From Chrysophaeum taylorii (lineage: Eukaryota; Sar; Pelagophyceae; Pelagomonadales; Pelagomonadaceae), in contig JAQMWT010000262.1 of NCBI GenBank assembly GCA_029834535.1, forward strand, positions 42,070-106,069: a stretch of DNA of 64,000 nucleotides, read 5' to 3'. How positions within the stretch are numbered: position 1 is the first letter of the stretch; every line of letters starts with the position of its first letter. A model generated the notes under the pieces. The model saw nothing but the letters and a program-made list of their open reading frames with translations. It was not told the DNA's origin and did no database searches. The position numbers and the translations under genes are program-made. Shown piece by piece: positions 1 through 64,000 of this stretch.

Positions 1-2503
1 GGGTGGGACGACGACCGAGTGGGTATCGTCGTGATATCGGCCGGGATCCGTCCGCGCGACGAGGTTGCGAAACAGTCGGGCATCGAGACCCACGAGCGCG
101 GCGGCGTCATCGTCGACGACGCGCTCCGGACGTCGGATCCCTCGGTCTACGCGATCGGCGAGGTCGCGCTCCACGCGGGAAAGATCTACGGGCTCGTCGC
201 GCCGGGATACTCCATGGCCGAGATCGCGGCCGAGAATATTATTAATCAGCTTGCTGGCGTCGACGACTCGGCCCCGCGCTTCGAGGGCGCCGACATGTCT
301 ACCAAGCTCAAGCTCCTGGGGTGCGACGTAGCCAGCTTTGGCAACATAAAGGAATCCGACGATACGACCGCGCTCGTCTGGAACGATCCTGTCGCCGACA
401 TCTACCGGAAGCTCCTCTTCAACAAGGCCGACAATCGCCTCGAGGGCGGCATCCTCGTCGGAGACGCGAGCGACTACTCGGAGCTCCACGCGCTCCAGAA
501 GTCGGGGGATTCGGTCTCGCAGCCGGCAACGCTCCTCGCGCCACGCTCGGCACTCGCGTCGTCTTCTTCGTCGTCGTCGCAAAGCGGAGCCGACGAGGCG
601 CCCACAAAACAAATATGTTCGTGTAACGACGTGTCGCGCGGAGCGCTCGTCGCCGCGTGCAGCGAGCTCGGACCTTCGGCGACCTACGCCGAGCTTAAGG
701 CAATGACACGCGCTGGCAGTGGCTGCGGGGGCTGCGGTGCGTTTCCGATATTATATCGCGTGTTGGATTTGTTTACGCTTTGTTCTGCGCAGAACCCGAC
801 GTGAAGAAGATTCTGAGCGCCGAGCTCGAGAAGATGGGCGCGGCCGTCAAAAACCACATCTGCGAACACTTCGAGTACTCGCGCCCCGAGCTCATGGCGC
901 TGGTCAACTCTGGCAACCTCCAGTCGTTCGAGGAGGCGCTCGCCGCGCACGGTAAAGGAACAGACGGGTGCGAGATCTGCAAGCCGGCCGTGGCGTCGAT
1001 GTTGGCGTCGCTCCACAACGAGGTCATCCTCACCGATGGCCGCATGGCCCTCCAAGACACTAACGACCGAAGCCTCGCCAACATGCAGCGCGGTGGAAGT
1101 TACTCGGTGGTTCCGCGTGTGCCCGGCGGAGAGATCACGCCGGAGGGCCTCGTGGCGATGGGTGAGGTCGCCGCCAAATACGGCCTCTACTCGAAGATCA
1201 CGGGCGCGCAGCGCATCGATCTCTTCGGCGCCGCCAAGCACCAACTTCCCGACATATGGGAGGATCTTGGGAAGGCCGGCTTCGAGAGCGGCCACGCGTA
1301 CGGCAAAGCGCTCCGCACCGTCAAATCTTGCGTCGGCTCCTCGTGGTGCCGCTACGGCGTCCAGAACTCGGTCGACTTTGCGATCGTCGTCGAGAATCGC
1401 TACAAGGGCCTCCGTGCCCCGCATAAGCTCAAGTCGGCCGTCTCGGGGTGCATCCGCGAGTGCGCCGAGGCTTCGAGCAAAGACTTCGCGATGATCGCCA
1501 CCGACGCCGGGTACGACTTGTACCTCTGCGGGAATGGAGGGGCGAACCCTCGGCACGGGGTCCTGTTCGCGTCGGGCATCGACGAGGAAACGGTGCTCAA
1601 ATACCTCGACCGCTTCCTCATGTACTACTGCCTGACCGGCGAGCGCCTCGAAAGGACGGCGCGCTGGTTTGAACGCCTCGGACCCAACGACGAGGTCCGC
1701 CTCCAAGCACTCCAGGACGTCATCATCCACGATAAGCTCGGCCTGAATGCCGAGTTCGAGGCGCGCATGCAGCACATTGTCGACACCTACCATGATGAGT
1801 GAGCCTTGTGATGTCGGCGCCATTGATAACATGTTGGCCGCACCGCAGGTGGGCCGTCGTCGTCGCTGATCCTGATCTTCGTGCCAAATTCAAGCAGTTT
1901 GCCAACACCGACGACGTGCAGCCGGCCGACGAGATGATCGAGTTCATGGATGTCCGCGGCCAGCGCCGACCGGTAGACTGGCCCGCCGATGGCGCGCCTC
2001 AGACCATGTGGCGCCCGCCCTCAGACGACCCCTTCGCACGCTCTGAGAAGTCCTGGGTTGGGTTCGGCCCGTCTGCCGACTTTCCCCCCAACCTGGGCAC
2101 ACCTGTCCTCTACGGCAGCACGCAACTCGCGATCTTTAACACGGGCAAAGAGGGAAAGTGGTACGCTACGCAGAACCTCTGCCCTCACAAGCAGGCCTTC
2201 GTGCTCGCGCAAGGCATCGTCGGACTCGCAGGCGACACCCCCAAGGTCGCGTGCCCGCTGCACAAGAAACAGTTTGGCCTCGAAGATGGAAAGCAAATCG
2301 ATGGTGATCTCAACATCATTACTTTTCCCATCCGCCTTAACCAGGAGACTGGGGAAGTCGAAGTCGAACTCCCTGCACGAGACGAAATTGATGCCGTCCT
2401 TGGCACTTCGTTGCTCAAAGTCACTTGTCCGACCGAAGTACACGTCGACTACAACGCCATGCCAAACACGACCTTCGCCGCAGAGGTTGTCAAAGCGCGC
2501 TAA
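1..2503 (+). CDS. nirB-nirD: NAD(P)H nitrite reductase, NirB-NirD fusion (5' partial)
   Basis: Assimilatory nitrite reductase, which reduces nitrite to ammonium with NAD(P)H through FAD, Fe-S and siroheme centres. The frame is open to the left edge, so the N-terminal FAD-binding half is missing. Exons read 1-736, 793-1798 and 1849-2503; both introns (56 and 50 nt) are GT-AG and restore motifs exactly. Visible in order: the C-terminal part of the pyridine-nucleotide disulfide oxidoreductase (VISAGIRPR, YGLVAPGY), a BFD-like [2Fe-2S] domain (ICSCNDVS, then GCGGC across intron 1), the nitrite/sulfite reductase siroheme domain (CVGSSWCRYG and SGCIRECAE supply the 4Fe-4S/siroheme cysteines), and, after intron 2, a NirD-type Rieske domain (CPHKQ near 2180 and CPLHKKQF near 2260). 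In bacteria NirB and NirD are separate; one-chain versions are known from fungi and some algae. No plastid-targeting signal can be judged because the start lies outside the window. Confidence 0.93.
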
Positions 2504-3147
2504 GCGTTAAGAGCTCCCATTCACCGCTTCTTGCCTGGTGACTTGTTCATCGAACGCGTGTCCATGAATCACCTTGGAAGCCCCCAGAATCTTTACGAGG
2601 CTCCTGCGCCTCTCTTTCTCACCCATCGAGAAGAACTTAAGCCAGCGCACCTCGTCTGCCATGCCCCGTTGTATGTACGGCATGATATGCACTCGCTCCT
2701 CAAAATCAAGACGTGTCGCATGACGACATGGACTTTAAGAAACAACAAGATTTCTCTCACGTTTGATCACCATTCCAGCTGAATGCGCCGATCATGCGCC
2801 ACTCTACCTTGAAACCTGAGTCTGCTCTGCATCAGCCTCCGGGCCCCAAGTTGCCTATGTGTGTTATAATAGCTGCTGCATTTCCCCCTTAGCTCTTCAC
2901 GAGATTTGCTGCGGTTTCGGTGCTAATGCTTTGGAAGAAGTTTTTTATCAGGAACGTTGAGTGAACTGCAGTCCAACGAATACAAACAGCCGCTTGCACC
3001 AAGACCCCAGGGGGCTGTGGCTGGTTGTTGTGTGCTTGGGGTTTCGTATCATACCTCCACAACCTCGGTGCACTCGAGAGTGCACCAAAATCACGAAAAA
3101 ACGGCAGGCTTCAACGGCACATAAACGCCCGAGGCTGCTGCGATCGG
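2504..3147. other. Intergenic, nir 3' flank to GT90 upstream region
   Basis: No convincing gene. Composition is more AT-rich than the flanking coding DNA, with no conserved reading frame. It should hold the nir 3' UTR and the promoter of the glycosyltransferase gene. Confidence 0.6.
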
Positions 3148-4500
3148 ATGCGACTCGAGGTCGCTTTTGTTGTGGTTGCGTATGCTACCGTTCAAGAGCG
3201 CGAAAGGACTCGCGGTGAAGGACGCGATGCTTGCCCCTCTTCGAAGACCGCTGCCGTGCAAAAGCAAGGACTGTTGGACCAAGCGCGTACAGCACTCGAA
3301 AGAGAGGGGATACCACGGAGGAACTACAGCATCGACGCCGTGCTGTTGGCCTACGTGAGGCTGAGCTGCGAAGTATGGCAGCGTAATCGGAACCCGGAGG
3401 CCGTGCGCGGATTCATTAGGACGACCTTCGTAGTCTTGGTCGACGGTGCGTGCAGCATAGTTGTGGCGAACCCCGATCTCATCACAAGCGACACATGTGC
3501 AGCGTTTCATCACGGCGTGGGCGAAAACGCGAGCGCCGTGAGGCACCTCGAGGCGACATCGACCCAGTCCGCCCGAGATTCTTTCGCCCAATGCGGGCCC
3601 ATCACCAGTAGTTTGACCGCTCTGAGACGGTGGGCCGCAATAGTAAACAAACAGGACAAGGCCACCAACGGACCCAAGTCAGCCGTCGGACGATTCATGG
3701 CGCGACGAGCCTGCGATGTACCTGTCTTCAGCCTGGGCGGTGTCGACCGAGGGGCACTGCCTTGCGTCATGCCCGCCCCGTTCCGCGATTTTTTTAACGA
3801 GCGCTACGAACGCGAAGAGAGCAGCTTCATCGAGGTGCTGCGCTTGGGGACCCCGCTGCTAGACGAAAAAACATGGAGTCGCCTTGTCCCGGCGGTCTTT
3901 TGGCGAGGCAAAACCGGCCTGCAAACCGGCATCGATCGCAACCCGCTTATTCGCTTCTCGCAAACCTCGGGCTGCGCTCCAAACGAAACTTGTTGGCTAG
4001 ACGCGCGTGTTGTGCCAAACACGCAACGCGGCTACGTCCCGCCGGATCTTGTCCGCTCCAAGTTTGCGAGCCTCGAAGAGTGGCTGCGACATCGCTACAT
4101 CGTGGACGTCGACGGCTTTGGGTACTCCTCCGGCCTCGTCTGGAAGCTTTGGACGCAACGGCCCGTCTTTCGCGTGACGTCCTCGCGCAACCTCTCCGTC
4201 TGGTACGACTACTTTCTTCGACCTTGGCTCAACTTCGTGCCCGTACCCCCCGGCGACTGGTTGGCCGCGCGCAGGGCTTTCGACCTGCTGGAAGCCCATC
4301 CCTGCCTGGCGATGGCAATCGCCGCGAACGCGCGCCGACTTGCGTGCGTCTTAGACCTCGACTTCGCGGCGCGTCTCCTGTTGACGAGTGTCGATGCCCG
4401 ATTCTACCTCGTGGCTGACGCGGAAGCTGGGGATTGGGGAGGGGGAGCACAAGTGCCGCGGCCGCTGGTGCCCTTGCTCACCTCTAGTTTTCCTCGATAA
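3148..4500 (+). CDS. Secreted/Golgi glycosyltransferase, GT90 (CAP10/POGLUT-like)
   Basis: Predicted family-90 glycosyltransferase, a group that transfers glucose or xylose to proteins or glycans in the ER/Golgi. The frame is open from 3025, but the ATG at 3148 is preferred because it begins a signal peptide (MRLEVAFVVVAYATVQ). The C-terminal half shows the family signature order: VFWRGKTG near 3895, YVPPDLVRSKF near 4030, then HRYIVDVDGFGYS near 4090 (the donor-binding HKY.ID.DG block) and a WYDYFLRPWLNFVPVP stretch near 4200 (the usual YY..L.P..HYVPV block). This gives about 450 residues, normal for the family. The substrate cannot be told. The family call rests on motifs; a weakly related GT-B enzyme is the alternative. 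Confidence 0.75.
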   Translation: MRLEVAFVVVAYATVQERERTRGEGRDACPSSKTAAVQKQGLLDQARTALEREGIPRRNYSIDAVLLAYVRLSCEVWQRNRNPEAVRGFIRTTFVVLVDGACSIVVANPDLITSDTCAAFHHGVGENASAVRHLEATSTQSARDSFAQCGPITSSLTALRRWAAIVNKQDKATNGPKSAVGRFMARRACDVPVFSLGGVDRGALPCVMPAPFRDFFNERYEREESSFIEVLRLGTPLLDEKTWSRLVPAVFWRGKTGLQTGIDRNPLIRFSQTSGCAPNETCWLDARVVPNTQRGYVPPDLVRSKFASLEEWLRHRYIVDVDGFGYSSGLVWKLWTQRPVFRVTSSRNLSVWYDYFLRPWLNFVPVPPGDWLAARRAFDLLEAHPCLAMAIAANARRLACVLDLDFAARLLLTSVDARFYLVADAEAGDWGGGAQVPRPLVPLLTSSFPR

Positions 4501-4630
4501 CTTTGTACTCGTAGCTTTTTTTTATTCGAATTTGATAGACGGTTGTAGGAGCTCGTAATAATAATAACTTGAAGGTCAAATTAGGTGTTCTGAAAAAGTC
4601 TGAGTCGAGTTGGTCGAGGAACGAGCCACC

Positions 4631-6214
4631 ATGCGCGGTATGCTCCTGATTTTGTTGACGCTGCGGCGTGTCATCGCCCAGGTGTATGGGACATCGAACG
4701 GTCCGAAGAACGCCGGGTTCGAGGCGGAATGCGAGACGTCGACGTACTACAAGAACCTTGACACGAGTCTTAGGGGCGATGCGCTCAAGACGGCCTTGCA
4801 CGAGCTGATCAAGGAACATCGCGTCATTCCTTACACCGATGATGACTCGGACGATCCAAACACAAACCCGGATTGCTGGAAAGCAATCGAGTTCCTTGAC
4901 GAGGACGCGAACGACACGACGATGATCTCGAGCTTGTACTCGCGCGATGGCTACCTCAAGACCGACCACCCGGAGGTGTGGAACCGCGAGCACACGTGGC
5001 CCAGGTCGTACGCTGTCGGCGAGAGCGGGGCAGACTATACCGACCTCCACGCATTGCGTGCGTGCGACGTCGACGCCAACAGAGCGCGAAGCAATCGCAT
5101 CTTCAAGGACTGAAGTACGGGCACCGCCTCGGGCGAGCGCACGGCGAACTGCGAGGAACCCGCTCACAAGAAGGCAGCAAAAGACACGGCGAAGGACGGC
5201 GAGCTCCGTTATTGGCTACCTCCGGCCGAGGTTCGGGGCGACATCGCGCGAGGGCTATTCTACATGGAGACGCGCTACGACGGCGTGGACCAATACACGG
5301 AGAACCTCGCGCTCGCTGTCTGCCCGGAGCTCTACAAAATGGAGGACAATGTGGAGGACAACCAATTTCACGGCGACCTCGACGATCTCTTGTTTTGGCA
5401 CTGCTCGGATCCCGTCGACGATGCCGAGCGCGCGCGCAACGACACCGCGTGTACCTACTGGCAGGGCAACCGCAATCCCTTCGTTGACTACCCCGAGCTG
5501 GTTTCGCAATACTACGGCGACGCCGACGTCTCGTTCCGCCAGTGCCGGGCCTGCATCGACGCTGGCGCCGACATATCTTGTACGTTCGGGGCCTCGTTCA
5601 GCGTATGTGACGACGGCGCCGTCGCGTCCACCACCACCATTCCAACAAATGTCACTGTGTTCATCAACGAATTCCACTACGACAACAGCGGCTCCGACGT
5701 CAACGAACAGGTGCGATGATCCACTGCAGGGATGACACCGAAGCGCGCGCGGGTAGAGCTCTGGGGCCCAACCGGCCTCAATCTCTCAGGGTGGTCGCTC
5801 GAACTCCTCTACGGCAACAGCGGGAGCGTGTACGAGACAGCTCGGCTCTCCGGCGTCATTCCGGACGGTGTCAACGGCATGGGCTTCGTGACTGTGTCGA
5901 TTGAAGGGCTGCAGAACGGCCCGGATGGCATGGCCCTCGTAGACGACTGGGGTGCACTCGTCGAGTTCATCAGCTACGAGGGCTCGTTCGAGGCAACGGG
6001 TGGTGCGGCCAAAGGAGTCGCATCGACCGACATCGGCGTCGCGGAGGAGTCGTCGAGCACGTCGTCGTTGGAGTCAGTCCAGCGCGTTGGAACGGGCCGA
6101 GCGTCCGCAGACTTTGCCTGGTCGGGGCCCTCGCTCAGCTCGTTTTGCAGGCAAAACGATGGCCAGACGATCTCGGCACCCATCTCCAGAGGCCCGGGAT
6201 CGGGTGAACTCTGA
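4631..6214 (+). CDS. Secreted endonuclease I (His-Me finger) with lamin-tail domain; in-frame TGA
   Basis: Extracellular nuclease of the endonuclease I family. ATG 4631 sits in a perfect GCCACCATG context and opens a signal peptide (MRGMLLILLTLRRVIAQ); the upstream ATG at 4610 would bury it. The nuclease core has NREHTWPRSY near 4980 (catalytic His of the beta-beta-alpha metal finger), DLHALRACDVDANRARSN near 5040, then PPAEVRGDIARGLFYMETRYDG near 5220. A lamin-tail domain follows (FINEFHYDNSGSD near 5660, VELWGPTGLNLSGWSL near 5755), a pairing common in secreted nucleases. Reading frame 2 runs throughout but meets TGA at 5111 and TGA at 5717. The second lies in a likely tiny intron (5711-5743, GT-AG, 33 nt, or 5711-5758). 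The first is not explained by splicing and falls where some homologues, as I recall, carry Cys; see findings. It could instead be a sequencing error or a broken gene. Confidence 0.8.
5111..5113 (+). other. In-frame TGA, candidate selenocysteine codon
   Basis: The codon follows SNRIFKD and precedes STGTASGERTANC in the same open frame. No GT donor just upstream would allow an intron to remove it without deleting the conserved NRARSN block. No SECIS structure was recognised by eye in the short 3' region (6215-6330). Confidence 0.4.
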
Positions 6215-6326
6215 CGAGTTCTCCTCCTCCCATTCTGTACGGTTGTCTTGCTCTAGAATCAAGTATCCAATCTGTATTATGTGCGATCGTCTTACTCTAG
6301 AACAATAATAATAATCATCATCATCA

Positions 6327-6995
6327 TCATCTGACATGCGCGTCGAAGGTGCGAAGAAGTTCCTTGGCGAAGCCAGCGATGGGCGTATCTGGCAAGTGGT
6401 ACTTGTCGGCATTCAAGGCGACGAGCGCGATGTCGCGTCGGACGGCGGAGTCGTTGGGGTACTGTTTTTTGTCGACCTTGTCACGGATGAGAGCGAGGTC
6501 CATGGGCTCCTCGATGACGTCGTAGTAGTCCGTCATGCCGTACGCTTCGCACGCCTCGCGCGTGAGTCGCATGCGAAACGGATTGGCCCAGTCCGCTCCG
6601 AAATCCATCTTCCACAGGACGTCCAACGCGGCTATCGCCTTCTCGGAGACGCTCGGCTCCTCGGGCTCTTGTTCCTTTACGGGTTCGACGCGATGCCGTT
6701 TGGGCTTCGGCTCGACTGCCTCCTTTTTGCGCTCGCGAAGCTCCTCGACCATCTTGTCGAAGAAGGAGAGATGGTTGTCGGAGAGCGTGTAATCCCGCGG
6801 CTGCATCGGCGTATCTTTCTTAAGCGCCTCGCGGAACACCTCCGTTGGCCATTCGATATCCTTCCCGTGGGACTTGTGCTCCCGCGGGAGCCACGACGTC
6901 CAAGGCCGAGGCCCGCGCGCGGCACGTTCGAGTCGAAGCTTCTCCAGCTCTTGCTCCACGGCGCTTCGCAGCTCCATCAGCGACATTTTCGACAA
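6327..6995 (-). CDS. Bromodomain protein
   Basis: A 222-residue protein whose C-terminal half is a bromodomain, an acetyl-lysine reader found in chromatin factors. Visible signature: YYDVIEEPMDLALIRDKVDKKQYPND, followed by a DIALVALNADKYH segment containing the conserved acetyl-lysine-binding Asn. The N-terminal part is charged and helical, with a basic stretch (KPKRHR) that could be a nuclear localisation signal. The gene is tail-to-tail with the endonuclease gene, 112 bases apart. No second chromatin domain is seen, so its complex is unknown. Confidence 0.85.
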   Translation of the reverse strand: MSKMSLMELRSAVEQELEKLRLERAARGPRPWTSWLPREHKSHGKDIEWPTEVFREALKKDTPMQPRDYTLSDNHLSFFDKMVEELRERKKEAVEPKPKRHRVEPVKEQEPEEPSVSEKAIAALDVLWKMDFGADWANPFRMRLTREACEAYGMTDYYDVIEEPMDLALIRDKVDKKQYPNDSAVRRDIALVALNADKYHLPDTPIAGFAKELLRTFDAHVR

Positions 6996-7494
6996 TTCCT
7001 CCTCGGTGGCCTGCGAAATGCGTCCGCCGGCGTATCTTCGGCTCTTCGTACCGCGTTTGTCGGAACATCGCCGCTCATTCTTCTTATTTCCCTCCGTCTG
7101 TCTTTCGCTCCACCCTGCCCTATGAGTTGTTTACTCCCTTGCCCTAAGGCAGGCTTCTCGCTCTGTTGTGCCCCTTTTCCGCGGCCGTTCTGCAATTATC
7201 AATTGAGTTCACTCCCAGCTCCTGGGCACCGAAGAAAGGAGGGGAGAATGACTTCATTCACGATGCCGGATTTATGGTGACTGTAGCGGGGAAAAAAAGA
7301 GGGGGGCGGCCTCTCAGGATCAACCTCGTGTCCCATAACAATTCCGCTACTACAAGGACTTATTACTGTCGCAGTGACCGTCGAGTACGCTCGGTAGGTT
7401 TCGTAAAAATAGTAATAGTACCCTAATGATGTCATTATTATCCGACGACGTCCAAATACGCCCAACCATCCTCGCTAGGCATAGCATTAATTTG
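6996..7494. other. Intergenic between bromodomain and tyrosinase genes
   Basis: Both genes run leftward, so this is the bromodomain promoter plus the tyrosinase 3' flank. No protein-like frame or RNA gene was recognised. Confidence 0.5.
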
Positions 7495-9761
7495 TCAAGG
7501 CTCATTTGATAGTGTGATGCCGATCTTCTCGCAGTGCGGCCATCGGAAGTTGTCGTACATGTACGGTAGCCCGTCGCTATCGGGTCGAAGGTATTCGTAC
7601 AGGTCCTCGTTCGTGTAGAAGGCGTCGTTGGAATCAAAGAGGTTTTTGAATGGCTGAATGTCTGTCGGGTTGTGACCGTAGCACGAGTGATACCTGCGGC
7701 AGAATAAGCTTATATAGCCGTGCCAGCGACAGACAAGAGTGTCTGTAAAGGCGGCCCTTTTGGTTCCTGCTGCTGTAGTGGGAGGACACCGGGTGACACG
7801 GATCCCAAGTCTCGTCGAAGTCGCCTGATTTCCCGAGGCGCTTGAAATGCCTGCGATGGGCAGGTCACGGCGGTTGGTGCTCGATTACGTGCGTACCAAA
7901 GGCGATCGACGGTCGGGTGCAGGACCCAAAATGTGATGTCGTTCGTGCTCGTCGCTTGGAACATGTCGCCTAAGACAAAAGGCATAAGGCGCGCGTGCCG
8001 TACGCCAATAATCAGGAGCATACCGATATGACCAGGCGAGCAGAGAATGTCCAAGAGCTCATCGTAAATATGGTTTGACTCCTCGGTGGTGTAGCCAGGC
8101 AAGCGATGCAAGACCGTGCCGTTGAGGTCTTTCCATTTTTCGATTTGATGGTGGTCGTGGTCGTAATAGTGCACCGCGCTCAAGACGCCCGCGTCGTCGA
8201 GCACGCGGTACGACGGTGCATCGGTGCGCGATCTGGGGGTACACTGGCACTGGCAATCGCGCCACGGCGTGTCCATGGTGCAAAACACGGGGCACACGAC
8301 ATAGTCGGCACGCCAGAGCTCTTTCGAGAGTGCTTGGATCTCGTGGGCAAAGGTAAAAACGGCGGGGTCGACCTCGTTGGCATCGTCGACGTCGTGATTC
8401 CACGAACCACCGACCTGCGAACGTTTGCTCGAAAGAGACCGCGAGACAACCTCCTTACCGTCTCGTGGATGTGTCCGTGCGCCGCCGAGTTTAGCTGGCG
8501 CGACATCGCCATCCAAGTTGTCTTCTTCATGGCAAACGCGTATTCTTTGCATCCAGACGGTTTCATGTTGTTCTCGAAGCCTGCGACGCGCGATGATCGA
8601 GGAGAGACGGCTTGGAAACGCACCATAAATTTTGTTGTGGCGCGTCATGAAGGGCGTGGGATCGTTGTTCCACGGTGCACGTAGCACGCCGTACGAGTTG
8701 TAGATGTCGGAGAAGTTCTGCGAGCGCGTCATGGCGCGGACAAAAGCCCATCGACCTCGGACCACGGTGCGGAGAGGGTTGGCAGGCGCGGCAGCTCCAA
8801 ACCAGTCGTCGGCGAAGACCGGCGATGATCTCCACGTCTTCGGGTCGTAAAACGTTGATTCGATCGTGAAATCCCAATACGGTATCGAGATGTCCGGGGA
8901 GATGGACTGCGTCGACTGTTCAAACTCGAGCGTGAACGCCATGTGGGACGTCACGAAGCCAGCGCCCTGGTGCCAGTGGTCACAGTCCTTCGTGCCGCCA
9001 TAGTACAAGTGGATTCGGTTGAAGTAATCCTTCGAGCGATACTTGTTTCCGTAGAGCCGCGTTCCCACCTCCGTCGGGACGCGCTGCATAATCATGACTG
9101 CTTGGAAGAACGTCTCCCGGTCGCGGTCGGCGAGCGTCCGGATCTCGCGTCGGACGTACTTCACCATCACTTTGACTGCAACTACACATGTCGTCGTGCC
9201 ATTGACCTTTTCGATGAGCGCGACGCGTTTCCATCCAAGGGACGTCCACGCGACGTCGACTGACGATCCATAGCCGTGGTCGTGGCCGTCGATCACCCAC
9301 TTGTACCACGCGTTCTCGCGGCCTTCGCTTGCGGTGAGGGTCGTCTTCCGGAATGGCTCGGCAACGTATCTCCACGGATATGTATTACGCCGCCCGGTCT
9401 GGAGCGGCGAGACGAGAGTGTAGCGGTTTTGGACGCGCACGTCGAGCGACGATTTCTCCTCCGCGAGCCGCATTCGGTACGTCTCGTCGCTGTCGTTCGA
9501 CGGCTCGTCGTCGAGAAATGCCTGGACGACTGGCGGGAGTGGATTATGGCCATCGAGTAAGTAGTCGCGTCGCACGTCTCCATCCGGCGCGACAATCATC
9601 ATGCTCGATGCCATTCTGTCGAGCGTGACGCTCGCTTCCGAGAGGTTGAGAATTCTGAGAGGCGATGATAAATTCTCGGGACCGATCACGAGGAGAATCA
9701 ACGACGAGATGGCCAGCGTCGCCCCTACCGCAACGAGGAATCCCCCCAATCGTCGGCCCAT
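7495..9761 (-). CDS. Membrane-anchored tyrosinase/polyphenol oxidase (type-3 copper)
   Basis: Type-3 copper oxidase of the tyrosinase family, which oxidises phenols to quinones. The frame opens at 9923, but the Met at 9761 is preferred: it starts a short basic N-terminus followed by a single hydrophobic anchor (GGFLVAVGATLAISSLILLV) and leaves a gap to the divergent gene. CuA region: CDHWHQGAGFVTSHMAFTLEFEQ, then ISPDISIPYWDF. CuB region: SPGHIGMLL, then DMFQATSTNDITFWVLHPTVDRLW. A GT-AG intron (7694-7896, 203 nt) joins RLW to a C-terminal exon (7495-7693) starting YHSCYGHN and ending in stop TGA at 7495. Without it the frame reads into low-complexity sequence, so the splice is well supported. 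At about 680 residues with a type II anchor, it would place the enzyme in a secretory compartment, vacuole or cell surface. Confidence 0.85.
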
Positions 9762-9891
9762 TCTTTGGAAGAGACGCGCGGCGACGCACTCACATTTTGG
9801 TTCGGGGTGGGGTTCGCAAAAAAATGACGCAAAACGAACTCCTGGATTATATCCGATCGCGTCACACTCAACATAGCCAACGGCGGCAAAA
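9762..9891. promoter_or_regulatory. Shared upstream region, tyrosinase and Cys-rich protein
   Basis: 130 bases separate the chosen divergent start codons. Inferred bidirectional promoter; no motif recognised. Confidence 0.4.
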
Positions 9892-10650
9892 ATGTTCATC
9901 GTCAACATTCTAGTAGGCGCCATAGTCGCGGGCCGCAGCCAGGGCAGCGGTGACGTGTATACGACGGTGAATCACTGCCGACGGCAAGAGCTCATCAGGT
10001 GTCGCGACGAGTACGAGAAATGCATGCGCGAGTCGGGTGGTCCCGCCGGCGAGGGCTACCCTGCACTTATGTGTGCGTTGCTTCGTTCTTTGAGCTCGCA
10101 AAGCAGAGAGTTCGTTTTTTCATCGATCCCAGGCGCGTGTTCCGATCAATACTACGGTATCTGTGTCCGCCGTGCTGGTTGTGCCGCGGCGCTCATGAGC
10201 GAGTGCGTCGACACGCTCGAAAAATGGGGGTGCGAGGACAGCAGCGTCTGCGGCTTGAATTGCATGGGCAATAATGACAATAACAACCTCATCGACGAAG
10301 ACGCGGCTCACATGTTGTCGGTCAACAACTATGGACATAACTTCCTTCGCTTCACCGTTTGTTTTCGAAAACACGATGAAAGGTCGTTGGACCATTTTTC
10401 TATGATCCTCATGGAGCGCTGCAGCGGCGACTTGTTTCAAGAATGTCCCTACTGGGTGCCGCCCGAAACCACCACGGCGATCGCCATCAGTCGCAACGTC
10501 TCCATGCTCCGCATGGAATTCTGTGTGTACAGCAGCAGCGACAACGACTACCGGTGCCTCTCCGAGCCCCGCCCGCGCGAGTTCTATGGGACGGAAGTGC
10601 TCTTTCCAGATTCCGTTGACGTCGGCCTGCCTCCCGTAGGTGGGTGGTAA
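9892..10650 (+). CDS. Cys-rich secreted protein of unknown function
   Basis: About 252 residues starting with a hydrophobic leader (MFIVNILVGAIVAG) that looks like a signal peptide, followed by a mature region rich in spaced cysteines (for example CRRQELIRCRDEYEKC, GICVRRAGC, CGLNCMG). This suggests a disulfide-bonded extracellular or lumenal protein. No family recognised. It is divergent from the membrane tyrosinase, which also enters the secretory pathway; a joint role is only a guess. The coding frame is clean with no need for introns. Confidence 0.7.
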   Translation: MFIVNILVGAIVAGRSQGSGDVYTTVNHCRRQELIRCRDEYEKCMRESGGPAGEGYPALMCALLRSLSSQSREFVFSSIPGACSDQYYGICVRRAGCAAALMSECVDTLEKWGCEDSSVCGLNCMGNNDNNNLIDEDAAHMLSVNNYGHNFLRFTVCFRKHDERSLDHFSMILMERCSGDLFQECPYWVPPETTTAIAISRNVSMLRMEFCVYSSSDNDYRCLSEPRPREFYGTEVLFPDSVDVGLPPVGGW

Positions 10651-10697
10651 ATGGTGGGGCAACAACGGACCCAACTTGACGCATCGACGACGCCGCG

Positions 10698-11924
10698 ATG
10701 AGCGAAGTCGTGAAAAAGCGGAGAACTAGCTTCGTCCTGAAGGTGGACAACGTAGACTTTGGGGCCGGAAAGAGCGACATCCATGCTTTTTTTTCGGGAG
10801 CTCTCAGCGTGGAACTCCCAATGCGCCGTGGATGCAATCGCGGCTTCGCGTTTGTCGAGTTCACCTCGGAGGCGCAGCTCGAGGCGGCGCTGGATCGCAA
10901 CGGCGAGGAGTTGCGCGGCCGCAAGCTGCGGATTAGCCGCAAGTCTGCGGATTGGACGGGAAAGTCCGGCGACGGAAGACTGGGCTCGGACAAAAAATCG
11001 AGCTCCCGGCAGTCCTTACCGGCGGGCTCCGCGTACCAGGAAACAAGGAGCGCTCCGGTCGCCGATGACAGCACGGTTGTTGTTGCGCACGTTGTTGACG
11101 AGATTGCGGTTGTCGACGAGAGCGCGGTTGTGGTGAACGTTGGCGTTTGCCGCCTCAAGCTCGGGCCGGTGGCGGCTGGCGTGGTAGACGTCGCCAAGGA
11201 GGACATCGGCAGCTTGCCGCCGTTCTCGTCGATTTGTCGCGTAGAGGTTGCGTCGACCGTGGCCGAGGCAATCGCGGGAGTCCGCGCGCTGCGGGAGCGC
11301 CTCGATTCTGGCGCGTGCACGTTCGAGACGTTCGACGGCACGATTTCAGCGCTGGGATTCGATACGGAAACGAAACCAGTGTTTCGCAAGGGCCAGGCGC
11401 CCAACAAGGTTGCTCTCGTCCAGCTCGCAGCTCGGGATTTGGTGGTTCTTTTTCGCCTCTCGCTCTACGAGTGTCCCAAGCAGCTCAAGCTGTTGCTCGA
11501 GGATGGCGAGGTGCTCAAGGTGGGGTGTGGCGCGGCGAGCGACGCGAGCGACCTCAAGGCCCGGATCCCTGGCTTGAGGCCCCGCGGCTACGTCGACGTC
11601 GACAAGCTCGTCGCCGCTCGGTTTCCGAACGTCAAGAGATGTGGGTTGCGCGGCGCGGTTGCGGCGTGCGGCAACATGGCTCTCTCCAAGGGCCAGAGTA
11701 CGGCCAACTGGGAGCTGAGGGCCATGAAGCCCGCGATGATATCATACGCAGCAAACGACGCTGTCGCTGGTCTCTTTCTCTTCGCCCACGTCCTTTCTTC
11801 GGACTACATCGCCCCGCAATCTAAGGACGCTCGTCGTGGCATATCTCGCGGGGATACCCCCCCGACAACAACTCCTCGCCGGACCCGATCGCCGCCACTT
11901 GGAATGAAACAAGACCAGAAATGA
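10698..11924 (+). CDS. RRM plus DEDDy 3'-5' exonuclease protein
   Basis: A 408-residue protein. Residues about 10-85 form an RNA-recognition motif (RNP1-like RGFAFVEF, RNP2-like VLKVDNV). After a Ser/Val-rich linker, residues about 215-370 form a WRN/DnaQ-type 3'-5' exonuclease: ExoI GFDTETKP, ExoII region VGCGAASDASDL, ExoIII ISYAANDAVA with the DEDDy Tyr and Asp. All catalytic acidic residues appear present. The combination suggests an exonuclease targeted to RNA, possibly in small-RNA or rRNA processing. The start ATG at 10698 follows the upstream gene by 47 bases in the same direction. Confidence 0.85.
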   Translation: MSEVVKKRRTSFVLKVDNVDFGAGKSDIHAFFSGALSVELPMRRGCNRGFAFVEFTSEAQLEAALDRNGEELRGRKLRISRKSADWTGKSGDGRLGSDKKSSSRQSLPAGSAYQETRSAPVADDSTVVVAHVVDEIAVVDESAVVVNVGVCRLKLGPVAAGVVDVAKEDIGSLPPFSSICRVEVASTVAEAIAGVRALRERLDSGACTFETFDGTISALGFDTETKPVFRKGQAPNKVALVQLAARDLVVLFRLSLYECPKQLKLLLEDGEVLKVGCGAASDASDLKARIPGLRPRGYVDVDKLVAARFPNVKRCGLRGAVAACGNMALSKGQSTANWELRAMKPAMISYAANDAVAGLFLFAHVLSSDYIAPQSKDARRGISRGDTPPTTTPRRTRSPPLGMKQDQK

Positions 11925-12568
11925 CCGTCGGACAGGGTCGTGATGATAGAAGCGGGGTGATTCTAAGCAGGCACGTGGCACACAGCAGGGCGCACGTTTC
12001 TTTCATCTTATTTTCCTTTGCGAGGTTATTAGCTAGCGCCTCTCGGAGGCTCTTCCTCCCTCCCTCCCTCCCTCCCTCCCTTCCTTCCTTTATCATCGCG
12101 CCTACGACTATGAACGTCATGTTGCTGCACCATCATAGGGAATGGGGGGGTACTCCGCGATAACACGAGGCGCAACAACAAAAAAACAACAACAACAACA
12201 TCATATGATTGAGGGCGGCGGGACACGCAGGAGATTCGCGAGAGCGAGGAAGAGGTCGTCCAGTGGATGAGGAGGTCGTCGGGTCGCGAGGCGGCGAGCG
12301 CTCCTCTAGTAAAAGAAGACTAGTTCCTGCTGTTTGGAATTGCGATGAAGGGTCGACACTGTCTGCCTGTGAGTCGTCTGTTTGTCCGGCGGCACTGCGT
12401 GCAGGAGGGTGCATCGTGCCGATGGTCGTCAAGGTGAAACGCAAAGGAAAAAGAAGAAGAAGAAGGAAGAAGAAGAAGAACTTTAAAAAGGAGAACGGCG
12501 CGAGAGGACTAGGTTTGGGGAGGATGATCGAGAGGAAGAAGAAGAGGACTTCGGAGGGAGAGGATAGA
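11925..12568. other. Convergent intergenic with CT-rich and GAA repeats
   Basis: Space between two converging genes. Contains a CCCT microsatellite (about 12056-12090), an AAC-rich stretch near 12180 and GAA-rich runs near 12450-12545. No gene seen. Confidence 0.55.
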
Positions 12569-15500
12569 CTACTTCTCCCACTCGACGCCGTACATGGAGC
12601 CAGCACCATCGGCGCTGTTCCAGATGGTCATCTTGAGGGCCCCGGGCTTGTAGTTGAGCTCGACTTTGTCGCCGCGAGCGAGGGCCTGCTCGACCTGCTC
12701 GTGGACGGCGACGACGGGGATCGAGTCGAGGACGGCCTTAAAGTCGGCGGAGGGGGGGGCAGCGCTGGCTTCGACGGTGGTCTCGAGGTCGAGGGGCTGG
12801 GGGCCGTAGCCGCCGGCAAAGGTCAAGACGGCGAGGATACCGTGCGAGGGATGTTCCCTGATAGCGGCGCCGACGGCGCGCATGTCTGGCGAAAGTGCAG
12901 TGTTGCGTTGGGTGCGCGATGGCATGCCGTCGTCGACGACGAGCTGGGCGACGAGGAGGGGGGCGGAGAGGTGGCGGTAGGCGAGGCACTCGGAGGCGCG
13001 CTCGAACCAGCGTCCGTGGCGCGAGAGGCGATCGGCCGGTTTCGATCCGTCCGAGCCCGTGTGGCCGAGGCGCTCGCCCGAGGCGACGAGGTCATCGGCG
13101 TGCTCGGCCGCGGCCTTGGACATGCCGTCGTGGAGGGCGAGGGGCCTGAGGGTACCGAAGGCGCTGTTCTCGAGGAAGGATATGGCTTCCTCGACGGCCG
13201 CCTTGCCCTCGTGGGTCATAAACGGCTGGGCCTTGGCTTCGCGCGGCCAGAACGACTTGTCGTCCTTGTAGAGCGTGAGTGACTCTCGGAGCACGGGAAC
13301 AAAGCCGTTGGGGTCGCTTCGTAGCTTGTTGAGCTCGGACACGAGGGCCTCCTCGGTGAGGGGTCCCGACGTCGACGCGACTATCTCGTCTTCGACGACC
13401 GGGATCGACGGGCCCAGCGGCGACGCGGGGGTCATCTCGGCGGCGGCGGCAGCGCTTTCTGGCGGCGTCGTCGTCGTCGCCGCTTCTTCTTTGGTTTCCT
13501 CCTCCTGCGCCGCCGGCTCGTCGGCGGCAGGTTCTGCCGCCGCCGACCGAGCCGCCGGGGAACTTTTGTCCACGTTTTCTTCTTGTTGTTGTTCTTGCTT
13601 TTCCAGCGCAGCCTCGGGGACGGAAAAGTATTCTTGTCGTTCGGCTATCGCGGCAGCATCTTTGTCGCCCTCGTCGTCGTCGTCGTCGTCGTCGTCTTGC
13701 CGCGGCGCGGGAGGGGGGGGGGGCGGCGGCGGCGGCGGAGTATTATTCTCCGCATTATTCTCCGCATTATTCTCCGCATTATTCTCCGCCCGGTCAATTT
13801 TTTTGGCCTTGGGGGGCGGCGTGGGCTTGGACGAGGGTCCCATCGGGATAACAGACGACTTTTTGGCCGAGGCGTCGGTCGCGACGGGTGCGGCCTCGAC
13901 CATTCGCTCGACGCCGTAGGGCGAGATCTTAGGGGCGCGCTTGGGTACGGACGCGGCGTTGACCACCTTGGCGAGGTGCTTGGTGAGGTTTTTTACGTCG
14001 GAAAAGGCAACCGAGTCATCGTCGTCGTCGTCGCGCGGGAGGCCGCAGATCTGGAAGACGCCGGCGTCGGGGAGTCTAGCGGCGAAGGCGGTGGCGACGG
14101 GGGCAAAGGTCGGGTCGGCCGAGAGGGCGGTCGTCGAGTCGGGCGCGAGGCACTCGGTAAGGACGCGGGCCATGGGCTGGCGCGAGTCGGAAAGGTAGCC
14201 CGGGCTGCCGAGGAGGTCGCCGACGCGCTCGAGCTCGAAGCCAAAGCCGGCGGGCGCGAGGGCCGTCTCAATTTTTTGAGCTGCCGACTCGAGGTCGTCG
14301 TAGCCCGGCGGCAGCGCGACGCGGAGAGTCGCGAGGGCGCGCGAGGGAAGGTGGCGGGCGGCGGGGGTTTCTGTCCAGAGCTTCCGGACGACGAGGGCGG
14401 GCTCGAGGGCGAGGGCCGCGAGCGGGGGTTTGGTGGACGCGAACTCGGGCGCCGTCGCCGCCGACTCGAGGTAGGCGACGCGCTTCTTGACGTCGGTCAC
14501 GACGGCGCGCGCCGAGGTTTCGTCGGGACCTTCGACAAAGTCGACAAAGTCGAGGGAGAGCGACGGGAGTCCGGCGATCGTCTCGCTGCTCGGCGCCGCG
14601 TCGACGGGATTCCGGAGCGACGCGAGCTTTGAGGCGAGCGCGAGCGCGGGATCGAGGAGGGGTCCGACGTGCGACGACACCGGAACCTTTCGGTCGGTCG
14701 TCGAAAGCGAGCAAGCAATCGTCGTCTCGAGCCAGCCGCGGCACCCGTAGAGCGCGGCGGCGGGGGCCGAGGCCCCGACGGCCCCCAAGGCCGTTTTCTT
14801 CGACTCGGCGACGAGCACGTAGTCGACGCCGCGGACGACGGCGTCGGGGATCTCGTCGGGCGTCTCGGCTCCGCCGACGACGACGCGCACGTTGCACGGG
14901 GGGAACGGGGACGTTTCGCCCCCCGTCAAGACCTCCTTGAGGGCGCGCGCGGCGTAGATCGGGGCGATCACGTTCGACTTGTCGGCCTTGGCCCCCCGCG
15001 CTCGCAGGCGGTCGCCGTCGCGCTTGGGCTTGAACATGGCCGGAGGCGCGTCGTCGACCGCGGTGCTCGCGTACACCAGGACCGTTGGCGCCGCGGGGTC
15101 CACGACCCACGTCGCGATGCCGTACTCGCCATCGGGAGTCGTCTCGAGGCCCGACTTTTCCAGCATCTCGTCGACGAGCGCCTTGGCCGCCTTCCGCCCC
15201 TCGGCGTCCGTCGGCGTCGACCGGCACGCGCACAGCCGCTCGAGGTCGTCCTCGAGCTCTTTGTCGTGCTTGTCCAGCCACGCGTCTACCAGACTCGCGG
15301 GGTCGGGCTGCGGGACCGAGTCGGGGAGCGTGTCCATCATGGTCGCCAAGTAAGTCATCATCGAGATCTCGTCCTGCCACAGCCGCTCGTCGTCGGGGTC
15401 GAGCATCTGCGGCAACCCGTACTTGTCCTCGGCGTCGCCAAACGCCCGACGAAAGTTCTCCTTGGGTTCGTCCTCCGACGGCTTGTAAGGCGACCCCGCG

Positions 15501-16042
15501 TTGTCGATGTCGTTCAGTATCGCCAGAAACGCCTTGCCGTCGGCGAACGACTCGGTCAAATTGTTCACGGCCACGCGTTTTTGTGCCTTCTTTTTGCACC
15601 ACTTGAGAATCTTCCGCTTGACGGCCGCGAGGTCGTCCCCCGACTCGCCCAGCTCCTTCACCAGGTAAAACGCGATGATCGACCAAATCAGCCCCAACAC
15701 GGGCGTCGGCGTCCCGTCGACCACGTCCATCACACCGATGTTCTCCAGCTTGATGTCGGCCTCGGGAAAGAACTTGAATACGACGTTTTGGTTCGCGACC
15801 CGCTGGATACGCATCTTCCCGCTATTCAGCTTCCCGAACCGCTTCAGCGACTCCCCCGTCAGCACCTCCAGAAAGTTGTACAGCACGATCCCCGACTTGA
15901 GATCTTCGTACAAATCATCCACCTCGATCCCGCGGCACTTGAGCTTCGAATTCATGTACCGTGTGAACGTCCGCTTCTGCAGCACCTGCCAGTGCTGCTC
16001 TTCGCCAGCTTTCTTCCCGGTCCGCGGTGACAACGCGTCCAT
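12569..16042 (-). CDS. Tandem CH actin-binding / inactive M20-peptidase fold / CAP-domain protein
   Basis: A 1,157-residue protein from Met 16042; the 20 residues before it look like leader read-through. Residues about 17-125 and 135-240 are two calponin-homology domains of the spectrin/alpha-actinin actin-binding type (DLKSGIVLYNFLEVLTGE; TESFADGKAFLAILNDID). Residues about 250-690 follow the M20 dipeptidase order (VLVYASTAVDD, ARGAKADKS, VVGGAETPDE, YGCRGWLE, DPALALASKLASLRNP), but the metal His/Asp/Glu positions are replaced, so it should be catalytically dead. Residues 700-890 are a linker with AENN repeats, a proline run and an Asp run. Residues about 895-1085 form a CAP/SCP domain (GHTGSDGSKPADRLSRHGRW, DDGMPSR, FAGGYG) in which a usual cavity His is Gln. 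No signal peptide is seen, although CAP proteins are usually secreted. Likely a cytoskeletal scaffold. Confidence 0.8.
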   Translation of the reverse strand: MDALSPRTGKKAGEEQHWQVLQKRTFTRYMNSKLKCRGIEVDDLYEDLKSGIVLYNFLEVLTGESLKRFGKLNSGKMRIQRVANQNVVFKFFPEADIKLENIGVMDVVDGTPTPVLGLIWSIIAFYLVKELGESGDDLAAVKRKILKWCKKKAQKRVAVNNLTESFADGKAFLAILNDIDNAGSPYKPSEDEPKENFRRAFGDAEDKYGLPQMLDPDDERLWQDEISMMTYLATMMDTLPDSVPQPDPASLVDAWLDKHDKELEDDLERLCACRSTPTDAEGRKAAKALVDEMLEKSGLETTPDGEYGIATWVVDPAAPTVLVYASTAVDDAPPAMFKPKRDGDRLRARGAKADKSNVIAPIYAARALKEVLTGGETSPFPPCNVRVVVGGAETPDEIPDAVVRGVDYVLVAESKKTALGAVGASAPAAALYGCRGWLETTIACSLSTTDRKVPVSSHVGPLLDPALALASKLASLRNPVDAAPSSETIAGLPSLSLDFVDFVEGPDETSARAVVTDVKKRVAYLESAATAPEFASTKPPLAALALEPALVVRKLWTETPAARHLPSRALATLRVALPPGYDDLESAAQKIETALAPAGFGFELERVGDLLGSPGYLSDSRQPMARVLTECLAPDSTTALSADPTFAPVATAFAARLPDAGVFQICGLPRDDDDDDSVAFSDVKNLTKHLAKVVNAASVPKRAPKISPYGVERMVEAAPVATDASAKKSSVIPMGPSSKPTPPPKAKKIDRAENNAENNAENNAENNTPPPPPPPPPPAPRQDDDDDDDDEGDKDAAAIAERQEYFSVPEAALEKQEQQQEENVDKSSPAARSAAAEPAADEPAAQEEETKEEAATTTTPPESAAAAAEMTPASPLGPSIPVVEDEIVASTSGPLTEEALVSELNKLRSDPNGFVPVLRESLTLYKDDKSFWPREAKAQPFMTHEGKAAVEEAISFLENSAFGTLRPLALHDGMSKAAAEHADDLVASGERLGHTGSDGSKPADRLSRHGRWFERASECLAYRHLSAPLLVAQLVVDDGMPSRTQRNTALSPDMRAVGAAIREHPSHGILAVLTFAGGYGPQPLDLETTVEASAAPPSADFKAVLDSIPVVAVHEQVEQALARGDKVELNYKPGALKMTIWNSADGAGSMYGVEWEK

Positions 16043-16754
16043 CTTCTTCTCGCCCTCCACACAAAAACTAAACAAAAGAAAGACAACTTTTCTTTCTTCC
16101 AATAAGGCGTCGACGCCTCGACCACCACCCGCTCGGTCTCGAGTCTTTTTTGTTCTCGACTAGCAGCGAAAGTAGAAAGGGGTAGGGACATTGGAGACTA
16201 GACCGGGGGAGAGTTAGGGGAAGCCATCGTGTCGACGACATGGAGGGGGCGTTCGGAGACTGCAGACGGTACATATGAGTCGATTCCAAGGGACCCGTAC
16301 TACAGGGAGGGAGGGAGGGAGGGAGGGAGGGCTTACACAGGGGTGATATAATCTCAAGAGGACAGAGAGAGAGGGGAGGGCCGTCGTCCTTCTCATGCCC
16401 CCGGACTTAGCAACCACGACTCCCCACGACGACGTGAGCATATAGCTGCGCGAGAATACCGCAACCGCTAGACTAAGGCACGGCACGCAAAGAAAGAAAG
16501 AGAGAGCCCCCCCCCGCCCATAAGCCGCCGCCAGAGTGGTCGAGTCAAGGAGGCTCGTGGTCGGGTTGGGAAAAGAGAAAGCGCGGTCGCCGCCGCCGCC
16601 GCTTCTGGATGGATAGACGGATCGAAAGGAGAACCGATTGTGTCGTCAGGGGAGAAACTTGAGCGTTGCGTGGGTGTTTTTGTCGTTGTTCCCTGAAAGA
16701 AAAAGAAATAAGGAAGGGGGGAAGTAAGACTCCGGGGCGCGCGATAGTAGTATA
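16043..16754. other. Intergenic with GGGA microsatellite
   Basis: Upstream region of the CH-domain gene and 3' flank of the VASt gene, both leftward. Contains a GGGA tandem repeat (about 16305-16331), AG-rich runs near 16490 and a TTTCTTTTGTTTAG tract (minus strand, about 16070) that could be an intron acceptor for a 5' UTR intron. No gene seen. Confidence 0.5.
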
Positions 16755-18671
16755 TCAAGATGTCGCGCGGGAGTCTTCTTCGGTTTCGACATCGTCGTCG
16801 TCGTCGTCGTCGTCGTCGCCCAAGGACCCTTGGCGGTCGTCGTAGTTTGATGATGAGGTAAGGGGCGGGGAGGACGGATGCCGGCGGAGCGCGGGACGTC
16901 GGGCCGAGAGGGAAAGATGAGTCGCCATCGGAGGTTGGGCGAGATCGGCGTGGCGATCTCGGCGCGTCGCGTCGGATTTAGTCTTGCGATGGCGGGAATT
17001 GGTGCGGGGGCGCGTCGTCCGTCGTCTGGTAATGGAGGGTGCGAGGTCGAAGTCGGAGCTGGACGGCCGCGGATCCGTCGACGGCTCGTCCGAGTCGCTC
17101 GTCTTCCTGTCTCCGCAAGCTGCGAAGAGCCGCGTCGCCGTCCGGAGAGAAGCGGCGGAAAAATGACGCTGCGCGACGAGGGTCGCCGCGTGATGGGGGG
17201 GCCTGGACGGGCGCACCAGAATAGCCTCGCTCGCCGCGCGCGTTGGTCCCCCGGCGAAAGGACCGGCGCCTTGGAGCTCGTCGTTGAGAAGGAGCTGGCG
17301 CCGGAAGCAAAATATATCCTCGAGCACCGAGAAGTCGGGGTTGTCGGCCGCGCCGGGGGGCGGCGCCGTGGGCGGGGGTGGCTTGAAGTGGCGCTTCCGG
17401 CGGCGGTGGTCCTGCTTGGTCGGGGTCGCCAACCCGGGTACGGGCCGAACCGCGGGCGCGTCGAGTCGTCCGCGGACGGCGTCGCGCCACTTGGAGTACG
17501 TAGCGGCGAGCTCGCCCTTGGTCTTGGCGACGGCGAGGCGCTGGAGCCAGCGCGGCACGGCGAGGACCTTGGTAAGGAAGACGCAGCGAAAGTAGACGTG
17601 GACCCGCGTCGCGCGCGCGGCGTGCCGGTAGAAGAGCCACGTCGTCTCGACCCGGAGCAGGTCCGGGTACGGAATCTCCTTGAACTTAGATCGCTCGAAG
17701 ACCGCGAGGGAAAGCGGATCGCTGCCGTCGAACACGAGCGCGCGCTGGCGTTTTACGGTGGGGATCACGAGCGCAACTCCGGGAATTTTTATCGACGTCG
17801 CGAGCGGGTGGAGCGTCTCGACGCGACGAGAAACCACCTTGAACGACGACGACTCGTCGTTCTCCTCGTCATCGGCGGCGACCCAGGCCGTCGCCGTCGC
17901 GTTCTTGTTCTTCGCGTGCTCGTTGAGGAAGTACGTGTAGAAGGTCTTGTCGCCGCCGATAGCCTTTTCGGACCACAGTTCCTCGAAGACCTCGCCAGCT
18001 CGCAAACCGTCGAGATCGAACGTCAGCACGTGTTGCGGCGCGTCGTCGGGGGGCGATCCGCCCTCGGCCGCGACGGCCGCGCGGCACGCCTCGACCGCCG
18101 CGATCGCCGTCCGCCCCTCGTCCTCCTCCACTTCCTCGGTGCCTTTCTGCGCGCCTCTCGTCTCTTCTTCGACCTCCTTTTTTTCTTCCAACCGACGAGG
18201 CGCGACCTCCTTCGGCTCGGCCTCCTGCCAGAGGATCGCCGAGGCCACGAGGACGACGCCCGCCGCGGCGAGCATGGTGAAGACGACCACCACCAGCGCG
18301 CTACACAGCCGCGCGACCATCGACGAGGCTCCGTCGTACCACGCGCGAGCCGCGTAGAAGCAAGCGAACGCGCTCGTCGCCGCCGACGCGGCCGTCACCG
18401 GCAGCGGCAACTCCTCAACCTCCTCCTCATCCATCTCGTCTTCTTCTTGCACCTCGCCGGCGGACGACAACGTCAAGCACCCCTTGGTCAGCCGCGGCGA
18501 CGACGCGAGATTCGCGGAGCTCCGCGTCCGTCGCACCAAGCCTCCCGGATACGGCCGGAAGGTCAGCATTTTCACCGTCCGCCGAAGGGCCACCCGGAAC
18601 AGCGCCATCGATCGCACGACGCACCGCCCGGACAGTTGCACCGACCGAGGCACGTGCTGCAACACCATCAC
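16755..18671 (-). CDS. Membrane protein with VASt/START-like sterol-transfer domain
   Basis: About 638 residues. An acidic N-terminal region is followed by hydrophobic stretches around residues 90-150 (ARLCSALVVVVFTMLAAAGVVLVAS). Residues about 215-405 resemble a VASt domain, the START-like lipid-transfer module of Lam/GRAMD1 sterol carriers: LTFDLDGLRAGEVFEELWSE, a W in the middle strand, RVETLHPLATSIKIPG, KFKEIPYPDLLRVETTW, then VYFRCVFLTKVLAVPRWLQR and a final amphipathic helix. No GRAM domain is seen. The C-terminus is low complexity (Pro, basic and an Asp run). Likely an ER or contact-site protein moving sterols. The start could also be the Met at 18608. The family call is by pattern only. 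Confidence 0.55.
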   Translation of the reverse strand: MMVLQHVPRSVQLSGRCVVRSMALFRVALRRTVKMLTFRPYPGGLVRRTRSSANLASSPRLTKGCLTLSSAGEVQEEDEMDEEEVEELPLPVTAASAATSAFACFYAARAWYDGASSMVARLCSALVVVVFTMLAAAGVVLVASAILWQEAEPKEVAPRRLEEKKEVEEETRGAQKGTEEVEEDEGRTAIAAVEACRAAVAAEGGSPPDDAPQHVLTFDLDGLRAGEVFEELWSEKAIGGDKTFYTYFLNEHAKNKNATATAWVAADDEENDESSSFKVVSRRVETLHPLATSIKIPGVALVIPTVKRQRALVFDGSDPLSLAVFERSKFKEIPYPDLLRVETTWLFYRHAARATRVHVYFRCVFLTKVLAVPRWLQRLAVAKTKGELAATYSKWRDAVRGRLDAPAVRPVPGLATPTKQDHRRRKRHFKPPPPTAPPPGAADNPDFSVLEDIFCFRRQLLLNDELQGAGPFAGGPTRAASEAILVRPSRPPHHAATLVAQRHFSAASLRTATRLFAACGDRKTSDSDEPSTDPRPSSSDFDLAPSITRRRTTRPRTNSRHRKTKSDATRRDRHADLAQPPMATHLSLSARRPALRRHPSSPPLTSSSNYDDRQGSLGDDDDDDDDDVETEEDSRATS

Positions 18672-19043
18672 AACAAATCACAACAAGTCACCTGCGCAGA
18701 TTTTAATACGCATTTCTTTCCTTATATTCACCCTAAACCCTTCTTGCTTTTACCATCGCCGCCCCTTTAAGAACTTTATGCTCACGCCCCCCGCCCGCCC
18801 CAACAGTGCCTTGCCGCTATCAACAAACGGCCTGCTGCGCCCCCGTCTTCTCATCCTCCCTCCGCCATGCCTTCTTCCCTCCCTCGTGAGCACTGTTGCT
18901 CCGCGCGATTGATGATCTGCAGCACTGATTGATTGGTTGTTTTTGATTGATTGGTCATGCGTGCGTGCCCCCCTTCTTTTTTTCCACCACGTCCCGCCCG
19001 TTATTCCTTACCCTTACTTCTTCTCGGAAGAGAACATCTCTCT
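18672..19043. promoter_or_regulatory. Divergent promoter region, VASt gene and NMD3
   Basis: 372 bases between divergent starts, AT- and pyrimidine-rich relative to the flanking genes. Inferred shared upstream region. Confidence 0.4.
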
Positions 19044-20648
19044 ATGATGATCACGTTCTCGAGGATCGTCGAGGAGGCCGAGGCGGCCACCAACAAGGCG
19101 TACGCGACGATTCTGTGCCCCGAATGCGGGGCGCCGACGGTCGCGCGCGAGGAATCGGTGTTGTGCCTGTCGTGCGCAGCATCCGAAGACTGGCGCCGGC
19201 CGCTGCAGCAACACATCGCGCGATATCCCAAGGTGGTGTCGTTTGTACGGTGCCCGGGATGCGAGCGCGTGCTGGTGAGCGACCCGAACAAGAAACCCCA
19301 GTGGGGGCCCGGCGACCACGACTCGGACGAGCTCCTCGGACTGCTCCTCCGACGAGTGAAGGCGGCACTCCTGGGGAAACGCGCGGTCGGCGCGATCGAG
19401 GGCATGTCGCGGGCGCTCGCGGGCGGCGAGCTGCAACTCGAGGACGCGCGATTCGTGTGGACCGAGCCCCACTCGCGCCGCGTCAAACTCGAGGTCGTCG
19501 TCGCCCACAAACCGGCGGCGCGGACGACGGCGGCGGCGGCGCGCTTCCACGAGTGCGAGATCGAGTTCTACGAGGAGAGGCGTCGGTGCGAAGACTGTCT
19601 CGGCGAGCAGAAGCATCGCGGCCGCAAGATGGGCCAGAGTGGCGGCGAGTTCGCCGCGCGCGTCCAGGTGCGCGCCAAGCGCCTCGACGGCGGTTCGGGC
19701 GGGGCGCGCACGCTCGGGGCCCTCGAGGACAGCCTCCGCGACACGTCGGCGAACGCCACCGCCACAGCCGCGCGCCGCGTCGCCAAGAACCACGGCTTCG
19801 ACGTCGAGTTCGCGGCGCAACGCGAAGCTGCGAAATTCCTGACGGACCTCCGCCGCCTCGGCCGCGCACCGCTCAAATTCGAGGACGCGACCAAGAAGCT
19901 CGTCACTCACGACGAACACACCAACACGAGCGACTGGCAGCGGACGACCCTCGTCTACGTCCCGCCGATCGACAAGCACGACCTCGTTGTCGACGATGTG
20001 AACGTGTTTTCGCTCGTCCTCAACGTCCGCGCGTCGATTCGACTCGTCGACGTCACCGGTCGCTCGGAACGCGACGTCACCGCCGACCAGTACTTCCGCA
20101 AGCCCTTTGACGCCATCCTCTCGACGGCCAACATGCTCGACTTCACCGTCGTCGACGACGGTATGGCGCAGCGCCTCCACGAACAGCCGCGGCGCTTCTT
20201 TGCGCCCTTCGACTGCAAGCTCGGCCGCGTCTACCGCGGCTACGACCTCGACGCCGTCGCCCACAGGGTCCACGTCGCGCCCGGCGTCCCCCGCGTCGTC
20301 CTCGTCATCCCCGCGCCTCTAACCGGTGGTGATGGACCCGCGACCTCGTTTCTTTCCGATAAAAAGAAATCGGTGCCCTCGCGCAAAGACCGGCGCAAGC
20401 TCTCGAAGAAGCACAAAAAGCAGCTCGCCGCCGCGCAGACGGTCGAACCGCACACTTCACCAAAACAACATCGGCGAGGGGACGACGACGACGAAGGAGA
20501 GTCGGATGGCGTCACCGTCGACGAAGATCACCCCTCACCTCGGTTTCTGTTGGTAGTAGAAAACGACGACGACGAGGAAGAGCCCGCTTCAAACAACGAC
20601 GCCGACGAGTACGTCGTCGTTAGGCCCGAGGCGCAAGAGACAGCATAA
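19044..20648 (+). CDS. NMD3: 60S ribosomal subunit nuclear export adaptor NMD3
   Basis: NMD3 links nascent 60S subunits to the exportin CRM1. The N-terminus carries the family's zinc-binding CxxC pairs (ILCPECG, CLSC, VRCPGCE, RCEDC), followed by the conserved block with EFYEERRRC and HFDVEFA-like segments, and the WQRTTLVYVPP region. The C-terminal tail is basic then acidic (KDRRKLSKKHKKQ, then Asp/Glu runs), fitting nuclear localisation and export signals. Of the possible starts, ATG 19044 is preferred because translation from 18951 would add a Pro/Phe-rich stretch not found in the family. About 534 residues, close to the usual 500. Confidence 0.9.
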   Translation: MMITFSRIVEEAEAATNKAYATILCPECGAPTVAREESVLCLSCAASEDWRRPLQQHIARYPKVVSFVRCPGCERVLVSDPNKKPQWGPGDHDSDELLGLLLRRVKAALLGKRAVGAIEGMSRALAGGELQLEDARFVWTEPHSRRVKLEVVVAHKPAARTTAAAARFHECEIEFYEERRRCEDCLGEQKHRGRKMGQSGGEFAARVQVRAKRLDGGSGGARTLGALEDSLRDTSANATATAARRVAKNHGFDVEFAAQREAAKFLTDLRRLGRAPLKFEDATKKLVTHDEHTNTSDWQRTTLVYVPPIDKHDLVVDDVNVFSLVLNVRASIRLVDVTGRSERDVTADQYFRKPFDAILSTANMLDFTVVDDGMAQRLHEQPRRFFAPFDCKLGRVYRGYDLDAVAHRVHVAPGVPRVVLVIPAPLTGGDGPATSFLSDKKKSVPSRKDRRKLSKKHKKQLAAAQTVEPHTSPKQHRRGDDDDEGESDGVTVDEDHPSPRFLLVVENDDDEEEPASNNDADEYVVVRPEAQETA

Positions 20649-21525
20649 TATTTCGGAATAGTGATTAACAGAGTCGCCCTTCTTCTTCTTCTTCTTCTTC
20701 CTTTTCTTCTTCTTCTTCTTCTCCGTGGTTTTATAGCCACGACAACAACATCCGTTCCTCTTTGCGTGATGATGTATAAACCACAGCCAGCGTGTTGTAT
20801 TTCTAAAAAAAACTCCGTTCTGCCGCCGCCCCCCGAGAAACTACAAGCTCGGCTCGAGGCAGTCAGCCCTCGCGTTACGTTAAAGCCGCACGCTTCGTAG
20901 GTACTGCGGCATTGACTTCATTGCCCTCCTGTGTCCCGCGCTCTTCACTGGCTGCGAAGGCTTTGTGGCGTGTCCGTCCGGGGTCGCGACTGCACCCGGG
21001 GTTGGCACCATACTCAAGCAGCAGCAGCAGCAGCAGCAGCAGCTAGGCAACCTGCGGAGACTGCGAGCCCTGCCAACCCAAATCCTACGTTTTCGATGCT
21101 TTCCAAACTTCCTTCGGCGAATAGAATAAAATAAAATAAAATAAAATAAAACCCACCCCCGCTTTTACTAAAAGTTTTACCAGTCGACCTTCAAAAAGTC
21201 TCAAGCTGCTCGCTCCACGCACCATGCTGGCGCTCTGGGATTAGGCTACGACCCCGTGCGTGTGTACGCATTGGGTGGCCTCTAGTTACAGTTAGCAAGT
21301 TCGCCCCTGGACTCCTTATGTGCTGCCAGGGCGTTATGAGGTGTGTGCGCACCTCTCTCTCCTCTCCTAAAGCGGCATACTTCACAGGCCGGGGATGAGA
21401 GCCGGCCGTCGTGGACGCGTGCCGCACGGATGGCGTCCCATAAAATTGGTAGGACCTCGGGACACATTTCATCATTACGGGGGTTTGTGAAAGCCGAGAC
21501 TTGGGGATTCTCTCTCTCGTCGACC
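20649..21525. other. Convergent intergenic rich in microsatellites
   Basis: Between the 3' ends of NMD3 and IDI-SQS. Holds a TTC run (about 20683-20722), a CAG run (about 21017-21043) and an AAAAT pentanucleotide repeat (about 21125-21151). Open frames here lack protein-like composition. No gene called. Confidence 0.6.
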
Positions 21526-23858
21526 TCAGCGACGCGCGACGGCGGCGACGACGGCGACAACGAGGGCGAGCCAAAAAAGGCGCGGGGTAATCGAAAGTCG
21601 GGCGTCCTCCTTTTTGGCGGCGTCGGCAGTGAGGTCGAGGACGCGGGCGCAGGTGGTTCGGAGCTTGGCCTTGGTGTCCGGCGTGGCGCGCGAGGCGTCG
21701 ATATTGGCGGCAATGGCCGACACGGAACGGTGGAACCACGCCAGCGTGGCTTGGTGGCCGCGCCGGGTGTCGAGGATGAGGCGCGCCGTCAATCCCTTCC
21801 GGATCTTGACGACGCCGGTGAAGAGACGCGGGTCGTCGAAGAGCGCGGCTAGCGTGCAGATAGCCATGACCTGCAGGCACAGGAGTCAGTCAGCGCGATA
21901 TCTTATCAGAGCGACTTCACCTGGGGAATGGAGCAGAAGCGATAGATCTGGGGCGTGCGGCAACGACGGAGGTATTCGAGAGAATCCGGGACGAGGTCGA
22001 GGGCGTCGGCGACGAGGTCGTCGAGACAGGCGAGGGAGCGCGAGGAGGCGCCCTTGGCGAGGCACGAGTCGACGAGGGCGGGTTTGAAGATTCGCTCGCT
22101 CTCGCCGCCGCCGCGGGCGGTGGGCCGCGAGAACTCGCCGAGGTCGTCCGAGTTGGCATACTTTGTCCAGATCGAGCGCGGCCAGAAGGCGCGGCCGTCG
22201 ACGTAGTCCTCGAGGTAGTCGCGGATAATGTTCGTTTTCTGCAAGAAGAGTCCCATAGAGTTGGCGAGGCCGAGCCGGTTGTCGTTCTCGCAAAACGGCC
22301 AATCGAGTTCGCCCGAAGCTTCGAGGGTGTCGGCCTCGAAGCCTCGCGCGACGAAGATGCGCGTGAGGCCCTCGCCGACAAGGCCGGCGACCGCGTGGCA
22401 GTACGAATTGTACTCGGCGACGTCCTTGGTGCCCTGCGCGAGCTCGGCGGTCGCGGTGTCTGCCATGCCGGCGCCCATGTCGCGCGCAATGTCCGAGATG
22501 ACGACGCGCGAGGACTCGGGGAGCGTCCGGAAGACGCGGACGACCGCCCCAAACTTCTGGAGCAGCTTGCGCTCGTCGCCCTCGCCGATGCCGTCCACAG
22601 CACAGTCGGGGTCTCGGAGCTCGACCTCGAAGAACTCTCGGAGCCTCTTCTCCTTGGCGCGCGGGTTATCCTTCGAGTACTCCATGTCGTCCTCGATGGT
22701 GTCGAGCGCTCGGAGGACGAGGTAGAACACGCAGATATCCAGGCACACGCCAGCGGGGAGCTGCCGGATGACGGCCGCGAAGGACCTCGAGACCTTGCCG
22801 AGCATCTCGTCGCAGAACGCGACGTCGGGATCGGTCGACGCGAGGTTCGTCTCGAAGCCTACCGCCTTGAGCCACAGGGCGGCGACCACCTCGCGCGGCC
22901 TCAAAACCAGGTCCAGGAGCGACGACGACGGATGCGTCGCAACTTTGCCGTAGCCGCCTTGCTTCTTCCCCGCGTCGGCGGCGGCGGCGCCGGCGTCGCC
23001 CGATATCGCTCTCGTCGTCGTCGCGACGTCGGCGAGGAGTTGCTCGCGGTACGCGGCACCCGGCTCGCCGCCGTTCTCCGCGAGGGCGTCGAGAAAGGGC
23101 ATCGCCCCGCCCGAGCCGACGGGACCCTCCGTGTGGCAGTCGAAGCGGTGGATGCTCGCGTCGAACCACTCGCCCGCGCACAACGCGTCGACGTCCGACC
23201 ACCATTTCTTAAGAAACCGGTGGGCGATTATCTTGAACCACGGCGACCACTTTAGGCCCGGCTCCTCGAACTTTGCGAACAACTGATCGCACGTCACCCA
23301 CTCGTACGCCCGGACCTCGTCGGGGTGCGGCTCGATCGCCAGCGGCTCCGTCGCCTTACAAACGAGCACGTAGTCGATCTCGTGCTCGCCCCACGGCGCT
23401 TCGGGCCCGTGTGTTCCCACGTCGCACGCCCAGTAGTGCACGCGCGTCACGAACGTAAACTGCGAGGCCTCGAGCGTCTTGATACCGAGCTCGTGGTCCA
23501 GCTTTCGCACGGCCGCGTTTTTTACGCCCTTTGGGTCGCCGCTCGCGACCGCCCCCGCGTCGTCGACCTCTGACTTGGCCATACCGTACAAAGGGTGAGA
23601 GCAGCACGTGTTCGTCCAGACGTCCGCGAAAGTGATCTTCGACGACGCGCGCTGCTGGAGCAGCAGCCGCCCGGCGCCGTCGAAGAGCAACACGCTGAAC
23701 GCACGATGCAACAACCCCTTGGGTTGCCCCACGACAAACTTATGAGCGTTGTACTTGTTCTCGTGACCAATCACCTCGTCCTTGAAGTTCACGAGCAACA
23801 CCTCGTCCTTCAGCATCAAGTCGTCCTGGCTCGCGCCCTCCGCCGACCACGTCGCCAT
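21526..23858 (-). CDS. IDI-SQS: Isopentenyl-diphosphate isomerase / squalene synthase fusion
   Basis: One chain of about 760 residues joining two sterol-pathway enzymes. The N-terminal part is a type 1 IPP isomerase of the Nudix fold: WTNTCCSHPLYG with the catalytic Cys, the Nudix-box-like AAVRKLDHELGI, and WGEHEIDYVL. The C-terminal part is squalene synthase, condensing two farnesyl diphosphates with NADPH: ALDTIEDDMEYSKDN (first Asp-rich motif), then NIIRDYLEDYVDGRAFWP (second). Exon 1 is 23858-21921, a 50-nt GT-AG intron follows, and exon 2 (21870-21526) begins VMAICTLAALFDDPRLFTGVVKIRKG, the conserved SQS C-terminal region, ending in a hydrophobic ER anchor (FWLALVVAVVAAVA). Such fusions have been reported from diatoms and related algae, so this supports the lineage guess. 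Confidence 0.95.
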
Positions 23859-24185
23859 AATAAATAATTGTGCGAAAAACGCTAGATACTACTCCCACAC
23901 ACCTTTCGTGTTATTACTTACTTACCCTAGTAAGAACAATGTGTGGATGGAATGGAATGGAATGGATGGATGGTGGTGGTGGTTCCGGTGGTGGTGGTTC
24001 GCAGCAGTGCGGGGCAGGAAAGGAAAATTCTTGGGAAGTGAACAAGTAGTGACTAGCCGTACGTCATAATCTGGGAAAGATCTGGGTGAAAGAGGCAATT
24101 ATTTAGGGGCATCGATCGATCGCCGTGGCCGTCGTGTCCACTCGAAAGAAAGTGTCCTGCCGTCGGAAAAAAAGGATTCGAGAAA
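23859..24185. promoter_or_regulatory. Divergent promoter region, IDI-SQS and NEDD1
   Basis: 327 bases between divergent starts, with a GGAAT/GGAT and GGT-rich simple repeat near 23945-24000. Inferred shared upstream region. Confidence 0.4.
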
Positions 24186-26177
24186 ATGCTCGCCAGCTGT
24201 GGCGCTCGTCGGAGCGGGTCAGGGAACGTGGTGAAGACGTGGCGGGTGAACGCCGGGCAGATCTCCTCGTATGGCGAGGTGTCGGTGTCCGAGAGCGCCG
24301 TGCGGTGCGTTCGCGTCGGGTCGAACGGCGATGCCATCACGTGCTGCGGCGACGCCGGGCAGGTCGCGATGGTGTCGGTTTCGGACAACGGAGATCACGA
24401 CGTGTCGTCGAAGCTCGTCGACGAGGAAACGAAAGGTCCGTTGCTGAGCTGCGACATCGACAGCACGGGGAGGCTCGCGTGCGGGTGCGGGGACGCGCGG
24501 CAAGTGCTCGTGTGGGACGTCCGGCGGCGGAAGATCGTGCGGCGGCTCGAGCACGAGATGATGCTGACGAGCGTGCGGTTCGAGGCGACCGGCGCGTGCG
24601 TCGCCTCGGGCGACATCAACGGCGGCATCGAGTTGTACTCGGTCAAGACGAAACGTCGCCTCGCGGCGCTCAAGGGCGTCTACGCCTCGGAAGTCTCGAT
24701 AATGGACTTCTCGCCGACGCGCCCGCACGTCCTCTGCGCGCTCCACACGGACGGCGTCGTCGGGGTCTGGGACGCGGCCCGGGCGACGGCGACGACGCGC
24801 CTCCGCTCGCAAACCGACAAGGCCCTCGCCGCCGCCGGTCTCGCCTTTTCCCCCATCAACCAAAAGTTCCTCGCCACGGGCCGCGCCGATGGCAACCTCA
24901 CCTTCTGGGACATCGATGCGGCTCGCTCCGTCAAGACCATCGACTGCGGCTCGCCGACCACGGCCGTCGCCTTCCTCACCGAGCGGATCGTCGTCGTCGG
25001 CCTCCGCTCGGGCGACCTCACCACCTACGACCTCCGCAACACCTCCAACCCCATGAACATCAACGCGGCCCACGTCGGCGCCGTCGAGTCGATCCACTTC
25101 GTCGACGTCGAGGTCTCCCGCCAGAGCGACTCCGACGAGGACGACTATCAGTTGGACGCGCGCCCGACCGACCAGCTCTTCGCCAATCGACCTACCGAGG
25201 GCATCTTCAGCCGCCCCAACTTCTCGGAGCGTCCCAAGTCCGAGCGCCGCCTGACCGACTCGGAGCGTTCGGGCCGACCATCGAGCGAGCCCGTCCGCAA
25301 ACAGACCGAAAAAAAGCAGTCGCCGCCGCCGCCGCCGCCGCCGCCTCCGGAGGACGACCGGGCGCGACCTCCTCGCGGTAATCGCGCGCCGCCGGAGGCC
25401 GACCTCGTTCCCATGGCCAAGCCGCGAGCCGCGGACCAACGACAAGACAAAACCCAGCAGCGAGAACAGCAACGCCATCAGCGCCTCAAGGAAACGCAAC
25501 AGCGCCATCGCCAACATCATCAACACCAAGACGAAGAGAAACGCCGCGAACCGCCGCAGTACCAAGAGCCCCCGCAGTACCAGTCTCAAGAGCCGCCGCA
25601 GTACCACGAGCCCCCGCAGTATCACTCTCAGGAGCCTCCGCAGGGTTATCACGACCCTCCGCAGGGTTATCAGGACCCTCCGCAGTATCACGCTCGCGAG
25701 GCCGCGCCGACGTCGCCCTCCCTCGGTACCGTGCTCGAGGAAAATAAGGAACTCAAAAAAGGCGCCCCGTCGGCTGCACGGCCGCAGGAACAGCAGCAAA
25801 CCAAGACGAGACAGCCGCCGCCGCGGTCGCGCCACCCGAATTCGAGAGGAACATCGGATGAGCAAGAGCAGCAAGAACACGAGTACGTGCCCAGGGAACC
25901 GACGCGAGCGCCGAGCGTCGCTTCGACCGGCGATGATGCCGCCACCATTCGCGAGACTGTCGCCACCGCCACCGAAGACATCTGCGCTGAAATACAGAAT
26001 CTTCACCTCGACGTGATTCGCCAGTTCCAGATTCAGCACAATGACATCGCCTCTATCGTTGAAAAATTTGCCTCCAATTTTACTGATATTGTTGAAGAGA
26101 ACGACCGCCTCCGATCTGAGAACCGCCGTCTGCGAGATACCATCACCGATCTCGGTGGCGTCCCTCCCGACAACTAG
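24186..26177 (+). CDS. NEDD1: NEDD1-like gamma-tubulin recruiting WD40 protein
   Basis: About 663 residues. Residues 1-320 form a WD40 propeller (for example LSCDIDSTGRLACGCGDARQVLVWDVRRRK, FLATGRADGNLTFWDID). The middle is low complexity: a proline run, then Gln/Arg/His-rich sequence and tandem EPPQYQ/EPPQYH/DPPQGYQ repeats (25545-25695). The last 60 residues (DICAEIQNLHLDVIRQFQIQ through VEENDRLRSENRRLRDTI) match the NEDD1 C-terminal helix that binds the gamma-tubulin ring complex. Expected role: bringing gamma-tubulin to centrosomes or basal bodies and spindles. No introns needed. Confidence 0.85.
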   Translation: MLASCGARRSGSGNVVKTWRVNAGQISSYGEVSVSESAVRCVRVGSNGDAITCCGDAGQVAMVSVSDNGDHDVSSKLVDEETKGPLLSCDIDSTGRLACGCGDARQVLVWDVRRRKIVRRLEHEMMLTSVRFEATGACVASGDINGGIELYSVKTKRRLAALKGVYASEVSIMDFSPTRPHVLCALHTDGVVGVWDAARATATTRLRSQTDKALAAAGLAFSPINQKFLATGRADGNLTFWDIDAARSVKTIDCGSPTTAVAFLTERIVVVGLRSGDLTTYDLRNTSNPMNINAAHVGAVESIHFVDVEVSRQSDSDEDDYQLDARPTDQLFANRPTEGIFSRPNFSERPKSERRLTDSERSGRPSSEPVRKQTEKKQSPPPPPPPPPEDDRARPPRGNRAPPEADLVPMAKPRAADQRQDKTQQREQQRHQRLKETQQRHRQHHQHQDEEKRREPPQYQEPPQYQSQEPPQYHEPPQYHSQEPPQGYHDPPQGYQDPPQYHAREAAPTSPSLGTVLEENKELKKGAPSAARPQEQQQTKTRQPPPRSRHPNSRGTSDEQEQQEHEYVPREPTRAPSVASTGDDAATIRETVATATEDICAEIQNLHLDVIRQFQIQHNDIASIVEKFASNFTDIVEENDRLRSENRRLRDTITDLGGVPPDN

Positions 26178-26567
26178 GATTCAAGATGTCTCTCGTCGCT
26201 TTACTACGAACGTCTCCCTTCGCGCGACCGCTATATTACCTTTCTACGTTTATTTCTCGCTCTCTTCTTTCGACTTGCATCACTGTTGGCCATTTCCCCT
26301 TTTCATTTCTTTCGGCGGCGGCGGCGGCTTTCCTCTCACAAAAAACACGCGCCAAAGCTGTACTGCGTCAAGGCAGGCAGGCAGGCAGGCAGGCAGGACC
26401 ACGGCGAAACGTCTGGTTTGCGGCTATCTATCTTTCTTTCATTCTTTCTTTCTTTCTTACAAGTGTTTAATCGTCGTGACGACGACGACGACGACGACGA
26501 CAACGCCTATATCATAAATTTGAAGCCGCGGTTTGTTGGTGAGGTCGAGAAGGTGGTGGTGGTGGTG
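26178..26567. other. Convergent intergenic with AGGC and GAC repeats
   Basis: Between NEDD1 and the ADH gene 3' ends. Contains an AGGC repeat (about 26371-26397), TTTC runs near 26430-26458 and GAC repeats (about 26478-26500). No gene seen. Confidence 0.55.
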
Positions 26568-28222
<1,655 letters not shown>

Positions 28223-29098
28223 GTGATGAAGCAGCTCGCGCGGTGGCGGCAGTTCGGGGGGTGGTGGACACGGTACGCGCACGACGCGAGGAGTACCAAG
28301 TGCGAGATGACGTTCTCGGTGTTCGTGCCCGACGGTGCGACCGCGGCGCCGACGCTGTACTACCTAAGTGGGCTCACCTGCACGGACGAGAACTTCGTTC
28401 ACAAGGCGGGTGCGGCGCGGCAGGCGTCGTCGCGCGGCGTCGCGCTCGTCGTGCCCGACACGAGTCCGCGGGGGAACGGTCTCGCGGGGGAAGACGACGC
28501 GTACGACTTTGGCACCGGGGCAGGGTTTTACGTAGACGCGCTCCAGGAGCCGTGGGCGTCGGCGGGGTACAAGATGGAGTCGTACGTCGCGACGGAGCTG
28601 CGCGATCTCGTCGACGGCCTCGAGGGCGTCGACGCCGACAACGCGGGCCTCACCGGCCACTCGATGGGCGGTCATGGCGCGCTCACGCTCGCATTCAAGT
28701 ACCCCGACCGTTACGCGAGCGTCTCCGCGCTCGCGCCCATCTGCAATCCCACGAGATGTCCGTGGGGCGTCAAGGCCTTTGAGGGCTACCTCGGCTCGGT
28801 CGACGCCGGCGAGGATCACGACGCCTGCAAGCTCGTTGCCAAGCACGAGACTGGCCGCTTTGACTCGATCCTCGTCGACCAGGGCGCCGAAGACCAGTTC
28901 CTCGTTGGCGACATCGACCAACTCCGACCCGAGAGCTTCCGCGCTGCCTGCGACAAAGCCGGCCAGAATCTCAACCTCCGCTACCACCCCGGCTTCGACC
29001 ACTCCTACTTCTTCATCTCCACCTTCATCGATGACCACGTCGACTTCGCCGCCGACCGTCTCCTCAACAACAACAACAAGAAGCACGCTGCGTCCTGA
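28223..29098 (+). CDS. FGH: S-formylglutathione hydrolase
   Basis: Alpha/beta hydrolase that splits S-formylglutathione into formate and glutathione, the step after class III ADH. About 291 residues, usual length. Family hallmarks in order: TKCEMTFSVFVPD, LYYLSGLTCTDENF, VVPDTSPRG, the nucleophile elbow GHSMGGHGAL, a DQGAEDQFL segment with the likely acid residue, and PGFDHSYFFISTFIDDH with the catalytic His. No intron needed. It lies head-to-head with its pathway partner. Confidence 0.96.
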   Translation: MMKQLARWRQFGGWWTRYAHDARSTKCEMTFSVFVPDGATAAPTLYYLSGLTCTDENFVHKAGAARQASSRGVALVVPDTSPRGNGLAGEDDAYDFGTGAGFYVDALQEPWASAGYKMESYVATELRDLVDGLEGVDADNAGLTGHSMGGHGALTLAFKYPDRYASVSALAPICNPTRCPWGVKAFEGYLGSVDAGEDHDACKLVAKHETGRFDSILVDQGAEDQFLVGDIDQLRPESFRAACDKAGQNLNLRYHPGFDHSYFFISTFIDDHVDFAADRLLNNNNKKHAAS

Positions 29099-29472
29099 AT
29101 AAAATTTTTTTCACGTTCTGCGCGATTCGTTTTTTTTTTTGCCTCCCCCCCTCCTCCGCCGCGTCCCCTCCCGACCCTCTCCTCCAATCCGTTCCCAGCC
29201 TCTCCCTTTCCTGGGGTCGAGCCCGATCTGCCTTTGTACATACACGTATTATATGGGCCTGCATCGATCGTCTTACAGTATCATCATCCTTCTTCTACTC
29301 GGGTAGCAGCAGGGCGGTCACAAGTACATGGGTGTATGTTTTGGTTGGGCGGGCTCAGAGTTTCTTGTGGGAGAACCGGTCGATCGACGGACCTATTCGT
29401 CGTGATTTTGGGGGCGTGCTCCCCGGTCGGCGACGGCACAAATTCCTTCACGAAAGAAAAAAAGACTGTTGA
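29099..29472. other. Convergent intergenic
   Basis: 3' flanks of FGH and the RING gene. AT-rich and pyrimidine-rich; no gene or RNA recognised. Confidence 0.5.
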
Positions 29473-30279
29473 TCAACTTGGAAGCACGTTCCGAGCGTGA
29501 GAAAGGAGGCCAGCGACGGCGGAGGCGGCGAGTCCAAAGGCAACGGTGATGAGGGCGTAGCTCATGCCGGGGGCAAAGTAAGAGAGCAACGACGTCGGCG
29601 TCTTCTGGAGACGCGTCTCGGCGTCGAGAAGCGGGCGTCCCGCCGAAGGCAAGTTATCAACGAATATGTCGAAGGCGGGGACGGGCGTCGCCACGAGACA
29701 GTCGGAACAGGTGAGCTCCTTATCGTCGAACATCTCGCGCAGACAATCGATGCAGGCAATCGCGTCGCAGCACGCGAGACGACGAAGCGAAACGTCCGAA
29801 GCGTAGCACACGGGACAGTCCTTGCTCGTTTCCTTCTGCGCGCTGAGTCTCGCGACCGCGCGCTCTGCCTGGCGGCGCTTCGCTATTTCTGCCTCGAGCT
29901 CCCGCTCGGCCCGCAACCGGAGGGCGACCTCGACCTCGAGCTTGCACTCGAGCGCTCCGACTTCGTCGTAGTGCGCTTCGAGCTTCGCCTGAAGCCCTCG
30001 CACGTGGTTCTCGGCTGCAACCAGGAGCACCGCGGGCACGAGCGTCTCGGAGAGCTGCCTGGACTTTCCGCGCGGCGCGGGCCTGCCCCCGTCCTCGAAC
30101 CTCACGGCCCTCGGCGCGTCCTCGTCGTTCTCGCGCATCTCGATAGTCTCTTCGAGCTCCAGCACGCGGGCTTCGGCCTTGGCCCGCGCCGCCCTCTCGC
30201 GCTCGAGCTCCACCACGCTTTTCGCCCGCTTGTGCGAGGGCGACCGCACGGGCGACTGCAGCACCACAATCATCAACAA
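29473..30279 (-). CDS. RING-type E3 ligase candidate with coiled coil and C-terminal membrane segment
   Basis: About 268 residues. The N-terminal half is a charged coiled coil (VELERERAARAKAEARVLELEE; later ERELEAEIAKRRQAERAVARL). A small RING-like zinc domain follows: CPVCYASDV, CCDAIACIDCLREMF, then CSDCL. Near the C-terminus is one hydrophobic segment (MSYALITVAFGLAASAVAGLL), suggesting membrane tethering. Probably a membrane-linked ubiquitin ligase; substrate unknown. Start 30279 leaves only 56 bases to the divergent permease start; the true start may lie in a missed 5' exon. Confidence 0.7.
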   Translation of the reverse strand: MLMIVVLQSPVRSPSHKRAKSVVELERERAARAKAEARVLELEETIEMRENDEDAPRAVRFEDGGRPAPRGKSRQLSETLVPAVLLVAAENHVRGLQAKLEAHYDEVGALECKLEVEVALRLRAERELEAEIAKRRQAERAVARLSAQKETSKDCPVCYASDVSLRRLACCDAIACIDCLREMFDDKELTCSDCLVATPVPAFDIFVDNLPSAGRPLLDAETRLQKTPTSLLSYFAPGMSYALITVAFGLAASAVAGLLSHARNVLPS

Positions 30280-30335
30280 GAAAGAAATTCCAACTGTGGC
30301 CGCGGCCTGATGATGAAACGGAAAAATAAAAGTAC
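30280..30335. promoter_or_regulatory. Very short divergent intergenic, RING gene and permease
   Basis: Only 56 bases between proposed start codons, so both promoters must overlap transcribed sequence, or one start is wrong. Confidence 0.3.
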
Positions 30336-31705
30336 GTGCATATGGTGTTCGTCGCCGGCGAGGATGGGACGCAGCATCACCGGTTTACGTCTTTGTTCGA
30401 CTTGTGGATCACGGGCGTCGGAGCCGTCATCGCCGGCGACTTCTTCGGGTGGACCCTCGTTGTCGAATCCGGGCTCGGGATGGGGTTCGTCCTGGTCGGG
30501 AGCGTCGGGGTGCTCTACGCCGGTCTCGCGATGAGTATCGCCGAACTTGCCGTCGTTCCAAACGCGAAGGGCGTGGCCGCTCACCAGTTCGTGGTGCCTT
30601 ATCTCGGCCAAACGGCCGGCGTCGTTTGCGCGATCGGCGAGACCCTCAAGTGCGTGTGCTCGACGGCAGCCGCGGTCGCGAGCATCGCCGCGTACCTCGC
30701 GGAGTCGCTCGCGCTGCCCGAGTGGACGCAGGAGGTCATCTGGGCTTTCGTCGTGGTCGGCATTGGGGTCGTCGCCGCGCGCGGCGAAGTATCCCACGGC
30801 TTCCAGGTGACGGCGACCGCGCTCTCGCTGTTGATATTAGGCATCTTCTACGCGAGCGCTGCCGCGACGGGATCCTTGGGAGCGCCGAAACTCAACACGT
30901 TTTCCCACCACAAGGTCACGGAGGCTGTTCCGTTTGCGCTCTGGTTCTACGTGGGGGTCGAGGGCCTCCCGCTCGCCGCCCCCGAGACGTCGGCGCCGAC
31001 CGCGCTGCTCCCGCGAGCCATCGTCGGCGTCGTCGTTACGGTCGGCCTCGCTGCCGTCCTGACGCTCCTCGCCTCTTCGAGCCTCGCGAACCAGCAGACC
31101 CTCCTCCGCGTTAACTCCCACCCCCTCCTCGCGACCTTCCGCAAAGCCTGGGGCGAGCACAACCCCGCGACCGCGACGATGGCCTTCCTCGTCGTCGCAG
31201 GCCTCGTCGCCAGTCTCAACGCCTTTCTGTTCTACACAAAGGAGCTGCTCAGTCAGCTCGCGGCCGATTTCTTTCCCAACGCCCGCGCGACGAGGCCTTT
31301 GACGACCGCCGCGGCCGCGATTCTCGCTGCCTTGTACCTCCTCGCGTTCGCGCTCGACAACGACGTCGCCGACGTGTCCGACGCCATCCTCTGGATCGCC
31401 ATCTGCGGCGCGACGGTGGCCTACGCGGCCCAGCTCGTTGCCTTTTTGGCGATGCGTCACCAACACCGCTACCTGGATATGTTTCACTGGCGTTCGCCCT
31501 TCGGCGCGACGGGAGCCGTCGTCGCCGTCCTCCTCGACCTCGTCGTCTTTCTGTGCCTCGTCCTCTCGGCCGTGGAAAGGCCCAAATATCAGCCGGGGGC
31601 CATCGCCTCGCTCCTTTTCTTCGCCATAGGCCTCGCGCTTTTCGCCCGCCGATCCCAGGCTCCGTCGAGTTCTTCTTCTCTCGTCGGCCCGCTTCTGCAG
31701 CACCA

Positions 31706-31736
<31 letters not shown>

Positions 31737-31892
31737 TCGTCTCCCCTTTTCCCTTTCAATTGGAGGAGGAGGACAAGTACTAATTCTCCGACTTGGAAAG
31801 GTCCGGCTGTGGACCGCCCGGCGAGAGCAAGTTCGGCGGACAGTGCCCACACAAAAAATGCACCGGACAACACCGTCGCGTCCGCCCCCTAG
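30336..31892 (+). CDS. APC-family permease, ethanolamine-permease-like
   Basis: About 518 residues with roughly 12 hydrophobic segments, typical of amino acid/polyamine/organocation transporters. TM1 region: LWITGVGAVIAGDFFGWTL, matching the G-GxxxxG substrate-binding helix break of the family. The overall pattern (MSIAELAVVPNAKGVAAHQFVVPYLG; ALWFYVGVEGLPLAAPET) resembles ethanolamine permeases rather than classic amino acid carriers. The C-terminus is low complexity (Ser and a poly-Thr run encoded by an ACG repeat near 31707-31735). Likely a plasma-membrane uptake carrier; the substrate is inferred from family resemblance. Confidence 0.8.
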
Positions 31893-32152
31893 GTGTTTTG
31901 TTTATATTAAGAGATTTAATTAGGCGACGATGGACTCCTTCCTTCCTTCCTTCCTTCCTTCCTCAGAGAAGAAGGAGAAGAAGAAGAAAAAGAAGAAGAA
32001 GAAGGGTGGCTGGCTCGCGGCAGGGGCGACGCTTTTATTCTTCTTCTTCTTCTTCTCGTTCGCAGGACGCAAAGAAGGAAGGAAGCTGAAGGAGAGAGAG
32101 AAATGACGCGGCGCACGAATAAAATAAACTCGAGAACAAGCGGGGGTCCTTG

Positions 32153-33023
32153 CTAGGCGAGGGCGAGGGCGGTGATGGGAATCGCGACAGAGGCGGTGAC
32201 GAGCGTGCCGACGGCGACGCCCCATTTTACTTGATTCATCAGATGCCAGCCTGCGAGGTGGTGTGATCAGGAGAACAGTCGTGCGGATCCGCTCACGTTT
32301 GAGCTTGCGGGCCTGCTTCTTGAAGGCAAGGGTGGCCTTGGAGAGGTCGTCAGACTTCTGCTCGAGGTCCTCGAGCTTCTCGCCTCGGTCGAGAATCATC
32401 TCGACGTTGTGCTCCATGATACTCCGGACCTCCTCGACTTGGTTGTGGATCTTGTCGATCGTGGTACGAGAGTTTGCCGTCGCGATTTCGCGTTCGAGGA
32501 GCTCGCGGAGCGCGGAAGAGCCGTCGGGCGCGAGCCGTCGCGAGGTGCCCCCCGTCGCGCGCGAGAGCTCCTGGTCTACGACGGGACCGAGCATGAGGGC
32601 GAGGCGTTCGGCGAGGCACTGGGCCTTGGCGAGGGGATAGGCCGTCCCGAAGGCGACGATGTACGACGTCGTGCCCTCGAGGTCGCACACCGGTAGAGAG
32701 ATGCATCGCAAGCCCCCGAAGGCCCCCGTATCCGAGATGTCGTCCCATCCCGGGGGGTCGCGCCGCGCCGCAATCTTCCGCCCCAGCGCGGCGAACCGCT
32801 CCGAGAGGACGGGGGCGTTGGGGTCATCGTCCTCGGCGTCCCGCGCCCAGACGAGCAGTCGACACTCGCGGGCGATTCCAACGAACCCGACGCGGCACGG
32901 ACCCTTTTTACCCGCGCTCCCGGATATCCCCAACTCCCCGCTCCGTCGCCTCATGCGTTCGTACACCTTCTTCGCCTCATCAGCGTAGCTCGTCTTCGGT
33001 TCCTCAGAGGAGGAGGCGGCCAT
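32153..33023 (-). CDS. Longin-type R-SNARE (VAMP/Sec22-like)
   Basis: Membrane-fusion SNARE. Exon 1 is 33023-32297; a 46-nt GT-AG intron (32296-32251) joins it to a final exon 32250-32153. The N-terminal about 170 residues have a longin-like pattern (CRVGFVGIARECRLLVWAR; SYIVAFGTAYPLAKAQCLAERL). Then comes the SNARE helix (TIDKIHNQVEEVRSIMEHNV, then MILDRGEKLEDLEQKSDDLS) with the central zero-layer Arg in LDRGEKL. The last exon adds WHLMNQVKWGVAVGTLVTAS and ends in a hydrophobic anchor, exactly what a tail-anchored SNARE needs; without the splice the protein would have a non-membrane tail. About 275 residues. The exact subfamily is not decided. Start ATG 33023 is chosen over 33104. Confidence 0.85.
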
Positions 33024-33498
33024 TCTTTTTTTGAGAGCACCTTCACATACCCTCCTTCCGTTGGTGGTTGGAGGGTGCGAAGTACTTATCGTCGTCGTCG
33101 TCAAGGCGATAAAGGTTCGGCACGGCTATAGCCCGAAGCCTCGACCGCGTGCCGGACGCCACCTCTGTAGCCACGACCTCCCCCCTCCGAAGAGAATTTA
33201 TAATTCCCAGGAAGTTCCACGATTCAACAGCGGCTTGGCGAGCGTGGAAATGTAGTGGTTGTTTGGCAAGGGCGGCAACGAGGACGCTTAGGGCCAAGCC
33301 GCGGACCGCCGTTCTGATGAACAGCCGCTATAATTATTGGTTGCACCAACGTTGGGATTTATTCGTTGATGTGTCAAACGGCCGCCGATGCCGGCTTCTC
33401 AGGAACTTTCGCGGCCATTTGACGAAAAAAAAGGTTAGCCACCAGGCTGCTGTCAACAACAACATCAAGAAGAAGAAGAAGAAGAAGAAGAAGCAATA
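33024..33498. promoter_or_regulatory. Divergent region between SNARE and C2 genes
   Basis: 475 bases with no protein-like frame; ends in an AAG repeat (about 33468-33494) just upstream of the C2 gene start. Confidence 0.4.
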
Positions 33499-36031
33499 AT
33501 GGAGGGGTCGATATATGCCAAGGTTTTGGAGGTACGGATGGCTTGTTGTTATTCCTAATAAGGACTAATAAGGAGATGCATGTCGCTCCAGGTCAGGGGC
33601 GCTCACTACAGCGGGGTCGAGGATATGGCGAAGACGAACCAGGTGGTGCGCGTGGGTATGAGAGTGGTCGTCAACGGGAAGGCGTCAAAAGTCGTCAAGA
33701 CGGCGCTCCGGCCGCGGAACCATATCCTCGAGGGCGCCGACTTTACCTCGGCTTCGGCGGACAGCAACCCGATCGAGGACATCCTTCGGCAGGGCTACGA
33801 CGCGGACGGCGTCGTCAAGTTTACCGTGTATCAGCGTCTCCGCACCGACCTGATAGACACGGTTGTGCTGGGGACTACGACGATTCCGGTCTCCGAAATC
33901 ACGGCGGGCTCGATGGTGAAGGCCGAACCGGTGACGCTCGCGCTCGTCAAGGGCGCGGGCAAGCCAAACGGCGAGCTCGCGGTCGCGCTTTGGACGACCA
34001 AGGCACTGCAAAAGCCCGACATCCCCACGTGGGTTTTGTGGTTCAAGCCGGCGCTCGGAATGTGCCTCGCGACGACGGTGTGCGCGGGCGCGTTGCTCGG
34101 CTTCCCCCGCCTCGCCTTTTACTCGGCGCTGCCGGTCGCGCTCGCGTGGGCGTACCTGGAGCTGCCCAAGTTGATCGGCACCGCGCTCACCAAGATCCTC
34201 GCGCTCGCGGTCCCCGGCCTCAACATGTCGGTGTCTGCCGTGAGGCTCCAGGCGAGCCTCTGCGGCTCGCTGCTCGTGGGCGTGGACGTCGACGACTTTA
34301 AGCTCGCGCACGACGAGTCGTACGAGTTCTACCACGAGAGCTTCGTGGCCGCCAAGAGGGTCTCCTTGGCGTTGCGGTTCGACGTCGCCTCGTTAGTTGC
34401 CAACGTGATCGCTGCCGTACGCCGCGGCACGAGCACCGTCGAGACCGAGTCGCTGGTGCTCGCGGCGTCGGCGAAGAACCTCGCCGCCAAGGACCACTTT
34501 CTCACGACCAAATCGTCGTCGGATCCGTATTTCCGCATCGTCGTCGCGCCCACGGACGAGGTCCACGCGCACGCCTTATCCGAAAAGAACGCAGACTTCG
34601 ACGCCGACGCCTGCGTCGAGATTTGTCGCTCCGAGACGATCGAGGATAATCTGAACCCGAGGTGGAAGGACGTCGAGATCGACGAGGGAGTCGTCGAGTC
34701 CAAGCGGCGAGGCAGGAAGCTTCTGGTCGTGGTCATGGACTACGACTACGGCACGGCCTCTGATCTCATCGGGATCGGGGAAATCGAGGCGCTGTCTGGC
34801 GACGGTACTGTAGTTGAGCTGCGGAAGCGCGGCGCGCCCGCGGGCGAGTTCGCGTTCGCTACCCGAAAAACGGTCGTCGAGCACAAGCAGCCCGCAATAG
34901 CGTGGAAACCATCGCCGACAGAGCACGCCGCTCTCCGGAAGGAGGCGGGCGTGATGTTCGAGCCCACGAGGCTCGCGACCCTCGTTCTGGACCTCAAAAT
35001 CGACGACCCCGTCATCGCCTTCGACACCGCCGAGATCAACGACGAGTTTAACGTCAATAATTTCGTCCGCCTCCTCTCCGAGGGCAAGATTACCTCCAAG
35101 ACGGGACTCAAAACCATGCCCAACACGCTCCGGGTTTCGGTCAACGCGGTGCGCTTCGACGCCGAGACCACCAAGGAGGTTAAAGTCGTCGTCGCGCTCC
35201 GCGGCGAGGAGCTGACGTTTGGCCCCGTCGAGGCCGACGGCGCGACGGCCACCGGCTTCCCCGCGATCCCCGACGCCATCGCGGTCGCCGACCCCTCGGC
35301 GGTCGTCCAGGTTAAAGTGTTCGTCGGGAGCTCGCTCCTCGGCGACTGGATATGCAAGCTCGAAACCCTCGCCGTCGCCCCGACGCGCGTCTTCGGAAAG
35401 AACGTCGTCGCCTCGCGAGACGGCTCGGAGTTTAAGCTCGGCGGCCTCATGCAGGTCCGCGCCGACGACCGCGCCGTGCCCGCCGGGGCCGACATCGACC
35501 TTACCCTCACGTGGACCCACGATCCCAACGGAATGACCCACAACCAGATCCTCGAAGTAGCCAAGCTCAAGGCTCTCGAACAGCTCCAGCAGAACAGCGC
35601 GGAGTTCAACCTTTCGCTCGGCAACCTCGGGCTCTGGGGAAACTTCCTCGCCGACTTCCCCCTCCTCTTCAGCGTCAATACGCTCGAGCTCAACCGCATC
35701 AAGTTCCACCTCAAGGCCCTCTTCATGGGCTACGACACCGACCGATCCGACGAGGCCATCTACGTCGACCAGATCGACCTCCGCGACGACCTCAAGAGCA
35801 GTACGGGCGTCGACCTCGCGACCCTCGGCTTCGACTTGGTCACCTCCATCGCCGGCCCTGTCCTCAAAGAGGTAAGATTCCGCCGAAAACCGCCGAAAAC
35901 CGCCGAAAACCGCGCAGGTTTCCATCCTCGACGCCGCCAAGCAGATCCTCCAGGGTGTCAGCATCGGCCTTTTCTCGAGCGAGAAAGACAACGAAGCATA
36001 CCAAGACGACAACGACGACGCGGAGGAGTAA
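33499..36031 (+). CDS. Multi-C2 membrane protein
   Basis: Three exons by splice reading: 33499-33531 (MEGSIYAKVLE), 33592-35871 and 35918-36031; introns are 60 and 46 nt, GT-AG. The first exon completes the opening beta strand of an N-terminal C2-like domain (VRGAHYSGVEDMAKTNQVVRVGMRV). A hydrophobic hairpin follows (FKPALGMCLATTVCAGALLG; RLAFYSALPVALAWAYLEL), then at least one more C2-like region (LAASAKNLAAKDHF, SSSDPYFRIVV, DNLNPRWKD, KLLVVVMDYDYGTASDLIGIGE), which carries the Asp pattern expected for Ca2+/lipid binding, and further beta-rich domains. The tail is acidic (NEAYQDDNDDAEE). The C2 plus hairpin plan recalls extended synaptotagmins and ferlins, but no SMP domain was recognised. 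Role: probably membrane tethering or Ca2+-dependent lipid binding. Confidence 0.75.
35881..35910 (+). repeat. Three tandem 10-mers inside an intron
   Basis: CGCCGAAAAC is repeated three times exactly and fills most of the 46-nt second intron of the C2 gene. Confidence 0.9.
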
Positions 36032-36186
36032 GGGAAACCGGCTGCGGGGGGGGGGGGGTGATCGTGGCCCCGAAACAACAAAGCGAGCACCAAGGAAACG
36101 ACGACGACGCGCGTGTTACCCCGATCATGCTGGCTGTAAAATTTGTTGTTGTTGTTATGAACGATGATTACACCGCTTCTCATCGA

Positions 36187-36221
<35 letters not shown>
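36187..36221. repeat. CTG/CAG trinucleotide repeat
   Basis: About eleven CTG units between the convergent C2 and bilin reductase genes. Similar CTG runs occur at 44667-44695 and CAG at 21017-21043. Confidence 0.9.
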
Positions 36222-36290
36222 GCGATGAGGGACGCGCCCATTTCCGATTGTAGGAATTGGGATTTTCGGAAGAAAATACATAATAGGGAG

Positions 36291-37145
36291 TCATCGATCC
36301 TCCGACGGCGGCGCTTCGTGCGCGAGGGCGAAGAGATAGTCGTGGACGTAGGCGTCGGCGAAGTCGTCGCCGAAATACGACTTGAAGAGACGGTGGGCCG
36401 GATCTCGGTCGGCGTTCCAGGCGTCGTAGGCGGCCTGGTTCGCGCGGTTTGTTGCACTTCGCGCGTCGTTTACGGGAGCGTTCTCGACGATTTCGACGTA
36501 GGCGTCGAGGTAGGCCTTGAAGCATGGAAACAAGGTATTTCGGACGCCGTCGATCCCAGCCTCTTCGAAGCGCGAGTAGAGCATTTGAGGAGAGAAAAAG
36601 CGGTTGTCCTCGTACCATCGTCCGGAGACTTCGCCGGCGAGGTCCGGAGCGGCGTCTCGAATAGCGGCCAAGCGCGAAGCGTCGTGCGGGACGCCGAAGC
36701 TTTTCGCCGAATCGCGGCCGCCCGGGGGCTGGGCATCGACGACGCACAGGAGCTTGCGCTGCGCGCCGAAACACAGGAGGTCGATCCCGAGAAGGGGGGC
36801 GTCCACCTTGGCAAAGTCGGGATACCAGAGCGAGTTGAACACCTGGAGGCTCTCGCCGCCGTCAAAGTAGGTCATGCGGATGCGACGGAAGAGGCCGGGG
36901 GCCTTGAAAACGCGGCTTCCCATGCGGCCCTTCTCGCTCGCGGCGTAGGCCAACCTCTCTGGGACGTCGACGGCCTCGGCGTCTAGCGCCTCGAGCACGC
37001 CGAGCTGGTGCTCGAGGAAGGGCATGTACAGGAGCTCGGCCTCGGCGACCACGCTCGTGTTCCACGTCGGCCATAGCACCGAAGACTGCGCTCGAAGACG
37101 TGTGTGCCGCAGGTCGGGCTTGACGCACAAGGCGAACACCAGCAT
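36291..37145 (-). CDS. Ferredoxin-dependent bilin reductase, PebB-like
   Basis: Enzyme of the PebA/PebB/HY2/PcyA family that reduces linear tetrapyrroles with electrons from ferredoxin, normally in plastids. About 284 residues. Family signs: LQVFNSLWYPDF followed by APLLGIDLLCFG and LLCVVDAQP (the central strand block, closest in my memory to PebB, phycoerythrobilin:ferredoxin oxidoreductase), then RWYEDNRFFSPQMLYSRFE, LFPCFKAYLDAYVEIVENA and DPAHRLFKSYFGDDFADAYV. The N-terminus (MLVFALCVKPDLRHTRL) may be part of a targeting leader, but no clear signal-plus-transit peptide is seen. The product could be a phytochrome or phycobilin chromophore. Subfamily is inferred; family confidence is high. 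Confidence 0.88.
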   Translation of the reverse strand: MLVFALCVKPDLRHTRLRAQSSVLWPTWNTSVVAEAELLYMPFLEHQLGVLEALDAEAVDVPERLAYAASEKGRMGSRVFKAPGLFRRIRMTYFDGGESLQVFNSLWYPDFAKVDAPLLGIDLLCFGAQRKLLCVVDAQPPGGRDSAKSFGVPHDASRLAAIRDAAPDLAGEVSGRWYEDNRFFSPQMLYSRFEEAGIDGVRNTLFPCFKAYLDAYVEIVENAPVNDARSATNRANQAAYDAWNADRDPAHRLFKSYFGDDFADAYVHDYLFALAHEAPPSEDR

Positions 37146-37680
37146 AATTTATTGACTAACCCTCTCAACCCCGCCAATCTGAGCTGCTTTGTATGGACAG
37201 TGTACGCGGAGATACTCCTAAACCCTATACACACCTAAAAAGGCCAGAGTATCGATAACAACTCACTCTGACAGTTAGGCTCTGCCGCTTCTGCAAACAG
37301 CCCTCTGACGGCTCTGCTCTCCGCCGTCCCCGGCAAGCGGCCTGCGTCTCCGTCTTTTTGTCTTCCCTCCTTCGCTCGCACAACGCTCGGATCTTCCGTT
37401 CTCAGTGATTTATTATTATTATTTGCCCCTCATGAATCCTGAGCCTTGCGAGGGCATCCGCCCTCCCGGCGTAGGTTGGCACCTATTCGCCTCCCGGGCG
37501 GGCCGGTTGGCAGCCGGAACGTTCGCAGTGGGACGGGGTATGGCCGGGGGGGCGGAGACGGAAGGTTATCGACGAGTTGGTTTGTCAGTCACATCGCGGT
37601 CTCCTCGTCGCATGGCGACAAGCTTGATGGTCACTCTCCGCCGACCGACCTTTCGGCGCGCTCTTCGTCAACAGGCCCGT

Positions 37681-37751
37681 GATTTCGGACTGGCTCCTGT
37701 CGGTCCGGCCTGGCTCCCATGCTCGGGAGAGGTCTGAAGTTAGTTAGTTAT
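37681..37751 (+). repeat. Left arm of a long inverted repeat
   Basis: Matches the reverse complement of 39283-39353 at roughly 90 percent, including the exact core GGCCTGGCTCCCATGCTCGG and GTCTGAAGTTAGTTAGTTA. Weaker similarity continues outward (about 37495-37570 against 39530-39600). Confidence 0.85.
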
Positions 37752-37837
37752 TTGCCCCAGCGCACCTCATTGATGGTTGGTTACCCCAGCGAGTACTCTT
37801 TGATTTTTTAAAACCCTTCATATTATTATTAGGGATC

Positions 37838-38095
37838 GGTCAAGTTTGGTCAAAAAGTTTGGTGAATTTCTTTCATGTTTGCTCGATTTTGATGTATGAT
37901 TAAGGAAAAATTCACATGTGTGGTCACTTTCCATAGAAGTTTGGTCAGTTAAGTTTGGTCACTACGAAGTTGCATTAAGTTTGATCAATCAACCCTTAAA
38001 GTTTGATTAATTTCCTTGTAAGTTTGGTCAACAAGTTTGATCACTACTCCTCAAACTTCCACAGTATTGACCAAACTTCGGCTTTTAAAATCAAA
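37838..38095 (+). repeat. AAGTTTGGTCA-type imperfect array
   Basis: Many copies of AAGTTTGGTCA or AAGTTTGATCA in an AT-rich stretch. Scattered copies recur near 38978-39040, and inverted copies (TGACCAAACTT) at about 40185-40262, so the motif bounds a block of about 2.4 kb. Confidence 0.75.
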
Positions 38096-39282
38096 CTTAA
38101 GAGGGCTTTTCAAGGGGGCGCGTGAGCGCTTTTGGTGCGAATATGCTTTAAAAACGAGAGCTAGGTGCTGCAGCCACGCAGAATCTACCGTCGCGTTACA
38201 CGCGCGGCATGGGCACCCCCCTATGACCGCCTTAGAAGGAGGTCCATCCTAAGACAGCGCGGCGATACGCAAGGAGAGCGGGTAGCGACGCGCGGCCCCG
38301 AGAGCAGATTCCCACGGCTTGGCGTATTTAAGCTGGGCCCATTCTCGTACCTTCCATCGTTCGTAGAAGCCAGCCAAACCGCGACTCACCACGGTGGTGT
38401 TGCCGTGGTCGTGCGTCATTCTTCAACAACAAGCGGACATCGGACACCAGACTTACATGGTCTGCGTGAGACGGATCACCCCATTCTGCATCCCAAAACT
38501 CGAGAGGGAGCGCGTCTTTGATAATCGACTCGGGGTCGAGAACGCGAAACTCGACGACCTCGAGAAACTGCGCGAGCACCGCCCCAGGAGCACCCAAACA
38601 TTGTAGTCCCACACTTGTGCGGGGCCGTACAGGACCACGTTCAGGAGTTCCTCATCGTCGCGTACCCGATCCGGAGTTAGCTGTCCAGCTTGATCATGCG
38701 ACGGCAACGCGAGCACGTGCCGTTACGCCAGCATAAACAACTCGCACGTCCGTAATTGAACACCTCCTTATCATCCTCCTCCTCGCGCATCTCGACAACC
38801 CCTCCCTGCCGCAAGATCTCCCGCTGCTGCTGCACCGTCGAACACTGTACGAGAAAGTCGGCAAATACAAGCTGCGGCGCGAAGGGATGTCAAGACGTCG
38901 ACAGCCTCGCTCTGGAAGATCGCTGACACCAACCCTGTAATTCTAACCCAGTCATCAGTACGAGTCTAAAATATGACAAGTTTGATGTGATTGTTCGAAA
39001 TTTGATCACACCAAATTGAAAGCCACCAAGTTTGCCCATACACACGCATCAACATGCGAATACTCACAGGACAACATCCACAAACAAGGTCTGCGTAAGA
39101 CAACGCTGATACCACGCTGTTTCGTCACCCAAGATTATTCGGATGCGCCTTATTAGTTCGATGTTTAGGACAGACTACAGCGAACGATCCCGGTTCGTCA
39201 TCTCGTGCCTTTAGCGGATGACATTGTTGCAGATGTCTATCAAACGCATGTGCCGAGAAGAGCCGCCTGACTGACTAACTAA

Positions 39283-39353
39283 CTAACTAACTAACTTCAG
39301 ACGTCTCCCGAGCATGGGAGCCAGGCCGTACCGGCAGGAGCCGGTACGGAATC
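39283..39353 (-). repeat. Right arm of a long inverted repeat
   Basis: Inverted partner of 37681-37751; begins in a CTAA-repeat tract (about 39270-39295). The arms enclose about 1.5 kb. Confidence 0.85.
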
Positions 39354-40300
39354 ACAGAGGAAAATCACGCAGTTGGGGCAGAGGCGAGGGACGAGGACGG
39401 ACTTGTTGATGGTGGACCGCCACTGCGCGCGGTCTTGTGCGAGGTCGTGCAAAAGCGTCGCAGGCCGCGGACGTGTTGGTCCATGAACAATCGACCTGTC
39501 CGTCGCGTTCTGCCCAACCGAGCGAACCCCATCCCAGCGCGGACTTTCCGGGTGCTAACCGGCCAGCGAGCCGCCTGACTTGCCCTCCATAAAGCCCTTG
39601 ATGAGGACCGACACGGCCTCGCAGAAGTGCTTCGCGCGATAGCTGGATCTTTGTCGGCAAGAAGGTTCGGAGCAGGTGTGCCTTTTAGCACACGTGACTG
39701 TATTGCCTACTTGCACATCACAACGAGCAGCACGCACATAAAAGCTGCATCTTGCATATAGCACTTGAACGACAGCGCTGTCGCGCTGTAGACCATGTTG
39801 TACGCGCCGTCAACTTGTGTGACTGCTGCAAGTCGGCCTCGAGAACACACATGCTGAACTTGGCATCTTGGTTAGATAGAGTAAAGTGGTGCCTCGTATT
39901 TGCGCGCTCTGAGCTGCGACAGCGTACTCGGCGATCTCTCACAGTCGTTTACCTTCGTCTGGGCACGCGACTTCTTGTTTTCTTTCTCGGCGTCGTGGTC
40001 AACCGACGTCGGCGTGTTACCACCACGCTCCCGCTCGACCTGAGCGACGAAACCCGCATCGATACCGTGTTCGTTTCGAAGTCGAAGGACGCTCCGGAGT
40101 CTCAGTGCGACGTGCAGAACCGCTGAAAGCTTGATCACGGCGGGCCTTGTTTTGTCAGCGAACAGTATGTTTGCTCTCTAAGAGTACAAGTTTAGTCAGC
40201 CAAGATACGGATTGACTAAACTTAAGTGACCAAACTTGTTGAGGGTTTACGGTGACCAAACATACATGGTGGTTGGAAACTTGACTTTTCCCTTATTATT

Positions 40301-41446
40301 ATGGAAGCGTTGTCGTCGCGTTTTCAGTCGATGGAGGTGGAAGTCCCTGCGAACGCCGAGGCGCAGACGGCGTGGGAGCAGGCCTCCAACAGTCTCCGGG
40401 GGAAGCTGTCGCGAGTGGGGCTGAGTCCGGGCTCGGTGGGCGGTTTGGTGATTGGTGCCTTTGTGCTTGCGACGATTCTGGTGTCGATTCCGAGTCCCCA
40501 AGTAAGGACTGAGGGGGAGTGGGCGAAAAGCTGGAGTCTCGACGGGCTCCTCGATGCCTCGTCGCCGGAGGTCGAACCGATCGAGATCGAGCGCGTCGCG
40601 CTGGTCGAGGACGACGACATGCGGTTCGTGGTGATGCTGTCGTCGCGCGACGAAAAGCCACGCGGAGGCGGCACGGACTACGATCCCCTCGCGATCGAGA
40701 ACGTCCCGGCCTCGATGGTCGTCAAGGAGCGGATTTTCGACGACTACGCTTTAATCCTCAACAAGTTTCCGGCATTTCGAGGCCACGCGTTGCTCGCGTC
40801 GCTCGACCCTATCGACCAGGCCGCGCGCCTGACAAAGTGGGACCTCGACGCCCTCCACAGGTGCGCGACGGCCGCCAAGGCCCTCGGCTTTTACAATTCC
40901 CACGACGTGGCCGGGAGCTCCCAAGTTCACAGACACTTCCAGCTCGTCCCGGTCGACTCGATCGCCGCGGTCGTCGGGCGCCGGAACTTTTTTTTTCCGG
41001 GAATCTTCGACCAGGTCCACGAGTTGCCGCGCGAATTCTGGCGCTGGTCCTCGAAGACCCCCTTCTTTCCCGTCGTCCGACGACTCCCCGCGCTCCATGG
41101 CGTCGCCCACGGCCTCGTCCAACTCCCGCGCCGCGCGACCTTCGACATCGACTTCGCCCGCGACGGCGGCTTCGCCGACGCCCTCCTACGATCCTACGTC
41201 GCCCTCGCCACCGACCTCGGTATCCTCGGCGACGTCCAGGAAGCCCCCCACAACATCCTCCTCTCGGAGGCCTGGATTCTCGTCGTCAAACGGGCTAAAG
41301 CCACCGCGAGGGGCGTCGCCGTCAACGGCCTCGCCTTCGCGGCCATCCTCCTCGCGAGAGACGCCGACGTCTTCGACGCCCTCGTCCGGGATCGACGACC
41401 CCTTTCGGTCCTGCGCGACGTTTCGGCTGCCCCCCCCCCTCCATAA
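40301..41446 (+). CDS. Ap4A phosphorylase / ATP adenylyltransferase with N-terminal membrane segment
   Basis: HIT-superfamily enzyme that splits diadenosine tetraphosphate by phosphorolysis. Core signs: VKERIFDDYALILNKFPAFRGHALLAS (as in yeast Apa1), the active-site block SSQVHRHFQLVP (HxHxxxxP histidine triad variant), and EAPHNILLSEAWILVVKRA near the C-terminus. About 381 residues. Unusual: residues about 44-66 form a hydrophobic segment (VGGLVIGAFVLATILVSIP) that could anchor the protein in a membrane; known Ap4A phosphorylases are soluble. Ends at TAA 41444, six bases before the next ATG. Confidence 0.82.
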   Translation: MEALSSRFQSMEVEVPANAEAQTAWEQASNSLRGKLSRVGLSPGSVGGLVIGAFVLATILVSIPSPQVRTEGEWAKSWSLDGLLDASSPEVEPIEIERVALVEDDDMRFVVMLSSRDEKPRGGGTDYDPLAIENVPASMVVKERIFDDYALILNKFPAFRGHALLASLDPIDQAARLTKWDLDALHRCATAAKALGFYNSHDVAGSSQVHRHFQLVPVDSIAAVVGRRNFFFPGIFDQVHELPREFWRWSSKTPFFPVVRRLPALHGVAHGLVQLPRRATFDIDFARDGGFADALLRSYVALATDLGILGDVQEAPHNILLSEAWILVVKRAKATARGVAVNGLAFAAILLARDADVFDALVRDRRPLSVLRDVSAAPPPP

Positions 41447-41452
41447 TAAAAT

Positions 41453-42826
41453 ATGAGAAGTGCGGGGGCCTTTTTAGCGGCGGTGTTGTGGTCGGTGTCG
41501 TCGGCCCAGCTCGTTGGCCCGGGAGGCATGGTGCCCTTCACGGCCAGACCCGAGGGGTCGCGGCGGCAAGGCGTCACCTACGTGCGCAGCAAGCCCGCCG
41601 CCGGATTTTTTATCGGCGGGAGCTCGGTGTCGGGCCTCAACGGCGTGTACGCGCGGTCGCAACACGTGCCGAGGTGGCTCGCGCGCGAGTGCGAACTCGC
41701 GTACGAGAACGTTTTGAGCGGGTGGTGGCTGCTGCTGGTGCGGCCGCGCGGCTACCGAGCCGTCGGCGGCGAGACGACCGAATGGGTGCTCGTAGACGGT
41801 TCGAATCGAGATCGGTTCGCGCACGCGGGCGCGACCGTCATCCCCGGGTCGGGTCCCAGGTGGCAGCACGTGCGCCGCGGGTCGTCGTCGTCGTCGTCCT
41901 TGGCGACCGGAGCCGAGGACCGCGAGGACGAGCTCCCGGCGCAGGTAGTTTTCCTCGGAGACTCGAATCGCGTCGCGGAGCTCGCGCGCGAGGCGCGAGC
42001 ACACGAGAGGAAAGTCGAATCGACGATGCTGCGACTTCCCGAGGCACCGGCGGGCTTCGAGGAGGAGGCCGACGGCCTGGCGGGGAACTCGACGCGGCAG
42101 CTCGAGACGGGCGACTACGACGCGTGCGCGGCGACGCTCGCCGCCGTCACCTCCCGCCTCGAGGTCTGGTGGCGCTCGTCGGCCTCGCAGGGCGCGAGGC
42201 GGGTCTTGTTGACGCGACGAGGCCGCTGCGAGCGCCGCGCGCGACGACTCGTCGACGCGCGCGCGACCCTCGACAAGGCGATCGCGCACCCGCCCGCCCT
42301 CGTCGAGCGCGGTCTCTTGTTCCTCGACCTCGACGAGGCATCCCGGGCTCTCGGTGATTTCGAAGCCGCCCTCGCCCTCGACCGCTCGTTGCCCGGCCTC
42401 GACGACCTCCTCGTCGCCGCCCGCGCCGCCCAGCGACGCGAAAAAAAAAACGGACGCCCTAACCCCTACGCCCTCCTCGACCTCCCCGTCGACTTCGACG
42501 ACCCCGAGCTCTTGAAACGACACTTCCGCGCCAAATCCATGTCCGCCCACCCCGATCGCGGCGGCTCGTCGGAACTCTTTCACGCTCTCTCTCGAGCCCA
42601 CGACCTCCTGGTTGACCCGGCGGCGCGCCGCGCCTACGATCGCGGCGACGCCGAGGACGTTTTGCGACACTACTTCCCCGAGCGCTTCCCTTTCGAGCCC
42701 TTCGGCGATGCCCACCCGCGCCTCGAGACGCGCCGCCACTCCTCCTACTTGAGCACCAGCTCCCGCCCAGGCGCTGCCGCCGAGGGCCTTGCGTCGTCGT
42801 CGTGCCGGGGGGACACCGAGACCTGA
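41453..42826 (+). CDS. Secretory-pathway TPR and J-domain co-chaperone
   Basis: About 457 residues. Begins with a signal peptide (MRSAGAFLAAVLWSVSSAQ), then a region of about 120 residues of unknown type (YARSQHVPRWLARECELAYE; WWLLLVRPRGYR), TPR-like helices (ATLDKAIAHPPALVERGLLFLDLD; ALGDFEAALALDRSLPGLDDLL) and a C-terminal J domain (PYALLDLPVDFDDPELLKRH; MSAHPDRGGSSELFHALSRA) with the HPD motif that stimulates Hsp70. The TPR-then-J order and signal peptide recall DNAJC3/P58IPK of the ER lumen, so it probably works with BiP. It starts 6 bases after the upstream stop codon. Confidence 0.85.
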   Translation: MRSAGAFLAAVLWSVSSAQLVGPGGMVPFTARPEGSRRQGVTYVRSKPAAGFFIGGSSVSGLNGVYARSQHVPRWLARECELAYENVLSGWWLLLVRPRGYRAVGGETTEWVLVDGSNRDRFAHAGATVIPGSGPRWQHVRRGSSSSSSLATGAEDREDELPAQVVFLGDSNRVAELAREARAHERKVESTMLRLPEAPAGFEEEADGLAGNSTRQLETGDYDACAATLAAVTSRLEVWWRSSASQGARRVLLTRRGRCERRARRLVDARATLDKAIAHPPALVERGLLFLDLDEASRALGDFEAALALDRSLPGLDDLLVAARAAQRREKKNGRPNPYALLDLPVDFDDPELLKRHFRAKSMSAHPDRGGSSELFHALSRAHDLLVDPAARRAYDRGDAEDVLRHYFPERFPFEPFGDAHPRLETRRHSSYLSTSSRPGAAAEGLASSSCRGDTET

Positions 42827-43039
42827 CGAGGGAGGTCTGTGCTCGGCATGCGCTACGAGTCGATAGTAATAAAGAAAACGAGACCTGATGGTGATGATGT
42901 CAACGCCTGACAGGACAGAGGCCCCGGCCCTGACTGAGGAGCGTGAGAAAAAAATGAGTTTTTTTTTGTTTTGTTTCTTTTTCACCGCCGGCGCCGCCGC
43001 CGCCGCCGCCGCCGCCGCTCTTGCAGCAACAACAAAAAA

Positions 43040-44509
43040 ATGAAGCGCGCAAAAAGCTCACCTCTGCAGGAGGATTCGCTGTACGGGGCGATGATGCCTC
43101 GGCGGCTGCAAATGTTGGACGAGGAAAGGCCGCAGGACGACGAGGGGCGCACAGATTACCAGAAGCAAAACGAACGCGGGCGACGCGAAGAGGTCCCAAC
43201 GGCGCGAATCGTGACGATCAACTGCCGGAAGTCGATGAAACTGCCCGAGCGACGGGCAGCGAAGACTGCACCGTCATCGAGCGTCCTCTCGCGACGTCGC
43301 GGCCCTCCGCGTTCCAAGTTGTTCAACTTGCTCCACGGAAAGGGTTCTCGAGGCAAGGCGTTCAACCGCGGTCTCGCGGCGTTGATCGTCGCGAACACTT
43401 TCGCCGACATCCTTATCACGGTGCCCGAGTTCGAGGCGACCTGGGGCCGCACGTTCAACGTCTTCGAGAGCGTCTCGTCGTTGCTTTTTTTGGCCGAGTA
43501 CGTCGCGCGGTTCGCGGTCGCCGGCGAGCGCGACAAGTTCCGAGGAGCGCTCGGCCGTTTGCGATACGCGCTCTCGCCGACGGCCCTGGTCGACCTCGCC
43601 TCCTTTCTCCCGTGGGTCGTCGAGATCGTGCTCGCGCTCGCCCACGCGGGCGCCCCGCTCCCCGCGACGGCGTTAGTCCGCGTCTTCCGCATGCTCCGCA
43701 TTCTCAAAACCGAACGCTTCGTCGGCTCGGTCGACGCGATCTGGCGCGTCGTCTGGATGAACTCCTCCATCTTGTGTGTCGGAAGCATGATGGCGCTCAT
43801 GCTGCTGATATTTACCAGCACGATGCTCTACTACGCCAACCGAAAGTCGGGAGATCCAACCTTCGCGTCCATTCCGGCGACCATGTACCTCTCCATCCTC
43901 ATGTTGACCGGCCAGGGCGAGCCCGAAGGCGAACTCACGGTCCTCACCAAGTTTTTGTGTGCTTTTACGGCTATATTCTCCGTCGGCATGGTCGCCATCC
44001 CGGCCTCCATGTTGACCTTTGGCTTTGAGATTGAAGCGACCAGACTGGCGAAGAAACGCCGCGAGGCCCGCCTCCGTCGACGACTCCGCTTCGAACTCAA
44101 AGACGACCTCCTCATACCCACGAGCTCCTCAGACTCGGACTCGGACCACGACGCCAAGCAAAAACGACGCCGCGATCGCCGCCAGGCGCGACGCGACCGG
44201 AAACGACCTTCCTCAAACCGCCGCCTCGACCTCTGCTGCCCGCACTGCGCCTGCTGCTGGCGCCAGCCGGTCCACCTACCGTCCTACGATGACGACGACG
44301 ACGACGGCCGAGGAGGAGGAGGAGGATTTGTCGACGCCTGGAAAATTGACAAGGACGAGGAGGAGGACGGCTTCCTCGCCGAGCTCGACTCCTCCGAGGA
44401 AGAGTACGAGGAACTCATCCTCGGGAAAACCTTAGACGATGCCTACCAGGACGTGAAGAAAGAGATCCTCAACGAGTGCCGCGCATCGACCGACGCATCC
44501 GCCACGTAG
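43040..44509 (+). CDS. One-domain six-TM voltage-gated cation channel with atypical filter
   Basis: About 489 residues from ATG 43040; upstream frame would encode a poly-Arg run from a CCG repeat and is rejected. S1-S4 are visible, with an S4 carrying positives every third residue (LVRVFRMLRILKTERF, near 43674). S5, a pore loop and S6 follow. The pore reads MYLSILMLTGQGEPEG (near 43885-43930): the K+ signature TVGYG is absent, replaced by TGQG, so ion selectivity is uncertain. The C-terminus is cytosolic, basic then strongly acidic (poly-Asp near 44290), with a Cys cluster (LDLCCPHCACCW) that could bind metal or be lipidated. Family: voltage-gated ion channel superfamily. Confidence 0.82.
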   Translation: MKRAKSSPLQEDSLYGAMMPRRLQMLDEERPQDDEGRTDYQKQNERGRREEVPTARIVTINCRKSMKLPERRAAKTAPSSSVLSRRRGPPRSKLFNLLHGKGSRGKAFNRGLAALIVANTFADILITVPEFEATWGRTFNVFESVSSLLFLAEYVARFAVAGERDKFRGALGRLRYALSPTALVDLASFLPWVVEIVLALAHAGAPLPATALVRVFRMLRILKTERFVGSVDAIWRVVWMNSSILCVGSMMALMLLIFTSTMLYYANRKSGDPTFASIPATMYLSILMLTGQGEPEGELTVLTKFLCAFTAIFSVGMVAIPASMLTFGFEIEATRLAKKRREARLRRRLRFELKDDLLIPTSSSDSDSDHDAKQKRRRDRRQARRDRKRPSSNRRLDLCCPHCACCWRQPVHLPSYDDDDDDGRGGGGGFVDAWKIDKDEEEDGFLAELDSSEEEYEELILGKTLDDAYQDVKKEILNECRASTDASAT

Positions 44510-44666
44510 TACCACCACCTCGCGAGTGCCGCGCGTCGACGCGTCGTGCGCCGCGGTAGTAAAGCGCACGACCAACCTCTGCGGCTTTGCACTTCTTTCT
44601 TCCTTGGATCAGTTCGTCACGGCGGTCCTCCTCCTGCGAACGGACACCATCCGCTGCCATATCAAA

Positions 44667-44697
<31 letters not shown>

Positions 44698-45833
44698 GAG
44701 AAAAAGGGGCGCCGTACTTGCTTGTGGACGAGGTCGACCAGACCGCACATCATCGTCTAAGTTCCCACAAAGATGGTGGAAGGGGCTGGCCCGTGGTGGG
44801 AGACCGCTCTCTCGATAGGGAGACGCGGCCGGTGTGCAAGGTTTAAGAATTTTTTTTGAGGGAAAGGCGGCCGTTGGCCTTGATGACTGACGATGGGCAT
44901 ATGAAGCGCAATACAACACGAGCTCGCAGTCGTGGTGATGCGCATTGAGTGAGACCCGCCGTGCAGACTGTTGTATCGATGATGGGATGCGAGCGATGAC
45001 AACGCGACCGCATCATCGACCGCGCGACGGACGGCTCTCTACGCGCGCGGTCGATGATGCGGCTGAAGAAGCGCGGACCTTTCGTAACCTAGGGCAACAA
45101 CACCGCAATACCGGACATTCCAGACCCCATCAAACTTTACGATGGCAGCGAAGCGCTCGTGAAAAGTGCCCGGCGACACGTCGTGAACTCTAGGTGGCTT
45201 ACTTCGGCGTCTATAACAAACCCCCTGCGACTAGGCCGCGCCCAAACTCGACGCGTCTGAGACCCCAGCGTTCGGCTGCGCCGCGGAAGTTCTCGCAAGT
45301 TTTTACAAACCGCGCTCCACGGACCGGCAAACACGAACCACGGCTTGTCGACACCCCGCACACCCCGCCCGGCAGTCAACCGTCAAACCTTCTTGAACCC
45401 GCCGCGCGTTTCTTCTTCGTCCCCGCGTGCCAGCTTCATCATCTCGGCGCGGAGTCCCTCGCACCACGCAGTGTGTTCCGTTTCGCCACTTGAACTTTTA
45501 CAATGGTTTTTTTATGGCCGACTAATAATCCACGCATGAAGTGAGTACCGAAGCGCGGTGTGGAGTGCATGAGCACTCCCTGTAATGGCACCCCAAGAGA
45601 CCTTTGAGTCGTCGCCGCCAAGTTGCCGGGGGCAGGCGAAGTTGGAAGTGCCAGCCCCCAATTCTACGGTTTCGACGGTCCCGAAATTCCATGCATCTGG
45701 CCAGCCGCCGCCGCCGCTGTCGGTCAACTCTTCTTCGGAGAGCACCATAATCGACGACGTCAGGATTCGTATCCACCAGATCAGTAAATCTTTATAGCGG
45801 TTTAGGATGTCGGTTTGATAGTGGGCAGGCAGC
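44510..45833. other. Intergenic, 1.3 kb
   Basis: Contains a CTG repeat (44667-44695) and a perfect hairpin (45008-45062). No protein-like frame recognised. Confidence 0.55.
45008..45062. repeat. Perfect 19-bp inverted repeat (hairpin)
   Basis: Arms 45008-45026 and 45044-45062 (CCGCATCATCGACCGCGCG and its exact complement), loop 17 bases. GC-rich arms would form a strong stem-loop in DNA or RNA. Confidence 0.9.
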
Positions 45834-46496
45834 ATGTCGGACGAATCACGGTCCTCAACTTTGGTGAAGGAGTCGCCATTCGTTTCGAGATTGTCCGAGT
45901 TTGACCCAAGTCTGCGCAATGGCGGGCAGTTGATCTTGCAGCAAAATTGCCGAGTCGAGCTTCGGCTGCCGCCGGAGGATGGCGAGGAGTCGCCGGTCTC
46001 GGCGGGCCCCGAGTCGATCACGGTGAAGATCGTGGCCTTCCACGACGACAACGACGCGCTGCGATCAGTTGTGGTCGAGGCGCTGAGCGAGACGGATGTC
46101 TTCTTCCATTACTCGCGCGAGGTCGGACGCGAAGACTTCTCTCGACTCCGAAACCAGCAGCATCTTACTGTTACGTTCGATGACTTCCCGGGCCTCCTCG
46201 CAGACCTCGTCGCCCAGTGCGACAGTAACGACTCGCAAGTGCGGTGCGCCTTCGTCTTGTTCGAGGGAGGTGCGAGGTTCGACTTCATCAGCGTTGCCCA
46301 CAAGTTCCGCTTCGTCGAGCTCCTCGCACTCAGCCTAAACGTCGCCGACCAGCGCGACACCCAACTCCTCGTCTCCTTTCGCTTCAACGAACTCAAATCG
46401 CGCCTGGCCTTTGCCGAAACACGTTACAACGACCTCGCCAAGGCTGTCCAAACAAGGTATCCGCAAATCCTCACTGCGCGTGAGGACCATCTCTAA
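45834..46496 (+). CDS. SAS-6 head-domain protein (SAS-6 or SAS6-like), apparently short
   Basis: 220 residues matching the N-terminal head of SAS-6, the centriole cartwheel protein: VFFHYSREVGREDFSRLRNQ, HLTVTFDDFPGLLADLVAQC, a FVLFEGG strand and HKFRFVELLALSLNVADQRD, where FR(F/H)-LSL corresponds to the conserved helix near the head's end. The frame then starts a coiled coil (NELKSRLAFAETRYNDLAKAV) and stops after about 35 more residues. A GT donor at about 46458 could open an intron to further exons, but I found no coiled-coil exon downstream before the repeat block. It may be a SAS6-like paralogue, a truncated gene or an incomplete model. Confidence 0.72.
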   Translation: MSDESRSSTLVKESPFVSRLSEFDPSLRNGGQLILQQNCRVELRLPPEDGEESPVSAGPESITVKIVAFHDDNDALRSVVVEALSETDVFFHYSREVGREDFSRLRNQQHLTVTFDDFPGLLADLVAQCDSNDSQVRCAFVLFEGGARFDFISVAHKFRFVELLALSLNVADQRDTQLLVSFRFNELKSRLAFAETRYNDLAKAVQTRYPQILTAREDHL

Positions 46497-47065
46497 GTGG
46501 TGCGCATACGCTGCCTTTATAAAAAAGGTGCTTGGGTATCGCACGGATATAGACGCGAGTTGAGGCGCTCGGCGAAACGCATGTGTTGTTGTTGCTGCTG
46601 TTGTTGTTGTTGTTGCGGTTGTTCAGAACGAAGATGGTGCGTTTGCCGCGCGCGTCGCGAGGCGAGGCGAGGCGATGCTGGGTCCCGCTACTGCTTCCGC
46701 TACTGAAACTATGGCTTCTGGATGCTCGCACGATCGGGGGGCTCATCACGGCGGCGGGACGAAACAGACACGAGATTTTGACCTCGGAGGCGCGACCACT
46801 CTGCGAGGCGACGGCCCGCCTCGTCCAATGGTGCCCAAGCGCCCTGTGGTTCTCATGACACGCGAGAGGCTAGCAGTATGGTCTCGGCAGGGGCGCAACG
46901 CGGCGCGTCGCCCGACACGGATCACGTAGTGCGCATCGACCAGCACATGGTTGATGGTCCAGTGCGCTCGAGCTTCGCACACAAGGACGTCGACGGCATG
47001 CGAGAATGGACTCGTCGCGTGCGATCGGCAGAGGTCCAACGAGTCTCGGGGATAAGGCCCTTCGC

Positions 47066-47134
47066 AATAGGCGAGGGTAGGAATGCCGGTCCTGGTGTGC
47101 GCGAGTGCCCGGGGCTACATATACCCCTGTGCTT
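47066..47134 (+). repeat. Direct repeat, copy 1 (partner 47436-47504)
   Basis: Begins AATAGGCGAGGGTAGGAATG; the two 69-nt copies differ at only three bases and are spaced 370 nt apart. Looser similarity extends beyond, so this may be a decayed tandem duplication. Confidence 0.9.
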
Positions 47135-47435
47135 CCCCATCATAGTGAAACGTGAACATCTGGGGCGATTCAAGCATGTATGCGAGACGGTGGGGACCCA
47201 GCAGACGACGACGCCATCTGCTTAAGATGAACAACACCTGCGTCGGAGATGAACATCCGGTCCTGGTAAGTGAGAGCGCCCAGATGAGGGGGGTCTAGTG
47301 TGTGTGCTAGACGATGGGGCTCCAGCAGTTGGCGACGGCAACTGCTTCGAAGACACTCACACACTCCTTGCGGCGCAGCGGTGGGGCGGATTCGAACGCG
47401 CGAACCACCTCGAGCGCTTTAAAGGGCACATAACC

Positions 47436-47504
47436 AATAGGCGAGGGTAGGAATGCCGGTCCTGGTGTTAGCGAGTGCCCGGGGCTACACATACCCCTGT
47501 GCTT
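47436..47504 (+). repeat. Direct repeat, copy 2 (partner 47066-47134)
   Basis: Second copy of the 69-nt unit starting AATAGGCGAGGGTAGGAATG. Confidence 0.9.
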
Positions 47505-47691
47505 CGCGATAAAAGCCACGTATGGTGCGTGAAGGATGTGGGTGGTTTTGTGGGGTAGTCTGTTTATCTTTAAATGTCGACTGTTTGTCTTTAAATGTCG
47601 ACTGCTAAGAGGGGTGTGTGTGGGGAGCATGAAGGATGTGGGTGGGTGTGTGGGGTAGGTCTCTACTAGGAGGGTCTGTTTGTCCTTAAAT

Positions 47692-47959
47692 TAGGGTCGG
47701 ATAAGAAAACGAGACTAGCCCGCGCCGCAACGACGGGTCCTACAACGCGTGGGCTTTTTCCTTTTTTTGCGTGAGGGGACGAAAGGATGCCGACTCCACT
47801 ATGGGGACTAGTTCCATCGCGACGATCTCGCGGCGTGGCGGCACATACTGCTTGAGTACAAATGAACATAGCTCAGCGATCCGTTGTCGGCGTTGAGTAT
47901 GTCTTAGTACAAACTGAAACATAGTTAACGGCTCGTACGAACTTTCTTATCCGACCCTA
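47692..47959. mobile_element. MITE with 17-bp terminal inverted repeats and 7-bp target duplication
   Basis: 268-nt element starting TAGGGTCGGATAAGAAA and ending with its exact complement TTTCTTATCCGACCCTA. It is flanked on both sides by CTTAAAT (47685-47691 and 47960-47966), a perfect 7-bp target-site duplication. The host sequence is a TTTAAATG..GACTGCTAAGAGG repeat also present uninterrupted at about 47590, so the insertion can be read directly. No transposase inside: a non-autonomous DNA transposon. Confidence 0.9.
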
Positions 47960-48325
47960 CTTAAATGTTGACTGCTAAGAGGGGGGTGTGTGTGGGGTCT
48001 GTTTGTCCCCCGATTCAGGCAGGGTAAAGATCAGGTAGCGCGCGACCAGATGAACTTACTGGGATTAGGTGAACTTGCAGGGGTTAGAGATTGGGACTAG
48101 GTGAACTTACTGGCCTGCACTTGTCGTCCATTAAAATCCTATTGGTATACTTTTGTACGTTCGGAGAGTCAGATGAGCTGAAATGAAGTGAATCGGGAAG
48201 CGTAACACGAAAGCCTAGTGAAGAAAATAGCTGTTCTATATTGGAGGGGGGGTAGCAACGGGGTGTGCAAGCAAACAATAACGCGAGGTGTTCGCGGCTT
48301 GTGGCAACGTCTATAAGCGCGGTGT

Positions 48326-51300
48326 TCACTGGGTGTCGTCTTCGTATTCCCCTTCTTCGTCTTCCTCTTCCTCGTCGCCGATCTCATCGTAGTCATCCTC
48401 GTAGTCTTCATCCTCGTCGCCCACCTCCTCGTAGTCTTCCTCGTCGTCCTCGTAGTCCTCTTCTTCGTCGTACTCACCCTCGTCCTCGTCGAATTCTTCG
48501 TCGAATTCGTCCTCGCCGGCAACGTCGGCAAAGTCGTCGTCCAGCTGCTCGTCGTCGGGCTCGCCTGCGAGGTCTTCTTCTTCCTTTTCTTCCTCTTTGA
48601 AGTCCGACGGCTCGTCGGCCTCCTTGGCTTTCTTCGAGGGTTTCATGAGCGGCTTGGTAGGGTAGTAGTGGTGGAGAATCTGCGCTAGGAAGTGGCGAGG
48701 TTTGACCTTGGAGAGGTCGACGACGGAGAAGAAGGGCGGCTTCTCGATCACCTCGACCTCGAGCTTCTCCATCGAAACGGCGCTGCTCGATTGTTGGGAT
48801 TCGACGATCTCGTGATATTTTTCAGCCCTGTGCAGTAGAATACGTCCGTCGGTATCTGCAGTAGCGAGGAAGTCCCCGGCGACGGTGATACAGGTCACGG
48901 GCGCGCGGTGCGAGACGTACGACATGATGAGATGTTGCTCGTCGGCGCCGCCAACAGCGAGGGTTCCGGCCGCTTGGACGGCATGGACGACACTCTGGGT
49001 TGGTCGTTGCCACGCAACGATCGAGAGATCGCGCGAACACGAGAAGAAGAGGTATCCCGCCATGCAAAATCCGGAGATGGCCTGCGTGTGGCAGCTCATG
49101 CGGTACATGACCTCGAGGCGAACGATCTGGGTGAGGATCGCCGCGGTCCGCGAGCGCTCGGGACCCGACCTGGCTTGGGCTTTGCTGAGATTCTTGAAGG
49201 AGAGGCCCTCTCGCTCGAGCTCCTTGGCCGTCGCCTCGAGCGTGGCCAGGTCCTCGTCACCGCGCACCACGCGAAGAACCACAATACGGCCCGTCGCGCC
49301 GCCGCAGTAGACGCGGCGGTAGGCGTAGCACATCGCCGTAATGGGCTCGTGGTCGTCGAAAACGGGGTGGTCGTACTTGGGCCGCCAGACCGCGCCCTGG
49401 AGCCACTGGGAGTTCAGCGAGAATGGAAGCAGGCTCAGCGACCCACTGTCGAGGCCGACCATCGCGTGCCAACCGTAATGGTCCATCTCGTGGCGGGTGC
49501 GCCCCGTGTTGAGGACACACATGGAGACGCACCGTTGCGTGAGGGCGATGGTGGCGCTCTGCTGGGCATCGCTCGACCGGAGTCGCCACATCTTGATGCT
49601 CCCGTCGTCGGAGACGGAGAAGACGAACCGGCTTGAGATTGTCAGCGCGTTGATCTGTGCCGTGTGGCCAATCATAACAGACTCGCGATTAAACCTGATC
49701 CCTTTTTGTCCGCGCGTCTTCTTAACTCGCACGAAGCTCTTGATATTGTTTCCCGAGGACGCATAGAACCGCCGTCCGTCGCTCGTCATCGCCACAACGA
49801 GCACGCGCTCCGTCTCGTCAATCACCTGTGCTTTGAAGTATTGCGACGTGCTCCAGGGGTCTTCCTCCGCCTTAGTGTCGGCGTGGTGGTGGTGGTGGTG
49901 GTGGTGCGTTTCGTCGGCGTTAACCTGCCTGCGCAATTTCCAGACCGTGATGGTGTTGCCGCCGTGCGCCGATACCATCAAGTCGCCGGCCTTCGACGTG
50001 GCCATGTCGCTCACGACCCGGCCGCCCGCGGCATTTTTTTTGTCGACCTTGCTACTCTTGCCGTGGTGGTGCGGCGGCGCCGCTGGGAGCGTGCCGCAGT
50101 GAACGATCGAGTGGGCGAGCCACGCCTTGCGGACGTGCTCTTTGCGTTCGTTGGTGATCTTCTGGAGGAGGACGCCAAGGAAGGCGATGTGGCGATGGAG
50201 CCGAGGCCGGCGCTCCTGGAGCGCATTGAGCGCGCCCTTGGCGGCAAGGGTGTCAAGGACGGCGAGCTGGGTCTGTGCTGCGGCCTTTTCCTCGCTTACT
50301 ACTTTCACCAGGAGCTCGCACTCGGAAAAGCTCTCCTGGTCGAACTTGCTGAGTTTGATCTGGGTTTGCCAGCGATGGGTCTCGAGTGTGAGCGCCTGTC
50401 GCATGCGGTAGCGGAACACGTCGGGGCAGAGGCGCTGCATGAGCGACATGTCATGGACGGCAGGCTCGGCGCGCTGGGCGGCCGGGGCGCTCGACGACTG
50501 CCGGTGCTGCGCGTCGCAGAAGCGATGGACGGCGAGCCGGAGGATGTCGAGCTTAGCCTGGGCGAACTCGCGTTTCGTGGTGAATACGTCGTCGTCGGGG
50601 AGCGCCTGAAGCTCTGCGAAGATGACGACGCGGTGGACAGCCTTGATGACGGCAGAGAACTCGAGGTAGCGCGGCAGGAGGCTCGACCGCGCGGGCTCGA
50701 GTTGCGACGGGTTGTGCCGGGGGTGTCCGGGCTGGTGCGAGCCGACGAGGTTATATTCGATCTCCTTCCAGCGCGCGTCGAGGTCGGGCTCGCCGTTTTC
50801 GATCTCGCTCTCTAGTAGGAGTGGGATGGCCATCAAGATACGCTTGGCGTGGCGGTCAGCGAGGAGCTGCGGGGCATCGCGCGTCATTCCGAGCGGAGGC
50901 GAGAGGAGGCGGAGGAGGCGCGAAAGATATTTGGTACGAATGCGCCCGACCCCAAACTCGTCAAACTGCTGCCACGCGCGGAGAAACTCTTCGACCTGCT
51001 GCATGGCGATCCACGGCTGTACGGGCGACGTCGACTCGTATTTGTAGATGAAGATCATCGTGCAGACATTGAGGAAGACATATCGAACGATCAGCACATG
51101 GAGAAGCCAGAAGATGACGTTGGGCCCTTTCTCCATCGGTGCGAGCTCGCGCTCGAAGTGATCCTTGATCGAAATCCAGTTGTTGGCCGTCGCGGCGATA
51201 AACAGCGTGTTCATCGACTTGTTGATCGTCCTGAACTTGAGCCGCGTCAAGAACCAGTGCGACCCAAATATCTCGGGGTCGTCGGCGTCGTTGTGCTTGG

Positions 51301-54300
51301 ATATGTCAACTTCCCCCAAGAACATCATGCCCACCACCGCGAAAGCAAAAGTGGAGATGACCATGAGGAGGAGCATGGGGAGCGTCGTGCCGAGCGCCGC
51401 ATACAACGCGTAGACGATCGTCCTCAATTCAACAAATGCCGGGACCACCAAAAAGACCTGCGTCGTCCGGAGCGCGTAGATGAAGCGTTGCAAGGCCCCA
51501 CCATCGCACGTGTGCGGGTCGTTCTCGTCGCTGTCGTCGTCGCAGCCGCGGTTGATGTCAATCTCTCGAAGACGGTTCCACGTTCCGGAGAGCTCGAGAC
51601 CCAAAAAGACAATGATGGGGATGTGGAGGATGACGCGCGCTTGCTCGGTGACTAGGGCGAGCATCGTGAACCACCCAAATGTCGAGAGCTTAAGGATGCA
51701 CTCGGCAATAAGCAAGCCGCAAAAGTAATGGTCGGCAGTGCGGAGCGCGCGTAGCGCGGGCGTGAGCCCGTCGTCACGAATACTGTTCCGTTGCGCGTCG
51801 CGCGGCACCAAACGGGCCTGCGAGCCGACGAAAATCCACCAGACCAACACGTCGCCAAAAATAAGGATCGCATAGACAAACTTGTAGTAGCGGTGGCGAA
51901 ACATGAAATACAAATTGCGCAAAACCACGTTGGTCGAGTTAGGGTTCTGCGGTTCCTGGAGCGCCTTAATGCAGTCAAGTTTCAGCTCGTAGACGCGCCA
52001 TTGGATGTCTTTCAATGATGCGAGCCGCTTCTTTTTCTTGCTGTGCTGCGTGACGAGCATGCGGTACGTGAAGGTGCCGTAGATGACTCCGACGAAGAGC
52101 GTGGTGAGCAGGAACGACGAACAGCCAGCAATGAAAAAAAAGATGCTCGGGAGTGTCGTGCTCGCCTCGGCTTGGTGATTGAGGTAGGCGCCCGTAGTTT
52201 TCGCGTTCATCGTAGCGAGGATCAATTTATGCCAGTCGTCAAAAGAAAACACGAGGAAGGCCGACTTGAAGGCTTCGTAGAGGTTGTCAAAGTTGTAGCG
52301 CGACCGCTTGATTCGAAAAGTTCCGACCGCGTCGACGATCCGATCGTTGCGATTGTACTGCTCGTACTCGATCGGAAAGAAGAGTTTGCATCCGCGCGAA
52401 TTGTTGGCCGCGCGGTGGGGCGGAAACGTGACTTGGCTTTCGAAGCGTTCGTTGACGTAGGTGAATTGTTCGTCGGGCCAGTTGTCATACGCCGACGAGC
52501 CCTTGTCGAAGCGCAGTCGATCAGGTTTGAACGCCTTGAGGAGACCGCCCTCGGGGTAGCGCGACGCCGAACAGTAGAAGAGGCGACCCTGGAAGAGCTG
52601 GAGCCCGCACACGGCGATCGTCAACCACAAGAATAGCGCGAGCATGCCGACGGCGAAAACGCCTTTGGCCGAGCTCTCAAGCGCCGACAGGATCGACATG
52701 ACGGCGGGTGAACGGCGCGCGAGCGTCTTGAGCGGACGAATGATCCGAACGACGCGGGCGACGGCGAACGGACTCAACGGTGTGTGGAAGACCGAGATCA
52801 CCGAGAGCGCGGTGACGGTCGCGTCGAGCATGTTCATGGGGTTGCTGAGGTACCCCAAGAGCGTCTCGGCTATCGTCATGATGATGAACTCGCTCACGAA
52901 GATTGCGACGCAAAGGCCCTGAATGGCGCGAAGCGTCGGTCGAGACTCTTGCACCTGGATAAAACTCGTGCGGCGCGACGAGTTGCGAATCTGGTAAAAC
53001 GTCGCGAGCAAAATGATGGATGTCATGATCGTCGCGAATATCAAGTTGGCGAAGATCGCAGAGTGGCCGATACGGAGCATCGTCTTGCGGAACCGGCCAA
53101 GCGGCGTCGGTTTCAGATTGCCATCTTTGTCGATTTCGAGCGCGGGATCGGGGAAAATAAAATAGGATTTGGGGTTCTCGAGCAATCTTTGCCAGCGCGT
53201 CTTGGGCGGCGCTGGGGGTGCCATGAGCGTTACCTGGCCGATCGCGCTGTGCTTGCCGAGGTCAACCTGATCGCGCGCCTTGCTGAACGAGTACCACTTG
53301 AAAAAATAGTAGCGATAGATCGAGTTCATCATCGCGTGCTCGAACTTGAAGACGCTAAGCATCGTCGTCCGAACGCGCTGTTTGATGACGGCGATCGAAT
53401 CACGCTCGACTTCTTCGAAGATGATGGCGGTGAGCATCGACAGGATGGCGTACCGGCCGATTACAATGAGGACGATAAAAAAGATGCACGCGACGCTGCC
53501 CGACCTCCGCATCGTGTTGTACATAATGGTGTTCCACTCGTCCCCCGTGATGACGATGAAGTTTGTGATGAAGGCGAGGGGAAACGTGTCGAAGTTGAGG
53601 CGACCTTTTTCTCGCCACTGGCCCGAGTAGTCGTTGAGCGAATAAACTTCGTTTCCAAAGATTTGCATCGAGATGATCGACGCCGTGTAGAGTACGAGAA
53701 ACAGAAGGCCCAAGATGTTGAAGATCCAGGTGCTCGAAAGCGAGATGATGCTCATGAGCCGAAAAAAGTCGAGATCGCCCGAAGCGTTGGCGTCGGCGGC
53801 GTGGATTTTGGATATGCCGGCGAGGCGGAAGACGCGAGCGACGCGCGTCACGCGCACGATCCGCAGCAAGCTGAACACCGAACTCCGTTCAGAAAAGGTC
53901 CCGGCGATGTCGACAATGCCCAGGATGCCGAGTATGAAGTCGATCTTGTTGTAATTGTCGCGGATATAGGCGACCGGGCCCAGCGCGATGTTTTTGACGA
54001 GGATTTCCACGCCAAAGATGATGACGAAGATAAAGTTCATCGTGTCGAACGCGAGATTCAAGCGTCGGTCCATCGGATTGCTCGAATGGAGTCGATATTG
54101 CGATAGGATGACGACATTCACAATGATGCAGACGTAGATAAATATGTTAAAGGGGCCGGCCTCGGCGTTGACGATGCGGCGAAGCGTCTCGAAAAACTGG
54201 CCCCGCGGGACGAGCGGCACGTCGTCGAGCGGTTCGACCTCCTGGATGAGGGGCCGGGGTTCGTTGGTGGGCGTGCCAGTGGTCTTCCCGTGCTGCGCGG

Positions 54301-56173
54301 AGAGGTACCCGCGAACCCTGGCGACCTCCTCCTCTTCTGCCGCCAAAATATCGATCATGTGCTCCTCGAACTGTGTCATCGACAGCAGGTCGGCACCCAT
54401 GAACGCGAGCTTGGCGTCGAGCGCGTTGCGATTCTCCTCCTCGCGAATTGCCTTTCGGAGGTTAAAGGACATGACGGCGGGAAACAAATTGAGCAGGCAA
54501 ACATTGACGATGGCGATGACGGCGTAGAAGAACGGCCAAAGATAACGACCGACGCTCATCTGGATCGACCACATGGCGTCGTTCCAGTTTTCCATGTTCA
54601 TCACGTCGAAGATGGCGAGGAGCGACCAGAGCGACTTGTCGAACTGGTGGTACCACAAGTATCTGCGCCGCCGCGGCAGCGCGCGCCCCAAGATGCCGAA
54701 GCGTCTTTCGCCGGTCTTGCCCGCGTACGTGCGTCGGCAAGATTTGGCATTGACCCTCTCGTCGTCCGTGAAGATATTTGGCAAGAGCTCGTTGAGCCGC
54801 GCAAACGCGTCCTTTGCCTTGCGACGGTCGTTTTCGCAGTTCTTTAGTCGGAACAGCAGCTTCTCGATTTCGAACTGCGGTTCGCTCAGGTCAAACCGCG
54901 ACGTGAACCTCGTGAGGACTTGCCAGCCGAGGTCGAGGTACGTCTGGTCGGGCGACGAGACCTCGGCGTACTGAGGTCCGATGTCCTCCGTCGTGGAGTT
55001 TCTCGTGATGAATTCCGCCGTCGAACCTTTTTTGGTATCGACGCAGTACTCGCGAATGTACATCACGTTTGGCAAGTTTGCCCTCGCCAGATACACTGAG
55101 CCGTTGTAGGGGACGGGCGCGCCACGAAGCTGCAAGGGCGCCGTCACCAACGACACGACGCCCCCGACGGGGTCAAGCTCCGTGATCTGCGTCGCCGGGA
55201 TGTCGTCGCCGTGAAATCCCGCCCTGATGCGATCTGGGTGGCCGTATCTGCGGAAAAAATCTCCCTCGATCGTCAGCTCGCAGTCGTCCTCTGGGTTGTC
55301 GCTGTAACACTTGTCGCACCGCCGGCACGTCTTGCAACCTCCGCAGAAGCTCGCGAAATACGGAAACGTTGCGCTGTACGGCGCGCCGTCGCGCGCGTAA
55401 TCTCGGTACATCGCCGCCGACTTCCAAAAATTCGTTGCCAGGAATCGGTTCTGCCGTCGTCGCGCATCTTGGTCATCGCGAATCTTGTCTTCGTATCCGG
55501 CGTATTCCTCGCGCGACGCCCAGTACGTGGGACTCGGGACGTCGATCGTCGCCGGACCGGCGCTCGAGTTGAAGACCGAAGGATTCGCTGCGAAGGTTCC
55601 CGAAAACGGATCGTAGTAAGGGTCGGGCAGACACCGGAAATCGAGGCTGTCGCGAAAGTATACCGACGCAAAAGTTGACATCACAAAGATTGCCATGGCA
55701 GTCAAGACGGTGATCGCTAACAACAAACTGAACGAGCCAAACAGCGACGTCACGAGCAGCCGCATCTCTGGAAATTTTCGGAGCGACTTTAACGGCCGGA
55801 GGATGCGGACCATCCTCAGCGCCGAGATGTCGCCGAGGGGGATTGAAATGTGATTGCTCTCGTTTGGGCATTCGGAGAATATGGCGATGACGCCCTGACA
55901 TACGACGATAAAGTCCAGCAAGTTCCAACTGTCTTGAAAGTACGCGAACTGGTACGCGCCAAATTTTATGAGGAACTCCAGCAAAAAGATCAAATTGAGC
56001 ACGAAGTCGGCCTGGCAAAAAAAATCCGTCGGCCTGTCGCCCCGGCTTATCATCTTCGGTGGAAAGGCCATCACCACGCAATTGAATCCGATGGCCACCA
56101 GCACAAAGGCGTCGAGCCCGTTGCTGTCGGCGAGCTGCCGCAACCTCGACTTACGGCGCCGGCGGCGCAACAT
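48326..56173 (-). CDS. Four-domain voltage-gated cation channel fused to WD40 region and acidic tail
   Basis: Single exon, 2,615 residues from Met 56173 (the frame is open to 56488). Four repeats of six TM helices at about residues 20-580, 675-925, 1038-1375 and 1420-1715, as in Cav/Nav/NALCN channels. S4 helices: ALRMVRILRPLKSLRKF (I), LLRIVRVTRVARVFRL (II), ARVVRIIRPLKTLARR (III); repeat IV is charge-poor (FIYALRTTQVFLVVPAF). Pore loops MNMENW, TGDEW, SFDDW and TANNW put E528, D878, D1312 and N1664 in the filter, neither EEEE nor DEKA. Repeat I has a very long outer loop (175-505) with a CGGCKTCRRCDKC cluster. An EF-hand/pre-IQ-like helix follows repeat IV (QFDEFGVGRIRTKYLSRLL). Residues about 2050-2455 are WD40 repeats (VSDDGSIKMWRLR; CSRDLSIVAWQRP). 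The last 100 residues are mostly Glu/Asp/Tyr. Confidence 0.92.
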   Translation of the reverse strand: MLRRRRRKSRLRQLADSNGLDAFVLVAIGFNCVVMAFPPKMISRGDRPTDFFCQADFVLNLIFLLEFLIKFGAYQFAYFQDSWNLLDFIVVCQGVIAIFSECPNESNHISIPLGDISALRMVRILRPLKSLRKFPEMRLLVTSLFGSFSLLLAITVLTAMAIFVMSTFASVYFRDSLDFRCLPDPYYDPFSGTFAANPSVFNSSAGPATIDVPSPTYWASREEYAGYEDKIRDDQDARRRQNRFLATNFWKSAAMYRDYARDGAPYSATFPYFASFCGGCKTCRRCDKCYSDNPEDDCELTIEGDFFRRYGHPDRIRAGFHGDDIPATQITELDPVGGVVSLVTAPLQLRGAPVPYNGSVYLARANLPNVMYIREYCVDTKKGSTAEFITRNSTTEDIGPQYAEVSSPDQTYLDLGWQVLTRFTSRFDLSEPQFEIEKLLFRLKNCENDRRKAKDAFARLNELLPNIFTDDERVNAKSCRRTYAGKTGERRFGILGRALPRRRRYLWYHQFDKSLWSLLAIFDVMNMENWNDAMWSIQMSVGRYLWPFFYAVIAIVNVCLLNLFPAVMSFNLRKAIREEENRNALDAKLAFMGADLLSMTQFEEHMIDILAAEEEEVARVRGYLSAQHGKTTGTPTNEPRPLIQEVEPLDDVPLVPRGQFFETLRRIVNAEAGPFNIFIYVCIIVNVVILSQYRLHSSNPMDRRLNLAFDTMNFIFVIIFGVEILVKNIALGPVAYIRDNYNKIDFILGILGIVDIAGTFSERSSVFSLLRIVRVTRVARVFRLAGISKIHAADANASGDLDFFRLMSIISLSSTWIFNILGLLFLVLYTASIISMQIFGNEVYSLNDYSGQWREKGRLNFDTFPLAFITNFIVITGDEWNTIMYNTMRRSGSVACIFFIVLIVIGRYAILSMLTAIIFEEVERDSIAVIKQRVRTTMLSVFKFEHAMMNSIYRYYFFKWYSFSKARDQVDLGKHSAIGQVTLMAPPAPPKTRWQRLLENPKSYFIFPDPALEIDKDGNLKPTPLGRFRKTMLRIGHSAIFANLIFATIMTSIILLATFYQIRNSSRRTSFIQVQESRPTLRAIQGLCVAIFVSEFIIMTIAETLLGYLSNPMNMLDATVTALSVISVFHTPLSPFAVARVVRIIRPLKTLARRSPAVMSILSALESSAKGVFAVGMLALFLWLTIAVCGLQLFQGRLFYCSASRYPEGGLLKAFKPDRLRFDKGSSAYDNWPDEQFTYVNERFESQVTFPPHRAANNSRGCKLFFPIEYEQYNRNDRIVDAVGTFRIKRSRYNFDNLYEAFKSAFLVFSFDDWHKLILATMNAKTTGAYLNHQAEASTTLPSIFFFIAGCSSFLLTTLFVGVIYGTFTYRMLVTQHSKKKKRLASLKDIQWRVYELKLDCIKALQEPQNPNSTNVVLRNLYFMFRHRYYKFVYAILIFGDVLVWWIFVGSQARLVPRDAQRNSIRDDGLTPALRALRTADHYFCGLLIAECILKLSTFGWFTMLALVTEQARVILHIPIIVFLGLELSGTWNRLREIDINRGCDDDSDENDPHTCDGGALQRFIYALRTTQVFLVVPAFVELRTIVYALYAALGTTLPMLLLMVISTFAFAVVGMMFLGEVDISKHNDADDPEIFGSHWFLTRLKFRTINKSMNTLFIAATANNWISIKDHFERELAPMEKGPNVIFWLLHVLIVRYVFLNVCTMIFIYKYESTSPVQPWIAMQQVEEFLRAWQQFDEFGVGRIRTKYLSRLLRLLSPPLGMTRDAPQLLADRHAKRILMAIPLLLESEIENGEPDLDARWKEIEYNLVGSHQPGHPRHNPSQLEPARSSLLPRYLEFSAVIKAVHRVVIFAELQALPDDDVFTTKREFAQAKLDILRLAVHRFCDAQHRQSSSAPAAQRAEPAVHDMSLMQRLCPDVFRYRMRQALTLETHRWQTQIKLSKFDQESFSECELLVKVVSEEKAAAQTQLAVLDTLAAKGALNALQERRPRLHRHIAFLGVLLQKITNERKEHVRKAWLAHSIVHCGTLPAAPPHHHGKSSKVDKKNAAGGRVVSDMATSKAGDLMVSAHGGNTITVWKLRRQVNADETHHHHHHHHADTKAEEDPWSTSQYFKAQVIDETERVLVVAMTSDGRRFYASSGNNIKSFVRVKKTRGQKGIRFNRESVMIGHTAQINALTISSRFVFSVSDDGSIKMWRLRSSDAQQSATIALTQRCVSMCVLNTGRTRHEMDHYGWHAMVGLDSGSLSLLPFSLNSQWLQGAVWRPKYDHPVFDDHEPITAMCYAYRRVYCGGATGRIVVLRVVRGDEDLATLEATAKELEREGLSFKNLSKAQARSGPERSRTAAILTQIVRLEVMYRMSCHTQAISGFCMAGYLFFSCSRDLSIVAWQRPTQSVVHAVQAAGTLAVGGADEQHLIMSYVSHRAPVTCITVAGDFLATADTDGRILLHRAEKYHEIVESQQSSSAVSMEKLEVEVIEKPPFFSVVDLSKVKPRHFLAQILHHYYPTKPLMKPSKKAKEADEPSDFKEEEKEEEDLAGEPDDEQLDDDFADVAGEDEFDEEFDEDEGEYDEEEDYEDDEEDYEEVGDEDEDYEDDYDEIGDEEEEDEEGEYEDDTQ

Positions 56174-56367
56174 CTTCCTCTCTCTCCCTAGGTCCTCTGC
56201 GGGCTTGTTGTGCGCAGCATAGCACTTCTGCTGGTAGCCAGGTTTTTTTTCCGGTTGGTAGGAGGGGTCTAGGATCACAATCTCTTCGACGTGGCGAGTG
56301 ACCGTTGTGCTCCGATTGAAGGAGCCGTTGTCGGAGCTGGCGCACCACCAACCACGTCTCCGGTGGC
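56174..56367. promoter_or_regulatory. Divergent region, channel and START gene
   Basis: 194 bases between the preferred starts. The channel frame remains open through it, so a longer channel N-terminus is possible. Confidence 0.4.
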
Positions 56368-57177
56368 ATGGCGCTCCTCCTCCTCCTGACCGTTGGCAGC
56401 GCGGAGACGTTCTCGTTTCGTGGGATCGGGGAGCCGTGGCCAACACCCGGACGGTGGTTCTCGCAGACCGTGCGTCGTCACGCGACAACGCACCTCCACA
56501 AAACCCCCGGTGGCGCCCTCGCCGAGAACGTTGGCGACAAGCAGCTCGAGAGCGAAAAGTTGGTCCAAAGGGTCTTGAAGCTGGTCGACGACCGGTCGGG
56601 CCGGTGGCTTCCGATCGTAACCCGCGGACGATGTAAGGTGTGGCTCCTCAAAGAGCCGGACTCTCCGCACGCGTGCATTTTGGCCAAAGGCGTCATCGAC
56701 GCCTCCGCCCCCAAAGTCTACGACCTCTTTGCCAAGACCGAGCGCGCGGGCGAATTCAACGAGTACTGCGCGCAATGCGTCGACATCGAACGCCTCGACT
56801 ACAACACCAAGGTCTCGTGGTCGGTGACCAAGTCCTTCGGCAACGGCCTCTTCAAGCCGCGCGATTTCGTCACGCTCTGCCACTTCGCTAAACTCAGAGA
56901 TGGCTCCAAGTGTGTCGTCAATACGGCCACCACACATCGAGCCAAGCCCGAGAATCCGAGATTCCAGCGCGCCGAGGTCATCCTCGCTGCCAACATCGTC
57001 AAGCCCCTCGGCGCCGACAAAACGCACTTGACCTTGCTCACGTCGGTGAACCCCCGAGGCGCCCTCGACAATTGCGTCTGCGCTCGGATCATGAATCAGA
57101 TCATCAAGCGCTCGCCCGTCGCGTTCTTCAACTCGGTCGAACGCGCAGCGATGAAAACCCGCCTCGTCGAGGCCTAA
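56368..57177 (+). CDS. START-domain lipid-binding protein with signal peptide
   Basis: About 269 residues. Starts with a short hydrophobic leader (MALLLLLTVGSAETF), then a START/SRPBCC fold: WLLKEPDSPHACILAKGVIDASAPKVYDLFAK, AGEFNEYCAQCVDIERLDYNTKVSW, LFKPRDFVTLCHFAKLRDG, VILAANIVKPLGADKTHLTLLTSVNPRGALDNCVCARIMNQIIKRSPVAFF. The final amphipathic helix that caps the lipid pocket is present. The ligand is unknown; the leader suggests secretory or plastid routing. Confidence 0.8.
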   Translation: MALLLLLTVGSAETFSFRGIGEPWPTPGRWFSQTVRRHATTHLHKTPGGALAENVGDKQLESEKLVQRVLKLVDDRSGRWLPIVTRGRCKVWLLKEPDSPHACILAKGVIDASAPKVYDLFAKTERAGEFNEYCAQCVDIERLDYNTKVSWSVTKSFGNGLFKPRDFVTLCHFAKLRDGSKCVVNTATTHRAKPENPRFQRAEVILAANIVKPLGADKTHLTLLTSVNPRGALDNCVCARIMNQIIKRSPVAFFNSVERAAMKTRLVEA

Positions 57178-57445
57178 TTTGTTCCTGTTTTCGCTCCTTA
57201 TCTTAAGGCTCATTTTATTTTTGCTCTTTCTTTGGTGACTCCCTCCCTCCCTCCCTCCCTCCCTCCCTCCGTCCAAACGTCTCCCGCGCGATGCGCCAGC
57301 TCGAGCGAGCGTTTGTGGCGGCCTGGTAGGCATTCGCATCACCCTTGGCAGCATCGCCTTAGATGCGGCGGGTTATTATTGTCGCCGGGGATGCTGCGCC
57401 GTGTTCTATGTTGCTTCCCAACAACCGTGCCCTCGCCTCGGCTCC

Positions 57446-58320
57446 CTACGATTGTGGTGTGGGGTCGCCGTCGTCGCCTGACGGGACCACGCGCGGCGAG
57501 ATTCTTTGTTTGCTGCGAGGCGTCGACTGCTTGGCAGCAGAAGTCGATGAAACGCAAGTGGTGGCGTCGCCCACCGAAACGCTCGTGAGTTCGCGTTCCG
57601 CCGCCGTCACGGGTACGATGCGCGGGGAAGCGTCGTGCCTAGGGAGCGGTGGCTGAATCTTTTTCTTAACCACGGGACGATCGAGACCGTGCTTCTCTTC
57701 GGAAACGCCAGTCTCGCTTTCCGATGGTTCAATCCTGGGCGAGCGATTGATCACCCGTGGGACGTATGAGTCCCGGAACTGCGCGACGGCACTTTGCCGT
57801 GGAGTGCCGAAGGCTTCTCGCGGCGTCGAGACGAATTCGACGCCCCGGGGCATATCCGCAACGGCCTTCTTTGCCTGTTGTTGCAGTAGCTTGACTTCAA
57901 CCTCGCTCAGCGCAAGCAGGTCGCGGACCGGAGCACCCTCGCCCGCTTCGGCATTGTCCCAAGCATCGCCTGCCAGCGAGTCGTCGCGTTTCGCGACGGT
58001 CTCTCACCATAGATCTCTCGGCCGCGCGCATCGCGGAGCTCCTCGGCATGCTGCAAGAGGCGCTCGCGCTCCTCGTGCCGCTGTTCCGCCGCCCGCTTCC
58101 GGCGCATCGCCTCGAGTTTCTCCTGGAGGCGCCCGATCTTGGACTCGAGCAAGCCCTCCGATCGACCCCTCTTCCACTCGCGGTACTCGGCAAGCTGTTT
58201 CTTGCTGTGGCGCCACTTCTTTCGAAGCGTGCGGATGCCGAGGATAGACACCACGGCGATTGCCACCAGCACGTACAGCACGGGCGACGCCTCCTTGTGG
58301 GGCTTTGGACGCTGCACCAT
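57446..58320 (-). CDS. Single-pass membrane coiled-coil protein, unknown function
   Basis: Two exons, 58320-58008 and 57969-57446, joined by a 38-nt GT-AG intron. About 278 residues: a hydrophobic segment at residues 13-30 (SPVLYVLVAIAVVSILGI), a long charged helix (LLESKIGRLQEKLEAMRRKRAAEQRHEERERLLQHAEEL), then after the splice an acidic helix (EVEVKLLQQQAKKAVADMPRG) and a Ser/Pro-rich tail with repeated R(V/I)-P motifs. No family recognised. The N-terminal plan recalls small ER membrane coiled-coil proteins, but nothing specific can be claimed. It lies tail-to-tail with the START gene; a CCCT microsatellite (about 57239-57270) lies between them. Confidence 0.72.
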
Positions 58321-59287
58321 ACCTATTTTTTGAACGCGCGTCGGGACTTGTTAAGTCATGAATCCGCGTTAGAGTTTGTTAGTTTCGAAAAACTTCGATC
58401 AGGAGCGGAACGATAATAATATGCAAAGACGGCGAGAACTTTTGACGTCATATTTGTATGTTTGAACCCGCCTCCGGGACTGGCGATATTGCCTTCAACC
58501 CAGACGCTTTACTTCATACTTGAAACCTTCCCCAGTCGACCACGAACTGGCGGCTTCTTGAAAACGGAACGAATGTCAATTGAAGGCTATAGCAGCAGTA
58601 CACGTTATATATTATTTTAAAATACACATGTGTTTCTTTTATAGCTTTTTTTTCTTAGGATAACGACTGCGAATCCGCGTCTTTAGTCTTGTTTCTCACT
58701 GCTCTCTCATCGACGGAAGCAAGCGGCACAGCGCAGGGAGTTTGCTGCGTACATACTGCACAATGCAACCGGATACCTTGTACCTGACCTTTTTTCCGAG
58801 CGTGCTGAGTGGATGCTCAGTGGAAGTAGTTTAGCCTTCTCTCGCCGGAGGGGAAAAAACTTTGCACTTATAGTTTTGTGAAAACTTCAAGCGTCCTTCG
58901 AGCGCCGACGACGTGTCGTCGGCATCGCCGACAGCGATCCCACACTCGACATGGTCAAAAACAACTGATTATGGCGCCATCGAGGACGAACGGCCAAGCC
59001 GACGCGATTGTTATCGAGTGTACTGAGCGAGAGTCACGGCAGTCGTCATCCTCGAGCTCGTCCCTCTATTGGCAGCACGGAACCGTAGGCTATCGCGGCG
59101 GCGCGACCGACTGCGCCGTCGGCAGTGTCCTCTGCGCCGTGGGCGTGTCGGCGCTCCCGTGTGTATTATTACAGTGGTATAGGATTTTATTTTGAGACCA
59201 ACAACATTCTAAACTTCTCTAGGATTAGGGTAATGCCTGAGGGTAGTTTAAACGATCGTGAGATAACGGGCTTTGCAAAGGGCGGGT
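58321..59287. other. Intergenic, AT-rich
   Basis: About 970 bases between divergent genes; AT-rich between 58430 and 58700. No gene or RNA recognised. Confidence 0.5.
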
Positions 59288-60134
59288 ATGTATGTTGCAG
59301 GTGGTGGACCGCGCACGCCGCCGGCCCCGCCGCGTCTCTCGTACGTGGACGAGAACGTCATGAGCCAGCATGCCCGGACCTGCCCCAAACCCGTCCGCAC
59401 GCCCTCGCGGACGCGGCTCGCGAGCCCGGGCCAGATCGCTTCGCCGCGGACGCAACTCCGCCACAGGCAGAAACTCGAGTTGCTACGCAAGCTCCAGAAG
59501 CAAAACTCGTACTTTCGGCGAGAACTCGAGAAGGCCGGGGTTAAGACCGAGTCGAGACTCGAGGCCTCCGACACGATAGTGCGCGCCCAAAAGCTCAAGG
59601 CATCGATCGAAGTATGGCAGCGTCACAGCGCCGACCTTCACGGCGACGACGACGAGGACGAGCGCCATAGCGCCGAGATGTCCGTCGACGACAACGACGA
59701 CCCGCTCTCGATCGAGGCTCTCGCCATCGCATCGCCGCCGCGCAGCGACGACCCGGTCATGTATCCGCTGTTGGAAGGCCCGACGAGCGCCGACCTCGAC
59801 GGCTGCAAGGCCGATCTGGAAGAGCTCAAGGCGCACATGCGCATGCAGTTCGAAGAGATCCACCACCGCCACGCCCTCGAACTCGACGCGATGAAGCATC
59901 GCTGCGACGAGGTCGAAGCGAGCGCGCGAAAACGTCTCGAAGACATGCGGCGCCTCGCCGACGAGGCCAGAGAGGCGGCGAGACTAGACGTCGAGCGGTG
60001 AGCGAATACACTTAGTCCAACGACACCTATCTCATCAGGCGCCACGCCGAGTTCCAAGCCCTCGAAGCTAAGCACGAGGACTATAAGACGTGCGCCGAGC
60101 AGCGCCTGCGCGACGCCTCCTCGGCGTCATCCAG
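59288..60134 (+). CDS. Coiled-coil protein, 3' end incomplete
   Basis: Exon 59288-59997, a 41-nt GT-AG intron, then exon 60039-60134, which ends at a further GT donor (CCAG then GTTGGC). Later exons run into the poor-quality region and cannot be followed. The protein starts Pro/Gly-rich (YVAGGGPRTPPAPPRLSYVD), then has charged helices (RHRQKLELLRKLQKQNSYFRR; DLEELKAHMRMQFEEIHHRHALELDAMKHRCDEVEASARKRLED). Probably a cytoskeletal or structural coiled coil. The start is uncertain; 59300 may be an exon acceptor. Confidence 0.6.
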
Positions 60135-63100
60135 GTTGGCATTTGCTCGTGTTCCCACTTCGCACAGACCCACGCAGCTTGTCATTTTTCTCTATCCTTC
60201 TCTGGCTCACCGCCTCGCTTTTGCTTGCCACAAATCTGTGCCGCCATTTCCCGGTCGACCTCGCGAGCGTCGCGCATTAATAATGTCACTTCGTTTCCGG
60301 TGCTTATTTTTGGCGGCCATTTCCGCCGAACGCCTTTCATCCTCCTCCGCTCTATCCCCCCCAGGGATTGGCCCCGAAAAAATTTTGGCTCCGTGTATCC
60401 CAATTGCGCAACAAAAACCCCGCAAGCTTTTTTGGTTCAATTTTTTTCTCTTCCCTCTCCACCTTCCCCCTGGCGCACCGCCCCTCCGCCTTTGCTTTTC
60501 CCCACAAAATTCTTTGTTGCCCCGCCAAAATTTTCCCCGTCCCGAAAACCTCGCGGCGTCGGGGCATTAAATAATGTCCCAACTCCCACGTTCGTTTCCC
60601 CGTGCTTTATTTTTTTGGGACCAACCGTCCAGAATTTTCCGGAACGGACGACGATTTTGCCATTAAATTAAAATATTTCCGCCCGACTCCTTTTTAATTT
60701 CCCTTCCTCATCCTCCCTCCTTCTTCGCCTCGAGGCAAACATTGTTTGTTTGTCGCCCCTCAACCTCCGGATCGTTCGCCCTGAGCTAATGGCCCCCCCT
60801 CGTCAAAAATAAAAACCCGTTCCCGTTCCGTCGTCCACCCCCCCGTCCCGGCGCAAACCAAAACGCGTTTTAAAAAAGAACGGAGAAAGATATTAAAGTC
60901 CCCCCCCCCCCCCCCCTTGCCGGCACCCAGGCCCGCGACTCCATATTGTATCTTTAATCTTACGAAAAAGAAACCATCCCACATAACCACGCTAGTTTCG
61001 GCGGCGGGCGGCGGATGGCCCCCTTCTCGTTCTGTGGGCGCCCCTTTCAAAAATTCCCCCGTAAAAAATCTCGCCACCGTGGTGGGTACCACTTCACCCC
61101 AAAAACAATCCTTCCGTTTGAGGGGACACGGCGATGTTGCAGGTTTTTCCTTTTTTCTTTCCAATGCTTGGTTGCCCTGGTCCTAAGGTATGTAGGAAAT
61201 GGTGCTTGCTGAAAGTTGGCCCAATCGTTTTTTCGCGGTGCAAGCGGCCCAGCCGTTTTGCCAAAAAATCGGGTTGTTTGTTTGGGTACGCGAACGGCGC
61301 GCTCTTGGCCGGGAGGCCTGTTAACAGCAAATTTTGTGGGGGAATTCCAGGACCAACGGAAAAATGCCAGCCTTAATCCCTCGTCCCCCCCCGTTCATGG
61401 TCCGAGTAAAAGGCCAGAAGAATCAAGTCTGCAGGAGGAAAAGTCCCGTTGTGGAAACAGTTTTTGTAGACGCGCGCGTTCGAAAACCACCCCAAACTCC
61501 CCCGAAGTCGGGAAATGGCCCGTACGTTCCCGTCCGGCGACCGGTTTAAACGCAGCACACGGTGTCCCCTTCCCGGTACCTCGGCAGAAAAATCCCCAAT
61601 GTTCGCAAATGTTGGGCTGGCTCCTGTGTTGGTCCCCGCCAATCAACGTATTGAACGTCGGCCGACTAAATCTTCTTCCGCCAACCGGCCGCCCGGAAAA
61701 TTTCCATCGCTTTTAAATGGGGACGACCGCCCCACCCCCCTGCCGAACGCGAGGCGGCGCGCCAAATGAACTCGAAAAAACGCCCAAAAAAGTTTTGTCC
61801 GGCGCGAGAGCAAAGGCCCCCCGAAAGAAAAGGGGACCCAGAACATTGTCCGCGCCACAAGGCGCGGTTGGCCCTCGTCAAGGGTACGTTAAATGCACAA
61901 CTACGCGTCAAAGGAATCGCCGCCGTCCGCCGCCCGTTGGGGCCAAATGGCCCCCAAGCCCACACACCCATTATGAAAACCCCCTGCTGTTGCGATGGTA
62001 CCCTCCCGGGCTGCGACATCTAAGCTTGCCCCCCTTGCGTTTAAAAAATCAGCGCACGCCTCCCCCACACTTTATTTTAAACCTTTGAAAAAGTTTTGTG
62101 TTACTCTACTAAACCTAAATCCCCCTTACGAACGCCTTCCGGTTTGTTCGGGTTTTTGAAATTTGCACGGTTGGACAGAGATCCGCCCCAAAACATGCAA
62201 AGCTCAGGGTGCACACACTCGCGGACAGCTCCGTACGCAACCCCGCGCCAAAAACCCCCCCCCATAATTTCGCCCCGTTCGAGCTTTTTGGTCCCAGCCG
62301 GGCCAAACACGGCGGATTAAAAAGGAACAACCCCAATGCAAAGACCCGCGCGGCAAGCGTCCCAACAACTTTTGCCCGCCCCTCAGAACCCTACTGTCTC
62401 GCCTTTGTTTGGGTAAGTCCATCCCCCCCACTTCCCCCGTGAAAATGAAATGGCCGTCCTAACCCGCGATCCAGCGGCGGAACCTGTCCGTCGTTTTGGG
62501 TCGGCAAAGGTCCCGTGAAACGGGGAGGGGTGCACACAAAGTTTTTTCTGGAAAGGGTTTTCTGTTTGGTCAAAAACACTACGCGAGAAACCGTAGTTCC
62601 CAAGCACGCCCCAGGCTTGCTCCGCGAACTGCCGTGGGTTTTTTTCCGTCCAGCCCCTCGGAAATGCGGCACCCCTGTGGAAAAAAAGACTGACTGAAAC
62701 GCGGCCATGTTTCGGTCCCATTCAAATGAACCGCCGCGGTTTTTTTGTTTTGGGTGTGGTCCGGGAACAGGAAAAAAAAGAAATGACATTTCCAAAATAA
62801 TAAACGCGCTGGTACGGCGACGCCCCCCGGCGCTTTGCATTTTGAAAAATTTTTAAAACAGTTTAAACAAAGTGGGGTCCCACCCCCCCCCCCTGCGTCC
62901 CCACTCCTATTTTCCCCCCTCTCTCCCTGCACGCACGCCTTCCCCCCTTGGAACTTGGCGGTCAAAAAATCGCCCGCCCCGGTCTCCTCTCCCCCAAATC
63001 CCGGCACCGCCCGCCCACCCAAAGTCACAACCACCCCCCCCCCGCGGTCACAGCCCAAGCCCCGGCCCATCGAAATAAAAATTTACCACCCCCCCCCTCC

Positions 63101-64000
63101 CCCTTCAGCCCTGCGAGTCCGGAACTACAAAAAAAAACCAAACGTCCGTTTGGCCTGGGGCCTTCGTTCCCATGGGTGCCGTCCACTGCCCCACAACGGG
63201 AAAGTACACTAATGATTTTGACGTACCCGAATTGCCATAGGTTCCCGAAGCTGCCCCCAAGCTTCTTCCCCCTTTCCTCCGGGAGCCATCAGACGCCCCG
63301 TTCGAGGTGCTATGCGGGTTTCCCCTTTCGCCTCCCGCGACGGGTTTTATGACGACCACCCGAGTTTGGCCTGAACCCCGGTGATCCAAGGGCCTACGAA
63401 CCGATGGGGTCCCTTTATTTTTCCTTGCGGTATCGCGAGGTGGTGGCCGAGGGTTGGCGTAACTTTGTCCGCGGGTTCCCCGAAGGCGGCTATTTAAAGT
63501 GCCCCTGAACGTCGCCCGAAACGTGGGGGCCTCGCGTACAAGCCTGGGCCTGGCGTTCGTTAAAACCGCTTCTCCCGTCGGCGTGGGGCCCGCGTCCCGG
63601 AGCTTTTTTCTGGTCCCCAAGCCTTCCGCGCGGGAAAACGTCCGGTAGGGAGGGTGAGGTCCCCCCCCGGTGGTTGTCCCCCCCCCCCGTGTCGGGCGGG
63701 CCCCAAAAACCGTTTCCTTCCCTTCCGAGTCGGCAGAATCGCTGAACAGCTTACCTCATCGCTTATATTGGGGAAAAAAAATTCGTTGAAATCGCTGGGT
63801 GGCCGCCCTCAAAACCGGTCTTCGCGGCGCCGCCTAGCGCGAACCACCGTCCTCGATCTGAAGGCGTCGAAAAACGTGCCGCCAAAAGAGGCGAAACTCG
63901 TTGTTATTTGTGGGTTGCGGCGCCCCTTCGGCCGGCGGTGGGGCCGCGGACCCTCGACTCCATCTTCCCCTCCTCCGACAACCAACAGCGTCCTCGACCG
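60135..64000. other. Error-prone or degraded sequence, no gene called
   Basis: From about 60.4 kb base use changes: many C, A, T and G homopolymers of 5-18 bases, no long frame with codon bias and no splice-consistent coding. Part of 60420-60640 is a garbled copy of 60180-60340. The open frames in this stretch overlap on both strands and in several frames and look random. The last 200 bases resemble normal host sequence again but are too short to call. Confidence 0.6.

Follow-up and report, generated by a model that had tools for sequence, protein, structure and literature searches.

The window, by which we mean the whole 64,000-nucleotide stretch of Chrysophaeum taylorii DNA analysed here, carries on its minus strand (48326..56173) a coding region for a protein of 2615 amino acids, counted from the first ATG. 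The stop-free open frame is longer (48326-56488) and has its first ATG at 56173; residue numbers used below start at 56488, and numbers counted from the methionine are lower by 105. The ATG at 56173 is likely to be the true start, a placement made plausible by a frame encoding a START domain on the opposite strand, which begins about 195 bp away. Along the frame, four Ion_trans domains come first, then an EF-hand/pre-IQ segment and a linker, and finally WD40 repeats with an acidic tail behind them. The original prediction had described an unbroken frame leading from four transmembrane repeats through a WD40 region into an acidic tail, and a single stop-free frame of exactly this kind was found. 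It had also remarked that the 7.8-kb coding region has no intron, and a scan confined to a strict form (a GT[AG]AGT donor with a YAG acceptor 38-120 nt further on) likewise found no in-frame intron. Since the other four-domain genes of this genome also occupy single long frames (2095, 2512 and 2672 amino acids), the intronless state is ordinary and uninformative. NCBIfam, a library of prokaryote families, has no family for this fusion gene or for a second gene of the same architecture on another contig (C391), with which it is compared throughout.

Several other features of the window may be recorded here. About 4 kb away from the fusion gene, a plus-strand frame (42971-44509) encodes a single Ion_trans domain, and the intergenic region downstream of the fusion gene (47000-48130) contains short near-repeats, for example at 47560-47604 and 48051-48087, with recurring phrases. 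On the minus strand, the frame at 21906-23858 contains a NUDIX domain (50-208) and a squalene/phytoene synthase domain (354-646), each of which passes its Pfam cut-off; the fusion looks unusual. Also on this strand, a frame of 1177 residues at 12569-16102 combines calponin-homology domains with a CAP (cysteine-rich secretory) domain.

The channel part of the fusion protein was matched by Pfam Ion_trans with E 5.2e-113 in five stretches, which, with hydropathy peaks also examined, amount to four domains, because a large extracellular loop splits domain I. This bears out the four-domain voltage-gated cation channel that had been predicted. Domain I (residues 118-690; 54419..56137), delimited from the Ion_trans pieces and the alignment with the C391 gene, includes the long, Cys-containing loop and is about 250 residues longer than its C391 counterpart. 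Domain II (residues 771-1034; 53387..54178), which was also defined by PDB matches, gives the best Ion_trans stretch, and is followed by domain III (residues 1136-1480; 52049..53083), placed by Pfam, and domain IV (residues 1534-1820; 51029..51889), placed by Pfam and alignment. When the whole protein was compared with the PDB, animal CaV and NaV channels were matched, with CaV3.2 the best (E 9.9e-67) and NALCN much weaker (E 1.5e-9), among the best 60 of 121 matches. Domain IV with the segment that follows it found its closest solved relatives in CaV2.3 (the best, E 3.2e-11) and CaV2.1; the CaV2.3 match runs through the EF-hand and a PPLG motif.

Alignment placed the selectivity-filter residues at E633 in domain I (NMENW, located by motif; 54590..54592), D983 in domain II (TGDEW; 53540..53542), D1417 in domain III (SFDDW; 52238..52240) and N1769 in domain IV (TANNW, supported also by a PDB match; 51182..51184), where CaV2.1 has Glu. 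The resulting E/D/D/N filter, with three of its four residues acidic, is common to the fusion gene and the C391 gene, and further acidic residues stand next to the filter positions of domains II and III. The residue after the domain-II position is Glu in the fusion gene and Asp in the C391 gene; this accords with Ca2+ permeability under the scheme of PMC10120453, which, in the part available, associates an aspartate at this point with calcium selectivity. Ca2+ selectivity is not assured, because the fourth acidic filter residue is missing. Three other four-domain genes of this genome were included in the filter alignment (C578 was omitted, its frame being interrupted), and they read E/E/E/E (C315), D/S/G/G (C138) and E/D/G/E (C344).

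In both the fusion gene and the C391 gene, Arg/Lys residues recur at regular intervals in the S4 segments of domains I-III. The S4 of domain IV lacks this pattern: it is poor in Arg/Lys and has a proline common to both genes. The C315 gene has neither the E/D/D/N filter nor this charge-poor, proline-containing domain-IV S4. Such a segment is compatible with membership of the four-domain channels, since charge-poor S4s and odd filters are described in protists in the consulted sections of a survey of 277 four-domain channels (PMC5824947). The same sections report, from Paramecium, channels whose filters read N/D/D/N or N/E/D/N and whose selectivity is unknown, and E/D/D/N is not among the motifs named in that portion of the text.

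Behind domain IV lies the EF-hand/pre-IQ segment (residues 1825-1895; 50804..51016), recognized by Pfam, by PDB match and by comparison of the two genes, between which it is the best conserved of the compared segments (73%). GPHH, the IQ-associated segment of CaV channels, is located at 1834-1880 of the fusion protein. In the genome search it scored 31.2 bits in the fusion gene and 27.7 bits in the C391 gene, both above the cut-off of 26.8, and in whole-protein scans 24.2 and 21.7 bits, respectively, both short of it. The genome-search score and the PDB alignment to CaV agree with the EF-hand/pre-IQ-like region originally noted after the transmembrane repeats. By these sequence matches, both the pore region and the C-terminal EF-hand segment of the channel are CaV-like. 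Neither gene matches the full or a loose pattern of the IQ motif, a search that leaves room for a degenerate site, and classical calmodulin control is therefore doubtful. The linker that follows (residues 1896-2155; 50024..50803), delimited by alignment of the two genes, includes just before the WD40 part a Leu/Glu/Arg-rich stretch that, judged by eye, is probably helical.

The WD40 region (residues 2156-2565, limits set by eye; 48794..50023) was characterized by Pfam, by a profile search of the PDB and by a single-repeat model. Pfam WD40 matched residues 2271-2301 with E 4.4e-10 and 40.1 bits against a cut-off of 27, in keeping with the WD40 repeats that had been predicted in the same frame, although the score comes mainly from one strong repeat (2271-2304) and the others are weaker; in the C391 gene the score was 25.7 bits, just under the cut-off. 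Models of propeller families gave patchy matches over 2227-2575 of the fusion protein, all below their own cut-offs in both genes. With the single-repeat model, the fusion gene scored above 0 bits at 2169-2186 (0.4) and 2274-2304 (12.2); the C391 gene has two fair repeats, scoring 10.9 at 1865-1896 and 8.3 at 2059-2087. The same model gave nothing above 0 bits in the channel parts of either gene, in the linker of the fusion gene or in 100 shuffles of its WD40 part.

At E up to 1e-4, a profile built from the WD40 parts of the two genes found 93 different PDB sequences. The best E-values, among the best 60 of the 93, belonged to the designed propellers Tako8, Ika8 and Ika4, with FBXW7 at 1.9e-12; these top values arise from adding up a single query repeat against many repeats in the target, and among the matches listed there is mostly no single stretch that passes alone. 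The clearest single-stretch match in the same set is PWP2, in which 105 columns pass alone (whole-sequence E 6.9e-9). Profile comparison of the fusion WD40 part with an unrelated WD40 protein encoded at 24186-26177 of the window gave no match. The region measures about 410 residues, and by eye its length and spacing suit seven blades; it likely forms a complete propeller, as far as repeat matches and spacing can indicate. Immediately after it, the alignment reveals a conserved element (residues 2566-2615; 48644..48793) with the pattern EVIEKPxFF...LSK...HYYP in both genes.

The protein ends in an acidic tail (residues 2616-2720; 48329..48643), in which 65 of 105 residues are Asp or Glu by count; the roughly 100-residue acidic tail of the original prediction is thus present. 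The C391 protein has 66 such residues in its last 120. Tails were compared in 65 frames that end in a stop and span 400 amino acids or more, taken from both strands of the window and of loci L012-L037, a channel-rich sample in which many frames are not genes. Over the last 80 residues the Asp/Glu fraction is 0.675 in the fusion gene and 0.6875 in the C391 gene, and does not exceed 0.325 in the other 63. An acidic tail is accordingly not a habit of the frames examined, which are a sample and not the whole genome.

The part of the protein after domain IV was used as the query in a search of the genome (70.8 Mb, 697 contigs, E up to 0.01), and besides the fusion gene itself a single place was matched, on contig C391 (locus L012). 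The match is in two pieces, one with 39% identity over query residues 108-774 (E 1.8e-100) and one with 63% over residues 1-82, the EF-hand segment, and it is adjoined by matches to the channel part in four pieces. The C391 gene has the same domain order from end to end, acidic tail included. Its product is 2320 amino acids long; there is one 50-nt GT-AG intron, with the start of domain I upstream of it, and the gene from the intron to the stop is one frame of 2074 residues, which covers everything from the end of domain I onward. In the channel part, the identity is 0.43 of 339 aligned residues in domain I (595 residues, the rest being the loop that is absent from the C391 gene), 0.37 of 275 in domain II, 0.42 of 288 in domain III and 0.38 of 293 in domain IV. 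Beyond it, the values are 0.73 of 71 in the EF-hand/pre-IQ segment, 0.34 of 125 in the linker, 0.47 of 111 in the stretch before the join, 0.47 of 15 at the join, 0.37 of 358 in the WD40 region, 0.46 of 50 in the element after it and 0.42 of 103 in the acidic tail, where the agreement is largely one of composition. The two genes are thus 0.34-0.47 identical in 10 of 11 segments. At third codon positions their agreement is 0.36-0.55, where composition predicts 0.36, and dN is lower than dS in 9 of the 11 segments; the two are about equal in the linker, and dS is not computable for the acidic tail.

This second gene bears directly on whether the join is real. It might be supposed that two adjacent genes were joined by an error of assembly or frame, a possibility that the original prediction had itself raised, or that the WD40 part is unselected read-through. 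Small insertions relative to the C391 gene near the join would fit such an account, as would the linker at residues 1896-2020, where dN and dS are about equal (0.71 and 0.68) and which, taken by itself, therefore shows no constraint. Against it, the C391 gene, about 40% identical and on another contig, has the same order of parts and the acidic tail, and is a single exon past domain I; moreover, GC3 stays between 0.76 and 0.89 across residues 1801-2500 of the fusion gene, and dN is lower than dS in the 111 residues before the join. Because an old duplication has kept one order of parts on two contigs, the join is very unlikely to be an assembly error, and a joining of two genes by assembly or frame was rejected on this ground; the account as a whole, read-through included, is very improbable. 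We conclude that the architecture is very probably that of a single-chain four-domain channel carrying a WD40 region and an acidic tail, so far as paired sequences can establish it.

The alga that carries these two genes is photosynthetic: its genome contains 84 chlorophyll-binding matches, and one light-harvesting protein that was compared is closest to fucoxanthin-chlorophyll a/c proteins (among the best 60 of 161 matches), which points to a probable ochrophyte. On contigs C88 and C539, chlorophyll-binding genes also stand in tandem arrays, their match scores identical or nearly so. The fusion is known from this one genome. By tblastn after pattern scans, no relative was found among viral contigs (600 and 79 pattern matches) or among bacterial and archaeal genomes (110 pattern matches), which says little, these being non-eukaryote collections.

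The genome has a wide channel repertoire, with 114 Ion_trans matches and some four-domain genes that contain EF-hand pairs; Pfam was applied to the longest frame in each of 7 out of 14 stretches retrieved from the genome. The four-domain channels on contigs C138 (L013) and C344 (L014) have odd filters, and between their domains II and III lies an EF-hand pair. A plus-strand frame of 2790 residues on contig C390 (L016, 1310-9682) has four Ion_trans stretches, Ion_trans_2 and a cyclic-nucleotide-binding domain, and is possibly several channel units of the CNBD type in one chain. A frame of at least 2915 residues on contig C24 (L017), truncated where the locus ends, combines ankyrin repeats, cyclic-nucleotide-binding domains, EF-hands and Ion_trans, and an IP3-receptor-like frame on contig C404 (L018; RIH domains and Ion_trans) carries a C-terminal C2 domain.

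The fusion protein belongs to the superfamily of four-domain channels; what is new is its C-terminal architecture, and it is not a new kind of machine. It shares with the protist channels of PMC5824947, as described in the sections consulted, the four Ion_trans domains in one chain, the acidic filter residues and the Arg/Lys-bearing S4 segments of domains I-III, and differs from the clades of that survey in its C-terminal WD40 region and acidic tail. In comparison with the animal CaV2 and CaV3 channels, it has an EF-hand/GPHH segment as in CaV, but differs in the lack of an IQ motif by pattern, in the charge-poor domain-IV S4 and in the WD40 extension. The original prediction knew of no described channel of 24 transmembrane segments with its own WD40 domain; consistent with this, a literature search of partial coverage, which needed the terms to occur together, found no description of a WD40-fused four-domain channel. 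The term 'WD40' is absent from the main text of PMC5824947, PMC11085791 and PMC7576140; WD40 proteins and ion-transport-domain proteins are separate in the available part of PMC5068960, and the domain-count tables in that of PMC9958989 do not reveal whether the two domains occur together in any protein. A cytosolic domain in the channel's own chain is known from the TRPM2 chanzyme with its NUDT9-H domain, to judge from the sections of PMC11479946 consulted, although that protein belongs to a different channel family.

A feasible model, which we regard as moderately probable as a whole, is that the attached WD40 region serves docking or regulation beside a Ca2+-permeable pore. The voltage sensors of domains I-III would open a Ca2+-permeable or mixed-cation pore, and domain IV would add little to the sensing of voltage. 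The cytosolic WD40 region would be kept beside the pore by the EF-hand/pre-IQ segment and the linker, and there it may dock partner proteins or act back on the channel. Covalent fusion would keep scaffold and channel always at one to one. The acidic tail would sit where incoming Ca2+ is highest, and may bind Ca2+ with low affinity or exert an electrostatic effect. For the most part, calcium channels connect to their signalling partners by way of separate adaptors, and G-beta, which acts on CaV2, is itself built as a WD40 propeller. In animal CaV2 under G-beta-gamma the propeller is a separate subunit, and a relation between it and the fusion WD40 region is hypothetical. It is tempting to speculate, as a long shot, that the fusion channel carries a covalently attached propeller as an intramolecular counterpart of G-beta-gamma control, moving between the EF-hand segment and a cytosolic partner while the tail senses local Ca2+, and that both genes represent a distinct channel family that predates their duplication.

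Two other readings leave the fusion real and differ on what it does. The WD40 part may be a passive module for targeting or anchoring, for example to flagellar or cytoskeletal structures, which places the channel without altering its gating; we consider this possible, with a clearly lower probability than docking or regulation. Genes of the flagellar transport machinery are encoded in this genome (IFT46, E 1.5e-83; IFT57, E 7.6e-99), and the CaV homologue CAV2 of Chlamydomonas is localized to flagella, according to the available sections of PMC11085791. However, no targeting signal or partner was identified, nothing ties the fusion gene to flagella specifically, and the strong conservation of the EF-hand/pre-IQ segment beside the linker is at least equally compatible with coupling to gating. 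With G-alpha also encoded in the genome, both flagellar and G-protein roles of the fusion channel are possible. The original prediction had suggested that the propeller could tether signalling or ciliary transport proteins to the pore and that the tail could serve as a Ca2+ buffer or gate; the presence of genes for IFT46, IFT57 and G-alpha makes such roles no more than possible. The mostly uncharged domain-IV S4 and the Asn in the domain-IV filter, present in both genes, might instead suggest a protein that has ceased to work as a voltage-gated channel and persists as a membrane-anchored scaffold. This is unlikely, since both genes, deeply diverged as they are, retain the Arg/Lys residues of S4 I-III and the three acidic residues of the filter, and comparable S4s and filters are reported from protists in the part of PMC5824947 cited above.

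On the preferred reading, in which the WD40 region docks partners or regulates the channel, a lineage that has welded a WD40 region onto a pore would amount to a natural experiment in the control of gating by a partner, and would provide a construct in which that region could be cut or swapped. The E/D/D/N filter and the silent-looking fourth sensor would widen the known range of four-domain channels, and algae of this kind may be worth searching for channel architectures absent from animals.
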